Below, one piece after another: positions 1-64,000 of a stretch of DNA of 64,000 nucleotides. Both the position numbers and the translations under genes were made by a program. Below the pieces are notes generated by a model, which saw only the letters and a list, made by a program, of their open reading frames with translations, had not been told where the DNA came from and did no database searches. Origin of the DNA: Malachius bipustulatus. Lineage: Eukaryota > Arthropoda > Insecta > Coleoptera > Melyridae. Location of the stretch: NCBI GenBank assembly GCA_910589415.1, contig OU342639.1, positions 14,888,268-14,952,267 on the forward strand. The letters are read 5' to 3'. The stretch's first letter is position 1, and the number at the start of each line of letters is the position of its first letter.

Positions 1-1540
1 TCTATCTCTGTGTTCGGTACCTATATTTACTGGAAGTGAGTGACCATTTTTGTATCAATACATTCTTAATATTGCCTATTATCTACCACGTTAACCCACA
101 GAATGTGTGATAAGACTTAATCAGGGATTTTTTATAACCTATACATATAATGTAGGTATTTCCCGATGAGGATATTTAAGAAGAAATAATTTACAAGCTT
201 CATAATTGGTCGGAAAGATTTGGCTTGAAAATATTCAGTTTTATCTTAATTTGCTCTAATCATTGATATAACCTCTCTCAATAATTCTAGAATTTTCTGA
301 AATATCCAGACACCAGATGACCTGAAATCAATTCCAGACCATGCTGGCGGTGTATCGCTAAAACATTTCGTTCAATTTTTGTTGCTTGGACTATGGACTA
401 TCTGCTTGACAGTGTCGGTGATCCTGTATTCTGCCCAAGTCGTCCTCTTACTCGAAATTACGGAACACTTGAATTAAGAAACTTCAGTTTGATCTGACTG
501 ATTTTTGATATAGGGGCTCAAGTACCATCGGCTCTCTTTGTGATTAGCCTTCGTCTTTGGAGAGCGACTTTTTGCGTCGAGCCACACAATTTCACTACTA
601 GGTATTAGACTACCTATACCTGATTTGTATAGGGTCTGATTTGTAGGAGTTCACTTTTGAATACTCTGATGTTCTTTATGATGTTTTTGCTCCATTACTG
701 AGACTCAACTAGAGCCATATTATGTTAAATTATGTTAAGTAACATAATTAAGTTAATTAAGTTAACATAATATTAAAATATTATGTTAAGTAACTCCAGC
801 GTTCTTGGATATCGAATTACAATGCCATATCATCTATTAAAACAATAACAAAATCTATTACAAGTTCAAGTATTATGTAATTTGATTTACATCCAATTAC
901 ACCACTTCCAATTCCAACCACTTCCAACACTTACATCCATTGTTGAACAGGAATAAATTTACATTTTCAAGTGGCATAGAAAAATTGGATTCGTATTTCG
1001 TACTGTACCTATGTTTATTATTGAAGGTACACAATAAAACTCCTTGTCAAGCAAACGATATTCCAATATTTCCAATGTTTCCAATATTTATATAGGTAAA
1101 CACACAAATACATGCCTGCTGAAGAAATAGATACATTTTATGATTGGATAAAAACATGGATATTGATTTATTAAATATTTGCAAGTCTCCGAGAGTTTGC
1201 AGAGGTAAAAGTAGGGGTTTCGAAGGTGAAAGTAATCTAAAACTTCTAACAGTATACGATATTCTAAATTAATGCGGCGTTTCGATGTAAACATCTGTTA
1301 ATTACATACTTTGAAAGATGGTTACCTACAACTTGAAATTAATTTTTAACGCCGTGATTGCATGAATCCCTAAATTAAAAATTTTGTTACTGGACAAGTT
1401 CGCAATGAAGTCTGATTTGTCGCGAAATTGGCTACTAAAAGATTTTTTATTACCAACTTTGTTGTTTTTATTTTTCAAACGTTCAATAATTAAAAGTATT
1501 ATTTTGAAAAAATTGACAAATTCAGATCATAAAAGTTCAT
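1..1540. other. Gene-free AT-rich stretch with a small palindromic AT cluster
   Basis: I see no convincing coding sequence here. At about 715-795 the short word TTATGTTAA and its reverse complement TTAACATAA recur several times with TTAATTAAG between, giving a snap-back AT cluster. At 1,065-1,090 the phrase ccaatatttccaatgtttcc is a short tandem motif. The rest looks like ordinary intergenic or intronic insect DNA. Confidence 0.5.
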
Positions 1541-1544
1541 CTTT

Positions 1545-2660
1545 TATCTGGCAGTCGATGGAGTTCTTTCTGAGACCTTTTCCATCAATGCCGGTGTGCC
1601 TCAGGGATCCATTTTATCTCCGACTCTCTTTCTAATATTTATAAACGACTTGCTTGAAACAACAAAAAATCCAATATACAGTTTTGCCGATGACAGTACA
1701 CTCATATCTTCTTATACGTTAGATGCGCGAACATCTGCCATCGACGCACAGACTCGCAGGGAGCAAGAAGTTGCCATACTTAACAATGACTTGCAAGACA
1801 TTCTAACTTGGGGCGATAGAAACCAAGTTCAATTTAATGTTGGAAAAAACCAAGCAGTCAACTTCTCCAAAAAGACCAACGTTTTGGAGCCAGACATGAT
1901 GATGTCGGGACACTCTCTTACCCCAGCGTCATCTCTTCGTTTACTTGGAGTGAGCCTCGGAGCGAACATGTCTTGGCATGATCATGTTGCAGGTCTGGCG
2001 AAGAGTGCTTCTCAAAAACTTGGAACACTCTTCCGCACGAAGAAATTTTATACACCACAACAGCTTCTCCTCTTATACAAGGCTCAAATCCGACCATCCT
2101 TGGAGTACTGCTCACATATTTGGAGCTCAGCTCCTAAACATACGCTGAGACTACTCGACTCTATTCAGAAAAGAGCCATCCGCTTGATTGGGGACCCAGA
2201 TTTGACAAAGAATTTAGACACTCTCGAACATCGAAGAATAGTAGCTGACCTGAGTCTGTTTTACAGATATTTTTATGGAAAGTGTTCAAAAAACGTGGCT
2301 CGCTTGATCCCACCAAGATCAAGACCGGGCAGAAATACACGCCGAGCCGCAGACGCTCATCCGTATCAGGTTCAGCTCGTTACACCTCGTACCACCCTAT
2401 TTCAGACTTCTTTTATGTATAGAACCGCATCACATTGGAATAGCATTCCAAAGGTCGTGTTTCCCAAAGTATACAACCTACAGAGATTCAAGGCCAACGT
2501 GAATCGATATCTCCGTTCATTCACCGCTCCCAGAGCGTCCTCAGTCCTCAGTCCTATAATTATATTGATATAGTACCTGTTGATACTTTTATGTATCTAT
2601 TCAAAATCAAAAAGTAATAATGGTACGTTATCTTAATAATAAAAATAATAAAATAATAAA
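1545..2660 (+). pseudogene. 5'-truncated non-LTR retrotransposon, reverse transcriptase C-terminal half
   Basis: The open frame starts abruptly inside the reverse transcriptase palm. The segment reading AGVPQGSILSPTLF lies near 1,585-1,630 and the catalytic FADDST motif near 1,683-1,700. The thumb and the long C-terminal tail follow (LRLLGVSLG, RPSLEYCSHIWSS, a basic region ending near 2,573). There is no endonuclease, no gag and no natural start codon, so this is the 3' part of an element cut short during target-primed reverse transcription. A run of AATAAA/AATAATAAAAT repeats at 2,630-2,662 is the probable 3' tail. The reading frame is intact for about 325 codons, so the copy is not very old. 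It is not expected to be functional. The CR1/Jockey-group assignment is by general appearance only. Confidence 0.8.
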
Positions 2661-2689
2661 ATATTGACAGCATCGCTTATCATAAGCAA

Positions 2690-5600
2690 AATATATTACT
2701 TGGAAGGATGGCAACAAGTATTGGCTATAGTGGGGTATCCACATGCTTGGTCATTTGTCTGTTTCTAATTGTAGAGTCTATATCCAGTCCGTAATGGCCC
2801 CGTGAACTCCCCGATTTTCCTCAGCTCTCTTTATGGAGAAAAGAGGTGTTGTCGAAGGCTCTCTCTATATCCAGAAAGGCCCCTAGTGCAATTTTTTTAT
2901 TGACTAGTGCCTCTCTATTTTGTCACAGGTTGATATGCATATTGGTGTCGATTCAGTGGTGTTGATCCCAGCGCCTCGTCCCTTGTATATCAACCAGTTT
3001 CTCCATCGTCTTTAACATGAAAGACGTTAGGCTAATTGATCGAAAGGATTTTGTCTGGGCGTAGGTTTCTCTCCCTGGTTTTGGTCCTTACCTTTCTCCA
3101 CGCCAGTCGTGTATAACTCAGAGCGCTGAACGGTTTGCACAGTGGTACGGTTAATATTTACATTCCCTTCTGTAGCATTATTGGAATTAATAATTCCAAA
3201 TTATCTCATCTGGGCCAGCTGACTTGTATGGTGCAAAGAAGTCCCCTTTGTGAATAGTGAGAATAGTGCCCATTCAAGTTTGTTGCGATTTATTACTTTT
3301 TTTTCCAGTTTCCAGCTGTCCCTGGATTCCTTTAGGTTTGGTACATTTAGGTACGTGCTGTGCGTGTATGTTCTTCGAGGATGTGTTTACTACCTGGGAA
3401 GTCTGTCTCTAGAAAAAGATCTAGAGTCTCCTCATCGGTACTTGTATACTCTCCCTGTGTTTTTTCAGTGAACCCGCAGTTTTTTATGATTGTCCCTCTG
3501 CATCATTCTCTGTAATCGGGTACATTCTCGAGTTCTTTTCATTTCCTCTCAGTGCCTTTTCCAGGAATCTTCCTTAGCCTTTTTTCTGGCTGCTATGTAG
3601 TTTCGGCGTGAGATTTTGTATGTCTCCCATTCCCCGTTTTTTTAACCCTGTTAAATTTGCTACGTGTCTCTACTCTCAGAGAGGAGAGTTTTTGGTTCCA
3701 CCATGGTCTCTCTCTCTCTCTCTTGACTTTCCTCTCTTTTAGAGTGCAGCTGACTTCATAGGCTTTGATTATTTTTGTTTTGATTATTTCACTCATCAGT
3801 TCTATTTTCATATGGGTTTTTATTCTGGACGGACATAATTCCAACCTCTGTCCTAGTATCTCCCTATAGAGATCTCAGTTACAGGTTCTTGGGTTTCTGG
3901 AGGTCCGAATTTCTCCCAATGGATGATTGAATATGCTAAACCTAATATATCTGTGGTCTGCGAGTGATGGTTCGTTTGATACCTTATTCTCTCATTTTAT
4001 TGCATATTTTTAGTGACAATAGTGATGTCTATTACTTCTCTCCTTGTCACAGTTACACAGGTAGGCTCGTTTCCCTTATTTGCCACTTCCAAGTTATTAC
4101 TTGTAATAAACTAAAAGTGACTCATCTCTTTTGTTAGTTCCTATGCTCCCCCATGTATTGTGGTGTGCATTGGCATCGCATACTAGTAAAAGGTGGATTT
4201 CCTTCTCTTCACATTGATCGGTAGTTAGCCCGGTTGATCAAAGGGGAGGTACGCAGGCCCGGGTATTACCTCGGTTTGGCTCCCTTTCCTTTTGATTTTC
4301 CATTTTACTGTCATTAGGTCGTTTGTAGTATGCTCCCATAATGACATTAAATGTAGGTTTTCCTTTGCTAAAATGCAAGTTCTTGGATGGTTTCCTCCCG
4401 GGCTGATTAGTTCCCATTCGTCCGCCATATTGATACCTCTGATGGTTCTGTTGGATATCCAAGGTTCCCGTATCAGTATAATATCTATATTGTTCTTTCT
4501 TACATATTGTTACAAAGCAGCCCATAGGATATTAATTTGTAAAAATTTGAACGCCTTATCTTAATCAGGTTGGGGTCTCCTCCCTCCGGCTCAGGGGGTT
4601 TCTCTTCAGTCCCCCCTTCTTCCGTTTCCATCTTCTCTCTCTGCTCCCTCTTCCGTTTTCCCTCCTAGTCGCTTGAAAAGCACCCTAGTTAGATTAAGGT
4701 ACGGTTTGCATTGAAGCTGCCCTATTTTCTCCCACGTTTTTTATTTGAACCCTGGATTTTCAATTCCCAGTCTTCTTTGGATTATTTCTGGTTCCTCTTG
4801 GGTCCCTGGTATCCACACTAGTGCTCTTATAAGCTTCGGAACGTCCTTGGCATCAGTGATGCTAAGTTTCTCTCCTGGCCATGGTTCCATTTCCCTGACC
4901 ACCCGCACCAGTCCTTAGTGGCCTATTCGGCGCAGGAAGCTATGAGAAATCCCCCTCTAAGTTACACTCCAGAGAACCTTGGTGCAGCTTCTCCTTCTTT
5001 AACTGTGTCTAGAGCTTGGATCAGTGCTGCCCTAAAAAGGTCTTGATCCTTGCTCAGAACATTTTCTGGATATCGTTGTGGTATTATTGCCATTCGTATA
5101 TCCGTTATAGCCTTTACATAAGTATATATGTTTTCAGGCTGTGCCGATCTTGGAGTACTCTCTTCCTAACGAGTCTTTTTCTTGTCCTCCACGGTCGAGA
5201 GTTTCTCCTGGTTACCTTCCGGTTCCTTGCTGGTCCCGGGTTTTGCTACACTGTTAACCGGGCTCTTCACAGTTTTTTGGATAAGTCTTTCTTTTCGGAA
5301 TCCGCTCCCGTTTTTGAGTTTTGGGTTTCTTTATCTCGGTCCATATAGTTCCCACGAGTAATGGAGCTAAATGAAAGAAAATACCATACGCAGAGCTCCA
5401 TACATATGTTAGGCAGTTATTTTCGGAGGTGCGCGACTTCTTCGAGGTTGAATCCAGTAGGGACTGATCCTCTATTCAGCCACGCATCCTTTTAGCCTGG
5501 GCTCCCGCCGTAGGATTTAGGTTTTCAAAGGTTGCCTCCTTTTGGTCCAGGTGGTGAAGCCAAGACCCCCGTAATCCTCTGTCCGCGAGACATGACCACG

Positions 5601-5800
5601 ACAACAGAGCTACAACTGGGTGTGGGGTGAGGTGGTCCGCGGCAGGACTTTTTTTAGCTACCAGTCTAGAGTTTTATCTCCGATGAGCTGTATAACTGCT
5701 GCTAACCTTATTCACTGTTGATCACTGTAAGACCGTTCCCTATCCACCACCTGGGACGCGCCTGATGGTCAACCTGTCGCATAGGATGCGACAGGTAGCA
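2690..5800 (-). pseudogene. Degraded R1/I-like non-LTR retrotransposon (5' UTR, endonuclease and RT remnants)
   Basis: Read on the minus strand from about 5,800 downward. A 5' leader is shared with the element at 11,320-11,470 (matching words around CTAGACTGGTAGCT and CTGCCGCGGACCACCT). An apurinic-type endonuclease remnant lies at about 4,480-4,230 (EPWISNRTIRG, then MADEWELISPGGNHPR and CILAKENLH). The linker PWWNQKLSSLRVETRSKFNR lies at about 3,700-3,640, and RT pieces include KSAGPDEII at about 3,230 and the motif-A segment GAFLDIERAFDN at about 2,880-2,840. Stops and frameshifts break the frame throughout and no single frame spans the element. A CT-rich microsatellite interrupts it at 3,703-3,724. 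The endonuclease-linker-RT order fits the R1/I group. Confidence 0.75.
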
Positions 5801-8640
5801 TTTTAAAAACATTTCAGGGAGTGTCTTTTATCGTGTAAGAATATAGTAATTTCTCAAATCTAAAAAAAAATTATATGTGGACTCTAGAATGATTTCATAA
5901 ACGCGATTGTTAAAATCTTTGATCTAGATATATCAACAAAACATGTTCAGCTTTATGCAAGCGAACCACGTTTTGTGGTAAATAGAGCCAAATATCCATT
6001 TCTGAATCCTTTTAACCTAGTTTCCTAAACAACATTGAAGCAAACTTGTAATATAAGAGAATATAATAGATAGATGTCATTTAAATAATCGGATTAAAGC
6101 TTTCCAGAATGATATTAAAATAAAATTCAAGTCTTTCGAACTAAATTAAAGCGCATTCCATAGCAAACAGATAAAATGGTATATAGTTTGATATGTGACC
6201 GATCAAGTTCCACAGGAAACGAGGACCGCTAATTTCGAAACGACGAGAGGGGAAAAGGCAAAAACTAAAGTTGCAACTTCGGAAGTGGATTTTAAGGATT
6301 GACGAGCAAGAATTACGAACGCCAAAGGATGCCACTTTACGTGATGGGTTACGAGCTTTTTACCCTCCTACGATACACCCTTCAGTTTACTCCGTTGGCC
6401 TATCCCACACTCTGTCAGAGGCAATAAACAAATCACAGTGTTTCATATTCCACCTATTCATCAATCTATCCTTTTACACGGAGTTTATACAGCTTTAAAG
6501 TACCTAATTGCGAATTATAGAAGAGAAAAATTCAGACGACATTTTCAAAGCTGCTGCGTATGAAGAGTACCTATCATCTACTCTTTGAAATAAATTTAAA
6601 AACGGAATTCAGATACCATTAAACATCTATTGATGGTTTGAGTTATCTTATTATCTTATAAAACTTATTAACTTATTCACTCATTAAAAATAATTAACAT
6701 TTATTTAGAATGCAAGTATTTTTTTTTCAAATTATAAATCGCTTAGGTATGCATTCTAAAATTATCTGCCTAACTTAGGAACTTCTTTTGGAACCATCTC
6801 GTTGCAGGTTCACCATTCGCGACGGTTCTATTGCAATAAGTTCTAGGTGACCTTCGGTCGACTACCGAACACTGGTTGGGAATATTCGTTCCCAAAAGCT
6901 GTGTTGTTGGTCGCAGAACTTAATAATTCTTAGAAAAATAGGTTTTACTCATGCATAAATTATTTATTTTTAATAAAATCTATTTTTGATAAAACAAATT
7001 AATCATTCGAAATAGGGAAAACGCTATTTTCCTGAGGGGGGGGGGGTGACACAACTACGGCTATCATTCGTCTCCATTATGTTATGATGACTCCTATACA
7101 TTCCAAGTTAGTGCAAATGTAATTATTATTTCAGAATTGACCAAATGTTGCTTTGATTACTTACTTTGAAAGCCAAAATAATGACGGATTCGAACTTGAA
7201 CTCGGCTGATACCTAAAAAAAAACAATATTCTTGAATGGTCTTATCACCGCAGTCCTTTTATTGTTGATTCTTGCTGTAGGTATACATACTTAACCAGTA
7301 ACACATATAATACGCATCAGATATAGAGGATGGGACAGGATTTTTGATACCTATTTTTAATTTTATTGTCAACCCTCGAATTCGTCTAAAATAATAATGA
7401 CTTTGGCTTGTGTTGCTTAAGTTATTCCATAAATCAAGTTGTAAACTGGAATTGCCATATATATTATATTATATTATACCTTTATAAAGTACGTCGATAA
7501 GGTAGGACATACAAGCTAACGTGCTTGAGATCAATCTGTCTACAGGACACGAAGCTAGTATTTTGATCGTTGAATTAATTATGTCCTTGTAGTAATTAAA
7601 ATGAATGATTGGAGAGATGTTGCTCGTCTAGATAAGATCACAAATCACAATGCATTTGTGTTTGTGAATGCGAACAGGGAACGGGCATAGCTGTGTTCGG
7701 TACAGCCATTTCGCCATTAAATTGATAATGCAAGTCTGTTGGAAGTTATTGGGAAATTTCACCCTGCTTGATAACAAAATCCTTCAACACAAAAAATAAT
7801 AATCATGCACACTAGGATTTATTTATCTAGATAATAAGGAACTTTGTTTAATGACGAGGTAAATTTACATAAGGGAGAAGGTTTCTGAACGTATCCCTTC
7901 TTCTGAGCGGGGTGAAGCAGTAACCTGGCAAATTGGAGGATCATTGTTTAATTGGTGCTGTTCCTGGGACTAATCCTCTATTTTTTTCTCCCCTGGTGAT
8001 CCAGAAGTAATTAGCTTGAGTAAACTGCATATCCTTGTAACGAGGCACTCAGTCTAGAGTGCTCTTTTGGCGACGTTGTCACGTTTAGAATTTCTTACAA
8101 ATGTTTCGAATAAATTAAATCTAAGAACTGATTGCCAACAGAATGGGATTTAAATGTGATGATTGCTGACTTTGATTTTATATCATCGTTGTTTTCAGAT
8201 TAGTTTTTTTTTTAATCGATAGCTTTTTCAAAATTTCAAACAATTTTTCATTATTAAAATGTCCTAATGTGAATTAAAGACTTTTTTCACTATTTTGCTA
8301 ACTCCTTTCCACAATTTTTTTCTTTGAGGTGCGAATGAATAGGTTTAATGAAGAGGTTCAATATTTTTGTACCTGACCTGTATTCAAACTTTCGAAGTGC
8401 ATAATGAGATACACAAGTACTGCGAGAAATAATTCGCAAATTTCAATAGACTACAACAATTTATCTTCTTTATTAATAAAAAAAATTTACATTTTTGAAT
8501 GTCACGACCCAGTTTTAAGCAAAAATCTAACTTCGAGATCAAAATGCCATCACTCGTAGAATCGGATGCAAAACTACAAAAAGTGCATTGTTTAATTCAA
8601 AATTTTCGCTACTTTAAAATACCAAAACGAATTTTGAAAA
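5800..8640. other. Gene-free stretch
   Basis: No coding region is supported. There is a run of ten G at about 7,036-7,046. A compact set of short hairpins lies at 6,830-6,900 (for example TTGGGAATATTCGTTCCCAA). Otherwise this is AT-rich non-coding DNA. The open frames here are short and show no family motifs. Confidence 0.5.
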
Positions 8641-9105
8641 TTCGTATGTACCGGGTGGGCATCTAAGAATGAACAGCGGCTATATCTTGGGAAATATTGA
8701 TACTACAGTTTCAAAATGAAAATTTTCCAGACATAAGTGACTACGCGAAATGCAATGAAAATATTTTCAAGATGGTCGCACTTCCGGAAATACCGGAAGT
8801 TGACACCTACTTCGTTATTTTAACGGGTACACCCTTTATATTATTGTATTTTAAATTGCCTGGCAAAATCGAATGCAGGTAGTTTTCACAATTGGAATTT
8901 AGATTGAGTAGTTTATGAGTTATAAACAAGTGAAAATCGCAATTTTCAATTTTCAAAGCATCTCGCATTGAAAACGGCTCAAGATATTTAAAAACGGCTT
9001 ACATGTCCCTATCTTAACTTTTTACATGGTATCCTATTAAGTTGTTTAGATTTCTCTACAGGGTGATGAAAAATCTGTTAATTTTCATCACCCTGTATAA
9101 AAATT
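8640..9105. repeat. Foldback/MITE-like fragment with a terminal-type hairpin
   Basis: This stretch shares phrases with the foldback element at 35.16-36.05 kb (AAAACGGCTTACATGTCCCT and the following TTAACTTTT...TATCCTAT). It also shares the hairpin CTTCCGG/CCGGAAG with 44,710-44,735. It ends with a clean hairpin at 9,057-9,098. One arm reads ACAGGGTGATGAAAA, the other TTTTCATCACCCTGT, with a seven-base loop. The ACAGGGTG word recurs at the ends of several other repeats in the window. It is a non-coding fragment of a non-autonomous DNA element. Confidence 0.55.
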
Positions 9106-11470
9106 TAAACCACATGGTAGGATCTCTATATTCTAGATCTTTCCTGAAGGTTTGTAATCTGGTTCTTTCCAAAGCGCGACAGTCGCATAGGATATATTTT
9201 GCTGTTTCGTCATCTTCCAAGCACAGGTGGCATTCAGCGCTGTTCGCTAAACCCATTCTGTGCAGATTACGGTTAAGGTTGCAGTGCCCAATATGTTGGC
9301 CTATTATAGCTTTCAGTTATTTCTTGTTAAGCTCCAATAGTTCTTCGGTCCTATTTTCCGACAGGATTGTTGTTCTGGCAATATTGTGTGATATGCCAAA
9401 TGTTAGCTCTGGTTCAATGAAATCGGAATTGGCACCTTCCTAGCCAGAGAGTCGCCAAGTTCATTCTCTCGATATCCAGTATGGCCCGGAATTCACATCA
9501 GAGTTCTTTCGTTGCTCCTTGCTAGGGCATTCAAAGTTAGTTGACGGTTCCAGACCAACTTGTACTTGCAGTGACTGGAGCTACAGACTTTCAGAATCGC
9601 TTGGCTGTCTGAAAATATCTTTATTGATCTACATTGGCAGTGCATCTTTTCCTGCATTTGGCCCACAGAGCTCTATGATATAGATTTCGGAAAGTTGTTG
9701 CGTAAAGACCCAGGCTCAAGAAGACTCTCTTATTTGAGTCATCGCTACACACCCCAGCTCCAGTTCCTATGGATGGATCTCCAGATCCATAGGTAAACCA
9801 TCTGAAATCTGCTGTTAGGAGTTAATTTCTATTGTCCTCCCACGTATCTCTTACCTGGATAGGGACCTTATAAGCAGAGCGGTTCGTGATGTATTATATC
9901 CGAGGGCATGCCCAGTAGACTGGTGATTTTTTATGTAATCCGGTAATCTGTTTCGCTCCAAGTTATAAGCCTTTGGCAAGCTTTTTGCCATCTGTAACAT
10001 TCTATATGGAGTCCATCTGGCCTCTCTCTCCCAACAAATATGGAGGGGTGGTCAAGTCAAGTAGGATTTCCATAGCCGCCGACGGTGTAGTGTTAATAGT
10101 ACCACACCGTTAATCGCCAGACAAGCATGTCTCTGTAGACTAGAGAGCTTTATTTTGGCCATGACCTGCTGGCCTTTTGACCACCAAGCAATACTGCCAT
10201 ACGCAATCATTGGTCTGACGACTGTTACATAAAGCCAGCGTATTTGCTTGGGTCCAATTCCCCATATTTTGCCACAGATTCTTCTACATACCAAAAAGGA
10301 AAGTTTGGCTCTGTGTATACCTTTTTCCAGATGGGAGTTCCAAGTAAGCTTTTTATCCAGGATTACTCCTAGGTACTTTATTGTGAGCGTTAAACCGTCC
10401 AACCTTCTCTTTCTAGAAGATTTCTTCAGATCTTCCTTTGATCAGATTGACCAAGTCATCAGCATATGCCTGAACGTTCGATACTCCATAGTGAGAGAAC
10501 GGCTGAAAGATCATCGACGATAAGGGAACACAGCAAAAGGAAGAGGACTCCTCCCTGCGGACACACTCTGGCGGGCCTAAAGTCGATATTTTTCCCTCCC
10601 ATTGAAGTTGTTATAGTTCTGTTTTCAAGCATATTGCGGATCCAGCCACTTATGACTGATGGGATCCCTCTTGAGACAACTGCCCTATAGAGGAATTTTG
10701 GTATTGCTTTATTAAACCCTCCTTCCATGTCGATTAAGGCAGCCACCTTTTTGTCAACAATCTTGCTCAAAAGGTTGTTGAGAGCAAGGTCTGTTGACTT
10801 GTCAGTCTGGTAGGCATACTGGCCCGCATTCATTGGGTGTCTATTCAACGCATTTCTCTTGATTTTTAGTAGAAAAGAGGTTTAGCTTATGGGTCTAAAC
10901 GACTTTGGGTATGGTTCTATGCGACCCACCTTGGGTATGTCGCTGGGTAAGTCGCCGCCCAGCCGGAAGGTATGTACATATGTAATTCCATGCTAGGCTA
11001 GCGCTAAGTATCTTAATTAAAGATGGCATCAATATCTGCAAACCCTTTTGTAGTAAGGCCGGAAATATGCCGTCATCTCCTAGCGATTTGAAAGTTGAAG
11101 GCTTTCACCGCTTATTCAATTAGATGGGTTATTATGATCGATCGACACACCGCTCTTGTCGACCTCCTGTTGGGGGCGGTCGACGATCAGACAGAGGCGA
11201 ACTACCTGGGAAGTGAGTATCTCCGTGTAAGAGCCGTCAGGCCGTTTTACCAAGCCTCTGTACTGGATATATTGATAGTACCTTGTGGATTCTGTTACTA
11301 CTAGGCAGCTCAACTAGGTTGGGAGAGGTGGTCCGCGGCAGGGCTTTCTTGAGCTACCAGTCTAGAGTTTTAGATCCGACGAACTCTAGCACCGCTGCTA
11401 ACCTTATTCACTGTCGCTCATTGTAAGGCCTTCCCCTATCCGCCATCTTTGTCGCGCCCGATGGGTACCT
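9106..11470 (-). pseudogene. Degraded R1/I-like non-LTR retrotransposon with RT, RNase H and C-terminal zinc knuckle remnants
   Basis: Minus strand, 5' to 3'. The leader at 11,470-11,320 matches the 5' leader of the element ending at 5,800. The RT entry segment LGDDGIFPALLQKGLQIL is at about 11,095. The RT core lies at 10,848-10,459 (AYQTDKSTDLALNNLL, AALIDMEGGFNKA, VCPQGGVLFLLLCSLIVDDL), with the catalytic YADD box lost or degenerate. The thumb is at 10,402-10,052 (YLGVILDKKLTWNSHLEKG). RNase H traces lie near 9,620-9,440 (SDSQAILK, WIPGHTGYRENELGDSLARK). A C-terminal CCHC-type knuckle (ECHLCLEDDETAKYILCDC) lies at 9,240-9,180. Multiple frameshifts and stops make it non-functional. The endonuclease region between leader and RT is largely missing, so there is an internal deletion. 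Confidence 0.78.
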
Positions 11471-11559
11471 CAACCGTAAACAGGTGGAAGCTAGCCCCGT
11501 AGGTGGTACCGTTGTGCTGGGTCGGAGGAATGACGCAACTGACCTGCAGGTGAGGCTTC

Positions 11560-12150
11560 GGACTCCTAGCAGCTGGAGACACATTGACAGGAGAACGAGA
11601 CAACCCAAAATAGATACACACTTCTAGAACGAGTACCTGAAGGTAAAAAAGGACCAAAAGATAGTATCAAAATAGCAAAAAAAAAATGCTTTAGACAATT
11701 GGGAGAAACATCGACTGCGATATCTGGAGCGACGGATATAGGACTACCTCTTCTCACGACCTGGTAGTTTCACCTGGAAGTAGATCAAAGGCGACATATT
11801 CAAAGATTTCACGGCGGATGGGCTAAAGAGCACATGTGGCCAATTAAAGAACAAAAATAAGCACTTAGACCAAGTGGAGTACCACCAGAAATATTAAAAC
11901 AGTGACCCGAAAATCTCTTGAGCATATACAGGCTGTTAGAAAATAAGTATCGAATATTTGGAGAGGGACAGTATGGATCAAAAGAAGTCTTTATAAACAA
12001 ATTGTCGGTTTCGAAGATACGGAGGATTTATCAAATTATTTTAACATTTTGCTTGTGCACATTATTTTTATTTTATTATGTACAAACAAACGATGGGAAG
12101 TATAAACAACACCAGAAGAAAAAGAGTTAGATAATATGTTCAAAGTGCCC
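11560..12150 (+). pseudogene. Weak retroelement remnant
   Basis: Scattered plus-strand segments look like the start of a non-LTR RT, for example PPEILK followed by PENLLSIYRLLE at about 11,880-11,945. Stops occur between them. Positions 12,000-12,130 are repeated in inverted orientation at 13,630-13,750. They share the words GAAGATACGGA and TGTACAAACAAACGATGG, so both are fragments of one dispersed repeat. The family is uncertain. Confidence 0.4.
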
Positions 12151-12239
12151 TCCTCCCATTTTCAGGCAGGCAGGACATGTCTAATAATTCGATATTAGAA
12201 TAAACATTCATAGCAATTTTGTCAAATCTTATAAAATCA

Positions 12240-12430
12240 AGAGACAGAAAAAAATTAAACACCGGTATAATAAGGAGACTATATTATTTAGGTATTCAAT
12301 GTAGCTCGATACTAGTCTTAAGACAGCTGGGAACGCTCGCTGAAGCCGACCCTTAATTCAGGGCAGACTGCCGGTCTCCGCTCCGCAATCCAAGGCACCA
12401 GACCAACCTGGTGTACTTAACCCAAGAAAA
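12240..12430 (-). repeat. LTR-like repeat, left copy
   Basis: About 150 bp match the segment at 13,265-13,450 in the same orientation. Shared words include ATTATTTAGGT, GGGAACGCTCGCTGAAGCC and CTCCGCAATCCAAGGCACC. The two copies diverge after GTACTTAACC. They flank a gag-like open frame on the minus strand, so I read this as the 3' long terminal repeat of a small LTR retrotransposon derivative. Outer boundaries are approximate. Confidence 0.55.
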
Positions 12431-12559
12431 GTCTTACCGATAAAAATCTTCCATTCTGTCCAAGTGTAGTTGAGAGACTATAAACTGTGGTACCAAATTC
12501 TAGCCATGCCTGCTAATCATGTCTGCATGTGATAAATAGTGGTCACGTCGTCCCATCCA

Positions 12560-12841
12560 TTAATATCCCTGGTCGATTTTAGCCAACCATTTCACCGCTG
12601 AGAGATTGTCATGTTCCGAGTGAAATTCTGGAATGCAGTCGCTGTGCACAGTCATACGGCGATTTCCCGACCCTGTATTTGACTTCGACATCTCCCTAAT
12701 CATGCTTTCTAGGCGTTCGATGCGAGACTTATAGACAGACGTGATTAATTGTGGCAAAGTCTGGATAGTAGGCTCAGAAGTTTGAGTTTTGTTGGACTCA
12801 GCACTATCATGAGATGCATCAGGATATGTTGCGTGAACCAT
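12560..12841 (-). pseudogene. Gag-like N-terminal fragment of an LTR retrotransposon
   Basis: A 93-codon frame on the minus strand contains a helical basic segment (SRIERLESMIREMSK) and then IPEFHSEHDNLSAVKWLAKI. The latter resembles the start of the capsid region in Gypsy-type Gag proteins, where an IP-x-F motif precedes a conserved Trp-rich helix. It lies between two LTR-like repeats but is far too short to be a complete Gag. There is no protease, RT or integrase between the repeats. It is best read as an internally deleted, TRIM-like derivative that keeps only leader and Gag start. Upstream, 12,860-13,110 shows more minus-strand sequence without a clear frame. Confidence 0.5.
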
Positions 12842-13264
12842 AACTCGAGACGGAATTTTATTAGTACGTGCTTTTACCTGCTCATAATGTAGCGAGAAAC
12901 GTGATTTTCGTTCACGAAACCGTGAAGTCTCTTCAGCCCTCGGCGACCTTTCCTCGTTTAGGGCAGGTGGCTGCGATCGCCAGGGAGGCGTCCGGCTACG
13001 TTAGGGACGCTGGGGAACTGTTCTCCTGTATCTTCCATTAGAAGGCACAGAACAGCCCCCAGAACTAGTACTGCTTGCACTTATGTCGTGATAACGGCGG
13101 CTCATCTTGGCATTTTCGCACCACAAAATCACTTAAATCACCAAAGAGACGCACACTTCAATAAAAAGTTTTTCATTGTCCAGTTAATTAACACGTCACT
13201 AGATAAGGCGGGAAGCTTGAAGTCTACTCCACACCTGAACTGTAAAACTTATAAATAATTTTTT

Positions 13265-13450
13265 AATAAATAAATGCGGTATAATAAAGAGATTATATTA
13301 TTTAGGTGTTCAATGTATCTCGACACCAGTCTTAAGACCGCAGGGAACGCTCGCTGAAGCCAACCCTTGATCCAGCTCAAACTGTCGGTCTCCCGGTCTT
13401 CGCTCCGCAATCCAAGGCACCCCACCAACCTGGTGTACTTAACCAACTTG
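13265..13450 (-). repeat. LTR-like repeat, right copy
   Basis: This is the counterpart of 12,240-12,430 and would be the 5' LTR of the minus-strand gag remnant. Similarity covers about 160 bp with roughly one mismatch in ten by eye, so the element is not recent. The primer-binding site was not identified. Confidence 0.55.
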
Positions 13451-13629
13451 AGGATAATATTATTGGTCTCTTATCCTCGTCCTATAGAGGATGATCGGAC
13501 AGCCAGAACTTGTAGAGCGGTTACACAACTAATGTCATTTAATTCGTGTTTGTCTTATTAATAGTCGACTATGACAGAAAATGCATCACTTAACCATTTT
13601 TTTGTATCACCTTATCTAATCTTTTGTTT

Positions 13630-13755
13630 TTGTTTATACTATCCATCGTTTGTTTGTACATGATAAAAAAAAAATAAAGTGCAGACGCAAAATGTTGAAA
13701 TAATTTGAAAAATCTTCCGTATCTTCGCAACCGTCAATTTGCGGACCAATGATTA
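13630..13755 (-). repeat. Inverted copy of the 12,000-12,130 repeat
   Basis: Read on the minus strand this matches 12,000-12,130 on the plus strand, including GAAGATACGGA and TGTACAAACAAACGATGG. It abuts the R1-like remnant that starts near 13,860. Origin unknown; it is probably retroelement UTR. Confidence 0.5.
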
Positions 13756-13859
13756 GTGAGATCTTTTGAATTACTTTGGTCCATACTCCGTACTGAACTC
13801 TCTCCAAATAATCGATACTAATATTTTTTAACACCCTGCATAAACCACTGACGAGGAGA

Positions 13860-15040
13860 GGCAACTCTCCATCGACATGGAAACGCGCAAGTCTCGTTCT
13901 AATAAAAAGGGGGGATAAACCATCAAATAACCCAGCGGTACACATACCACTCTGCTTGGTGGACGTGGAAGGAAAAGTGTATGAGCAGATAATCCTTATC
14001 CGGCTCAAGCAAAAGATAACATGAACAGGTAGGCAGGGTAGGCAAGGTGGGCAAACCATAGGTACCATTATTAGGATCATATGAGTGGCGAGAGAAACGG
14101 CAAAGTATACCTGCGCACATCGCGAGATATGCGTTATGGTAACTATTGACGTCAAGAAAACCTTCAATAGCGCATCTCGGAAGCTGTGCTTAATATAATA
14201 ATAATAAATATAATAATTATGGAACCAGCGGGAACGGTCAAGACACTCACCATAGACAGTGGCGTCCTCAAGGGTTCGTTCTTGAACCCGTTGCATTGGA
14301 ATTTCTTATAAAACGATCTGCTGGAATTATAAATTCCTAAGGAGGTGGAACTGATCAGGTTTACGGACGATTTTGCATTACTCGCGAATGACCGCAGCCC
14401 CAAAATATAGACGGAATTGACAGATATGGCGTTGCACAAAGTATCACACTGGATTACTAAAAATGGACTGGAACTGACCAAAGAAGATGGAGGCAGTCGT
14501 CTTGAAAACCACTCAAAAAAATGATGCCAATATACCTCACCGTACAAAGGGTCCCAAGCCGAACCATCAACTATCTGCGAACCAAACTAACTAACTTACC
14601 TTCTTGGAGCACGTGAAGAGGTCAATAGCGAAGGCGGGAAAGACTGTCACTGTCCAATATTCTCCAAAACGAGAATATTATCAAGCGTGATCCATTCGCA
14701 GTTGCTGTATGCGGCACATTCGTGGAATGTGGTGACCGACAACAACAGGCCAACAACGCAACTGTCGAGCATTCAGATGTCAAAGAATCTGCAGTAACTA
14801 CTAGACGATTTCAAAAGAGGGGAAGGAGTGATATCGGGCATACCACCTATTGAACTCCTTATTGAGCAGGAAAGATGGGAGAGCGGTACCCATGAGAGAT
14901 GGACAATCTCATACCTGACATCCAAAAGTTGACCGAGAGGCCCTCCGGAGAGATCGACTACTTCCTTAACCAGGTACTGTTGGGGAATAGGTTCTTTAGA
15001 GACTACCTCCATCGAAGCTCACGGGTAACGTGAGAATAAG
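13860..15040 (+). pseudogene. Degraded R1-clade-like non-LTR reverse transcriptase
   Basis: Plus-strand motifs appear in the expected order but in shifting frames. PLCLVDVEGKVYEQIILIRL (RT entry) is at about 13,940-14,005 and MVTIDVKKTFNSAS (motif A, D present) at about 14,135-14,175. A GVLKGSFLNPLHWNF segment equivalent to G-V-P-Q-G-S is at about 14,265-14,310, and LIRFTDDFALLAND (catalytic DD) at about 14,350-14,395. HSQLLYAAHSWNVVT is at about 14,695-14,740. A C-terminal segment ERPSGEIDYFLNQVL ending in YLHR, typical of R1-like C-termini, is at about 14,935-15,015. Stops and frameshifts make it inactive. A minus-strand open frame across this region is only its antisense shadow. Confidence 0.72.
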
Positions 15041-15049
15041 CTTTCTGGA

Positions 15050-16024
15050 GAGGACAGGGAAAACCGTCGATGTCAAGAATTGCATGGCTCATAGAGCACT
15101 CCCTTTTCTTGAATTTGGTAAAGACAAAATGCGTTTTCTATCGGACCCGCCAGGCTGATCTGAGACCTGGTTCATCTCCTGATTATGATATTTCTGTCGA
15201 TGGTTCTGATCTCGACCGTGCTGGATCGGTTAAATTCCTAGGAGTGGAGATCGATGAACACCTCACTTTTAGAAACCATTGTAAAAAACTTTCAAATAAA
15301 CTGAATTCCATTTGCTTCCAGATGAGGATGCTGCGTAGAGTTATAGACCGGGACGGGTTGCTACGTTTCTATCATGGTCAGGTACAGGGTAGGATCGGGT
15401 ATGGAATATTGGTATGGGGTAGTTCTGCCGGTGTGTGTGATGTGTTCCTGAGTCAGAAAAGGATAATCAGAGCAATGCTCAATCTTCCCGCTACAAAGTC
15501 TTGTAGGGGATTGTTTCGGAAGCTCAAAATATTGCCAGTGTATGGGCTTTACATACACGAGATCCTGACTCACATCCATTCGAACAGGAACACCTATATA
15601 ACAAATAGATCTCTTCATGAGCATGACACGCGCATTAGGGATTAATTCCATGTGCCCATTGCTAGATTGTCGCTTTATCAGGGGTCGTCTGGCGTGATGG
15701 GTTTGAGACTATATAATGCTTTGCCTGGTGGCATTAAACAGCTGCATCTGCCCATTTTCAAAAAAAGAGTTAAAGCTATGCTCCTGGAAATAAGTCCTTA
15801 CTCTATTGCAGAGTTTCTGGAGGGGATGAAGTGCTGGCGGCCTGACCCACGTAATTAGGAATATACGAGTGTATAGTGTCGATGTTATTTATGTTAGAAT
15901 CTTAAGACTCTTGAATGTGTGGTACCTATTGTAAATTTTTGTTTATATGTTGACGTGTCCTACAGCTTTGTAAATGGCTCTGCTGGATGAAAAAATAAAC
16001 TAAACTAAACTAAACTAAACTAAG
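15050..16024 (+). pseudogene. 5'-truncated non-LTR retrotransposon with a pentamer tail
   Basis: A frame from about 15,070 to 15,645 contains the RT thumb (VKFLGVEIDEHLTFRNHCKK, then RIGYGILVWGSSAG). A single stop at about 15,643 interrupts it and the same frame resumes to 15,858 (GLRLYNALPGGIKQL). The catalytic palm is missing, so the copy is 5'-truncated. The 3' end is marked by a tandem (TAAAC)n-type tail at about 15,998-16,023. Simple-repeat rather than poly(A) tails are characteristic of several CR1-related and I-group elements. Only one stop in about 260 codons suggests a fairly recent insertion next to the older R1-like remnant. Confidence 0.75.
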
Positions 16025-17080
16025 AATTACGCTGGAGGATTGGTAGATGTGGGGGAAACATGAACTACATACGATACAATACGACAGATCATTGAGACCA
16101 AAAAAAGAGACGAAATATAAATAAATGACAGCTCTCGCACTCAAGAAACGTGAAAACGTGTATCTATGTGGGGAGCGAGAGAAGGGGGGTTTAGTCGATA
16201 GGAGTCCGACGCTATCCACCAGGATGTCCATGAGGATTCCCGTCGCCCACTCAAAAGAAAACAAATATGAGGAATAAGCAAAGATTTTACTGGCCGAAAA
16301 AGTAGGCTTGAATGGTCGGGAACGTGGAAGGAGGCAAAAGTATGTTGAAAAAAGTAGGATGCAGCAGAAGAGGAAATCTCAGGTTGAGGTCGAGGTTCAT
16401 ATTGACAGATAGTTGAACCAGAGACGTAAGATGTAAGATTATTCTACTTCAAATTAATCGGTGGTTTGAAAAAATTACATTTTCCAAACAAATATATATA
16501 AATGAAAATGTAAAGTGAATCCAGCTTTCAATTTAAAAAAAAACTTACTAAAAAGAGAAGTGATAAATGTACAAAAACCGAAATCTATTTCTGTTAATAC
16601 GGTTGAATCTATTAATATTAAAATATCTCAATTATTGATCAAGTTCTTAAACTGAGCGAAACAAAATTCTATAAATGGAAAAATCTCTTTACACAGTGAC
16701 CGTCATAAAGGTGGCATCAAATAATGAGGCATATTATCACTTTTTATAAAACAAAAACTATATTTCGGAAGGCGTATTAAGTCCTTATAAGTCATTCCGA
16801 GGGAGTATTATTTAGTCAGAGAATGGTGTTGTTTGAAACTGTCAAAATTTAAAATTAAATTTTCAATCAAATTTTCATTTTATCTGTAAAAATCAGGTTT
16901 TGGCATATTTGAATATTTTCTTTTTTCATGATAAGGGCTTAATATAACTTAGGACAAACTGTTGTCGTTCGTAAGTTTTTTCAGGTATACATCTATATAT
17001 CAGGTACATTAATATACTATATACTGCAGACAACCTTTAATGTATTTTTCAGTGTTTATTTTTTTTTTATGAATCACTCA
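16025..17080. other. Gene-free AT-rich stretch
   Basis: No coding segment or repeat structure that I can support. The sequence is AT-rich with short oligo-A/T runs. Confidence 0.45.
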
Positions 17081-18120
17081 TGGCATCTACCTAAGGCCAT
17101 AAGATAAGTATGGTATCCTCGAGTTGAAGTGCATGCTAATATGACAACAATGGCCGTACTGTAAGCTCGACGGGTGCTAAAGCCTTCCCGCCGAGCCCGA
17201 CGGGTATAAACTGCCAACGCTGACCTCTTATCCTTTACGTCCTAAACACACTAGTTAGGGAAAGGAGGCCGACGCGAAGGATTAACTGACATAACTGTCC
17301 CGCATAATAAACAACGCACCCACTCGTATAGATCATTCCGTTCCTACTAGAACTAGAACAATGTCTATACGACAGCTTGGATAGGAGGCGCTTTGCTGTT
17401 ATCCTGCCGAGTGCCGAGAATATGTTTCATCTCTAACAAATAGTACCATCACCAACTTGCCCGTCTTTCTGAAACACCAACACCACACACCCCGCCGTAT
17501 AGGCAACATTGATTGCGAAATTTTCTTCAAAAACTTCAGTCATAAAACAAACCTACGAATCTCAAAAACAAAAATCTACAAGACTGGTGACTGGTGACAC
17601 TGAATCGTTCGTTATACGTATACGCAGTTCAGGTTACTTACAAAGAGAATGTTAATTTAATAGATAATAAATACAATATACATGTTATAATTAAATATAC
17701 TTTTAATTAAGTATAATACGTATAATAATAAAATCCAAAAATCTCATCTATTTAGGATTGAAAAATAGCTGAATCAGTATACTGAAAAAGTATACACCTG
17801 AGGCGGACACTGAGCTCGCTGATCTTGAACCGCAACATGGACCATCTGACCGCAAATTTACAAACTTTATCTACACGAATGATATTGTACTTATCAGAGA
17901 AACCCCTGGAGACCTGGAAGGTCTATAGAGACCGCTAGTTTAAAAATAAACCATCAAAAGAAGGAATACACGCGGTGATGCTTTTCCAACTCCCGCCAAC
18001 ACAGCACAATAAATGCTTCAGATCCTTATTTAAGAGAAGTTGTCTGATTCAAGAACAATGATGGCTCAATCGACGCAGACATTACGCATTGCATGGGTAC
18101 GTATAGAAACGGTGGCGTAT
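17080..18120 (+). pseudogene. Rearranged RTE-like retrotransposon remnants
   Basis: A GC-richer stretch at 17,150-17,450 looks like retroelement leader or ORF remnant. Plus-strand fragments include LRISKTKIYKT at about 17,550-17,585, resembling the C-terminal RT segment of RTE elements. FIYTNDIVLIRETPGDLEGL at about 17,865-17,930 is equivalent to the Y-A-D-D box with N for the first A position. NDGSIDADI follows near 18,055-18,085. The C-terminal piece precedes the catalytic piece, so at least one rearrangement occurred. No frame is intact. Confidence 0.5.
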
Positions 18121-18127
18121 AAATTAT

Positions 18128-20734
<2,607 letters not shown>

Positions 20735-23050
20735 TTACCTGTCCTCTTCTACTGCGTTCTCTCTACTGTTGTTAGAGTTATTTCTTACTTTTCTTTCAGA
20801 ATCCAATGCGATCAGGTAAGTGTAAATTTGGCTGAGGCCTGAGATGTCACTCCGTTTATTAATGGCATTGGGTTCTTGTGAAATTCTGCACATTTCTTTA
20901 AAAGTTCTTCTTATCAGGGAACGGTCTTCGTCTAAGATAGAGGCTGCTTCGTAGTTGGGACTGTGGTTTTCTTTGATGACATGTTCTGCTAATGCGCACG
21001 AGTTCTTCAAATTTCTGCAGTCGCTCTTGTGTGAGCAGATTCTGGATTTCAGGCTCCTTGTAGTCTGGCCGATGTAGACTGCCGTGCAGTCCCTGCAAGG
21101 GATCCTATAAACTACATTACATTTGTTGTGTGTTTCTATCTTGTCTTTAACTCTTGAGAATAGTTGATTTATCGTACTAACATTTTTCATCGCTATCTTA
21201 ATTTGTAGTGGTCTTAGCAACTTCATGAGGTTGTCTGAAACTGTTTTTATGTAGGGTAATGTACCAAATTTTCTTCTGGTTATTGTCACTTGGTTGTTGT
21301 CATTTGGCTGCTGTGAGTCCCTGTTTGTCAATACCTCGTCTACGATTGGGCTGTTCAGGACACTGTTCAGTAACTTCCTAGGATATGAATTACTAATTAG
21401 GGTTGTTCTCAATTTTTCTATGCTTTGGTTGTAATAGTCAGGATGGCAAATTTTGTGGATGCGATCTCTTAAGTTCTTAATTACATTAATTTTCATACCT
21501 ATCCTATGTGCTGAAAAGTAGTTCAGGTATCTACCCGAGTTGGTTGGTTTTACATACCAGTCTAAGTTAATTGTTTGTGTTGTTGTTCTGATTACGAGTG
21601 TATCCAGGAATGGAACTCCTTGTCTGTCATTCTCTCTTTCTACCGTAAACTGTACTTTGCTGTTGTAAGAGTTGAAAACTGTGACTATCTCTTCTATTTT
21701 TTCTTCAGGTACTGCACAAATCAGGTCATCTACGTATTTCTTGATAAAGTCCGGTCGGAAGGTCAATTGTGGGATACATGTGTCAAGTAGATCGTCCATA
21801 ATATATTGCGCTAGGATCGGAGAGTTACTGCTACCCATTGGCGTGCCTAGAATCTGTTTGTAGTATACTCCCTTGTAAGTGAAGTAAGTAGTGTCAAAGA
21901 CAAACTCAACCGCCTCGATGAACTTCTTCTTAGGAATCATTGTATGTTGTTCTATTGTGTTCCATCTTGTGTTTATACTATTTATGACCAGTTCTTTGGG
22001 AATATTTGAGAATAAAGAAACAACATCTAAACTTATTATCACAAAACCCTGGGGTATAGTTCTGTTATTAGCGAACTTTGCAAATTCAAAGGAATCTTTA
22101 ATATAGTAGTCATTGTTTATGTCATAAGATTGTGTAAGGATGTCAGTCACCAATTGTGCGATTCCTTTATTCGGAGAATTATTAGAAGCTATCACTGGTC
22201 TTAGGCATACTGGGTTTTTGTGAATTTTTGGAAGGCCGTAGTATTTTGGTGCATTGCCTTTGTAAAAAGAATAATGTTTGGCCATCTCTTGTGTAATGTG
22301 GCCTTTCTTTTTCATCTCACTAATAATTTTGTTGGCTTTCTGTTCAATCGTGGTAGTTGGGTCCCTATTCAACACTTTGTAATATGTCTGGTCATTGAGT
22401 ATGTTATAAGTTAATTCATCGTAATTTGTCCTATTCATTAAAACTGTCACACCCCCCTTATCTGCGTTAAGTGCTAGCAATTCTGGATTGTTCCTTAAAA
22501 ATCTCTTACATTCTCCGACTAAGGAGTGGATAAATTCCCTACTCTGATATTTTTCATGATAAAAGTTTGTTACAATGTTTGCTGATCTCGCTGCAATCAG
22601 GTCTCTAACCCGCGGAGGTTCGGCTTTGATATTCATTTCTATCTCTGATAGTAGATGGACAATTGATAAATCATTAGGTTGAGTATTTAAGCAAAATTTA
22701 GGGCCTAGTGCCAATATTTTCTGGAATTTCTCTGGTACTTCTATGTTAGAGATATTTTTTAACCATTTATCTGACGTTTTGATTTGGTCCACCTTCTCTT
22801 TGCATTTCCTCAACAATTTTGATCTTTGCCTATTATTAACCAAATGGTAAGAGTGGTTATACTTAATTTTGACTCTACTTTTAAATTCGTACCAGGTATG
22901 TCTTGGTAATACACCGCTGTTTAGGATGTAATAAGGATGTAATAAGGATGTAATAGATAGGGAAGCTGATTTCGCGAGATTGGCAGGCCTAATTGCCGAT
23001 TGAGATCCACGATGCAGCGCAAAGTGGATTTTCGGTTGATTTGAAGTCAT
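20735..23050 (-). CDS. Penelope-like element polyprotein: reverse transcriptase plus GIY-YIG endonuclease
   Basis: An intact 771-residue frame. The reverse transcriptase occupies about residues 200-500. It shows the entry segment KYYGLPKIHKNP with CLRPVIASNNSPNKG (about 269-295), motif A VIISLDVVSLFSNIP (337-351), LGTPMGSSNSPILAQY (401-416), the catalytic KKYVDDLICAV (437-447) and VPFLDTLVIR (479-488). The C-terminal GIY-YIG nuclease spans about 645-735: VVYRIPCRDC, then VYIGQTTRSLKSRICSH, with a conserved downstream E at 694. Penelope-like enzymes use this nuclease to open the target and prime cDNA synthesis. No stop or frameshift is visible, so the copy could be active. The first 20 or so residues are encoded inside the last monomer of the adjoining tandem array, so the true initiator may be at 23,050 or further downstream. 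A short duplicated phrase (GGATGTAATAA) near 22,925-22,950 also falls in the N-terminus. Confidence 0.93.
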   Translation of the reverse strand: MTSNQPKIHFALHRGSQSAIRPANLAKSASLSITSLLHPYYILNSGVLPRHTWYEFKSRVKIKYNHSYHLVNNRQRSKLLRKCKEKVDQIKTSDKWLKNISNIEVPEKFQKILALGPKFCLNTQPNDLSIVHLLSEIEMNIKAEPPRVRDLIAARSANIVTNFYHEKYQSREFIHSLVGECKRFLRNNPELLALNADKGGVTVLMNRTNYDELTYNILNDQTYYKVLNRDPTTTIEQKANKIISEMKKKGHITQEMAKHYSFYKGNAPKYYGLPKIHKNPVCLRPVIASNNSPNKGIAQLVTDILTQSYDINNDYYIKDSFEFAKFANNRTIPQGFVIISLDVVSLFSNIPKELVINSINTRWNTIEQHTMIPKKKFIEAVEFVFDTTYFTYKGVYYKQILGTPMGSSNSPILAQYIMDDLLDTCIPQLTFRPDFIKKYVDDLICAVPEEKIEEIVTVFNSYNSKVQFTVERENDRQGVPFLDTLVIRTTTQTINLDWYVKPTNSGRYLNYFSAHRIGMKINVIKNLRDRIHKICHPDYYNQSIEKLRTTLISNSYPRKLLNSVLNSPIVDEVLTNRDSQQPNDNNQVTITRRKFGTLPYIKTVSDNLMKLLRPLQIKIAMKNVSTINQLFSRVKDKIETHNKCNVVYRIPCRDCTAVYIGQTTRSLKSRICSHKSDCRNLKNSCALAEHVIKENHSPNYEAASILDEDRSLIRRTFKEMCRISQEPNAINKRSDISGLSQIYTYLIALDSERKVRNNSNNSRENAVEEDR

Positions 23051-24897
23051 CGAGCAACTCGCGACATGAAATTAGGTATTTAAGACTGCAATGTTGCCAA
23101 TTCTGTTGATATTTTTGCGATCGCGTCAAAGATCCTGTCGCAGAAAATTATTTCAAAATTGAAGCCGATTCAGATTCACGATGCAGCGCAAAGTGGATTT
23201 TCGATTGATTTGAAGTCATCGAGCAACTCGCGACATGAAATTAGGTATTTAAGACCGCACTGTTGCCAATTCTGTTAATATTTTTGCGATCGCGCCAAAG
23301 ATCCTGTCACAGAAAATTATTTCAAAATTGATGTCGATTCAGGTTCATGATGCAGCGCAAAGTGGATTTTCGATTGATTTGAAGTCATCGAGCAACTCGC
23401 GACATGAAATTAGCTATTTAAGACCGCACTGTTGCCAATTCTGAATTTTTTTTACGATCGCGCAGAAGATACTGTCACAGAAAAATATTTCAAAATTGAT
23501 GCCGATTGAGATCCACAATGCAGCGCAAAGTGGATTTTCGGTTGATTTGAAGTCATCGAGCAACTCGCGACATGAAATTAGGTATTTAAGACTGCACTGT
23601 TGCCAATTCTGTTAATATTTTTGCGATCGCGCAGAAGATCCTGTCGCAGAAAATTATTTCAAAATTGAAGCCGATTCAGATCCACGATGCAGCGCAAAGT
23701 GGATTTTCGGTTGATTTGAAGTCATCGAGCAACTCGCGACATGAACTTAGGTATTTAAGATCGCACTGTTGCCAATTCTGAATTTTTTTACGATCGCGCA
23801 GAAGATCCTGTCACAGAAAAATATTTCAAAATTGATGCCGATTGAGATCCACGATGCAGCGCAAAGTGGATTTTCGGTTGATTTGAAGTCATCGAGCAAC
23901 TCGCGACATGAAATTAGGTATTTAAGACCGCACTGTTGCCAATTCTGTTAATATTTTTGCGATCGCGCCAAAGATCCTGTCGCAGAAAATTATTTCAAAA
24001 TTGAAGCCGATTCAGGTTCATGATGCAGCGCAAAGTGGATTTTCGATTGATTTGAAGTCATCGAGCAACTCGCGACATGAAATTAGGTATTTAAGACCGC
24101 ACTGTTGCCAATTCTGTTAATATTTTTGCGATCGCGCCAAAGATCCTGTCACAGAAAATTATTTCAAAATTGATGTCGATTCAGGTTCATGATGCAGCGC
24201 AAAGTGGATTTTCGATTGATTTGAAGTCATCGAGCAACTCGCGACATGAAATTAGCTATTTAAGACCGCACTGTTGCCAATTCTGAATTTTTTTTACGAT
24301 CGCGCAGAAGATACTGTCACAGAAAAATATTTCAAAATTGATGCCGATTGAGATCCACAATGCAGCGCAAAGTGGATTTTCGGTTGATTTGAAGTCATCG
24401 AGCAACTCGCGACATGAAATTAGGTATTTAAGACTGCACTGTTGCCAATTCTGTTAATATTTTTGCGATCGCGCAGAAGATCCTGTCGCAGAAAATTATT
24501 TCAAAATTGAAGCCGATTCAGATCCACGATGCAGCGCAAAGTGGATTTTCGGTTGATTTGAAGTCATCGAGCAACTCGCGACATGAACTTAGGTATTTAA
24601 GACTGCACTGTTGCCAATTCTGAATTTTTTTTTACGATCGCGCAGAAGATCCTGTCACAGAAAAATATTTCAAAATTGATGCCGTTTGAGATCCACGATG
24701 CAGCGCAAAGTGGATTTTCGGTTGATTTGAAGTCATCGAGCAACTCGCGACATGAAATTAGGTATTTAAGACCACACTGTTGCCAATTCTGAAAATATTT
24801 TTTCGATCGCGCCGAAGATCCTGTCGCAGAAAATTATTTCAAAATTGATGCCGATTGAGATCCACTATGCAGCGCAAAGTGGATTTCCGGTTGATTT
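22980..24897 (-). repeat. Tandem array of about 169-bp monomers with a five-monomer higher-order period
   Basis: The word ATGCAGCGCAAAGTGGA recurs 12 times between 23,011 and 24,883 at spacings of about 167-170 bp (mean about 168.6). Each monomer also carries CATCGAGCAACTCGCGACAT, a TATTTAAGA word and GCGATCGCG or ACGATCGCG. Two rare variants, ATTAGCTATTTAAG and GAAGATACTGTCAC, each occur twice, 841-842 bp apart. Blocks of five monomers were therefore amplified as a unit. The array abuts and overlaps the start of the Penelope-like ORF on its 5' side. On the minus strand every monomer supplies an ATG in the same context as the ORF start. It could be the element's own promoter/5' UTR array or a satellite into which the element inserted. 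Confidence 0.93.
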
Positions 24898-25079
24898 AAG
24901 AATAAGCATAAAATTGTGCAACTTAATATCTAATTTAACCGATTTCGTATCTCCAACCGCTTCCAAGTAAATTAAAGTTTCCTATACAGTTACTGTCTTC
25001 ATAACGTGTAACGGTTACTAATTTCCCCTCCATCCCCTCCACTTTATCAAGGACCTCACATCATCCTTAATAAGAATAT

Positions 25080-25205
25080 ATTAACTGCAAACAGTTTTTG
25101 AGGTCCGACCGCAAAAGCTCTATTTGCGACCGCAAAAGCAGTTTGGACTGCAAAGCATCCCTTCGGAGTAAATAAAAGACCGCAAATCATCCCGTTAAGA
25201 AAGAT
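25080..25205. repeat. Short irregular repeats of CCGCAAA/CTGCAAA
   Basis: The 7-base word (C/T)CGCAAA or CTGCAAA occurs about six times in 120 bp (for example GACCGCAAAAGC, GACTGCAAAGCATCCC, GACCGCAAATCATCCC). No coding sense is evident. It lies between the tandem array and the palindrome and ends in a short TA tract. Confidence 0.6.
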
Positions 25206-25338
25206 ATATATATATATATATAATAATGATGATGTTAATGAGCGCAAAGAATTAAAAATTCAAAATAAAATTTAACGGGCATATCGCTCTAACCTAGGGC
25301 TTCCTGAGGCAGACCTGACACACAGAGCCATCCAGTCA

Positions 25339-25400
25339 TCTCGAAGCTGCAGACAACGTTGTTTCGGTCTCTTAGACCTCATCAGTACAGCACATCGAGA
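25339..25400 (-). ncRNA. Hammerhead self-cleaving ribozyme (minus-strand copy)
   Basis: Exact inverted counterpart of the plus-strand ribozyme at 25,527-25,588, with all core bases conserved. It is in the sense orientation relative to the Penelope-like ORF at 20,735-23,050 and lies about 2.3 kb upstream of it, so a long transcript of the element would contain it. Predicted cleavage is just 3' of the C whose plus-strand partner is position 25,352. Confidence 0.88.
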
Positions 25401-25526
25401 AATAACTAGAGGATGCATGCCAGGCCAGCACAGGAAGCCAACTATTGAGGTCACGGAGTTCCGTGTCACCTCTTTATTCATATAGTTGGCTTCCTGTGCT
25501 GGCCTGGCATGCATCCTCTAGTTATT

Positions 25527-25588
25527 TCTCGATGTGCTGTACTGATGAGGTCTAAGAGACCGAAACAACGTTGTCTGCAGCTTCGAGA
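25527..25588 (+). ncRNA. Hammerhead self-cleaving ribozyme (plus-strand copy)
   Basis: All elements are present. Stem I pairs GCTGTA (25,536-25,541) with TGCAGC (25,576-25,581), one G-T pair. It extends through an internal loop by TCTCGA (25,527-25,532) against TCGAGA (25,583-25,588). The core CTGATGA is at 25,542-25,548. Stem II is GGTCT/AGACC (25,549-25,553 and 25,557-25,561) with an AAG loop, followed by GAA at 25,562-25,564. Stem III is ACAAC/GTTGT (25,565-25,574) with no loop, and the cleavage-site C is 25,575. A loopless palindromic stem III cannot close within one molecule unless pairs open. Known hammerheads with such short stems act as dimers, so head-to-tail or bimolecular folding is likely. 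Hammerheads are established components of Penelope-like elements. Confidence 0.92.
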
Positions 25589-25689
25589 TGACTGGATGGC
25601 TCTGTGTGTCAGGTCTGCCTCAGGAAGCCCTAGGTTAGAGCGATATGCCCGTTAAATTTTATTTTGAATTTTTATATATTTATATATAT

Positions 25690-27370
25690 ATATATTTATA
25701 TATTTCTCCAAAATCGCGAAATTTCGATTTTAAAAACGCTCCTGTGGCTTTATCTTTTAAGATTAGTGAACGAAATTTTGGGTCCTTGTAAAATTTGGGA
25801 ATGACGTTGGATTTTCGTTGAAAAACTTTCCAAAAGTCCCATCACTTCTACAGGGTGTCCCTTCAAAATTCCAGGTATCCGGTTTTTGTCATCTCATTTC
25901 AGGTCGCAGTTTTGAATCTAGGAGACTGAAATTTTTGTGGAAGTAAGATATCCACAAGGAGTGGTCTGGTATTGCACTTGAGCAAAATCGATCGAGCCGT
26001 TTCAAAATGGCGGCCATTTTAATTTTTGGAAAAAGGACTATTTTTTGAACCCCTGTATAAGCTAGATAGAAAAAGAGTTTTATATCAAATTCACAATATT
26101 GGAAGTAAATGACTTGAAATTTAATTTCATGCAACAAAATTTGCATTTTTTCTATTAATAAGCCAGTGGCGTGGGTAGGAAAAGGGTAAAAATGGCTAAA
26201 TTTCTCCAACAATTTATGAGCACATTTTTGAAGTAATTAAACTGAAATTTTTACAGTAGACAACTATACTAATAGACTTCAACCCTTGAGAATTTCAAAA
26301 AGTAAATAAGAAAAATGGCGGAGATATTCGATTTTTTTTTACATGATGTTTTTTTTAAATTAATTTCTCTAAATTTTTAAAAACGCTCCTGTAGCTTCAT
26401 CTTTCAAGATTAATGAACGAAATTTTTTACTCTTATAAACCTTAGGGCTGACGTTTGATTTTCGTAAAAAACATTTTCCTAGAGTTGTGTTACTTCTACA
26501 GGATGTCCCTCCGAATTTCAGAAAAAAAACCGTCCGTGAGGCACGGTTTCTGGTCGAAGTTTTCAATCTAGAGCGCTGAAATTTTTTTGGTAGTAAGATA
26601 CCCTCAAGTAGTCGTCTGGTACTGTATTTGAGTAAAATAGGTAAAGACATTCCAAAATGGGGGCCTTTTCAATTTTTGGAAAATGGCTAGATTTTGAACC
26701 CCTAAATAGGCAAGATCAAAAACTTTTAAACAAAATTAACAAGATTGGAATAAACGTATTTGAAATTTGAGCTAATGCAATACAATTTGCATCATTTCTA
26801 TTAATAAGCCAGAGGCGTGGGTAGGAAAAGGGTAAAAATGTCTACATTTCTATAAACATTCATGAGCTTATTTTTGAAGGAATAGAACGGAAATTTTGAT
26901 AGTAGACAACTATACTAATAGCAGTTAACCTTCAAAAATTTCAAGAAGCAAATATAAAAATGGCGGAGATATATTCGAATATTTTTAAATGATGTTTATT
27001 CCTCTAAAATTTCAAACTTTCGGTTTTCAAAACTCTCCTTTCAGTTTTTTCCGAATTTATTAAAGGTAGTGTAAAAAATATTATTTTTCAAGTAAAGTTA
27101 GCCAGTGGCGGGCATAGGAAAAGGGACAAAATTGTGAAATTTTGCCAATTTTTTTGATTTTTAAATTTAAAAATCCATTCTAAGGCACGTGTTGAAACGA
27201 AATGAAATGAAATTATCACAGAAAATTTTTCACATTAAAGCACTACGCTAACATGACATGACTATGGAAAATTTCAGAAAGCCAATAATTTAAAAAGCGG
27301 TGAAAATATTCATAATTGGATCGCATAAAAATACACTATTTCTGCGATTGATGCGCAAGAAGGTTTTTTA
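25690..27370 (-). repeat. Right arm of the 9.2-kb inverted-repeat structure
   Basis: Inverted copy of 18,128-19,800. The two arms appear nearly identical over 1.67 kb, whereas the third family copy at 32.9-34.1 kb is clearly diverged. This points to a recent inverted duplication, gene conversion, or arms acting as terminal repeats of one element. The outer end reads CGATTGATGCGCAAGAAGG and then changes to unrelated sequence. Confidence 0.85.
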
Positions 27371-28853
27371 TATTTTTCCTTTTTTTTCCGGATTCCCTGG
27401 ATTTTGAATTCTGTTTTTGACACGATGAGAGGAGAGGCTGTGTTTTCTTCGGGTTCTGAATCTTGGCTTTTTTTAATTTTGTTAATATTTTAGCTGCTAT
27501 ATCTCCAAGCCACTTAACTTATGGTACTCACCACTGAATCACCATGAGTATATTGAAAAAACAAAAAAAAGGGAAGGAAAAAACTGGAAAAAAATTATTC
27601 AACAAGTGAACTTCGTCAGATTCTTTGTAGTAGATAACTTATTCATCATGCAAGCTGTGTTCATTTCCCGTCGTTGCATTTGGTATACTAACTCTTTCCA
27701 TTGGTTTGTTGAAATTACAGATGTTTTTACTTTCATATCATATGACACCAAATCTTTTTCCAGAATTCATATGACGCTAGAATACTTTTCTATCCATAAA
27801 CCATAGTTTTAATGTAGCTTATATTCGCGGCCTCACAAATTGAAAAAGGAGAGGAGATGGACAAATTCACATTACTATGTTTAACTGCACACAGTGTTAT
27901 TTACAAAATTTACACCTGCTCGCTCTGGACAATTGCTGCATGGTTACCTTTCCACCAATAAATAGTACGAATTGAAATTATTGACACACGTCTCCAAGTC
28001 GTTGGTATAATGGACTTCCAGGATGCATATTTTTTAATTTTGATTTACATCTGTTTTATAAAAGTTTTCTTTTTTTGTTATTTTGATTTTTGAGATCGAT
28101 ATGTACGCTTATATCGAAAAAACCCCGCCTTTTTCGCAACTTTACCGCCGAATTATAGTTTTTTCATTGATTACACCTGTAGAACAAAATAATTAGACTA
28201 ATTACAACATTAATGGCCCTATATTAATACACGTATACCAAAAGTAATTTTTTTTAAATATTAATTAACCTAAATTTTTCCTTTGGACGTAAATTATGCA
28301 GAGCCCTTATACATATCGCTACACTTAACCCCTAAGCTGGGCGTGACGACTACAATCGTCATGTTCTTGCTGCCACGCGGTGGGCATGACGATTGTTGTC
28401 GTATATTTGATTATCTCTATCTTACATAGGGTTAGAAAGACAAAACTATATTCATTTTAAAGGTATTAATTTGTGCCATCTATTAGTGAAAGTTTGAACC
28501 AAATCCATAAAAAAATAAGGGATCTATGGAATAAAATCTATAACAAAGAGCGGAACCAGTGGCGCGCGCCGAAATAACAACTGCAGCGCTAAACACGGAG
28601 TAGAACTAGAGCGCTGCGCTCTGCACTTTAGCTTATAGAATTATTGAATCCCAGTTGTATTGTACTACACACGTTTTACTTCTAGATGCCCTTAGGAACT
28701 ATTACAGTGTACTACATTTTATCGATCAAAATTGGTATCGATTTTACTACCTAAATATAGATGTCCCTAGGTAATATTTGAAATGTATTTTTATGGTGAG
28801 TATACTATTTTGTAAGAAGCTACAATTTAGTTTAGGAATGTCGAGGAACATTT
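27370..28853. other. Gene-free stretch with a TTAACCC-type hairpin
   Basis: No gene is supported. At 28,326-28,412, TTAACCCCTAAGCTGGGCG is followed by a hairpin whose arms are about 19 bases (ACAATCGTCATG against CATGACGATTGT, extended by GACGAC-type words). A TTAA followed by CCC resembles a piggyBac-type terminus, but I found no matching opposite end. Confidence 0.4.
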
Positions 28854-28866
28854 TTACCATAAACAT
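28854..28866. repeat. Target-site duplication, SINE left side
   Basis: TTACCATAAACAT, identical to 29,141-29,153. The pair brackets the SINE and shows that it is a complete retrotransposed insertion. Confidence 0.9.
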
Positions 28867-29140
28867 TTTTTTTTTTTTTTTTTTGAAAAGAGGGAGCATC
28901 GGTCTTAACTGTGTAGGTAAGACATAGTCGCTCCACTCTGGTAATTTGGCTTTGAGACGAACTCTTTAGCCACACACACTTTAAATTATAATATTTGCCA
29001 TTTAAACGTTCGATCGCTTGTTTTACTTTTCACAGACATTCGAAAATGAATCTGAAAAGTAAAGCGGGCCGAGGTGAGTTTCGAACCCGCGATCTATGGC
29101 TTCGTGAGCCAGCGGCGAACCACTAGGCCACGCAAGTCAC
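28867..29140 (-). mobile_element. Complete tRNA-derived SINE with poly(A) tail
   Basis: About 274 bp on the minus strand. The 5' tRNA-like head shows an A box TGGCCTAGTGG (29,120-29,130) and a B box GGTTCGAAACTC (29,076-29,087), the internal promoter of RNA polymerase III. A hairpin TGGC/GCCA with loop TCACGAA between them imitates an anticodon arm. An unrelated body of about 170 bp follows. The 3' end is an oligo(A) tail (the T run at 28,867-28,885). Identical 13-bp target-site duplications flank it, so it was inserted by target-primed reverse transcription using another element's enzymes. The identical duplications indicate a young copy. It is not a functional tRNA gene, because the acceptor stem is absent and the body is fused. 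Confidence 0.85.
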
Positions 29141-29153
29141 TTACCATAAACAT
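29141..29153. repeat. Target-site duplication, SINE right side
   Basis: TTACCATAAACAT, the second copy of the 13-bp duplication at 28,854-28,866. Confidence 0.9.
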
Positions 29154-29511
29154 AGATGGCAATATTTGTATTGCTTTATAATTTATAATTTGAAATTGAT
29201 TTATTTGGACAAGAAATAAACGCGCAAAGACTACAGGGTCATTCTCGATTATTCCTTTTGGAAAAGAACAGTGTTTTTATAGGTATTAGTTTCTAATTAT
29301 AATATTTATCACCGACGTTGCTTTTAATTTTTAGTTTTTTAATTTATTTTCTTCGGTTTTAGATTTTTTTTGATAGGTAGGTACGTTTATTGTTTCTGAA
29401 AACTTGGACTTTTTAGAAAGTCCTTATAAAAAAAGACAATGACTGTTTTTTTCAAAATTCTATCAATTATAAGTGCAATAAGTACCCATAAAAACTCTCC
29501 ATATGCACATA

Positions 29512-30392
29512 CAGTGTGACCCATTTGTTCTTGAAACACCCTGTAGAATCTTAATTTATGGTGCGATTTTAAAGAAATTTCTTTTAAATCATAGAGCTTA
29601 ATAAACTATATTGTGGGAGCAAAAAGCGTCTCATTCCTACAAAATCCAAGACCTACTAGATCAGTGTTTACTTGTAAAATCTCAAAAATTCATATTAGCG
29701 ATTTTTTTAGAAAAAAACTGTGCACGCTACTGGATTCACCAGCCCTCAAAATGGTACTGTTCTAAATTTTATTGGAAATGTCAGAGTAATAAGGATCTTG
29801 CAGTTATTTTAGAAATTCATAATAGAACTCCGAATTTTCATTAATTAATTCGAAAAGGTCAAGAGAGACAAAATAGAAATTGTACGTCTAGTTGGTGATA
29901 ATGTAGGTACTTTAATTTTTTTATTATAATTTTTTATTTATTTATTTATTTTTTTTATTTTTATTTTATTTTTTTTTTACTTTCTTTTACTTTTTTTTTT
30001 ACTTTTTTTAATTTTAATTTTTTACTTATGATAGCTTTTGACCTTTTTCAAATAAATTAATGAAAATTCAGAGTATTATTATGAATTTCTAAAATAACTA
30101 CAAGATCATTTTTACTCTCGACTTTTTCAATAAAATTTAGAACAGTACCGTTTTGAGGGCCGGTGAATCCCGTGGCGTGCCCAGTTTTTTTCTAAAAAAA
30201 TCGCTAATATGAATTTTTGAGATTTTACAAGTAAACACTGATCTAGTAGGCCCTGGATTTTGTAGGAATGAGACGCTTTTTTCTCCCAAAATATAGTTTA
30301 TCAAGCTCTATGGTTTAAAAGAAATTTCTTTAAAATCGCACCATAAATTAAGATTCTACAGGGTGTTTCAAGAACAAATGGGTCACACTGTA
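29512..30392. repeat. Foldback element of about 880 bp with a T-rich centre
   Basis: The arms start CAGTGTGACCCATTTGTTC at 29,512 and end with the inverse GAACAAATGGGTCACACTG near 30,392. The arms are about 390 bp and well matched, sharing for example CTACTAGATCAGTGTTTAC against GTAAACACTGATCTAGTAGG. The centre (29,925-30,030) is a T-rich low-complexity tract. No transposase is encoded. Open frames such as 29,611-29,844 have no family signature. It is a non-autonomous DNA element. Confidence 0.8.
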
Positions 30393-30399
30393 TATATTT

Positions 30400-32230
30400 T
30401 ATATAATTTATTTTAAATTTTTATATAATTGTTACCCTAATAAGTTAGGTACGCCACTGACTTTTTTACTTTTCTAAAGTAAAACTGCAATATATATGTT
30501 ATTCTCTGCATATTTCATATTTTAAGTAATTTTATTTCATTTTTTAATGGATTTTATGGTACCCGCCACTGGAATCGTGAAAAATTGAACACTTGAAAAT
30601 GGGGAAAAACTTATATTTGGTATCTAAGAGGCGGTTTATTACAAAAAAAAAAAGTGAAAAAAAATTTTTCTAGTTTTTTTTTACTCCCCCACCATGCGAA
30701 AGTTAACACAAATATCCCAGCCCACTTAAGGGGAAAAACCGTTTATGGGATACACGGATTATTCTGTATAATGTGGGACAAGGACAACCTGCATAGTAAA
30801 ATTTCAGGACCTAGCATCGGTAAACAAGTGCGGAGATTGTTTGGTATATCGCTTAGTGTCAACAAGTCTTAATATTGTTGACACCTTACAAATGGCTTCA
30901 TTGTCTCTAATCATTGTCTACTCAAAACCGCAACTAATTACTTGTAATCGTCAATCTTGTACGACAAAGTAGCTTATTTAACATAAAAGCGGGCAGAAAA
31001 TCCGTTTATTGAATGATCAACTAAATTACCAAGAAGAAAAAATATAATTATACAACTATAAGAACTCGGGACTAGGTAATTAATCTTGCCAGTTGCAGAA
31101 ACATTTCTCTAAAAACTATATAAAGAAAGGTCCTTCCTTGTAGAGTTGGAGTTAAAAGTTAGAGCTACAGATACTGTTCAACATGTATAGTTTGCATATA
31201 AATATTTACATTAAGGCACTGAGGATTGTATTTATTATTTTCTTATTTAACTACTGTTAAGAATTTATTGGATTTATGGTATAATAACAACCGGTCTTGA
31301 TATAACTGACATAATATAAAATGTACCCCTGTCACTGGTAGCAGTGGTGGCCTTCCCTTGTCCATGTTTCATGCACTGATGCTCCCTTATAACCCTTTAC
31401 ACTTACTTACTTAACAACAATACAAGGCTTCTCCTAGGCTTTGAAACTTGATTTCACACCAGTAATGCCATTTTCTTTGGTCAGTCCATAGTTCTCTGAC
31501 AAAACTTTCCATTAATGCTAATGTTTCAAAGTAAAACCGGAAGTAAGTCGAGTTTGTTCTTTAAAACTACTTGAGGCACTATTCGAAAAGTTCAAGTTTG
31601 TGCATCAAGTTTCTCAATATTAAAATCTGAGTTGACCAATAAGTTGTAGGTCAAACTAAACTCAAAAGTGACATAGAACCATCAGTGGGAGAATTTCTGT
31701 TGACCTCATTTTTTTTTTAATCGGCTCTTCAACAAGTAATCAGTTCTTTAATGTTGCTATAACTTGTTCAAAATATAAAATATAAATTATGATTTCTGTA
31801 AAAAAAAATAATCACTGTTAATGAATTGGTTGTAGCGATCCTAAAAAACAAACTACCACCAGCTTCCAATAGCAACCCCTTAATTTCTCTTAGAAATCAA
31901 GAAATTTCCTTGATAATGATCCAAATCTAGGAAAATAAAATAGAATCGTGTGGCTATTCATTTGCGAGACATACATTTTAACGCTTGTCATAGTTGGCGA
32001 CTTCATATAATTTTTCAATGTAAAATATGTTAATCTGTTTTTGAGGTACAGGGAAATTAAATGCGTTTGGTCAATATTATCTCCCCTGAATGTTTTATAG
32101 AGGAACATTAAATGTGTACATTTTTAAGATCGAAAAAATTCGTCTGTTGCTATAGTTAGATTTTAAATTTATAGTTATGTTGTTCTTGAACCTCTTATTT
32201 TGATTACCTATACAATACCTTTCTTACCTT
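30400..32230. other. Gene-free stretch
   Basis: I see no supported gene or structured repeat. The sequence is AT-rich non-coding DNA with short open frames only. Confidence 0.45.
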
Positions 32231-32239
32231 TCTTGGGAT

Positions 32240-32720
32240 TTAGGTTCCAATTTTTAATTTGTTACTATAGGTTCCTTGCAGAACAAATTAGAAACTTTCG
32301 CACAGCATGTGAGGCGAAGACTGAAGACATGGACGGTACCATTTCGTCGATATTATATCAGCCAGGCCCACGCTAAAATTAATGTAGGTAGGTAAGTATA
32401 TACTTATATGGATCAATATGTAGTCCATAAAAACCTCTGCATTGTAGTGTAAAGCTCTACTGATAGCGAGGACTATTGACACGCATGTTTCTCTGGTTGC
32501 CTACTAATTCAATAAAAATTGCAGGTAACTACCATCAGGAAAAACCTGTTAAGATGTATATAACTTTCAACTTTCGTGTAGCATGTGTAGCGTGGGTCTG
32601 ACTGATATGATATGCTGATGAGTCCATAGTAAGAACAAAGCGATACCGTCCATGTCTTCAGTCTTCGCCTCGCAAAAAACCTATAGTGGCAAATTAAAAA
32701 TTAGAACCTAAATCTTAAGA
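32240..32720. repeat. Imperfect inverted repeat of about 480 bp
   Basis: Arms share GAAGACTGAAGACATGGACG (about 32,316-32,335) with its inverse near 32,645-32,668. They also share AATTTTTAATTTG-type words and GCCAGGCCCACGCT against AGCGTGGGTCTGAC. The arms are about 130 bp each. A CTGATGAG word near 32,614 is not followed by a GAAA box, so it is not a hammerhead core. Confidence 0.6.
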
Positions 32721-32884
32721 AAGCTCAACTATTGTTAGATTTTGTTATAATAAATAATCCTTCCCTTCAAATTTAAAAGCTGTTTATATCGGAACGCTGC
32801 CAGACTAAATTTGTCAGTGTCAAACATGTGTCAGTGTCAAAATATTTGTCAGTGTCAATGTGTGTGTCAGTGTCACTTGTAAAG

Positions 32885-34065
32885 AATAATAAAAACCTTC
32901 TTGCGCATCAATGGCAGAAATAGTGTATTTTTATGCGATTCAATAATAAATATTTTCTTCCTATTTTTTTTATAATGAATATAATGAAAAAATAATCCGA
33001 TTTTTTTTGGGAAAACTCAACCTACCTACCAAAAAAAAAAAGAATGATCCTCTCGTGGTTTCGAACCCGCACTAACAGTTTACTAGGCAAGGGTGTAATG
33101 AACTGAGACACGGTGCGTTTCAAATTTGTAGTGCTAATCGCGTAGGTATATGCAGTACGTCAGGTTCCTACACCTACACATTTTATTTTTTAAACTAGTC
33201 ATATCTTAGTTATTAAAAGACCAATTTGAATACTTTTTTCACCTGCATGTAGGTGATTTAATTGTCGTTGCGATTGCTCTTCTAATTTTCAGAACCATTC
33301 ATAATTGAATGTGAAAAAAAAATAAAAAAGAAATTGCGAACCATTTCATCGACTTAATAATTTTATATAAGTGTCAGCTAATTTTGCACAAGCGAAAAAC
33401 TTTTTTATTTTTCGTTTAAAGTGCTACATTAATTGAGGCGAATTGAAGCTAAGACATCAAATTATATGTTAAAGAAAAAAAAATGGGAAATTTCGGTTCA
33501 ACTTCTTCAAAAATGGACTCATAAATGGTTATAGAAATTTACACATTTTTACCCTTTTCCTACCCACGACACTGGCTTATTAATGGAAAATATGCTAATT
33601 TTGTTGCATTAACTCAAATTTCCAATAATTTTCTTCAAATCCTGTTAATTTGATTTCAAAGTTTTTTTGCCATCTTGCTCATACAGGGGTTCAAAAAATA
33701 GTCAATTTTCCGTTAATGTTCAAAAAATTCAAATGGCCACCATTTTGAAACGGCTCGGCCGATTTTGCTCAAGTGCAATACCAGACCACTCCTTGTGGAC
33801 ATCTTACTCTCACAAAAATTTCAGCCCCCTAGATTGAAAACTGCAGCCAGAAACCGTGCCTCAAGGACCGGATTTTTGGAACTTTGAAAGGACACCCTGT
33901 AGAAGTAACGTGACTTTTGGAAATTTTTTCAACGAAAATCTAAAGTCATTCCAAAGCTTTACAAGAATCCAAAATTTCGTTCACTAATCTTGAAAGATAA
34001 AGCTACAGGAGCGTTTTGATAATCGAAAAATCGTGATTTTGGAGAAATAAATATATATATAAAAA
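32885..34065 (+). repeat. Third, diverged and interrupted copy of the 1.67-kb arm family
   Basis: The outer-end word ACCTTCTTGCGCATCAATGG starts at about 32,890. After an unrelated, interrupting stretch (32,960-33,430) the inner part resumes: CCCTTTTCCTACCCACGACA near 33,550, CACCCTGTAGAAGTAACG near 33,893, ending in GGAGAAATAAATATATATAT. Same orientation as the left arm. Divergence from the two main arms is obvious by eye. Confidence 0.7.
33050..33130 (-). repeat. tRNA-like fragment, probable SINE head
   Basis: On the minus strand GCGGGTTCGAAACCAC (33,055-33,070) is a B-box-like word, with CTCAGTTCATTAC upstream in the A-box position. A related but diverged copy is at 35,055-35,130. No acceptor stem or proper anticodon arm is visible, so neither is a functional tRNA gene. 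Confidence 0.45.
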
Positions 34066-34249
34066 AACCTCACCATCGAAAATGGTGAGAATACGGGGTT
34101 GTCGTGAGGATGGAGGATGTCCATGCATGTAGCATAAAATGTACTTAAACCAGACTAAAGAGTTCAGTTAAAATTCAGAAGAATAGAGTAATAATTACTC
34201 AATTTTACAATAAGAAAAATAAAATATTTTGTTTATGTCTATGTCTATG

Positions 34250-34960
34250 TCTATGAGCATGAAAGTGATGTGTACATTTTCTTTATGGATTATATAAAAA
34301 TATTACAGGCAAAATCCAATTTGACGGTTTCAGTTCTTAGGTTTGATAATGGTAGGGAATATATATCAAATAATGTTCTAAATTCTGTAAGGAGAATGGG
34401 ACGAGATTCGATTACACAACACCCTATACTCCAGAGCGGAATGGTAAGGCAGAAAGATTTAATAGAAGTTTATTAGATAAAGCGAGAACAATGATATATG
34501 ATGCAAATATGCCAAAAGAATTTTCGAGTAATGCAGTGAGGGTAGCTGCTTGTATGTTAAACAGAAGTCCGAGCTCTAATTTAAATAATGTTACTCCTGC
34601 CGAAATATGCAATATGGAATAGAATATTTTGATCGGTAGCATAATGTAATGTACCTAAACAATTTGGAAATAAATTTTATTCGAATGCAAAGAAGTGTTT
34701 ATTGATTGGATATACACCAACAGGATATATATTATGGAATTTGGAACAAGAAAAGGTTATTATAGAAACAGATATTACTTAATTTTACTACGTATAAGAA
34801 AAATAGTATAGTTACTGTAAATATAGAAAGTGCTGACGAAGTAGAAGAGACAACTGAAGGAAATGGATGCAAAGGAAATGGATAAAATAACGAAGAACCT
34901 AATACAAGATAGGAAAATTAAATAACTGTAAAAATTCCAAATAAATTAAAGGATTCATAA
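34250..34960 (+). pseudogene. Ty1/copia integrase remnant
   Basis: The integrase catalytic-core segment VLRFDNGREYISNNV (D of the D,D-35-E triad) is at about 34,335-34,380. After a frameshift near 34,410 the frame continues with TPYTPERNGKAERFNRSLLD (E of the triad) and KARTMIYDANMPKEFSSNAV at about 34,420-34,540. AACMLNRSPS and VTPAEI follow to about 34,610. Further downstream NKFYSNAKKCLLIGYTPTGY (34,665-34,720) corresponds to the conserved segment after the integrase core. Stops and the frameshift make it inactive. No LTRs, protease or RT are visible nearby, so it is an isolated internal fragment. Confidence 0.82.
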
Positions 34961-35054
34961 ATATCAACCGTTTCATAAATATCGCCTATCAAAGTTTTGT
35001 ACTTGAGACACAAAACACCCTGTAACTTCGTAACCAATCACGAAAAAATAATTT

Positions 35055-35130
35055 CTTTTGTGGTTTTCGACCCGCCTTGAAGTCCGCTTATCACCATTGG
35101 TGTAGTTAAGATCACTCATGAATCACCGTG
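35055..35130 (-). repeat. Diverged tRNA-like fragment
   Basis: On the minus strand GGCGGGTCGAAAACCACA is B-box-like, and CACGGTGATTCATGAGTG lies upstream where an A box would be. It is related to 33,050-33,130. A non-functional SINE fragment. Confidence 0.35.
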
Positions 35131-35156
35131 TATATTACCTACATCCAAAACAAATC

Positions 35157-36048
35157 AAATATACAGGGTGTCCCAGCTTATTCGAAGCGGTCTCTGTAGG
35201 CCAAACGATGAATTTTTTCCAAAAAAATTTTGCAAATTCAAGTACAGGATCACAATGGCCATAATTTAAAATTATTTTGGAGTATACAGAGTGTCCCATA
35301 TGACAGTGGCATATCAAAGTTATGTTTTTTTTAAATGGAATGCTCCTATGTTATTGCATTTTTAGATTGTCTGAGAAGAGAAAATAAGATTGGCTTTTAC
35401 AGTTGGTGTTTAAATTAAGAAGTTTTTGAGTTATAAACAAGTGAAAATCGTCTTTTTTCAAGTTCAAGGCCCTGTACAACAAAAACGGCTGAAGATAAAG
35501 AAAAACGGCTTACATGTCCCTATTTTAACTTTTCATCTACTATCCTATGATGTAGATGAAATGTTTATACAGGGTGATAAAAAATTTTCAAAATTCTGAG
35601 ATTTCCCCACGCTTCGCCAAATAAAAAAATCAAAGAAAGTACAAATGTTTCTATACCATAGGATAGTACATAAAAAGTTAAAATAGGGATATGTAAGCCG
35701 TTTTTCTCTATCTTGAACCGTTTTCGTGGTACAGGGCCTAGAACTTGAAAAATGACGATTTTCACTTGTTTATAACTCAAAAACTTCTGAATTTAAACAC
35801 CAACTGTAAAAGCCAATCTTATTTTCTCTTCTCAGACAATCTAAAACTGCAATAACATAGGAGCATTCCATTTAAAAAAACATAACTTTGATATGCCACT
35901 GTCATATGGGACACTCTGTATACTCCAAAATAATTTTAAATTATGGCCATTGTGATTCTGTACTTGAATTTTCTAAAAGTTTTTTGAAAAAGTCCATCGT
36001 TTGGCCTACAGAGACCGCTTCGAATAAGCTGGGACACCCTGTATATAC
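35157..36048. repeat. Foldback element of about 890 bp with ACAGGGTGTCCCA ends
   Basis: The left end TACAGGGTGTCCCAGCTTAT (35,160) pairs with ATAAGCTGGGACACCCTGTA ending at about 36,045; paired coordinates sum to 71,205. The arms are long (about 400 bp) and well conserved. The open frames in opposite orientation at 35,135-35,317 and 35,888-36,091 are the same arm sequence read twice and do not indicate a gene. It lies directly against the next foldback element, which starts at 36,046. Confidence 0.85.
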
Positions 36049-36646
36049 AGGTTGTCCCATAATATGTGGGCAATCTCCCGGATTTGGGTAAATTTCGTAA
36101 AAATAAATGAAAAAATAGCTATAAAATTAATTCCTCAGAGACACCCCTACAAAGATATTAGTTGTTGAAGTTGAGGGTTGAAAATCAATTTTTTGCAATA
36201 ACTTTTTAATTTCTTGACCGATTTTGATAATTTTTGGTTTTGTTTTGTATTATTTGGGACTGTTTAGAATAGTGTTTCATAATCTTTGGTAGCATATACA
36301 TAGACCTCGGGATGGCATAACCCCCTCATTCACTTGAAAGAAAACAATAAAAATAATAATTTTGCAGTTTTTTAAGGTTAATTTTATTTTTATTTGACAT
36401 TTTTTACATAAAAAATGTATCCTTATTTATTTCGATAGAGCGAACCGTTATCGAGATAAACGTCCTTCTAATAGGTGATGCGTCGCAGGAACTTTCTAAA
36501 TTTCAAGTAAATTTTAACAAGATGGCTGACCTTTGACAGTAAATTGAGCAGGAAACAAAACAATAACTTAATTAAATACACGTCAAATAGTGTCAAAGAT
36601 TTCATTTCATGCAGATTCAATTCTAACTGATTTTAAAATGAGTTAC
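36046..36646. repeat. Foldback element (left arm), host of the Jockey insertion
   Basis: The end reads ACAGGTTGTCCCATAATATG. The arm is inverted at 41,018-41,594 with high similarity (GGGCAATCTCCCGGATTTGG against CCAAATCCGGGAGATTGCCC, and ATTCAATTCTAACTGATTTT against AAAATCAGTTAGAATTGAAT). The two arms were originally separated by a loop of only about 30 bp, now split by a 4.36-kb Jockey element. Confidence 0.85.
36635..36646. repeat. Target-site duplication, Jockey left side
   Basis: AAAATGAGTTAC, identical to 41,006-41,017. The exact start is ambiguous by a few A because the right copy abuts the poly(A) tail. Confidence 0.88.
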
Positions 36647-36815
36647 GCGGAGTTTACCTCGAGCATCGAAGCAGTGCGGACGCGATTAAATTCAATCCGA
36701 TAAGGTGCAGCGATACTCGGTCGTAAAAATCAAAACAAGCCGTATTTAAAATAATTAAATAAGTACTATAATAATAATAACCGCATCCTAATAATCAAAC
36801 ATCAAACCACCCCCA

Positions 36816-38048
36816 ATGGGGGAGGGAGATGATAATTACCTGACTCCCTCGGGAACAAAACGGGATAATAGCCATCTATCACCCCCAATAACAGATGTAC
36901 AAAAGAAATACCTCTGGACACCCGATAGCTTAATAACACGCAATAAGTACTACGTTCCACCAAACCTTGAGGACGAATTACGAATGCAACATGATGCAAC
37001 AACCTCGCAAATGCTGCCAACTACCCAATCACAACCAATAGCGAATCATTCGGAAATAAATAGTAAGAAAACAAAAATACCACCCATTTACCTTCACAAC
37101 TGCGACAACCACAGGACAATAATAAATGATCTTCAAGCGCTAACAACTACCGAATTTAACACAACTTACAACAATAAATATCTCAAAATTAACTTAACCA
37201 GCCAAGAAGATTACAGAACAATGACTAAGTACTACAGTGAACACAATTTACAATTTCATACCTACCAAAATCCTAGCGAAAAACCATTGTCAGTGATACT
37301 AAGAAATGTACCAAGATCACTCACGGAAGAAGAGATCAAAACCGAACTAATAGACGATTACGAACTCCCTGTAAAAAAGGTAGTTAGGCTATTCAACAAA
37401 GAAAAAAACCCTATCCCGATATGTGTGGTCGAACTCAATAATACCGAGGAAGCAAAGGAAATCTTTAAAATAAAATCCATCTCCAAAGCTATTGTAAAAA
37501 TCGAACCACGGAGGGCAAACACAAGCAACATTCCCCAATGTCATAGGTGCCAACGCCTAGGGCACACAAAAAATTACTGCTCTATGCCCCCAAGATGTGT
37601 GAGATGTGAAGGCAATCACCTATATTCCGAATGCACGAAAGAACGAACGAAACCGCCGAAGTGTGTAAACTGCGGCGACGAACACCCTGCAAACTATAGA
37701 GGATGTAAGTACTACAAAGATCTAATAAGTAAGCAGCATCCGAGAACATTAAATAATATAAGAGCAAAATCATATGGCAATACCCCAATAAATCCAACCT
37801 CAGCTCATATAACGACATATGCCGACAAAGTGAAAAAATTCAGCCCCCTACCCCGACCGTCAGCACAAAACACAGTGCATAATAACAATTATAATAATTC
37901 AGGAATTAATAATGATAATAATAATTCAGCCAGCAGCCAGATAATTGAAACGATACTTAATTCAATAATAAATCTAATAAAACCTTATCTACAAACCATT
38001 AAAGATTTTATATTAAAACAGATATTGCCAGGAATTATCAATGTATAA
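36816..38048 (+). CDS. Jockey ORF1: Gag-like nucleic-acid-binding protein
   Basis: 410 residues. The N-terminal 90 are polar and probably disordered. About residues 92-235 form the RRM-like and PRE_C2HC-type region typical of Jockey Gag proteins (SEKPLSVILRNVPRSLTEEE at 154-173). Three zinc knuckles follow: C242-C245-H250-C255, then C261-C264-H267-C273, then C283-C286-H290-C297. The tail from about 355 is rich in Asn. Gag of this class packages the element RNA and directs it to the nucleus or telomere-like foci. The stop overlaps the start of ORF2 by 8 bp (38,041-38,048), an arrangement compatible with termination-reinitiation. The start at 36,816 is the first ATG after the leader. Confidence 0.93.
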   Translation: MGEGDDNYLTPSGTKRDNSHLSPPITDVQKKYLWTPDSLITRNKYYVPPNLEDELRMQHDATTSQMLPTTQSQPIANHSEINSKKTKIPPIYLHNCDNHRTIINDLQALTTTEFNTTYNNKYLKINLTSQEDYRTMTKYYSEHNLQFHTYQNPSEKPLSVILRNVPRSLTEEEIKTELIDDYELPVKKVVRLFNKEKNPIPICVVELNNTEEAKEIFKIKSISKAIVKIEPRRANTSNIPQCHRCQRLGHTKNYCSMPPRCVRCEGNHLYSECTKERTKPPKCVNCGDEHPANYRGCKYYKDLISKQHPRTLNNIRAKSYGNTPINPTSAHITTYADKVKKFSPLPRPSAQNTVHNNNYNNSGINNDNNNSASSQIIETILNSIINLIKPYLQTIKDFILKQILPGIINV

Positions 38049-40776
38049 TTATGCAGGATTGATAAATAATATAACACTCCTTAATTGGAATTCTGATGGA
38101 CTAAAACAACAAAAGCGCCTATTTATTGCATTTCTAGCCCGCTATAATATTGATATAGCATGCATCTCCGAAACACATCTCGCTATTAATGAAGCATTCG
38201 CAATACCAGGATACACCATATATAGGAAAGATAGAAATAGCTTAGTGGCCTCAGGAGGCGTAGCCATATTAATAAAACGAAATATAGCTCACAACCCTCT
38301 GCCCGATCTTAACCTAACAAATCTAGAAGCAGTAGGAATACAAATAATAGGCGAAAACAACACGCATATAAATATTATTGCTACTTACAGACAACCCAAC
38401 AAAACTTTACTAGACAGCGACATAAAAAAGATATTTGACAACAGTGATCGAACCCTACTGGTAGGAGACCCGAATAGCAAACATCAGAGTTGGGGTTGTC
38501 GAGCACAAAACCCAAGCGGCAAAAAGTTATTATCTTTTGCAACAAAATATGCGCTACAAATTGAAGCCCCACAAGAATACACATATTATCCATACCAGCG
38601 TGATAGACAACCAGACATCTTGGATATCATCGTCCAAAAGAACTATGCTAAACCAATGTTCCACAGAGTAATACAAGAAATGGATTCTGATCATGTTCCT
38701 GTTCTCACTACATTCGACGAAGTCATAACCCCAAGACCACTTGCACCAACTTTAATCAAGGGCAGAATAGACTGGAAAATATTTGAAGATCAACTCAACA
38801 CCAAAAATATAAGAATTTGTAATTTGAAAAGCACCAGAGATGTTGATGTAGCCATAGAAACAATCACAGAAAACATAAAAGAAGCAACCAGATCATCAAC
38901 AGTAAAGACCAACAAAAGACCTTATCACAACAGACACATCCCCCCAAAGTACATTCTTGATATGATAAATGAAAAAAGGCGACTAAGAAGAAAATGGCAA
39001 ACAACCAAAGACCAACGAGTGAAAAACCTCCTAAATAGATCTCAACGCCGCGTAAAACAAGAACTAGAAAGCTACCAAATACTCTCATTCCAGAGACATA
39101 TAGAGACTATGACGCCTTCCGATCCAGGGATGTGGAAGACTACAAAAAGAATACTCAGAAAACAAGAAGTAATACCAACCATTAGAACTGATAATATGAC
39201 ATACACAACAGACGAAGAAAAATGTCAAGTTTTTGCCAATCATCTAGAATCCGTTTTTACACCCACAATTAGAAACAACAGGCTCTTATACAACACAATC
39301 AATAATTACGTAGAAACTCATCTTCCCATCATTACCGAAGCAATTCAACCTATAACTACAACAGAAATTGCAAAATATATCAAGAATCTAGAAGTAAAAA
39401 AATCCCCAGGACCAGACTTAATTCCCAACTTAATTCTGAAACACTTAACACCAAAATATGTGTCCTATATAGCTACAACCCTGAACGCATCACTGAGATT
39501 AGGTTACTTCCCAAAGAAATGGAAGCATGCACATATAATTCTCTTTCACAAACCTGGCAAAGACAAGAATAATTGTTCCAGCTATAGACCTATCAGCCTT
39601 CTAAATACCCTATCAAAACTCTATGAAAAAACAATCCAAACCCGACTATACCCACTAATTGAAGATATTATACCACCCACACAATACGGATTCCGAAAAT
39701 CACACTCAACAAGCCATCAGTTATTAAGACTAACAGAAATAATCGAAAGAGGATTCGAAAACAAGAAATATACACCCATATTATTTATCGACCTAGCGCA
39801 AGCGTTCGACAAGGTATGGATAAACGGACTCATCTATAAAGTAATGAAGCTAAACCTCCCTTCCTACTTGACGGCGGTCATCATCTCATTTCTTCAGCAC
39901 AGAAAATTCTCAGTCCGAATAAACAATACATTATCAGAAAATAAGACAATAAAATCAGGCGTGCCACAAGGCAGCTTATTAGGACCAATGCTATTTAATA
40001 TTTTTATGCATGATATACCAAATCCAGATGACACAGAAATAGCACTCTTCGCCGATGATACAGCATTAGCAACCCAAAACGAAGATCTAGAGGTAGCAGT
40101 CGACAAACTACAAAGGGCAACAAACATAATAACAGGATGGTGTGAAAAATGGAGTATCAATATTAACAAGTCAAAATGCGAATCCAAAATATTTACATTA
40201 AAACGTATCAGAGAAACGTCAACCCTCAGCGTCAGCGAAACAAACATTCCCTGGAAAGCACAAAACGAGGCAGTCAAATATCTAGGCGTTCTGTTGGATA
40301 CTAAGCTCACCTGGTCGTCTCACATCAACAAAAAATTAAACGAAGCCAACGCCAGACTCGCTCAGTTATACCCACTACTTAATCGGAAGTCAAACCTGAG
40401 AACCAAATGTAGCCTTATGCTGTATACGTCACTTATAAGACCAATAGTAACCTACGCTTGTGGAGTATGGTGCAACACATCCAAAACCAACTACGAAAAA
40501 ATCCAACGACTGCAGAACAAGGTCTTACGAATATCTGTCAACGCACCGTGGTTTGTTAGGAACATTCAACTCCACAACGAACTAGGCGTCACACCAATCA
40601 AAATTTTCATCATGACATTGGCCCAAAAATTCCATAAAAATATAAACCATTGCTCTTCTGCCACCCAGCACGGACTAGGCGAAAAAAACATCCACAAAAG
40701 ACTAAAACGCAAGCTACCCCAAGATATCTGCAATTTTCAAGCTGACCAAGAAACGGAAATTTTGGAAAACAATTGA
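38041..40776 (+). CDS. Jockey ORF2: apurinic-type endonuclease and reverse transcriptase
   Basis: 911 residues. Endonuclease at about 10-225: NWN at 15-17, SETH with E44, a GD-P-N segment at 142-145 (LVGDPNSKHQSW), DIL at 192-194 and SDHVP at 216-220. Most relatives have F, L or W where this copy has P144, so nicking may be affected. The reverse transcriptase spans about 440-760: SYRPISLLNTLSKLYEK, YGFRKSHSTSHQL, motif A FIDLAQAFDKVW (about 583-594), SGVPQGSLLGPMLFN and the catalytic FADD at 670-673. The thumb and C-terminal region follow (YLGVLLDTKLTWSSH). The enzyme nicks the target and copies its RNA at the nick. The frame is intact. It starts inside the end of ORF1. Confidence 0.95.
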   Translation: MYNYAGLINNITLLNWNSDGLKQQKRLFIAFLARYNIDIACISETHLAINEAFAIPGYTIYRKDRNSLVASGGVAILIKRNIAHNPLPDLNLTNLEAVGIQIIGENNTHINIIATYRQPNKTLLDSDIKKIFDNSDRTLLVGDPNSKHQSWGCRAQNPSGKKLLSFATKYALQIEAPQEYTYYPYQRDRQPDILDIIVQKNYAKPMFHRVIQEMDSDHVPVLTTFDEVITPRPLAPTLIKGRIDWKIFEDQLNTKNIRICNLKSTRDVDVAIETITENIKEATRSSTVKTNKRPYHNRHIPPKYILDMINEKRRLRRKWQTTKDQRVKNLLNRSQRRVKQELESYQILSFQRHIETMTPSDPGMWKTTKRILRKQEVIPTIRTDNMTYTTDEEKCQVFANHLESVFTPTIRNNRLLYNTINNYVETHLPIITEAIQPITTTEIAKYIKNLEVKKSPGPDLIPNLILKHLTPKYVSYIATTLNASLRLGYFPKKWKHAHIILFHKPGKDKNNCSSYRPISLLNTLSKLYEKTIQTRLYPLIEDIIPPTQYGFRKSHSTSHQLLRLTEIIERGFENKKYTPILFIDLAQAFDKVWINGLIYKVMKLNLPSYLTAVIISFLQHRKFSVRINNTLSENKTIKSGVPQGSLLGPMLFNIFMHDIPNPDDTEIALFADDTALATQNEDLEVAVDKLQRATNIITGWCEKWSININKSKCESKIFTLKRIRETSTLSVSETNIPWKAQNEAVKYLGVLLDTKLTWSSHINKKLNEANARLAQLYPLLNRKSNLRTKCSLMLYTSLIRPIVTYACGVWCNTSKTNYEKIQRLQNKVLRISVNAPWFVRNIQLHNELGVTPIKIFIMTLAQKFHKNINHCSSATQHGLGEKNIHKRLKRKLPQDICNFQADQETEILENN

Positions 40777-41005
40777 AGCCATAGTTATAAAGAATTTTTA
40801 TTATTATTTTTTATTTTTTTTTTGTATATACATATACCAACCACTATTAATCTTTAAAACACATGTTATTACCCGGACCTTATGTTGTTCCCATACCGTC
40901 ATGTTTTATATTGTTATTTTAGTTAAGCATCTAACTGTGTAACTGTGTCCTGTAAAACAAAATTAGTTTTGTTGATCAGACAAATAAATTATAAAAAAAA
41001 AAAAA

Positions 41006-41017
41006 AAAATGAGTTAC
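41006..41017. repeat. Target-site duplication, Jockey right side
   Basis: AAAATGAGTTAC, the second copy of the duplication at 36,635-36,646. Confidence 0.88.
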
Positions 41018-41596
41018 ACAAACGCTGAATACGCAGAAAATCAGTTAGAATTGAATCTGCATGAAATGAAATCTTTGACACTATTTGACGTGTATTTAAT
41101 TAAGTTATTGTTTTGTTTCCTGCTCAATTTACTGTCAAAGGTCAGCCATCTTGTTAAAATTTACTTGAAATTTAGAAAGTTCCTGGGACGCATCACCTCT
41201 TAGAAGGACGTTTACCTCGATAACGGTTCGCTCTATCGAAATAAATAAAGATACATTTTTTATGTAAAAAATGTCAAATTATTTTTGTTGTTTTCTTTCA
41301 AGTGAATGAGGGGGTTATGCCATCCCGATGTCTATGTATGTGCTACCAAAGATTATGAAACACTATTCTAAACAGTTCAAAATAATATAAAATAAAACCA
41401 AAAATTATCAAAATCGGTCGATAAATAAAAAAGTTATTGCAAAAAATTGATTTTCAACCCTCAACTTCAACAGCTAATATCTTTGTATGGGTGTCTCAGA
41501 GGAATTAATTTTATAGCTATTTTTTCATTAATTTTTACGAAATTTACCCAAATCCGGGAGATTGCCCACATATTATGGGATACCCTGTATATACCG
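41018..41596. repeat. Foldback element (right arm) interrupted by the Jockey insertion
   Basis: Inverted partner of 36,046-36,634. The outer end reads CATATTATGGGATACCCTGT. The open frame at 41,009-41,203 is arm sequence, not a gene. Confidence 0.85.
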
Positions 41597-42349
41597 AGCG
41601 ACAAGTTTCAAAGCAGAACATAGGCAAATAGCTTGGGAAATCACATATTTGTAGTTTATTTCCCACCACTTTTATCTACAAGAACGGTAATAATGAACAG
41701 TTTTTTTATCATGACAGAATAACTTAACATTTTCAAAATTAAAAATGTGATCGGCCATGACATGCCTGATTCGAATAATTTTGTTTCTGTCAAAACAAAC
41801 ATTTTTAATTACTAATAGACGTTTCCCTGAGAAGATTGTCAATGAATAATAATAATAATAGCTATTCTAATGCGGGACGCGTGTTTATCGCCGCGGTACC
41901 ATTAACTGGCCGGCCAGATCTCCCGATTTAGCACCTTATCCTTGTTGTGACTTTTCTTCGGATCTTAAGGTTACCTTATAAAACAAAATTTACAGAGCTC
42001 GTCGTTGCCGAATGTGCACTCGTTAATAACCAACAACTCGGACAAGTTCGAAGCGCAATTTATAAAAGGGTGGGAATCGAGGTGGGAACAGTGATTTCAA
42101 AATGGAGGACTATTTGAATATTTGTTGTAGTTATTGTTTTAAATAATCCAAAGCAAGGTGTATATTTAGTACTTACGATTCCCTCCTGAACATATACAAT
42201 AAATAATGATCCATCAAATTGCAACTAATTTTGAATGATTATTTTAAGGTTAGAGATTCATTGTTTCTTAGATATATGTTCCTATGTTTACATTATATCA
42301 AATGTTTTTGGATGATGATTCTAGTGCTAATAAATCTTTTGATTTACAG

Positions 42350-42504
42350 ATAAAGCTGAGGGTGAGAGAGAACACAACAGTCCATACTGGGAGCAACCCT
42401 TTTCGCAGCCTTACTTCGACAATACGACGAAGAGGGAAGTCACAACCACAGTCGGCCAAACGGCACATTTGCATTGCAGAGTCAGGAATCTCGGTGATAG
42501 AGCG
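42350..42504 (+). CDS. dpr: Dpr-family cell-surface protein, first half of immunoglobulin domain 1 (exon)
   Basis: An internal exon between the acceptor TTTACAG (ending 42,349) and the donor GTAAGA (42,505). The frame begins with two bases completing a codon and ends in phase 0. Translation includes QPYFDNTTKREVTTTVGQTA and HLHCRVRNLGDRA, the N-terminal edge and first cysteine of the membrane-distal V-type Ig domain of Dpr proteins. These are neuronal surface receptors that pair with DIP proteins in synaptic partner choice. The exon joins in frame to 45,769-45,979, which supplies the invariant Trp and second Cys. The particular paralogue cannot be named. Signal-peptide exons must lie to the left and the second Ig domain to the right, outside anything I can see. 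Confidence 0.88.
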
Positions 42505-43587
42505 GTAAGATGTCCGTATTCGTATTATATTTGCATTACACATCGAAAATGCGCTACTGTCCTCTATCAACTAATTTAGTGAAGAAAAGCGGAAAATAGG
42601 TGCTGAGGAAAAAGTCAACATGGCATGACTATTATAACCATGGTGCATTATTTAGGGTTTGATCCTGCTGTTAAAGGTTTCTCTTATAAAACTAAAACGT
42701 AAATATGAATGGAGGTATAATCGGACACATACCATTTCAAAGATCCATTAAATCTATAGGTACATTTTATGCTGAAATACTAAAGGTTTGAAAATTCAGA
42801 TTTTTTAGAAAAATCACCAAAAAATCTGGCAAAAGTCTAGCGTAACGGTGTCTAATGTCACGCTTATGACAAAGTTATAATAACCTATAATAATCCTTAA
42901 GTAATTAAACGGGACTTGGACCTGATGAGAGATGCTGCCCGCTAACATAAGCTTTTTCATATATACCTACGCATCTTTGATAAAATTTTTGTGATAGTGT
43001 CCTTTTTAGCGTTTCACAGTCATTCAAACTGATTTTTTTTTCTTTTATAAAAATTGCGTAAGTATTAACTTGTTTTTCAAAAGTAGGTAAATTAATTTTG
43101 TTCATTTAAAATTATGTTTTAAAATAAGCTGTAATCGTATACGTTTGGTTTGATGTCCTAGTAGAGTAGCGCACGATAACCTAAAATTGAATCTTGTACT
43201 GAATGTGAATCAGGTCATGGGCTCAAAATACAACTTATTATCGATCGGTTTCTCACACCAGGATTATCACACTTCTTGGGGGTCTGATGTTTTCCCAATC
43301 GTGAAATGTAGCCTTACAGAGGGCTTGCAAGTGCATTCTTATTTCGGATTTTGTGAATAAAACAGAAGATAGTCCAAAATAGTCAGTCGATAAAGTAATA
43401 ATTTTTGTTCCATCAGCACCTGCATCTGCTAATGTCTTATAAAAGTTGGTCTCTTTATGCACCAGAAACTTTACGGTAGAATACATCAAGCTTTCAGAGA
43501 GCTTTGTTTTCAGCAATTAATTACTTCTATACGGCAAAAATTCAGGTCATAAAAGTATAATTTCATAAAAATTTTCTAGCTTTGTAC

Positions 43588-43614
43588 CGGTTTCGGTTAT
43601 TACCCCATCATCAG
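43588..43614 (-). ncRNA. Hammerhead-like core, Penelope-type terminus fragment
   Basis: On the minus strand CTGATGA is followed by TGGGGTAATAACC and GAAACCGG, the spacing of a hammerhead core with a weak stem II. The pattern of CTGATGATGG with CCGAAACCGG is familiar from dispersed Penelope-derived ends in arthropods. Stems I and III were not confirmed, so activity is doubtful. Confidence 0.45.
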
Positions 43615-44199
43615 GATACAGAAGGAATGGGAGACCTGACTGAGATGGAATTGAGTATCTTACCAGTATTGCATCAAAAATATCCTGCAGACCGTTGTAC
43701 TCCCCAACAATGAAATTGTAAATATAAAAAACTATACAACAATGTTTTTGTCCTTGATCTTTGCACATTTTGAAAAAAACACTTAAAAGTAAAAAAAAAT
43801 CAATTGGGCATCTATGTGTTCTCCGAATGATTCCGACCAGAACTACCCTTCCTAATAATGTAGGGACAATTGTTGCTATACTTTAAAACTTGTCCTTATC
43901 TCCATTAGCTACTTCAGTCCTTACCTCCTGATGGATGGTTGCTCTATTCACCCTACGCTGGGCATCAGTGAGGTAGCATGAAAGTGGTGCCGGATTGCGT
44001 TTATTTGATCGTAACACATCCTTGGCCTCTTCTTTTTTATCGTAGATAAGTCTCAGTGAACGAATTTTGTCCTGCGTGGTTGAACAAATGCGATTATTCT
44101 TCTTAGGTTAAGGACCCTAAGAGTGTCCTTTGAAAATGAATCTTCTTAGGGCTTGATGTGAGATCTGGTTTAAGAGATAGGTGTGAAATTGAGGAAATA

Positions 44200-44440
44200 C
44201 ATAGTGAAACAGTTCACAAATGTATTTTTAAGATTTCCTCAGGTGCTGTCGATTCTGATGATATTCCTGTTAGTTTTTTTAAACTAATCGCTGAAATAAT
44301 TTGTCCTGTTCTTAGTCATATATATTATCCTTCCCTAGATGTGCAGTGGAAAAGAGCCTTTGCTCTTTCACTGAAATAAATTGATAATCCTAGGAATTTT
44401 AAAGATTTTCGTGGATAAATAAATTTTGTGTCGTTGGAAA
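44200..44440 (+). pseudogene. Non-LTR reverse transcriptase fragment
   Basis: The plus-strand frame reads GAVDSDDIPVSFFKLIAEII, then CPVLSHIYYPSLDVQWKRAF, and after a stop IDNPRNFKDFR. This is the RT entry region just before the R-P-I-S motif of CR1/Jockey-group elements. It is a short orphan fragment inside the Dpr intron. Confidence 0.65.
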
Positions 44441-44510
44441 AGTTTTTGATCTATGTATGTTTGAGATTACCCAATACATTATGAAAACATCGCTTGCGCA
44501 CACGTAGCCG

Positions 44511-44542
44511 CTGATGATGTCTACCGCAGCTGTAGACGAAAC
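44511..44542 (+). ncRNA. Hammerhead-like core with a six-pair stem II
   Basis: CTGATGA (44,511-44,517), then stem II GTCTAC/GTAGAC (44,519-44,524 and 44,532-44,537) with a seven-base loop, then GAAAC (44,538-44,542). The core bases match the hammerhead consensus apart from one extra base before stem II. I could not identify convincing stem I and III partners nearby, so this may be a truncated copy. Confidence 0.5.
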
Positions 44543-44877
44543 GCTCGGAGAAAATCTCCATGGACCACGGCACAACTACCCGGAATCAATTATTGCGATT
44601 CCATTTTTAGATTGTCTCCAAAAACAACAATTTAAAAATATGTGAAAGTCTACGCACAATCTAAAAGTGTAATAATGAATGGTGTCCTGTTTCAAATAAA
44701 GAAGTTGATGGTGACTTCCGGTATAACCGGAAGCGGCCCAGTTTTCAAGATATTTTTATTGGACTCAAGTAATGTTGAAACAACCAAATATACAAATTTT
44801 CAACAAAAATCACATAAGTATTTCATGAGATATTGCTAACTGACTCTCGTTATAAAACAACCTGAACAGGTTATCAC

Positions 44878-45488
44878 CCAGTATATGTATGTCCCAACAC
44901 TAGAGTCCACCCCCTAAATAGAGCTTAATTTTAAAGATAAAAAATTGAAACTTTGAGGATTTGTGTACTTGATATAGGACGATAAAAAACTGTAATATGG
45001 TGGTAAATTGTCGAAAAAAAAATCGATTTTTATTCAATATATAGGTAGAAATCGATTAATAAAATCAAAATCGCTTGAAAGAAGTGTGAAAAATCTAATT
45101 TATAAGGCTTTAATTAAAATAAAATATAATTATATAGCAATAACAGGTAGAAAACTGATTTATGATATGTAATAGCGTGATCAATATAATCTGAAAACGG
45201 TAGTTGCGATAAAGTTTTATGACAAAGTAAATAAGGCCCAAATAAATAGAAGGACGGCTCTTGCTGAGCTAGCCGGCACACTGAACCTGCATTGGACAGT
45301 GTCGTATTATGGAGTCATGAAAAAGGTCATTATTAAAAAGCTATTAAATTTTTTTTTAATGAAACTTATTATGCCATTCTGTGGTCCTATATCAAGTACA
45401 CAAATCCTCAAAGTTTCAATTTTTTATCTTGAAAATTAAGCTCTATTTAGGGGGTGGACACTAGTGTTGGGACACCCGGTACATACAA
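44878..45488. repeat. Inverted-repeat DNA element with ends like GGGTGTCCCAACACT
   Basis: The arms are about 100 bp. AGTCCACCCCCTAAATAGAG near 44,911 pairs with CTCTATTTAGGGGGTGGACA near 45,442, and ATTTGTGTACTTGATATAGG pairs with CCTATATCAAGTACACAAAT. The ends match the ACAGGGTGTCCC-type ends of other foldbacks in the window. Between the arms a degraded transposase-like segment is visible. Confidence 0.7.
45190..45325 (+). pseudogene. Possible transposase N-terminal (helix-turn-helix) remnant
   Basis: The plus-strand frame reads LKTVVAIKFYDKVNKAQINR, RTALAELAGTLNLHWTVSYY, then GVMKK. Length, basic character and the ALAELAGTLNLHWTV stretch resemble the DNA-binding helix-turn-helix at the start of Tc1/mariner-like transposases. 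It lies inside an inverted-repeat element, which supports the reading. No catalytic DDE part remains. Confidence 0.45.
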
Positions 45489-45768
45489 TATATCTTTTAT
45501 TCCGTCATGCAACCTCGATCTGACTATCCCGTTTACTGTTCGGTAGACGGTAGCTTTTTAAGTAAGTATGTGCCATAACATCTTTCAAGGAAATCTGCAA
45601 GCTAAACTAAAGAGAACGTTGGTACTTTTAAATTTAACTATTTTTATGCAAGTTTAATAAATATATTTTTTTATCAAACATGACCTAAAACATTTACCCT
45701 ACGTATTTGTGACTTTTTTTATTTTATATAGTGAATATATACAATGTACTTATATGAATTGACATTAG

Positions 45769-45979
45769 GTATCATGGATTCGCAAGCGAGATCTGCATAT
45801 CCTGACAGTGGGCATCCTGACGTACACGAACGACCAAAGGTTCCAGTCGTTGCACACCGACGGCTCAGACGAATGGACGTTGAAAGTGACCTCGCCCCAG
45901 ACCAGAGATTCTGGCATCTACGAATGTCAAGTCAGCACCGAGCCCAAGATTAGCCAGGCGTTCAAACTCAATGTCGTCG
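45769..45979 (+). CDS. dpr: Dpr-family cell-surface protein, second half of immunoglobulin domain 1 (exon)
   Basis: Exon between the acceptor ATTAG (ending 45,768) and the donor GTAAGT (45,980). It starts in phase 0 and ends after one base of the next codon. Translation begins VSWIRKRDLHILTVGILTYT and continues NDQRFQSLHTDGSDEWTLKV, then DSGIYECQVSTEPKISQ. These are the hallmark sequences of Dpr Ig domain 1: W of strand C, the RFQ-x-L-H strand, and the D-S-G-x-Y-E-C tyrosine corner with the second cysteine. It is the direct continuation of 42,350-42,504. The next coding exon (Ig domain 2) is not seen before 64,000, so the intron that follows exceeds 18 kb and contains the polymerase element. 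Confidence 0.92.
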
Positions 45980-48900
45980 GTAAGTTGGCCACTGGTTCCT
46001 AACTCTCCTTATCGATTCCCTCTACCTTCTCTCTAACCGGGGGACCTCAACTAAGGCCAGGTAACATCATGCTAGAGTATTACAAATTACGACGTTTCCA
46101 AGTAGCAGAAGTGTAAGTGTACGTTATTTCTGGAGTTGAGGAGTTAATTAATTTTAAGATAACTTCATCACGACGTTACCACATCCTTTTTAATTATGAA
46201 TCTGAAGCTTTCAATTTTATGTAAGATAACATTGACAAATTACACCTTGACAGAGTGTTATCTATCTGTCATAAATATAAAGTGCAGCTGTCTCACGATA
46301 ACATAATCTGTCTCTGTAAGTACCTTGAGTAATTTTCGGTTTTTATTTTTTCACTAAGACGTTCTAATTTCTTGCCACACATTTTATTGAATTCCTACTT
46401 CTAGATGAAAAACTATATTAATTATATTAACTATATATTGAAGCTAAATGACATGTAGGTAGTCACGTAATTTTTTTCAATAAGTAGCATGATGTCTCGT
46501 AAAATTATCAAAAAATGTGGAATTAATTTTAAAAGTTTCTAAAAATGTTACGAAAAAGTTATTTGTTCCCTACTTTTTCCCAATGAACCAACTATCAACT
46601 CTAGAAGCTACAATTTACTTATTTATTTTTCCTAACTGGATCTTTCTGGATTAATCAAATTTCATTAAATTTTCACAAAATTACTTCTCCATTTGTTTCA
46701 TTCCTGATACTTTATGTTATTAAAAATTATACTCTTGGAATGAAAATTCAAATTTCTCGAAAACTTCTAGAGTTTGGCTTAGGAACGGGCTAATGCTGGC
46801 TTCTGGATTTGTAGGAGGGCAGAACAAGTCCCGCTGCACTGAGGCCACAGTGGCCCATTGTGCTTCCTTCATTTCCTTGAGTCCTTACTCCTTGAGTCCT
46901 TACTCCTTTAGCCATCCCAGGCTCAGAATAAACTGGACGGGTTAATGCAACCGATAGACTGTTTGGAAAACACCCTGTATAACACAGGTCAGATAACAAA
47001 TACATTATAGATTCTTGATAGACAAGCACTTTTGTCATATAGTCATTAAAATCTCAAGACCGCATCTTACAACTTCGTTATTTTAGAGTTCTATTAAGTT
47101 GACAATGTTTTTCAAGAAAAAATAGAAATTACCGACTGTTTCAAAAATTATCAAGGCTAGGACATGATAATGAAAGTCTAAAATTGAACCTAGAATATGA
47201 AAATAAATTCATTTCTTGCAAGTATTTCTTGTTTCAGTTTTTTAAATATTTTGTTTAGACTCAGAAATTGTTGAAACCGACAGTTACGAATTTCCACAAA
47301 TATGACTCAATTATTTGATGAGACATGGCTAACTGAAGATCATCGTACAGCAGTACAGCACTTTGTAGAAACTACTTGAAGTTCTTGAAGTTCGAAATTC
47401 CTCATAGTTTTAAGTAAGTTGAGTCTAAGCTTCATCATGCCGCAAAAATAAGCTAATTTTTTCGAAATTTAAGTGTTTATTATTGTTTTTGGATATAAAA
47501 TAATAATAATATAAAAAAAACATGATTTTGTATTGCAAAATAAGCGGTTTGAGGTAGTTTAAACTCAATTTACTTAAAAAATATGAGGAATTTCGAATAT
47601 TTTTAGGTTTACCTTTTTTTTTAAAAAAAAAGTCCAGGGAATCCAACGCAGATAAGTAAGGTCTTGTAAGTCCGTGGGCTTAGAAGTTGTTGAACAAAAA
47701 AGGGGTCATATAACCTGTATCTACGCCACTGGTGAATTTTTTCACCTGTGGTTATCTTTGTTTTATGTGCTCCTAATTAAAATAAATACCTAGCATCTGG
47801 GTATAAAATTAAAATATTAAAAATTTCTATAAACTGATGGTGAAGTCCTGCTACAAAAAACTGACGCACCCTGTATTATGGTTTCTGCTCACTTTAAATG
47901 TGATTATTTTTGTGTTATGGAGTCATATAGTCGTTGGGGTATGTATAACCCTGTTGTGATGACATATTGTAAATAAATAAATAAATAAATAAAATATCTG
48001 AAAAACAACCAGTAAGGCAAAAGAGTTTATTTTTTCTATTGTTTTCATGTCATGGTTGTCATTGTTGATTACCAAAATGACAACCGGCCATGCTTCGGTA
48101 GGCATTTTATATGACCTCCCATATTCATCCTTTATCCTTGTGGTAAAGAGAGCCATAGCTATCTAAGAATATTTCTTAGATAATAATTGTATTTTCGCAA
48201 AATACACATAACACAAAAAAATATAACAAATAAACAAATAAATAAAAATTATTAAAAACAAATGAAAAGAAAAGAAAAAAACGAAATAAACGTCAAAATT
48301 AAAAGAATATTCAAATTTATTGCAAACATATTTCAGATAATATTCAGATTTAACTTATGACGTATTTATTAATTCAACTCAGCTACCTAACTTTCCCTGG
48401 TAGGATGACCCTACTTATCACAACGCAGGTGCTATTATAGTCATGTGCTAGTCATACCTAAGCAAATAAAATAATTAAATATTATTAAACAGACCACAGT
48501 GGCCCTTGAAAAGGAAATATAGGTATAATATACAGGATTGTAACTATTTAATGGACGACTACTTACATGCAGGCGATCTTAAAAGAATGGAGGATATTAA
48601 AAATTGAAAAATTCCCAGTATTTCCTGAAATATTCTGAAAAACTGCAAAAACGAGAATTCTTATTTTAGCCATATCTTTTTTATTCTTGGAGATTGATAG
48701 ATAATTTTTTAATTATTCTTTTTTTTAATATTTAATTAATTTTTTTTGTAAGTTTATTAATTTTTGATTTTCATTTTTTTTATACCCACCGAACAACAAA
48801 AAAAATAATATGGCGGCATAAGAAAAACAAAAGTTAACAAAAGTATTGTGCAAACAGACGCACATCTTGACATCCTGAGTAGTTTAAACCGAAAATCCAG

Positions 48901-50070
48901 GGCGATCATAAAAATTCTTCATAGCGAAACTGCTTCAGTGAAACATGACTTCAACTCGGCTCCATAACGGTTTATTTTTTCTCTTGCAACATTCCTGTAA
49001 TTTGTCACATTATTAAACATCTCAAAAGTTTAAGCGTGGATAAAAAAAACAGATCTGATTGGTTGGTTAAAATTAACAAAAGACGAAACAAATGGAACTA
49101 TTTTCCATAATTCATTCCATAATTCACGTAACTTTGAAATATGCGACATGCTGTATAGCTTACGATATGTTTAAATTTTAGCCACTAACGTGCTGCCTAT
49201 GACAGATTAAAAAAATCGAAAAAACCACTCGAGTCTTCACTTTTCAGTCATCGACTCAATCATCGGACACTCTCTGTCAGTAGATATACCTAAGATGAGT
49301 TAGAGATAATTTAGGTTACCTTAGGTTACGTTTATTTTCAGTTGATCTAGGTACCTACCTATACTAATAAAATCAAATAATGTAATCAAATATAATAGAT
49401 TGCCTTCGGCTTTTAATAATAGGTATGTCAATTTGATTTAAAACGTTGAGTTACTGATGACGAAGTACTTTTACTTCGTGAACCGTCACTCAACGTTTTA
49501 AATCAAATTGACATACCTATTATTGATAGCTGCGCTTCTTTGAGAAGGAAGCTGTTATTCAATCCAGAAATTAGTTCAAATGTTCGTAATAGTGCCGGGC
49601 CTATGTTTCTTGTCCGGCCGTATGTCGTGTTTTAACTTTCGTTTTTCCTTCGTCAAGTTCCAACGTTTAAAGTAAATTAAGGATTAAACGCATTTATCCA
49701 GAAAAGTCCAGCATTCGAATTTGAAGGCCTCATATGCTAGAGCGTTTTCTAAGATATTTTATACTGAGAAACTTTGGACGAGGTATATAATTCTCTGAGA
49801 GCTCTATTGAAATAGGATTTTCAAATAATAGAAGACCAATTTTGTAAATTGCCTTTTTACTTTAAAAATAAAATTCAGATGGATTTTCTATATTATGTGA
49901 GATCAAAATTGGATATCGTGGAAAAGGAAAGCTGAAAAGCGTATCTAAAATTTTAGGGGATTATTATGAAAAATTTCTTGAAACTATGAAACGAGCTTAT
50001 AAAATTTATAATGCGGCAATAGTAAATCTGAAAAAAACACCATCTACAAGTGAAATATATTCAATTATTT
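45980..50070 (+). other. Dpr intron sequence, mostly unremarkable
   Basis: AT-rich sequence with no supported gene. Small items are CACCCTGTATAA-type repeat ends near 46,970 and 47,868, a TAAA-type microsatellite at 47,970-47,992 and the perfect hairpin at 49,417-49,525. At about 49,905-50,070 a short plus-strand frame (GYRGKGKLKSVSKILGDYYE, then KFLETMKRAYKIYNAA) looks protein-like but has no recognisable family. Confidence 0.5.
49417..49525. repeat. Perfect hairpin MITE of about 110 bp
   Basis: Arms of about 37 bp are exact inverse copies (AATAATAGGTATGTCAATTT against AAATTGACATACCTATTATT, continuing through ACGTTGAGT/ACTCAACGT). The loop contains a second hairpin, CGAAGTA/TACTTCG. It has the form of a tiny foldback element. 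A small-RNA precursor is possible but not supported by anything else. Confidence 0.75.
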
Positions 50071-51365
50071 AAACACCCCTTAGTAGAATAGGTGTGCGTA
50101 TAGATATTTAATGGCTTTTTAATGACCTAAAACCCATTAATGTCAGCTTAAGGGTTATTTATAGCCGTCACTATTGTCTACTTAATCCCTTAATTTCATT
50201 ATTTATTGCTCTGTTATCATGTACTAATCCCTTTGACTTATGCCGCCTACAAAAAAAACCCCTTTGAGTACCTTGCATATCTATAATCCTTTACATGAGA
50301 AAAAGGATTATTGTTGTATTGTTATAGTTACACAATAGCGGTAGCCCCGCTGCAACAGGTGTTCCAGTTGGCACTATTGTCTAATTAATCCCTTAATTTC
50401 ATTATTTATTGCTCTGTAATCATGTACTAATCCCTATGACTTATGCCGCCTACAAAAATCCCCTTTGAGTACCTTGCATATCTATAATCCTTTAACACAC
50501 AGCATGAGAAAAAAGAATTATTATTGTTGTATTGTTATAGTTACACAATAGCCCCGCTGCAACAGGTGTTCCAGTTGGCCAACAGTGGGTCAAATTAAAT
50601 ATTCGATTCTCAATATAAAAATAAAGCCCTTTAACACACACAGGCAGCATGAGAAAAGTAGGTAAAATCTTTCCATGTATCTATAATCCTTTAACACACA
50701 AGGCAGCGTGAGAAAAATAATTCAAAATCATTATTGTTGTATTGTATCATGTACTAATCCCTTTGATCGGTCAGCGACAGTATTCCCCTCATATACACGT
50801 TAAGCTGTATAAAAAAATAGACCCCTTTGAAATCATGATCCCGCGTTAAAAATTCTATACTTAAGCCGCCTACAAACTCTATGATTATCACCGTCTATTT
50901 ATGTAGGTAAGCTGTAAAATATTATTTCTATAAATAATCCCTTAATGTTACACAATAGAGGTAGCCCCGCTGCAACAGGTGTTCCAGTTGGCCTACAGTG
51001 GACCAAATTAAATATTCGATTCTCAACATAGTGCATGAAATCTTTTAAAACCCTTTGATTAAAAGTCATGCATATAATTACATGATCCCGCGGTATAATG
51101 TATCTAAAATCCCCTATGATCGGTCAGCGATATTATTCGCCTCATTATGTAAGCTGTATAAAAATAGAGCCATTTGAAATCATGATCCCGAGTTGAAAAT
51201 TCTATACATATGCCGCCTACAAAACCCCTTAGATTACCTGACCATAACCGTCGTATTATGTAGGTCAAATCTAATCCCTGTTACACAATAGCGGATGCAA
51301 CAGGTGTTCCCAGTTGACTAGCAGTGGGTCAAATTAAATATTCGATTCTCAACACACAAAGTGAA
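50070..51365. repeat. Outer part of the left terminal repeat: degenerate tandem sub-repeats
   Basis: The words CCCCGCTGCAACAGGTGTTC (or GCGGATGCAACAGGTGTTC), AATTAAATATTCGATTCTCA, ATGCCGCCTAC and ATCATGTACTAATCCC each recur three or four times. Sub-repeats are about 200 bp apart at first (50,171 and 50,375) and then longer. From 50,715 inward this is matched by the right repeat. The part left of 50,715 would correspond to sequence beyond the window. The element's left end probably lies between 50,070 and 50,170, but I cannot fix it without the right end. Confidence 0.7.
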
Positions 51366-51607
51366 ACTCGTTCTTCTTCATAATAATTATTTATTTACAT
51401 GGCACAATTAATTAGTAAAAAAAAAATGCGTCGATGCAGATTAAGAGCAGTGCCTACCCAGTTTATATTGATTTTCTCAGAACTAATATTTTGAAGTACT
51501 TCCCTATCTGCACTTAGCCGTTCAATTAGTGTACCTACGTAATGTAAGGTAAAAATTATGTCGTCCTTAACGGTGTATTTTATCAAGGTTTTTGCAAAAA
51601 ATCATAA

Positions 51608-51985
51608 CAGTGGGGTTAATCTTGGGCAAATTTTTTGCACGGTAAATTCATAGTGATATCTTGAAATTACTGAAAAAAAGATTCTCCAGCGGGGTCTTTC
51701 ATTCCGAGTATACATGAAATCTTTTATAGAATTTTGGTAAAAGGGTGAAAAACTCGGAGTTATAACTCCACCTAGAACGAAATTTACAATACTAGGCGTT
51801 GATATTGTACAGTTCAAAAAGTGTAGTAATTGTTTTATAAATTGCTGTTTCAAATGCGTAAATATTTCTAATTCATAACAGTCACGTTTAAGCCTGGAGC
51901 AAATTTTTCCACGGTAATTAAAATTCATAGTGATAAGGCCCCAGATATTATGTCATCCTTAATGGTGTATTTTATCATCTATACA
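51608..51985 (+). pseudogene. Two decayed fragments of the 285-aa gene inside the terminal repeat
   Basis: At 51,880-51,985 the plus strand reads FKPGANFSTVIKIHSDKAPD before decaying. This is nearly the same as LNPEANFSTVIKIHSNKAPD of the intact gene at 52,744-52,803. At 51,608-51,660 a second, frameshifted version starts TVGL and keeps the nucleotide words GCAAATTTTTTGCACGGTAA and ATTCATAGTGATATC. Flanking words (CCTTAA-GGTGTATTTTATCA and TATAGAATTTTGG/AAGGTGAAAAAC) are also repeated, so a unit was tandemly duplicated. Since both terminal repeats match, the right repeat holds the same fragments. The 108-codon frame on the opposite strand is an accident of this. Confidence 0.8.
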
Positions 51986-52220
51986 TGAATGAAATCTTTT
52001 TATAGAATTTTAAGGTGAAAAACAGTGCACAATATAATAACATTTTCATTGCTATTGGGCATTATTATAAGTTTTCAACAACAATTATTTTGATATTCAA
52101 CAAATAAAAAAGATCATTAGAAAATAACAGAACATTTAAATTATTATTTATTCGGGTCCAAGCTCTGCTAGAAGCCCTATGATGAGCGGGGGTAATATCA
52201 GAGAAGGCGGGGCGATGCTA

Positions 52221-52234
52221 GGTATATATTTGGC
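52221..52234 (+). promoter_or_regulatory. TATA promoter in the left terminal repeat
   Basis: GGTATATATTTGGC, followed at about 30 bp by CATCTCCTCATCG and then the leader of the 285-aa gene (ATG at 52,397). The same promoter is present in the right repeat at 62,481-62,494. Confidence 0.7.
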
Positions 52235-52396
52235 GCATCTCCTCATCGTTTTAAATAGAACTAAGCTAGTATAGCTATAGATCTGTAATAAGTTGAACTA
52301 AGCTGTATTATTCAGAGATTCGTATAAACGTGATTGTGAGTTTAATAAGTTGCTATCCTCTTTTACTGCATTTTAAAGCCTACAGACTGCATCAAC

Positions 52397-53380
52397 ATGT
52401 ACCGAAAAAACTTGCAGAATAGTGATAAATTAATGGTGAGTACATAAATAAATTATAAGGGTGAACTTTTATGAAGAGTTATCGTAGAAGTGTATATTAT
52501 TGTAATGCATACTAGGTATCTTGACAAAATTAGCAGCATTAAAATATTTACTATGTTCCAGGCACTCAAACGACCTGCTGGTGAAACCGTTGGCGAGGGG
52601 GTGAAGGGGGCAAAATATGCCAAGCCAACCCCAGGCTCCACCGAATATGAAAATCCTATGCAGAAAATGAATGCCAAATGCCTGCTTTATGCAAACACAA
52701 CTCCTCTGAACGACAGCGAGTGCAAACTAATCACCGTGGGACTTAATCCTGAAGCAAATTTTTCAACGGTGATTAAAATTCACAGTAATAAGGCTCCAGA
52801 TGCTGGTGTTGTGCTGGACTCCACCGGATTCAATGAACTGATGCAGATGCTGCCGGACATCATCAATAATTGTGAAATGGAGTCCTTAGAAGCACGCAGG
52901 AGTTTTAATTTAACGCATTACGTTATAAAAACATGGCACAGCACCAGCATGGCGATAGAACCGAAGTTTCCGGTGAAATACGGATATAATGTATGCCTGG
53001 GAATTGCAAGTTTCAGAAGATTACAAACTTTGGAGAACTACATCAAAGGTGTAATCAGCAATATAGAAAAGGACGACATGCGCATTAATACAATGGGGAG
53101 GCTACGAGCGGAAGCTGAAGAGGCGGCGATGACATCCATCGAGACAGGTGAAGCTGGAAACCTGAACTATGAAAGTTTAACAAGAATATGCGCCAAACTG
53201 GGACCTAGATACATGGACCTTGCCGAAATCGCCGCCAAGTTCTCCAGAGTGCTGCTACCACTGGTACGTTATGCGGTGGAAAAACTACTAGAAAGAGAAG
53301 CAAATAGAAGCCCCTTTGAACGGATACTAGATAGAGAAGAAGCAAATAGAAGTCCCTTTGAACACGCACAAAGAATGTAA
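52397..53380 (+). CDS. Unknown element protein A, candidate single-strand nucleic-acid-binding protein (two exons)
   Basis: Exon 1 is 52,397-52,435 (13 codons, MYRKNLQNSDKLM). Donor GTGAGT at 52,436, acceptor TTCCAG ending 52,561; exon 2 is 52,562-53,380, phase 0, total 285 aa. Residues 14-50 are polar with ALKRPAGETVGEGVKG. A compact domain follows: KLITVGLNPEANFSTVIKI, then a loop, then GVVLDSTGFNELMQMLPDII. That strand-strand-then-helix pattern, with a hydrophobic-x-L-x-x-x-x-F-x-x-L helix, resembles the PC4 single-strand-DNA-binding fold, but this is inference. The C-terminus has EANRSPFE twice. It is a diverged relative of the minus-strand protein at 54,202-55,032. I do not recognise the family. 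Its promoter is the TATA box in the left repeat. AATAAA at about 53,480 is a plausible poly(A) signal. Confidence 0.78.
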
Positions 53381-54201
53381 AAATTGTTTTAAATTGTGTT
53401 TTTTTTAATTATATAATATTATTATATAATATTATTATATAATAATATAAACGTATGTATTTATTAGCAATTAGATAATTGAATAAATATCTAAGTAAGT
53501 GACCTGTTTTTTTTTTTTTTATTTTAATAATAGTATGGGTGATCATACATGTTTTACAACGTTAGAAAATTCAATATCATTTTGTGACAAAGACCATGCC
53601 CACCCCCTAATATTTAATAAAACAAAAGTGGTGGGGTTTAAAAAATAATGATGCATTTAGGATGGTAATTCAACCTTTAAAGTTAATTAAAAAAAAGACA
53701 TGCACTTTCCCACACTAACAAAAACAGAGATTATATTCTCAAATAGGCATTTTTCTAAAATACCCTTTTCTAAAATACCCTTTTTGAATAATAAGATAAT
53801 ATTATAGTACATATTATGTTTACACTTAAATTAAGATTACCATGGAAATGTCCAGTTATCAAGTTAGCCAACGATGTCACATTGAGAAAAATTGTTGGAA
53901 AACTGTAGAATTTGAATTCTTGTAATTCGGATGCCGATAATAGAAAAAAATTTAAGACAAAGGCTATGGTTATGTGAAATAATATGTTTTTCCAGTGGAA
54001 GTTGTTTAAATTTGACAGCCATGTTGATTTAAATTTTTAGAAAAGGCAACCACAAGTATCTCGGTAAAGATGCCGAGGAATTAATGCTATGTTTTTAAAC
54101 TACACAGATAGCGCTAGGCATTCAATTATTGTATAATGAAAGGAGTCAATAAAATGTAACAATAAAAATTCACTTAGGATATTTATTAATAATTATAATA
54201 A
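53381..54201. other. Convergent intergenic region between proteins A and B
   Basis: Contains an AT palindromic repeat of the ATTATATAAT type at about 53,408-53,450. Likely poly(A) signals lie on both strands (AATAAA near 53,480 plus; AATAAA complementing 54,182-54,187 minus). A short tandem word CTAAAATACCCTTTT occurs twice near 53,755-53,785. There is no gene. Confidence 0.6.
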
Positions 54202-55032
54202 TTAATACATGTTATCTAATCCTAACTCGTTAAGTATTTCTCCACTATGCTTATTTATCATTTCCTTAAAACAAATCGCAATATCCTTATCCATACAACA
54301 TGTAAACTTCTTAAGTCCTTGCTTCATTTTGTCATAACTAGCTTCCACAGATCCATATTCTTCAAGTTTGAACTCGTCTATAATTTGCCGTAATATGTTT
54401 CGAAAATTAAGAGTCTCCAGTTTATCTAGATGAAACTCTAATAAATCGGTCAAGTCAATGAGCTGAGTAACCTCTTCTTTACTCATAGCTAACACTGAGG
54501 AGAAATATTGTATCTTGATGTAGTTACCTTCAAGAATATTCCTCGCGGATGTGATAATGTAATCACAGACACTGTGCGCCATAGTCGTCTCATCATCTTC
54601 AAAATAGGCGTCGGAGTTAAGTTTTAAATGTTCTATAATTATCGCCCAATCACAGGATATAAACGATACATTCCCAATGTCCGTGAAAATTCGCACTATA
54701 GGTTGTAGATTTCTTCCCACACTTAATCCTGTAGTTACTATCTTATTTTCTATATTCGAGAGGCGGTAACTCGTCGTTTTAATAGTTACGTCATATCTAT
54801 TCAATTCATCCAAATAAATGTTCAACGCATCATGATTACTGCAGGACTCTGTGAGATGAGGGCACGTCGTCATTTTAGGAAGTGATATAGGTTCTATTCT
54901 GCATGGCACGTCGTATGTTCTTTTCTTCGTTATCGATGAATCTACGAAAACATCTTCCAGCACTCGTTTAGGCGACATCTCGTTCGATACTAACATTGTA
55001 AAAGCTAAGACAATCTCAGCAGATCTAATCAC
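54202..55032 (-). CDS. Unknown element protein B, paralogue of protein A
   Basis: 276 codons from the first ATG. The ATG at 54,996 (MLVSNEMSPKRVLED) or 54,978 is likelier, because a TATA-like word lies only 10-20 bp before the first one. The N-terminus is basic and polar. A segment NIENKIVTTGLSVGRNLQPIV plus RIFTDIGNVSF aligns with CKLITVGLNPEANFSTVIKI of protein A, and SCDWAIIIEHLKLN aligns with its L-D-S-T-G-F-N-E-L-M helix. NYIKIQYFSSVLAMSKEEV corresponds to YGYNVCLGIASFRRLQTLE. The C-terminal half is helical with three Cys (about 239-250). It is transcribed convergently with protein A. A relationship by duplication is inferred from the conserved order of motifs, not from high identity. 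Function unknown. Confidence 0.75.
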   Translation of the reverse strand: MIRSAEIVLAFTMLVSNEMSPKRVLEDVFVDSSITKKRTYDVPCRIEPISLPKMTTCPHLTESCSNHDALNIYLDELNRYDVTIKTTSYRLSNIENKIVTTGLSVGRNLQPIVRIFTDIGNVSFISCDWAIIIEHLKLNSDAYFEDDETTMAHSVCDYIITSARNILEGNYIKIQYFSSVLAMSKEEVTQLIDLTDLLEFHLDKLETLNFRNILRQIIDEFKLEEYGSVEASYDKMKQGLKKFTCCMDKDIAICFKEMINKHSGEILNELGLDNMY

Positions 55033-55039
55033 CGACCAC

Positions 55040-55055
55040 GATTATATTATACCAG
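55040..55055 (-). promoter_or_regulatory. TATA-like box upstream of protein B
   Basis: On the minus strand GGTATAATATAATCG, about 45 bp upstream of the ATG at 54,996. The spacing is suitable for a start site between them. No other core element was identified. Confidence 0.5.
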
Positions 55056-56140
55056 ATCACAGGAGCCGCAGCTGTCCATGTTATGACAAGTAGTGGGAGA
55101 AGGTTGTGGGAAAGACACTCATCGAGCAGACCAGCCCGTCGAAGAGGCACCTGTAGGCGTCGAGTGAAGGATAGCCGTCGGTAATGGAGGTAATAGTGAT
55201 CCAGATGTTCAAGTCAGATCAAGATGCTTAGGTAGAAGTCAGGCGATCAAGGATCTGTATGTGAGGCGAGCAGAGCGGGGGTACCCATCGTCAATCGATC
55301 GGTAACATAAGGTGAATAGTGTTAGATGTGTCATCGCAAAACTCGCTTTATCGCAACTTGTTCGCAGTAAATGACCATCAAACCTTAGTTATAGGGTGAT
55401 GGGGCGTCAAAGAGGAATGTATGTAAAAGTGTAGTTACAATTAAAAAACAGCCTATAAACTATGAACGCATTTATGGAATTCACAAAAGGATGGATATGA
55501 GTATGATATGTTATAACAACGCGACGGACCCGTCCGACCGTTAATAATATCTTAGATAGCAGTAGGTACTCGAATCATGAGTGCATTTTGTATAATGAAT
55601 TAACCCCAAATGATTAGTTATAAAGCAACGTACTGTATTATTGACAACTACATGTCTTGATAAGTGTAGATAAATGATTGTTATAAAAACAGTATGGTTG
55701 GGTGGTAATTGGCTAAAAAGTGTCAACACAGCACTCGATAAGTGCGCAGGTATATATTCTATCAAGAGGCTACCAGGGTAAAAAGGTCAATTATCGCCCC
55801 ATTGAAAAATTATTGGACGCGACAAGCACATCGTATAAAAGCTGTGATCGCCGTGATAAGTTTCTGCTCCAGAGACTTAAATCGAGCTGTTTTTTATCGT
55901 TATACATCTTCTTTAACGTGGGAAAATAAAATAAAATAAAATTACGTGTTTTATTTTTATTAACATCATTTTTTTCAGAAATCATCATAATATACATAGT
56001 GTTTTATATTAAGTCGACACTATTGCTAACTTCGTTATTATTTAAGCTAGAAAGTCGGTTAAATTAGCAACTAGTAGTATTTTTTCTCCTGAATAAAAAA
56101 TGGCGAAAGCAGAAAAACAATTGAACATTGCGTTTTCGCT
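55056..56140. other. Gene-free stretch inside the polymerase element
   Basis: No supported gene. GC is somewhat higher at 55,080-55,330. A second TATA-like word GGTATATATTCTATC on the plus strand at 55,749-55,763 resembles the terminal-repeat promoter, but no credible coding exon follows. Short open frames at 55,720-55,940 overlap in two frames and show no motif. Confidence 0.5.
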
Positions 56141-56141
56141 A

Positions 56142-56185
56142 CAGCAGGCCTAATTAAATATTCGATTCTCAACATAGTGCATAGA
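56142..56185 (+). repeat. Internal fragment of the terminal repeat
   Basis: AATTAAATATTCGATTCTCA followed by ACATAGTGCAT is identical to sub-repeat sequence at about 51,006-51,036 in the left terminal repeat. A piece of terminal repeat has therefore been copied into the interior. Confidence 0.75.
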
Positions 56186-56199
56186 GACTTTTTCCTTTT

Positions 56200-56605
56200 A
56201 AAAAATATACAGGGTGTTCCATTAAAAAATATTCCTTTTTAAACACACACACAAAATTATTATTTACATTAACCTTATAATCTAAAAATGTAAATTATAC
56301 CTACTCTAAAATTGTAAAATATGTACATGCATTTAATATTTTATAATTACATAATCTAGAATAATAATACATACAAAAATTATATTTACAGAACCTGAAT
56401 TCCTTTAAAAATATACAGGGTGTTCCATTAAAAAATATTCCTTTTTAAACACACACACACAAAAATTATTATTTACATTAACCTTATAATCTAAAAAATG
56501 TAAATTATACCTACTCTAAAATTGTAAAATATGTACATGCATCTAATAATTTATAATTGCATAATCTAGAATAATAATACAAAATTATATTTACAGAACC
56601 TGAAT
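56200..56605. repeat. 206-bp direct tandem duplication with ACAGGGTGTTCC
   Basis: Two head-to-tail copies (about 56,200-56,402 and 56,403-56,605). Both contain TATACAGGGTGTTCCATTAA, an (AC)n tract, TAATCTAGAATAATAATAC and TTACAGAACCTGAAT. They lie immediately 3' of the polymerase stop codon on the minus strand. Each copy may be a small DNA element, because TACAGGGTGT-type words mark the ends of several foldbacks elsewhere in the window. Confidence 0.85.
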
Positions 56606-56649
56606 ATATCACAAAATATTTACATATGCCTGATGAAATATTTACACTA

Positions 56650-59600
56650 CTAATCAGAACTGTAGCCGAATGGGAGGGTGTCGTAGGCGTCCACGCGCTT
56701 GCGTTTCGTGTAACAGAGGCGGTAAACTTTTTGCTCAGGTCTGGAGACAACTTCGCAGGTGTTTACCCGGTTTATAGCCTTGGAGTTATAAACGTATTTA
56801 TCGCCGGCCCCCTCGCAAATCATCTCCTTAAGAGTATTAAAATTAACAATTTTAGCATTCTCAAAGTTCATGGTGATACCTTTAACTTTGCAGACGTACA
56901 CAAAATCATTAATCTTAGACGAGAATACTTTCAACGCGTAATTTTTAGGACCACCGCTAACGAACTCAGCTATGTAGCTACCGGCTCCGTACGGAGCAAT
57001 CTCGTCTGTTAGTTGACCCAAAAAATCACCCGTCTCAGGCATCCAATCTCCGGGGGAGCCCTTGAAAATAACGCTATCTGTATCAAAATAAAGGACTCGA
57101 TCGCCCAGTTTATGAAGATACTTGTATAATTCCAAGCGCGCCAAGCAGGTAGTCACTGCAGCTATAACCACGTTTACAGTTCTCAACGGAGTATAGCTAT
57201 CGTCCGACTTATCCCAACATGCTAGTAAGACGTCATCATCGATTATTACAAGATTATGAACGGTGATCGACGGCTCTGATAATAATTGAAAGAGCTCTGC
57301 AGCATCCTTTATAACAGAAGTCTGCATGAGGTTCTCTCTTTGACCGAACTTACCCCAGAAGCTGTTCAATTGTAATTTTGCAATGTATCGCATGCCTGGA
57401 TTGACCTGTATATTGGACTCGTCTAAAATAATACCTTCAACTTCATGGTATTGCTTTAAATACTGGGCACGACTTTCAGATGTATTGCACCAGTCAGGCC
57501 ACCCGCTACATTCTTGCTTAAGCTTTAAGAACTTGTCAATATACCCTGCGAATAAGCCACCCTCTCTGGTCTCTTTGTTGTACGTCTCGCTGGCATACTT
57601 CCAAATCTCGTAATATTCAATCACCTCGTATTCCAACGAGACAGCCAGTTTTAATTCGGCAGCAACAAAGGTGCCATTCAATTGTCGTTCATGTACATCA
57701 TGTTCGCATATACCTTGATTGCCAGTCTCGACACATGTACGACATAAGGGGAACGTTAACTTACCCTTACATCTATAAGGTAGCACCGGCAGATATAAGT
57801 TTTTGGGCGGTAAAACGGAGCATTTGATTAGCCCTACGAGCGTATCAAGATTCTCCGCTTTACAAGCCTCATCACCTATAATTACCTTGGGGTGGCCTAC
57901 AGGATATGTACCGTATTTATTAATATAAGGGTAAAGACTGCAGACGTCGTAATAATATATTTTTTCGGAGTTCGAACACTCGTAGTACAGCTTGATAGCA
58001 TTTGTACGCCCTCCAAAAAATGCGTCGCGTGGATTGAGAGGTTCGTGTTTGTAATTGAAATTATTCTGTAAATATACCCTCATATCTATGTTGTCTTTCA
58101 ACAGCTTCTTAAAATCGCACTCCCAAATAGATTCAACATTGTACCCGAGTGCTAGAAGCTTATTTTCCTTCCATACGGTTCTCTCACGACGTATAAAAGC
58201 CAAGTTATTAATATCAGAGCCGCGGTTATTGACAAATTTTGATGTGGTTTGTTTGGGATGACACCGTTCACAGCCATGATAATAGCATCCATAAAATTCA
58301 TAAACGGTGTTGGTCTCGGCGCAAAACCCGTCTACAAGCAGGTTTGAGGGAAGCCTGACTTCACGACCATTCCCCGCATGTTTAATCGGGTGAGGTGATG
58401 AAGCTTCTTTTAGATTTAACCATTTCAAGGCTACAAGAGACTGACCGTCGACCATTCTGTAACCGTTCGGTGGTAGAAGGCCGATACTATCATTTTTCAG
58501 AAAGTTTCTTCTGAAAACGAGGTTACAGGCTCCGGCAATGGTGACGCTCTCTTGAAACGGATCAACAGCGTTCGTCTCTAGAAAAATTTTTCTGAATTTC
58601 AAACAGGCCATCCTCAGTATGTTTACATCTTCAGTACAATACGACACGATTTCATTTTTCATGTCAAACTGTACATTTCTTGACACCTCGTCATTATACC
58701 ATCGATAAAATTTACCCCGTTCAGTAGCACTCATTTTATCAGGCATATAATTGGAGGCGTCAGGTAAAACGCCATAATAATTAGCGTTCTCTAAGGTATT
58801 AAATAAATGTGGGAAGTATCCTTTACTGCCTTCAAAATTAAAAGTGGCTGGTAGTTTTGCTAAAGGTAGAGGCATATAATTTAAACTGTCTATGATTTTT
58901 ACATTGTGCGTGACTATGGAGATAAATTTACTACCTGTTCGTATGAACTTAGGGTCCCAACGTCCAACATCTTTTAGAAACTCTTTGGCGAGGAAGCAGC
59001 CATCGTACCCTTTCATGTTATGCGCTAGAACTGTGATGTCGAAACCCGTTAGCATTAATCGAGCTAAATACTCTGTAAAAGCTTTTACAGGGCTGTCTCT
59101 AAAGATGTGAGACCTCACACCACAGCTAGCACACGGGGTTGTTATAGACTCCGGCTTGTCTACACACATGGCGCATACCTGCTGGACTACGCAGAGATTT
59201 GGCTCGTGTAGATACGTCTCATCGCCTATCTGCTTATTTTGGGTACATTCCAGATCGAAGAAAACAAGAAAAAATTTTGCGCTTAGCTGTTCTCTTTTCC
59301 TAATACTTAGTTTATTAGGCTGCATAAAACATAAATGTCTAATTGGTTTCTGAGCCATGCATAATGAGCAAAATTTTATACCACAGCTATGTTTCTTGTT
59401 TCCGACCACGGTTATAAGACAGATATTGCACTTGCGGTAAGTCTTGCATATGTCAGGTTTATGAGTTTCAAAACATTGAGGACCTCTAAATAGTCTACGA
59501 CAGACAGGACATTCGATTTTAACCTCGAGAACGCTACAGGGTTTTGGGGAGTGACAGCAAGGACATTTAAACGGACAATTATAATGCATAATTTTATTAC

Positions 59601-61891
59601 TATATCTTTTTAGGCATTTTTCACAGAAATATCGCGAACAGAAGCATGCTGTCAGACTTAAAATCAAATTAATATGATTGTTTTCCATTATTAAGTTAAT
59701 AATTATAGGATCTACTTGATCTTCTTTTAGACCGTTAAAGAACACATCCTTACCGTCACGGCGGTTATAAATTATTAAAGAAATGTTTAGGGTATATAAA
59801 TAATCTTGTAACTGACGAACATCGTCTATAGTAGCACCCCGAGATAAATTGACGCCCGATAAAATGCAAAGTTGACGGCCACGCTCTTCAATCAGGGGTT
59901 TATTTTTGTTTAACTTATGGAAGTCAACTTTGTCAGTTTTATAAGCAACCCCTAATACTACAGCATAGGCCAAACACTTACCGTCCTCGTTATTAACCTG
60001 CAACACACCTCGCTTTCGACTACAAAAGTCTTCAAAGGTCGAACCCCTTAGTTTTATGGCGTTTCCTCTCAGGCGAGGCATCTCGACGCGATCGATGGTT
60101 AGTGTAAGGACTCCCGTTGTGAAGAAATTTGCATTGGACTGCAAAATTTTACCCAGTGTGGCTAAAATAACATCCGCCACTAGTTGGTCCTTTCGGCGGA
60201 ACGAAATAGCCACTGGTCTGTCCGGAAAATCCTCGTTACCGAAAACCAGCCCGACTCTGTCGTCGTCGTTGAAATCCCGCATACCTTGTTGCAGTACTTC
60301 GTCTAAACCTCGCTATAAAAATTACAAAGTCTTATTAGTATTATTGTAATATTCTTTTAATTTACAATAACTTACCTGAATATAAGTTAACGGGGTCATT
60401 AGGCCGTCGTAGCTGTTGTATTTGAACGTGATGCGCCGACCCGTTAACTTAAATTTCTTAAAGGTCCTACTGCTTGTACCTAGGAGTGTTATTACACTCC
60501 TCGAGGTGTGCGGGATTTGCTCACTGCTACGCCTGAAGGTGTCCTGCTGTTGATCTACGTTGCCTCGCCTAAAAGTGTCCTGCTGTTGATCCGCGTTGAC
60601 CCGTTTCTCGACACTGCCACGTCTGAAGGTGTCCTGCTGTTGATCTGCGTTGACACGTTTCTCGAAGTCGTCCAGCAGTCTACACAGCTCATCTGACTGT
60701 CCCGGGTCAACGTCTTCCAAAATAAACTTACGCTGAATGACCTGTAAAATATAAAATTTTTAGCTGCTCTACGAAATCTTCATGCATCAATTAAAATAAT
60801 AAATCTCAGTTTTTACCTCTCTAAGTGTCTGCATCTGGTCTTCGACGAAGGCCCCCTCGTTATACATCCTCAGCAGCTGTGGCAATGTATGGGTTTCCAA
60901 CACCTGATTAAAGACCGCCATGGTAGGCCTCCGTGTACCGCTGCCTGAGGGTTGCACATCTCCAGTTCCAGATATTCTTGGCCCCGTGAATTGCTGCTGC
61001 TGCGAGGGCGTGTTGTTCAAACGTCTATCAAGATCATCCAGGACTCTATACAGATCGCTTGACTGTTGAGGATCTGAGCCTTCAAATATTGTTTTATACT
61101 GTAGGACCTGGAAAATATACTTTTTTGTAAATCTAGGTACATTTTAAACCATTCTAACTACATATTTTTCGTAATTACTATTTTATTTCTGTACGTTTAG
61201 CATAATTGTTAGCTGCAATTTTTTTGATATTCCTAATTAAAACTTCAATGAAATAGAAAAAAATAAAAGTTTAATTATTAAGAACTTGTTTTGTAAAGCA
61301 TACGTTTACAAATTATATAGATTTAGTAAATAGGTGTAATTTTTAAGTAAAAGCTCTTAATATTGAAAATTATTTGCATTTTAAGCACACCCTTGAAAAC
61401 TGCAAAATAGGTACCTATAAGACTAAACTCATAATTTTTTATTATATTAACTTTACACAAGACCGGATTTCATATTTTAGATATTGTGCAAACTGAATGT
61501 GGGATACGTATAACAAATTCCTGTATATGGGCCCTATAGTTAATAAAAAGACATGCACTATTCCACACTAACAGAGGTAAAATAAAATTTTCAAAACAGT
61601 TTAATTGGACCTTATTTTCTAAAATTTATTATCGATGATAAAAATAAAATTTATTAGAGTCACTACTTATGTGTCCCAATTAAACATAGTGTTGAAAAAA
61701 ATGTTTATGCACATGCTAGTTATAATTATTTTTATTCATATTATACTTACATCTCTGAAAATCCGGTACTGCTCAATACATATACATATATTTTGACTGT
61801 ACAAGTCCAATATTTGCGCTAGAGTCCTGTCCTCCAACATTTCTCTAAACGCTTGCAATAAAAGGTCCATAATTGAATCATCAGACGCCAT
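56650..61891 (-). CDS. Protein-primed family-B DNA polymerase, four coding exons
   Basis: Coding exons 61,891-61,751, 61,107-60,817, 60,741-60,376 and 60,312-56,650, all phase 0 with GT/AG, give 1,486 aa. Numbering below is from M at 60,282. Residues 1-75: conserved N-terminal module (VAISFRRKDQLVADVIL). 80-215: N-x-D-x-x-C-L-A ... N-N-H-I-N-L-I, reminiscent of a cysteine-protease-like fold. 213-320: Cys/His clusters. Exonuclease: FFDLECT (341-347), NMKGYDG (422-428), YCTEDVN (548-554). YEFYGCYYHGC (661-671) with WECDF is an endonuclease-like insert. Polymerase: YDVCSLYP (778-785), QLNSFWGKFG (971-980), YFDTDSV (1065-1071). All catalytic acidic residues are present. Exons 2-4 are built from related repeats and could supply a terminal protein (inference). 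The promoter and a non-coding exon lie in and next to the right repeat. No integrase or capsid gene accompanies it. Confidence 0.92.
60376..60741 (-). other. Polymerase gene coding exon 3 with nonapeptide repeats
   Basis: 122 codons. Acceptor TTTTACAG before 60,741, donor GTAAGT after 60,376. It begins VIQRKFILEDVDPGQSDELC, a relative of the start of the upstream exon (VLQYKTIFEGSDPQQSSDLY). The unit DQQQDTFRR occurs three times in a row with spacers (about 60,655-60,530). The end (RRITFKYNSYDGLMTPLTYI) continues directly into the polymerase exon. The repeats make this a low-complexity linker. Confidence 0.82.
60817..61107 (-). other. Polymerase gene coding exon 2
   Basis: 97 codons. Acceptor TTTTCCAG before 61,107, donor GTAAAA after 60,817. 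Its N-terminal half resembles the start of the following exon. Its C-terminal half (VFNQVLETHTLPQLLRMYNE, then QMQTLRE) resembles the end of the preceding exon (AFREMLEDRTLAQILDLYSQ, then QYRIFRD). The exons are therefore products of exon duplication. Confidence 0.8.
61108..61750 (-). other. Intron of the polymerase gene (643 bp)
   Basis: GTAAGT donor, TTTTCCAG acceptor, AT-rich, with no gene of its own. The other introns are much shorter (75 and 63 bp). Confidence 0.75.
61751..61891 (-). other. Polymerase gene first coding exon
   Basis: 47 codons from ATG at 61,891 (MASDDSIMDLLLQAFREMLE) to the donor GTAAGT at 61,750. The exon itself begins at about 61,896 after the acceptor ACAAG. It is short, acidic and helical. 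The ATG is the first in the spliced leader. Confidence 0.75.
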
Positions 61892-61896
61892 TGCCC

Positions 61897-62340
61897 CTTG
61901 TAAGTTAAAATTTCTTTAATGTCTTAAAGAAAATAAAATATCCCTTTCATACATTGCCACCATCAATTTTTGTAATAAAATTCATAATGTTGTTGAAAAC
62001 TTATTATAAAGCAGATAGTAAGAACTTTGCAATAAAGGTTATTATATTGTGCACTTTGTTTTCAAAAAATAATGATTATTTTACAAAAATCTGAACCATT
62101 TCATGGTTATTAACTAGGTATAACTTCATGTAGCATAATAGAGTCCACTGGAGTCTTTCAGACATTTCAAGAATCAATAATGATATCATAATAAAAAATA
62201 AAATTATTTTATTCTCTATATAGTTGGCGCTGTGTATGAAAGGGGTAATAAATAAAAATTTTCAAAAGTTATGTTATTTCTTATGATATGCTTTTATTTA
62301 TTGAATATCGATAATAATTAATAAACGGCCAAGTACTTAC
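61897..62340 (-). other. 5' UTR intron of the polymerase gene
   Basis: The donor GTAAGTACTTGG follows CAACT at 62,341 and the acceptor ACAAG ends at 61,897. This joins a non-coding leader transcribed from the right terminal repeat to the first coding exon. The leader carries a doubled word, AGAGGATTACCAGC and AGAGGATTACCAAC, just before the donor. Inferred by eye. Confidence 0.6.
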
Positions 62341-62449
62341 AGTTGGTAATCCTCTGCTGGTAATCCTCTGTTGTTAAATATAATTATATGTACACTAGCA
62401 CTGTATAATTCAACTTATTACACGCACAATTACGTTTACAAATCTATAA

Positions 62450-64000
62450 CTTAGTTCTATTTAAAACGATGAGGAGATGCGCCAAATATATACCTAGCAT
62501 CGCCCCGCCTTCTCTGATATTACCCCCGCTCATCATAGGGCTTCTAGCAGAGCTTGGACCCGAATAAATAATAATTTAAATGTTCTGTTATTTTCTAATG
62601 ATCTTTTTTATTTGTTGAATATCAAAATAATTGTTGTTGAAAACTTATAATAATGCCCAATAGCAATGAAAATGTTATTATATTGTGCACTGTTTTTCAC
62701 CTTAAAATTCTATAAAAAGATTTCATTCATGTATAGATGATAAAATACACCATTAAGGATGACATAATATCTGGGGCCTTATCACTATGAATTTTAATTA
62801 CCGTGGAAAAATTTGCTCCAGGCTTAAACGTGACTGTTATGAATTAGAAATATTTACGCATTTGAAACAGCAATTTATAAAACAATTACTACACTTTTTG
62901 AACTGTACAATATCAACGCCTAGTATTGTAAATTTCGTTCTAGGTGGAGTTATAACTCCGAGTTTTTCACCCTTTTACCAAAATTCTATAAAAGATTTCA
63001 TGTATACTCGGAATGAAAGACCCCGCTGGAGAATCTTTTTTTCAGTAATTTCAAGATATCACTATGAATTTACCGTGCAAAAAATTTGCCCAAGATTAAC
63101 CCCACTGTTATGATTTTTTGCAAAAACCTTGATAAAATACACCGTTAAGGACGACATAATTTTTACCTTACATTACGTAGGTACACTAATTGAACGGCTA
63201 AGTGCAGATAGGGAAGTACTTCAAAATATTAGTTCTGAGAAAATCAATATAAACTGGGTAGGCACTGCTCTTAATCTGCATCGACGCATTTTTTTTTTAC
63301 TAATTAATTGTGCCATGTAAATAAATAATTATTATGAAGAAGAACGAGTTTCACTTTGTGTGTTGAGAATCGAATATTTAATTTGACCCACTGCTAGTCA
63401 ACTGGGAACACCTGTTGCATCCGCTATTGTGTAACAGGGATTAGATTTGACCTACATAATACGACGGTTATGGTCAGGTAATCTAAGGGGTTTTGTAGGC
63501 GGCATATGTATAGAATTTTCAACTCGGGATCATGATTTCAAATGGCTCTATTTTTATACAGCTTACATAATGAGGCGAATAATATCGCTGACCGATCATA
63601 GGGGATTTTAGATACATTATACCGCGGGATCATGTAATTATATGCATGACTTTTAATCAAAGGGTTTTAAAAGATTTCATGCACTATGTTGAGAATCGAA
63701 TATTTAATTTGGTCCACTGTAGGCCAACTGGAACACCTGTTGCAGCGGGGCTACCTCTATTGTGTAACATTAAGGGATTATTTATAGAAATAATATTTTA
63801 CAGCTTACCTACATAAATAGACGGTGATAATCATAGAGTTTGTAGGCGGCTTAAGTATAGAATTTTTAACGCGGGATCATGATTTCAAAGGGGTCTATTT
63901 TTTTATACAGCTTAACGTGTATATGAGGGGAATACTGTCGCTGACCGATCAAAGGGATTAGTACATGATACAATACAACAATAATGATTTTGAATTATTT
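62450..64000 (-). repeat. Right terminal inverted repeat of the polymerase element (cut by the window end)
   Basis: Inverse of 50,715-52,265. It starts at CTTAGTTCTATTTAAAACG and runs to the last base. If the left end lies near 50,070-50,170, the repeat continues about 550-650 bp beyond the window, giving terminal repeats of about 2.1-2.2 kb and an element of about 14.5 kb. The TATA promoter for the polymerase gene is at 62,481-62,494. Confidence 0.95.
62481..62494 (-). promoter_or_regulatory. TATA promoter in the right terminal repeat, polymerase gene
   Basis: On the minus strand GGTATATATTTGGC, the inverted copy of 52,221-52,234. It would start a leader just inside the repeat, splice at 62,341 and reach the polymerase ATG at 61,891. 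The same promoter sequence therefore serves two different genes at the two ends. Confidence 0.68.

What the first reader, a model, noticed from the sequence alone, without database searches (positions are those of the whole stretch)
50070..64000. A terminal-repeat element with a protein-primed-type DNA polymerase but no integrase or virion genes
Seen: terminal inverted repeats of at least 1,551 bp, one intron-containing polymerase gene with intact exonuclease and polymerase motifs, and two smaller proteins. No frame shows integrase, FtsK/HerA-type ATPase, cysteine protease of the adenain type, or jelly-roll capsid. Known: Polintons/Mavericks combine such a polymerase with all of those. Inference: either a Polinton-derived element that lost its integration and capsid modules and is mobilised in trans, or a separate lineage of replicon related to the ancestors of bidnavirus-type polymerases.
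Basis: partly seen in the sequence, partly recalled or inferred. Interest (0 to 1): 0.92.

Follow-up and report, generated by a model that had tools for sequence, protein, structure and literature searches.

The report
Stripped-down Polinton-like element in insect DNA
An element of at least 13 kb, apparently in a beetle chromosome, has long mirror-image arms, a complete virus-type DNA-copying enzyme and two unknown small proteins but none of the recognisable integration or capsid genes of its Polinton relatives, so it may be a capsid-free, hitch-hiking branch of that family.

Summary
Two inverted arms match perfectly over 1,551 nt; the right arm is cut by the window end. They enclose a 10,178-nt interior that is wholly visible. 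It holds a predicted four-exon PolB gene with intact exonuclease and polymerase motifs and conserved vOTU-type Cys/His residues, plus two intact ORFs (p301, p279). Six-frame Pfam scans of 50070-62446 found only DNA_pol_B_2; no ORF lying wholly outside the three genes exceeds 88 aa. Decayed inverted homology just inside the perfect arms argues against an assembly artefact.

The polymerase belongs to a large arthropod family. Its nearest kin are in the pollen beetle Brassicogethes, where two of the five listed gene models fuse a p301-like segment to PolB, so this pairing is not unique to the window. The conserved vOTU residues speak against a bidnavirus-type enzyme.

Best reading: a replication-module-only derivative of the Polinton lineage, without capsid or integrase gene, probably integrated in trans. 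An autonomous replicon lineage is not excluded. Termini, target-site duplications, other copies, the relatives' gene neighbourhoods and the p301/p279 functions remain undetermined: the right end lies outside the window, the genome search did not complete, and the structure models were unusable. New variant of a known kind.

The parts
50715..52268 (+). left inverted arm, the part matched by the right arm
   Evidence: 1,554 nt, 1 mismatch; 1,551 perfect
62447..64000 (-). right inverted arm, cut by the window end
50070..50714 (+). probable outer part of the left arm: two tandem copies of about 205 bp (50169-50579) and pieces that recur inside the arms; its partner would lie beyond the window; exact tip unknown
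52316..52352 (+). decayed inner continuation of the inverted repeat (partner about 62411-62445)
   Evidence: local score 44; 500 shuffles mean 21.7, sd 2.8, highest 38
51872..51946 (+). decayed p301-like fragment inside the arm (copy at 62769-62843, minus)
   Evidence: 76% over 25 aa; 88% over 59 nt (51888-51946)
52553..53380 (+). p301: intact ORF of unknown function, reads inward from the left arm (ORF open from 52475)
   Evidence: similar to N-terminal segments of two Brassicogethes gene models
54202..54978 (-). p279: intact ORF of unknown function (ORF open from 55041; possible Met codons at 54996 and 54978)
   Evidence: no family or homologue; one weak PHROG match of unknown function, E 0.012
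61751..61891 (-). predicted PolB gene exon 1 (47 codons), donor GTAAGT
   Evidence: no significant similarity to the 120 relatives
60817..61107 (-). predicted PolB gene exon 2 (97 codons), phase-0 borders
   Evidence: shares a duplicated module with exon 3 (E 5e-11); no significant similarity to the 120 relatives
60376..60741 (-). predicted PolB gene exon 3 (122 codons), phase-0 borders
   Evidence: weak similarity to N-termini of relatives, best E 4.9e-5 among 120
56650..60312 (-). PolB gene exon 4 (1,220 aa): vOTU-type D110/C113/H213, zinc-finger-like cysteines, exonuclease (D353/E355, N432/D437, Y558/D562), endonuclease-like insert (D661, E672, H679, C681), polymerase motifs A (D789), B (K979), C (D1077/D1079), KxY (K1123/Y1125)
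   Evidence: motif names are recalled, endonuclease label weak (E 0.029)

Best explanation
A mobile element of the Polinton/Maverick lineage reduced to its replication module. Shown: long, near-identical inverted arms; an intact family-B polymerase with the motif order of Polinton-type enzymes; two small intact ORFs; no recognisable integrase, protease, ATPase or capsid gene between the arms. Inferred: it sits in an insect, probably beetle, chromosome; the N-terminal part of the polymerase primes synthesis at the two ends and the vOTU-like region may release it; replication runs by strand displacement on a linear excised copy, with p301 and p279 as accessory proteins (a guess); re-entry into the chromosome is most likely performed in trans by the integrase of full-length Polintons in the same genome. 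Copying one arm from the other would explain perfect arms next to decayed inner homology.
For: Arm identity with older decayed homology inside it. PF03175 and intact motifs. Three GT-AG introns, all phase 0 by arithmetic on the borders printed. Six-frame absence of other Polinton profiles, with PolB itself recovered. Of the interior, 3,331 of 10,178 nt lie outside the gene spans, with no ORF above 88 aa wholly inside those stretches. Polymerase family of 1,563 proteins at E <= 1e-3 among 7,910 candidates; four of the 120 listed clusters labelled with an insect hold 18 to 35 member sequences, as expected of multi-copy elements. Nearest kin are four Brassicogethes rows. p301-like segment at the start of two of five listed Brassicogethes PolB models (E 2.4e-7 and 5.8e-4 among 120 proteins; one of the two finds p301 back in the window at E 4e-9). 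Published pPolB architecture with terminal-protein and vOTU domains (PMC11071308, sections 6 and 9). Eupolintoviridae contigs with integrase and structural genes are reported for the Colorado potato beetle (PMC12567637, passages), so a helper is plausible.
Against: No helper integrase, other copy or target-site duplication was seen. No Polinton PolB sequence was in hand for a direct tree; the lineage call rests on motif order read against published descriptions. Neither a terminal-protein nor a vOTU domain was modelled. p301 and p279 have unknown folds (models of mean pLDDT 34.8 and 34.2), so virion roles are not excluded. Three of the five listed Brassicogethes models carry no p301-like segment, and the P0001 segment did not find the window (E <= 0.01). 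The genomic contexts of the relatives could not be read; some may sit in complete Polintons. Cluster sizes may include redundant records or several species.
Confidence: 0.5

Rival explanations
1. A separate autonomous lineage: a nuclear linear-plasmid-like replicon that needs neither integrase nor capsid, replicates by protein priming and enters chromosomes through host repair or p301/p279 activity.
For: A p301-like segment next to PolB recurs in Brassicogethes; the PolB family is wide in arthropods; the pattern-plus-tblastn scans of viral contigs found no relatives beyond pieces around the endonuclease-like insert; the gene has predicted introns, whereas intact vertebrate Mavericks are described as intronless (PMC8097293, passages).
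Against: Gene neighbours of the relatives unknown; no integration mechanism identified; absence from viral contigs is weak evidence, since those scans rest on a few short patterns.
Confidence: 0.25
2. A one-off internally deleted Polinton copy, immobile by itself, that happens to keep an intact polymerase.
For: Deletion derivatives are common in transposon families (general knowledge); the vast majority of vertebrate Mavericks are described as degraded (PMC8097293, passages).
Against: Three intact genes, near-perfect arms and a p301-like segment beside PolB in another genus; the last would also fit if complete Polintons of this clade carry p301.
Confidence: 0.14
3. An endogenised PolB segment of a multipartite bidna-like virus, whose capsid genes sit on other segments.
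For: Drosophila Vesanto virus has putative segments with inverted terminal repeats, three of which encode PolB homologues (PMC8363768, section 3.3).
Against: Those segments are 3.3-5.8 kb while the interior alone is 10.2 kb here; three predicted introns; vOTU-type Cys and His kept while bidnavirids are described as having lost them.
Confidence: 0.06
4. The inverted arms are an assembly artefact.
For: Perfect identity over 1,551 nt up to the window edge.
Against: A decayed inverted match continues just inside both arms, which fits homogenised repeats and is not expected of a folded read.
Confidence: 0.05

Closest known systems
Polinton/Maverick elements (Eupolintoviridae; adintoviruses)
   Same: Family-B polymerase with vOTU-type motif and exonuclease; long inverted repeats; reported in beetle and other insect data
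   Different: Three of the four published core genes (integrase, C5 protease, packaging ATPase; PMC3671162, passages) and any recognisable capsid gene were not found; polymerase gene has three predicted introns
Bidnaviridae and Vesanto-type segmented viruses
   Same: PolB plus inverted terminal repeats; PolB can sit on a segment of its own
   Different: No SF3 helicase or parvovirus-like capsid profile found; vOTU-type residues kept; larger; introns
Cytoplasmic and mitochondrial linear plasmids; transpovirons
   Same: Capsid-less replicons with replication proteins of this polymerase lineage (PMC11071308, passages)
   Different: Here apparently chromosomal in an animal; none of the RNA polymerase (recalled for the plasmids) or helicase genes seen; not shown to exist as free DNA

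Membership tests
Polinton/Maverick | protein-primed-type family-B DNA polymerase with intact catalytic motifs | tested here: met
   PF03175 E 8.1e-45; motifs conserved against 120 relatives; TPR1/TPR2 and the priming residue not modelled
Polinton/Maverick | vOTU-like domain with catalytic Cys and His before the exonuclease | tested here: inconclusive
   C113 kept in 97 of 97, H213 in 100 of 101, D110 in 89 of 97 relatives with a residue there; fold not modelled, motif assigned by reading against PMC11071308 and recall
Polinton/Maverick | long terminal inverted repeats | tested here: met
   1,551 nt perfect; that they are terminal is inferred, as the right outer end is not in the window
Polinton/Maverick | retrovirus-like (RVE) integrase | tested here: not met
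   Six-frame Pfam of 50070-62446 at E <= 0.1; Sf Maverick integrases score 4.2e-12 and 5.9e-16 by CDD (PMC5803895, passages), so an intact one should be seen; no known Polinton was run here as a control
Polinton/Maverick | packaging ATPase and adenain-type protease | tested here: not met
   Same scans; the protease is hard to see by profile (6.1 and 0.58 in Sf Mavericks), but no spare ORF above 88 aa remains; small spliced exons could escape
Polinton/Maverick | jelly-roll capsid proteins | tested here: inconclusive
   No capsid profile, but p301 and p279 could not be folded
Polinton/Maverick | (AG)3 or (AGT)2 tips and 6-bp target-site duplication (as described for vertebrate elements) | not testable with these tools
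   Right end outside the window; neither motif occurs in 49000-52268; AGTAG occurs 3 times where 2.0 are expected
Bidnaviridae | parvovirus-type SF3 helicase and capsid alongside PolB | tested here: not met
   Six-frame Pfam scans
Bidnaviridae | vOTU-like domain with replaced active-site residues | tested here: not met
   C113 and H213 kept against section 9 of PMC11071308

The most novel reading that the evidence does not exclude
A stable, widespread arthropod lineage of autonomous, capsid-less and integrase-less replicons: protein-primed polymerase plus a p301-type partner between long inverted repeats, living as chromosomal copies with a linear extrachromosomal stage. It would be an animal counterpart of linear plasmids and transpovirons.
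Probability: 0.22. Interest if true: 0.82.

Novelty: new variant of a known kind. Interest (0 to 1): 0.56.

Why it matters
[quoted passage not shown] a 2024 scheme derives them from tectivirus-like ancestors (PMC11071308, passages). An intact replication-only element in an animal genome, with polymerase kin across arthropods, makes the question of loss and independence testable: the gene neighbourhoods of the 1,563-member polymerase family would show whether small elements arise repeatedly or form one old lineage, and how they integrate. In ten full-text searches of the held open-access library I saw, in listings and in the passages read, no description of such elements in animals; most listed papers were not opened and most subscription papers are not held.

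Tried and rejected
PC4-like ssDNA-binding fold for p301 and p279: suggested by eye; Pfam gave no PC4 hit at E <= 10 for five sequences, the PDB profile search gave three unrelated weak hits (E 0.78 to 1.7), AlphaFold models had mean pLDDT 34.8 and 34.2; dropped. No fold search was run on those models.

p301 and p279 as paralogues: alignment score 45 against shuffle mean 33.6, sd 4.9, highest of 500 was 55; BLASTP E 1.1; with a profile of p301 plus its two kin the eight best rows shown were all shuffled copies of p279; not supported.

Relatives in IMG/VR viral contigs: full PolB, none; a 22-row PolB alignment gave 8 loci, with matches inside residues 513-748, mostly around the endonuclease-like insert; the palm-domain alignment, p301 with its two kin and p279 gave none. 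Word searches for p301 and p279 in the protein database: 1,231 and 567 candidates, none at E <= 1e-3; the length filter hides fused homologues such as P0001 and P0028, which were found by scanning the 120 fetched proteins. PDB by sequence for PolB: one hit, E 0.87, irrelevant. Rfam and tRNA scans of the window: none.

Left tip at 50082 with a possible 6-bp duplication before it: the short motif is no rarer than chance. The 116-aa ORF in each arm scores negative on codon usage in its own frame, judged non-coding. Polinton genes left of 50070: no such profile in six frames of 40800-50070.
Full report
What is there. The window looks eukaryotic and insect-like: it holds reverse-transcriptase ORFs that I label LINE and Penelope-like (RVT_1 in three ORFs; the GIY-YIG match of one is below Pfam's cut-off), and a stretch at about 45.7-46.0 kb matching immunoglobulin V-set at E 1.4e-4, also below the curated cut-off, which I recognise from memory as resembling insect dpr genes. 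If so, the finding lies in a chromosome about 4 kb downstream of a host exon. Inverted arms 50715-52268 and 62447-64000 agree in 1,553 of 1,554 positions, the only mismatch at position 1,552, so 1,551 nt are perfect and the match runs into the window edge. Within the first 250 nt inside the arms a decayed inverted match remains (36-37 nt, score 44; 500 dinucleotide shuffles: mean 21.7, sd 2.8, maximum 38). An older diverged repeat next to a homogenised stretch is what end-to-end copying or gene conversion would leave; it is not expected of a misassembled fold. The outer left stretch 50169-50714 holds pieces that recur inside the arms, so the arm probably extends to about 50.1 kb, but its tip cannot be fixed.

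Genes. The interior, 52269-62446, is completely visible: 10,178 nt. On the minus strand the polymerase gene is predicted to have four exons (61891-61751, 61107-60817, 60741-60376, 60312-56650). All three introns are GT-AG and, by arithmetic on these borders, all exon lengths are multiples of three. Exons 1-3 contain a module duplicated across an intron (ORFs of exons 2 and 3: BLASTP E 5e-11; exon 1 against exon 2: score 50, shuffle mean 22.0, maximum 36 of 500). Exon 3 resembles the N-termini of relatives weakly (best E 4.9e-5 among 120); exons 1 and 2 do not (best 0.67 and 1.7). Exon 4 alone is 1,220 aa, PF03175 at 8.1e-45. Against the 120 listed relatives, gaps excluded: ExoI D and E 115 of 115 each, ExoII N 113 of 116 and D 117 of 118, ExoIII Y and D 119 of 119, polymerase A and C aspartates 119 of 119, motif B K 119 of 119, KxY 120 of 120, vOTU-type Cys 97 of 97, His 100 of 101, Asp 89 of 97, and in an endonuclease-like insert D661 and H679 119 of 119, E672 95 of 119, C681 102 of 114. 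The p301 ORF (plus) and p279 ORF (minus) are intact, improbable by chance, and fit PolB codon usage best in their own frame, by small margins (0.102 and 0.050 per codon, next best 0.067 and 0.007). A decayed piece of p301 lies inside both arms.

What is not there. Pfam scans of all six frames of 50070-62446, stops written X, E <= 0.1, returned only DNA_pol_B_2. The 3,331 nt outside the gene spans hold no ORF above 88 aa; the longer ORFs that remain are antisense to PolB or lie in the arms. Six frames of 40800-50070 returned only immunoglobulin profiles in one stretch. Limits: no known Polinton was run as a control; the Maverick protease is poorly seen by profiles (Sf Mavericks: 6.1 and 0.58, against 4.2e-12 and 5.9e-16 for integrase; PMC5803895, passages); p301 and p279 match no family and their models failed, so 'no virion gene' means none recognisable.

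Relatives. The protein search gave 1,563 hits at E <= 1e-3 among 7,910 candidates, 120 shown. The best are Brassicogethes aeneus (58%), Aquatica, Photinus, Pyrocoelia, Zophobas and Tribolium; the list also holds an odonate, a leafhopper, a sawfly, a wasp, ants and many unnamed metagenome proteins. In a quick tree of the window and 55 of the 120 (45 from named organisms, ten unnamed; P0028 and P0048 were left out beforehand as a fused, shortened model and a partial one), the window groups with four Brassicogethes rows at SH-aLRT 100, so the host is probably a beetle. Of the five listed Brassicogethes models two, P0028 and P0001, begin with a segment similar to p301 (phmmer E 2.4e-7 and 5.8e-4 among 120 proteins; alignments). 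The P0028 segment finds p301 back in the window at E 4e-9, 29% over 68 aa; the P0001 segment does not at E <= 0.01. This suggests that a p301-type gene neighbours this polymerase there too. Four clusters labelled with an insect hold 18 to 35 member sequences (Macrosteles 34, Neodiprion 35, Exocentrus 19, Pyrocoelia 18), which fits multi-copy elements, though members may be redundant or from several species.

How it most likely works (inferred except for the anatomy). Published models give eukaryotic protein-primed polymerases an N-terminal terminal-protein domain and a vOTU-like protease thought to detach it (PMC11071308, sections 6 and 9 read). This gene has room for both: the exon 1-3 region and the C113/H213 region upstream of the exonuclease. 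The element would be copied from its ends by protein priming and strand displacement; single strands can pair through the arms, which would homogenise them. p301 and p279 would be accessory. With no integrase gene of its own, integration is most simply supplied by full Polintons, whose genes are reported in Colorado potato beetle data (PMC12567637, passages).

Comparison. Polintons are described as sharing PolB, integrase, C5 protease and packaging ATPase as core genes (PMC3671162, passages). This element shows one of the four, so it is not filed as a Polinton, although its replication module is of that type. Bidnavirids are described with replaced vOTU residues, unlike here. Vesanto virus shows that PolB-bearing segments with inverted repeats exist in insects (PMC8363768, section 3.3 read), but its segments are 3.3-5.8 kb. 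Papers seen: PMC4061559 (first of five parts and passages); PMC11071308 (passages and two sections); PMC8363768 (passages and one section); passages only of PMC5803895, PMC11071296, PMC12567637, PMC12220804, PMC8097293 and PMC3671162.

Open points. Right terminus, target-site duplication, copy number, helper integrase, p301/p279 function and the gene neighbourhoods of the relatives. The genome search did not complete (14 attempts), so nothing is said about other copies.

Noticed in passing
18131-27369: Another element-like structure with long inverted arms (904 nt 100% and 819 nt 99%, contiguous) enclosing an RT-GIY-YIG ORF (20735-23071, minus; Penelope-like by recall) and about eleven 169-bp tandem units at 22994-24979. 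It showed no similarity to the PolB element's arms.
   Followed up: partly
36041-41594: Inverted repeats (317 nt 95% and 243 nt 98%) flank a LINE-like pair of ORFs (36795-38048 with PRE_C2HC, 38017-40776 with endonuclease and RT); an unusual arrangement for a LINE.
   Followed up: partly
49409-49530: A 122-nt near-palindrome (87% self-complementary), MITE- or hairpin-like, about 540 nt left of the proposed element start.
   Followed up: no
45742-46002: Immunoglobulin V-set-like stretch, below the curated cut-off (dpr-like by recall), so the element may sit in or near a host intron.
   Followed up: partly
56192-56605: Two 93%-identical 210-bp tandem copies just 3' of the polymerase gene.
   Followed up: no
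60322-61143: The N-terminal module of the polymerase gene appears duplicated across an intron, and exon 3 holds further short repeats.
   Followed up: partly
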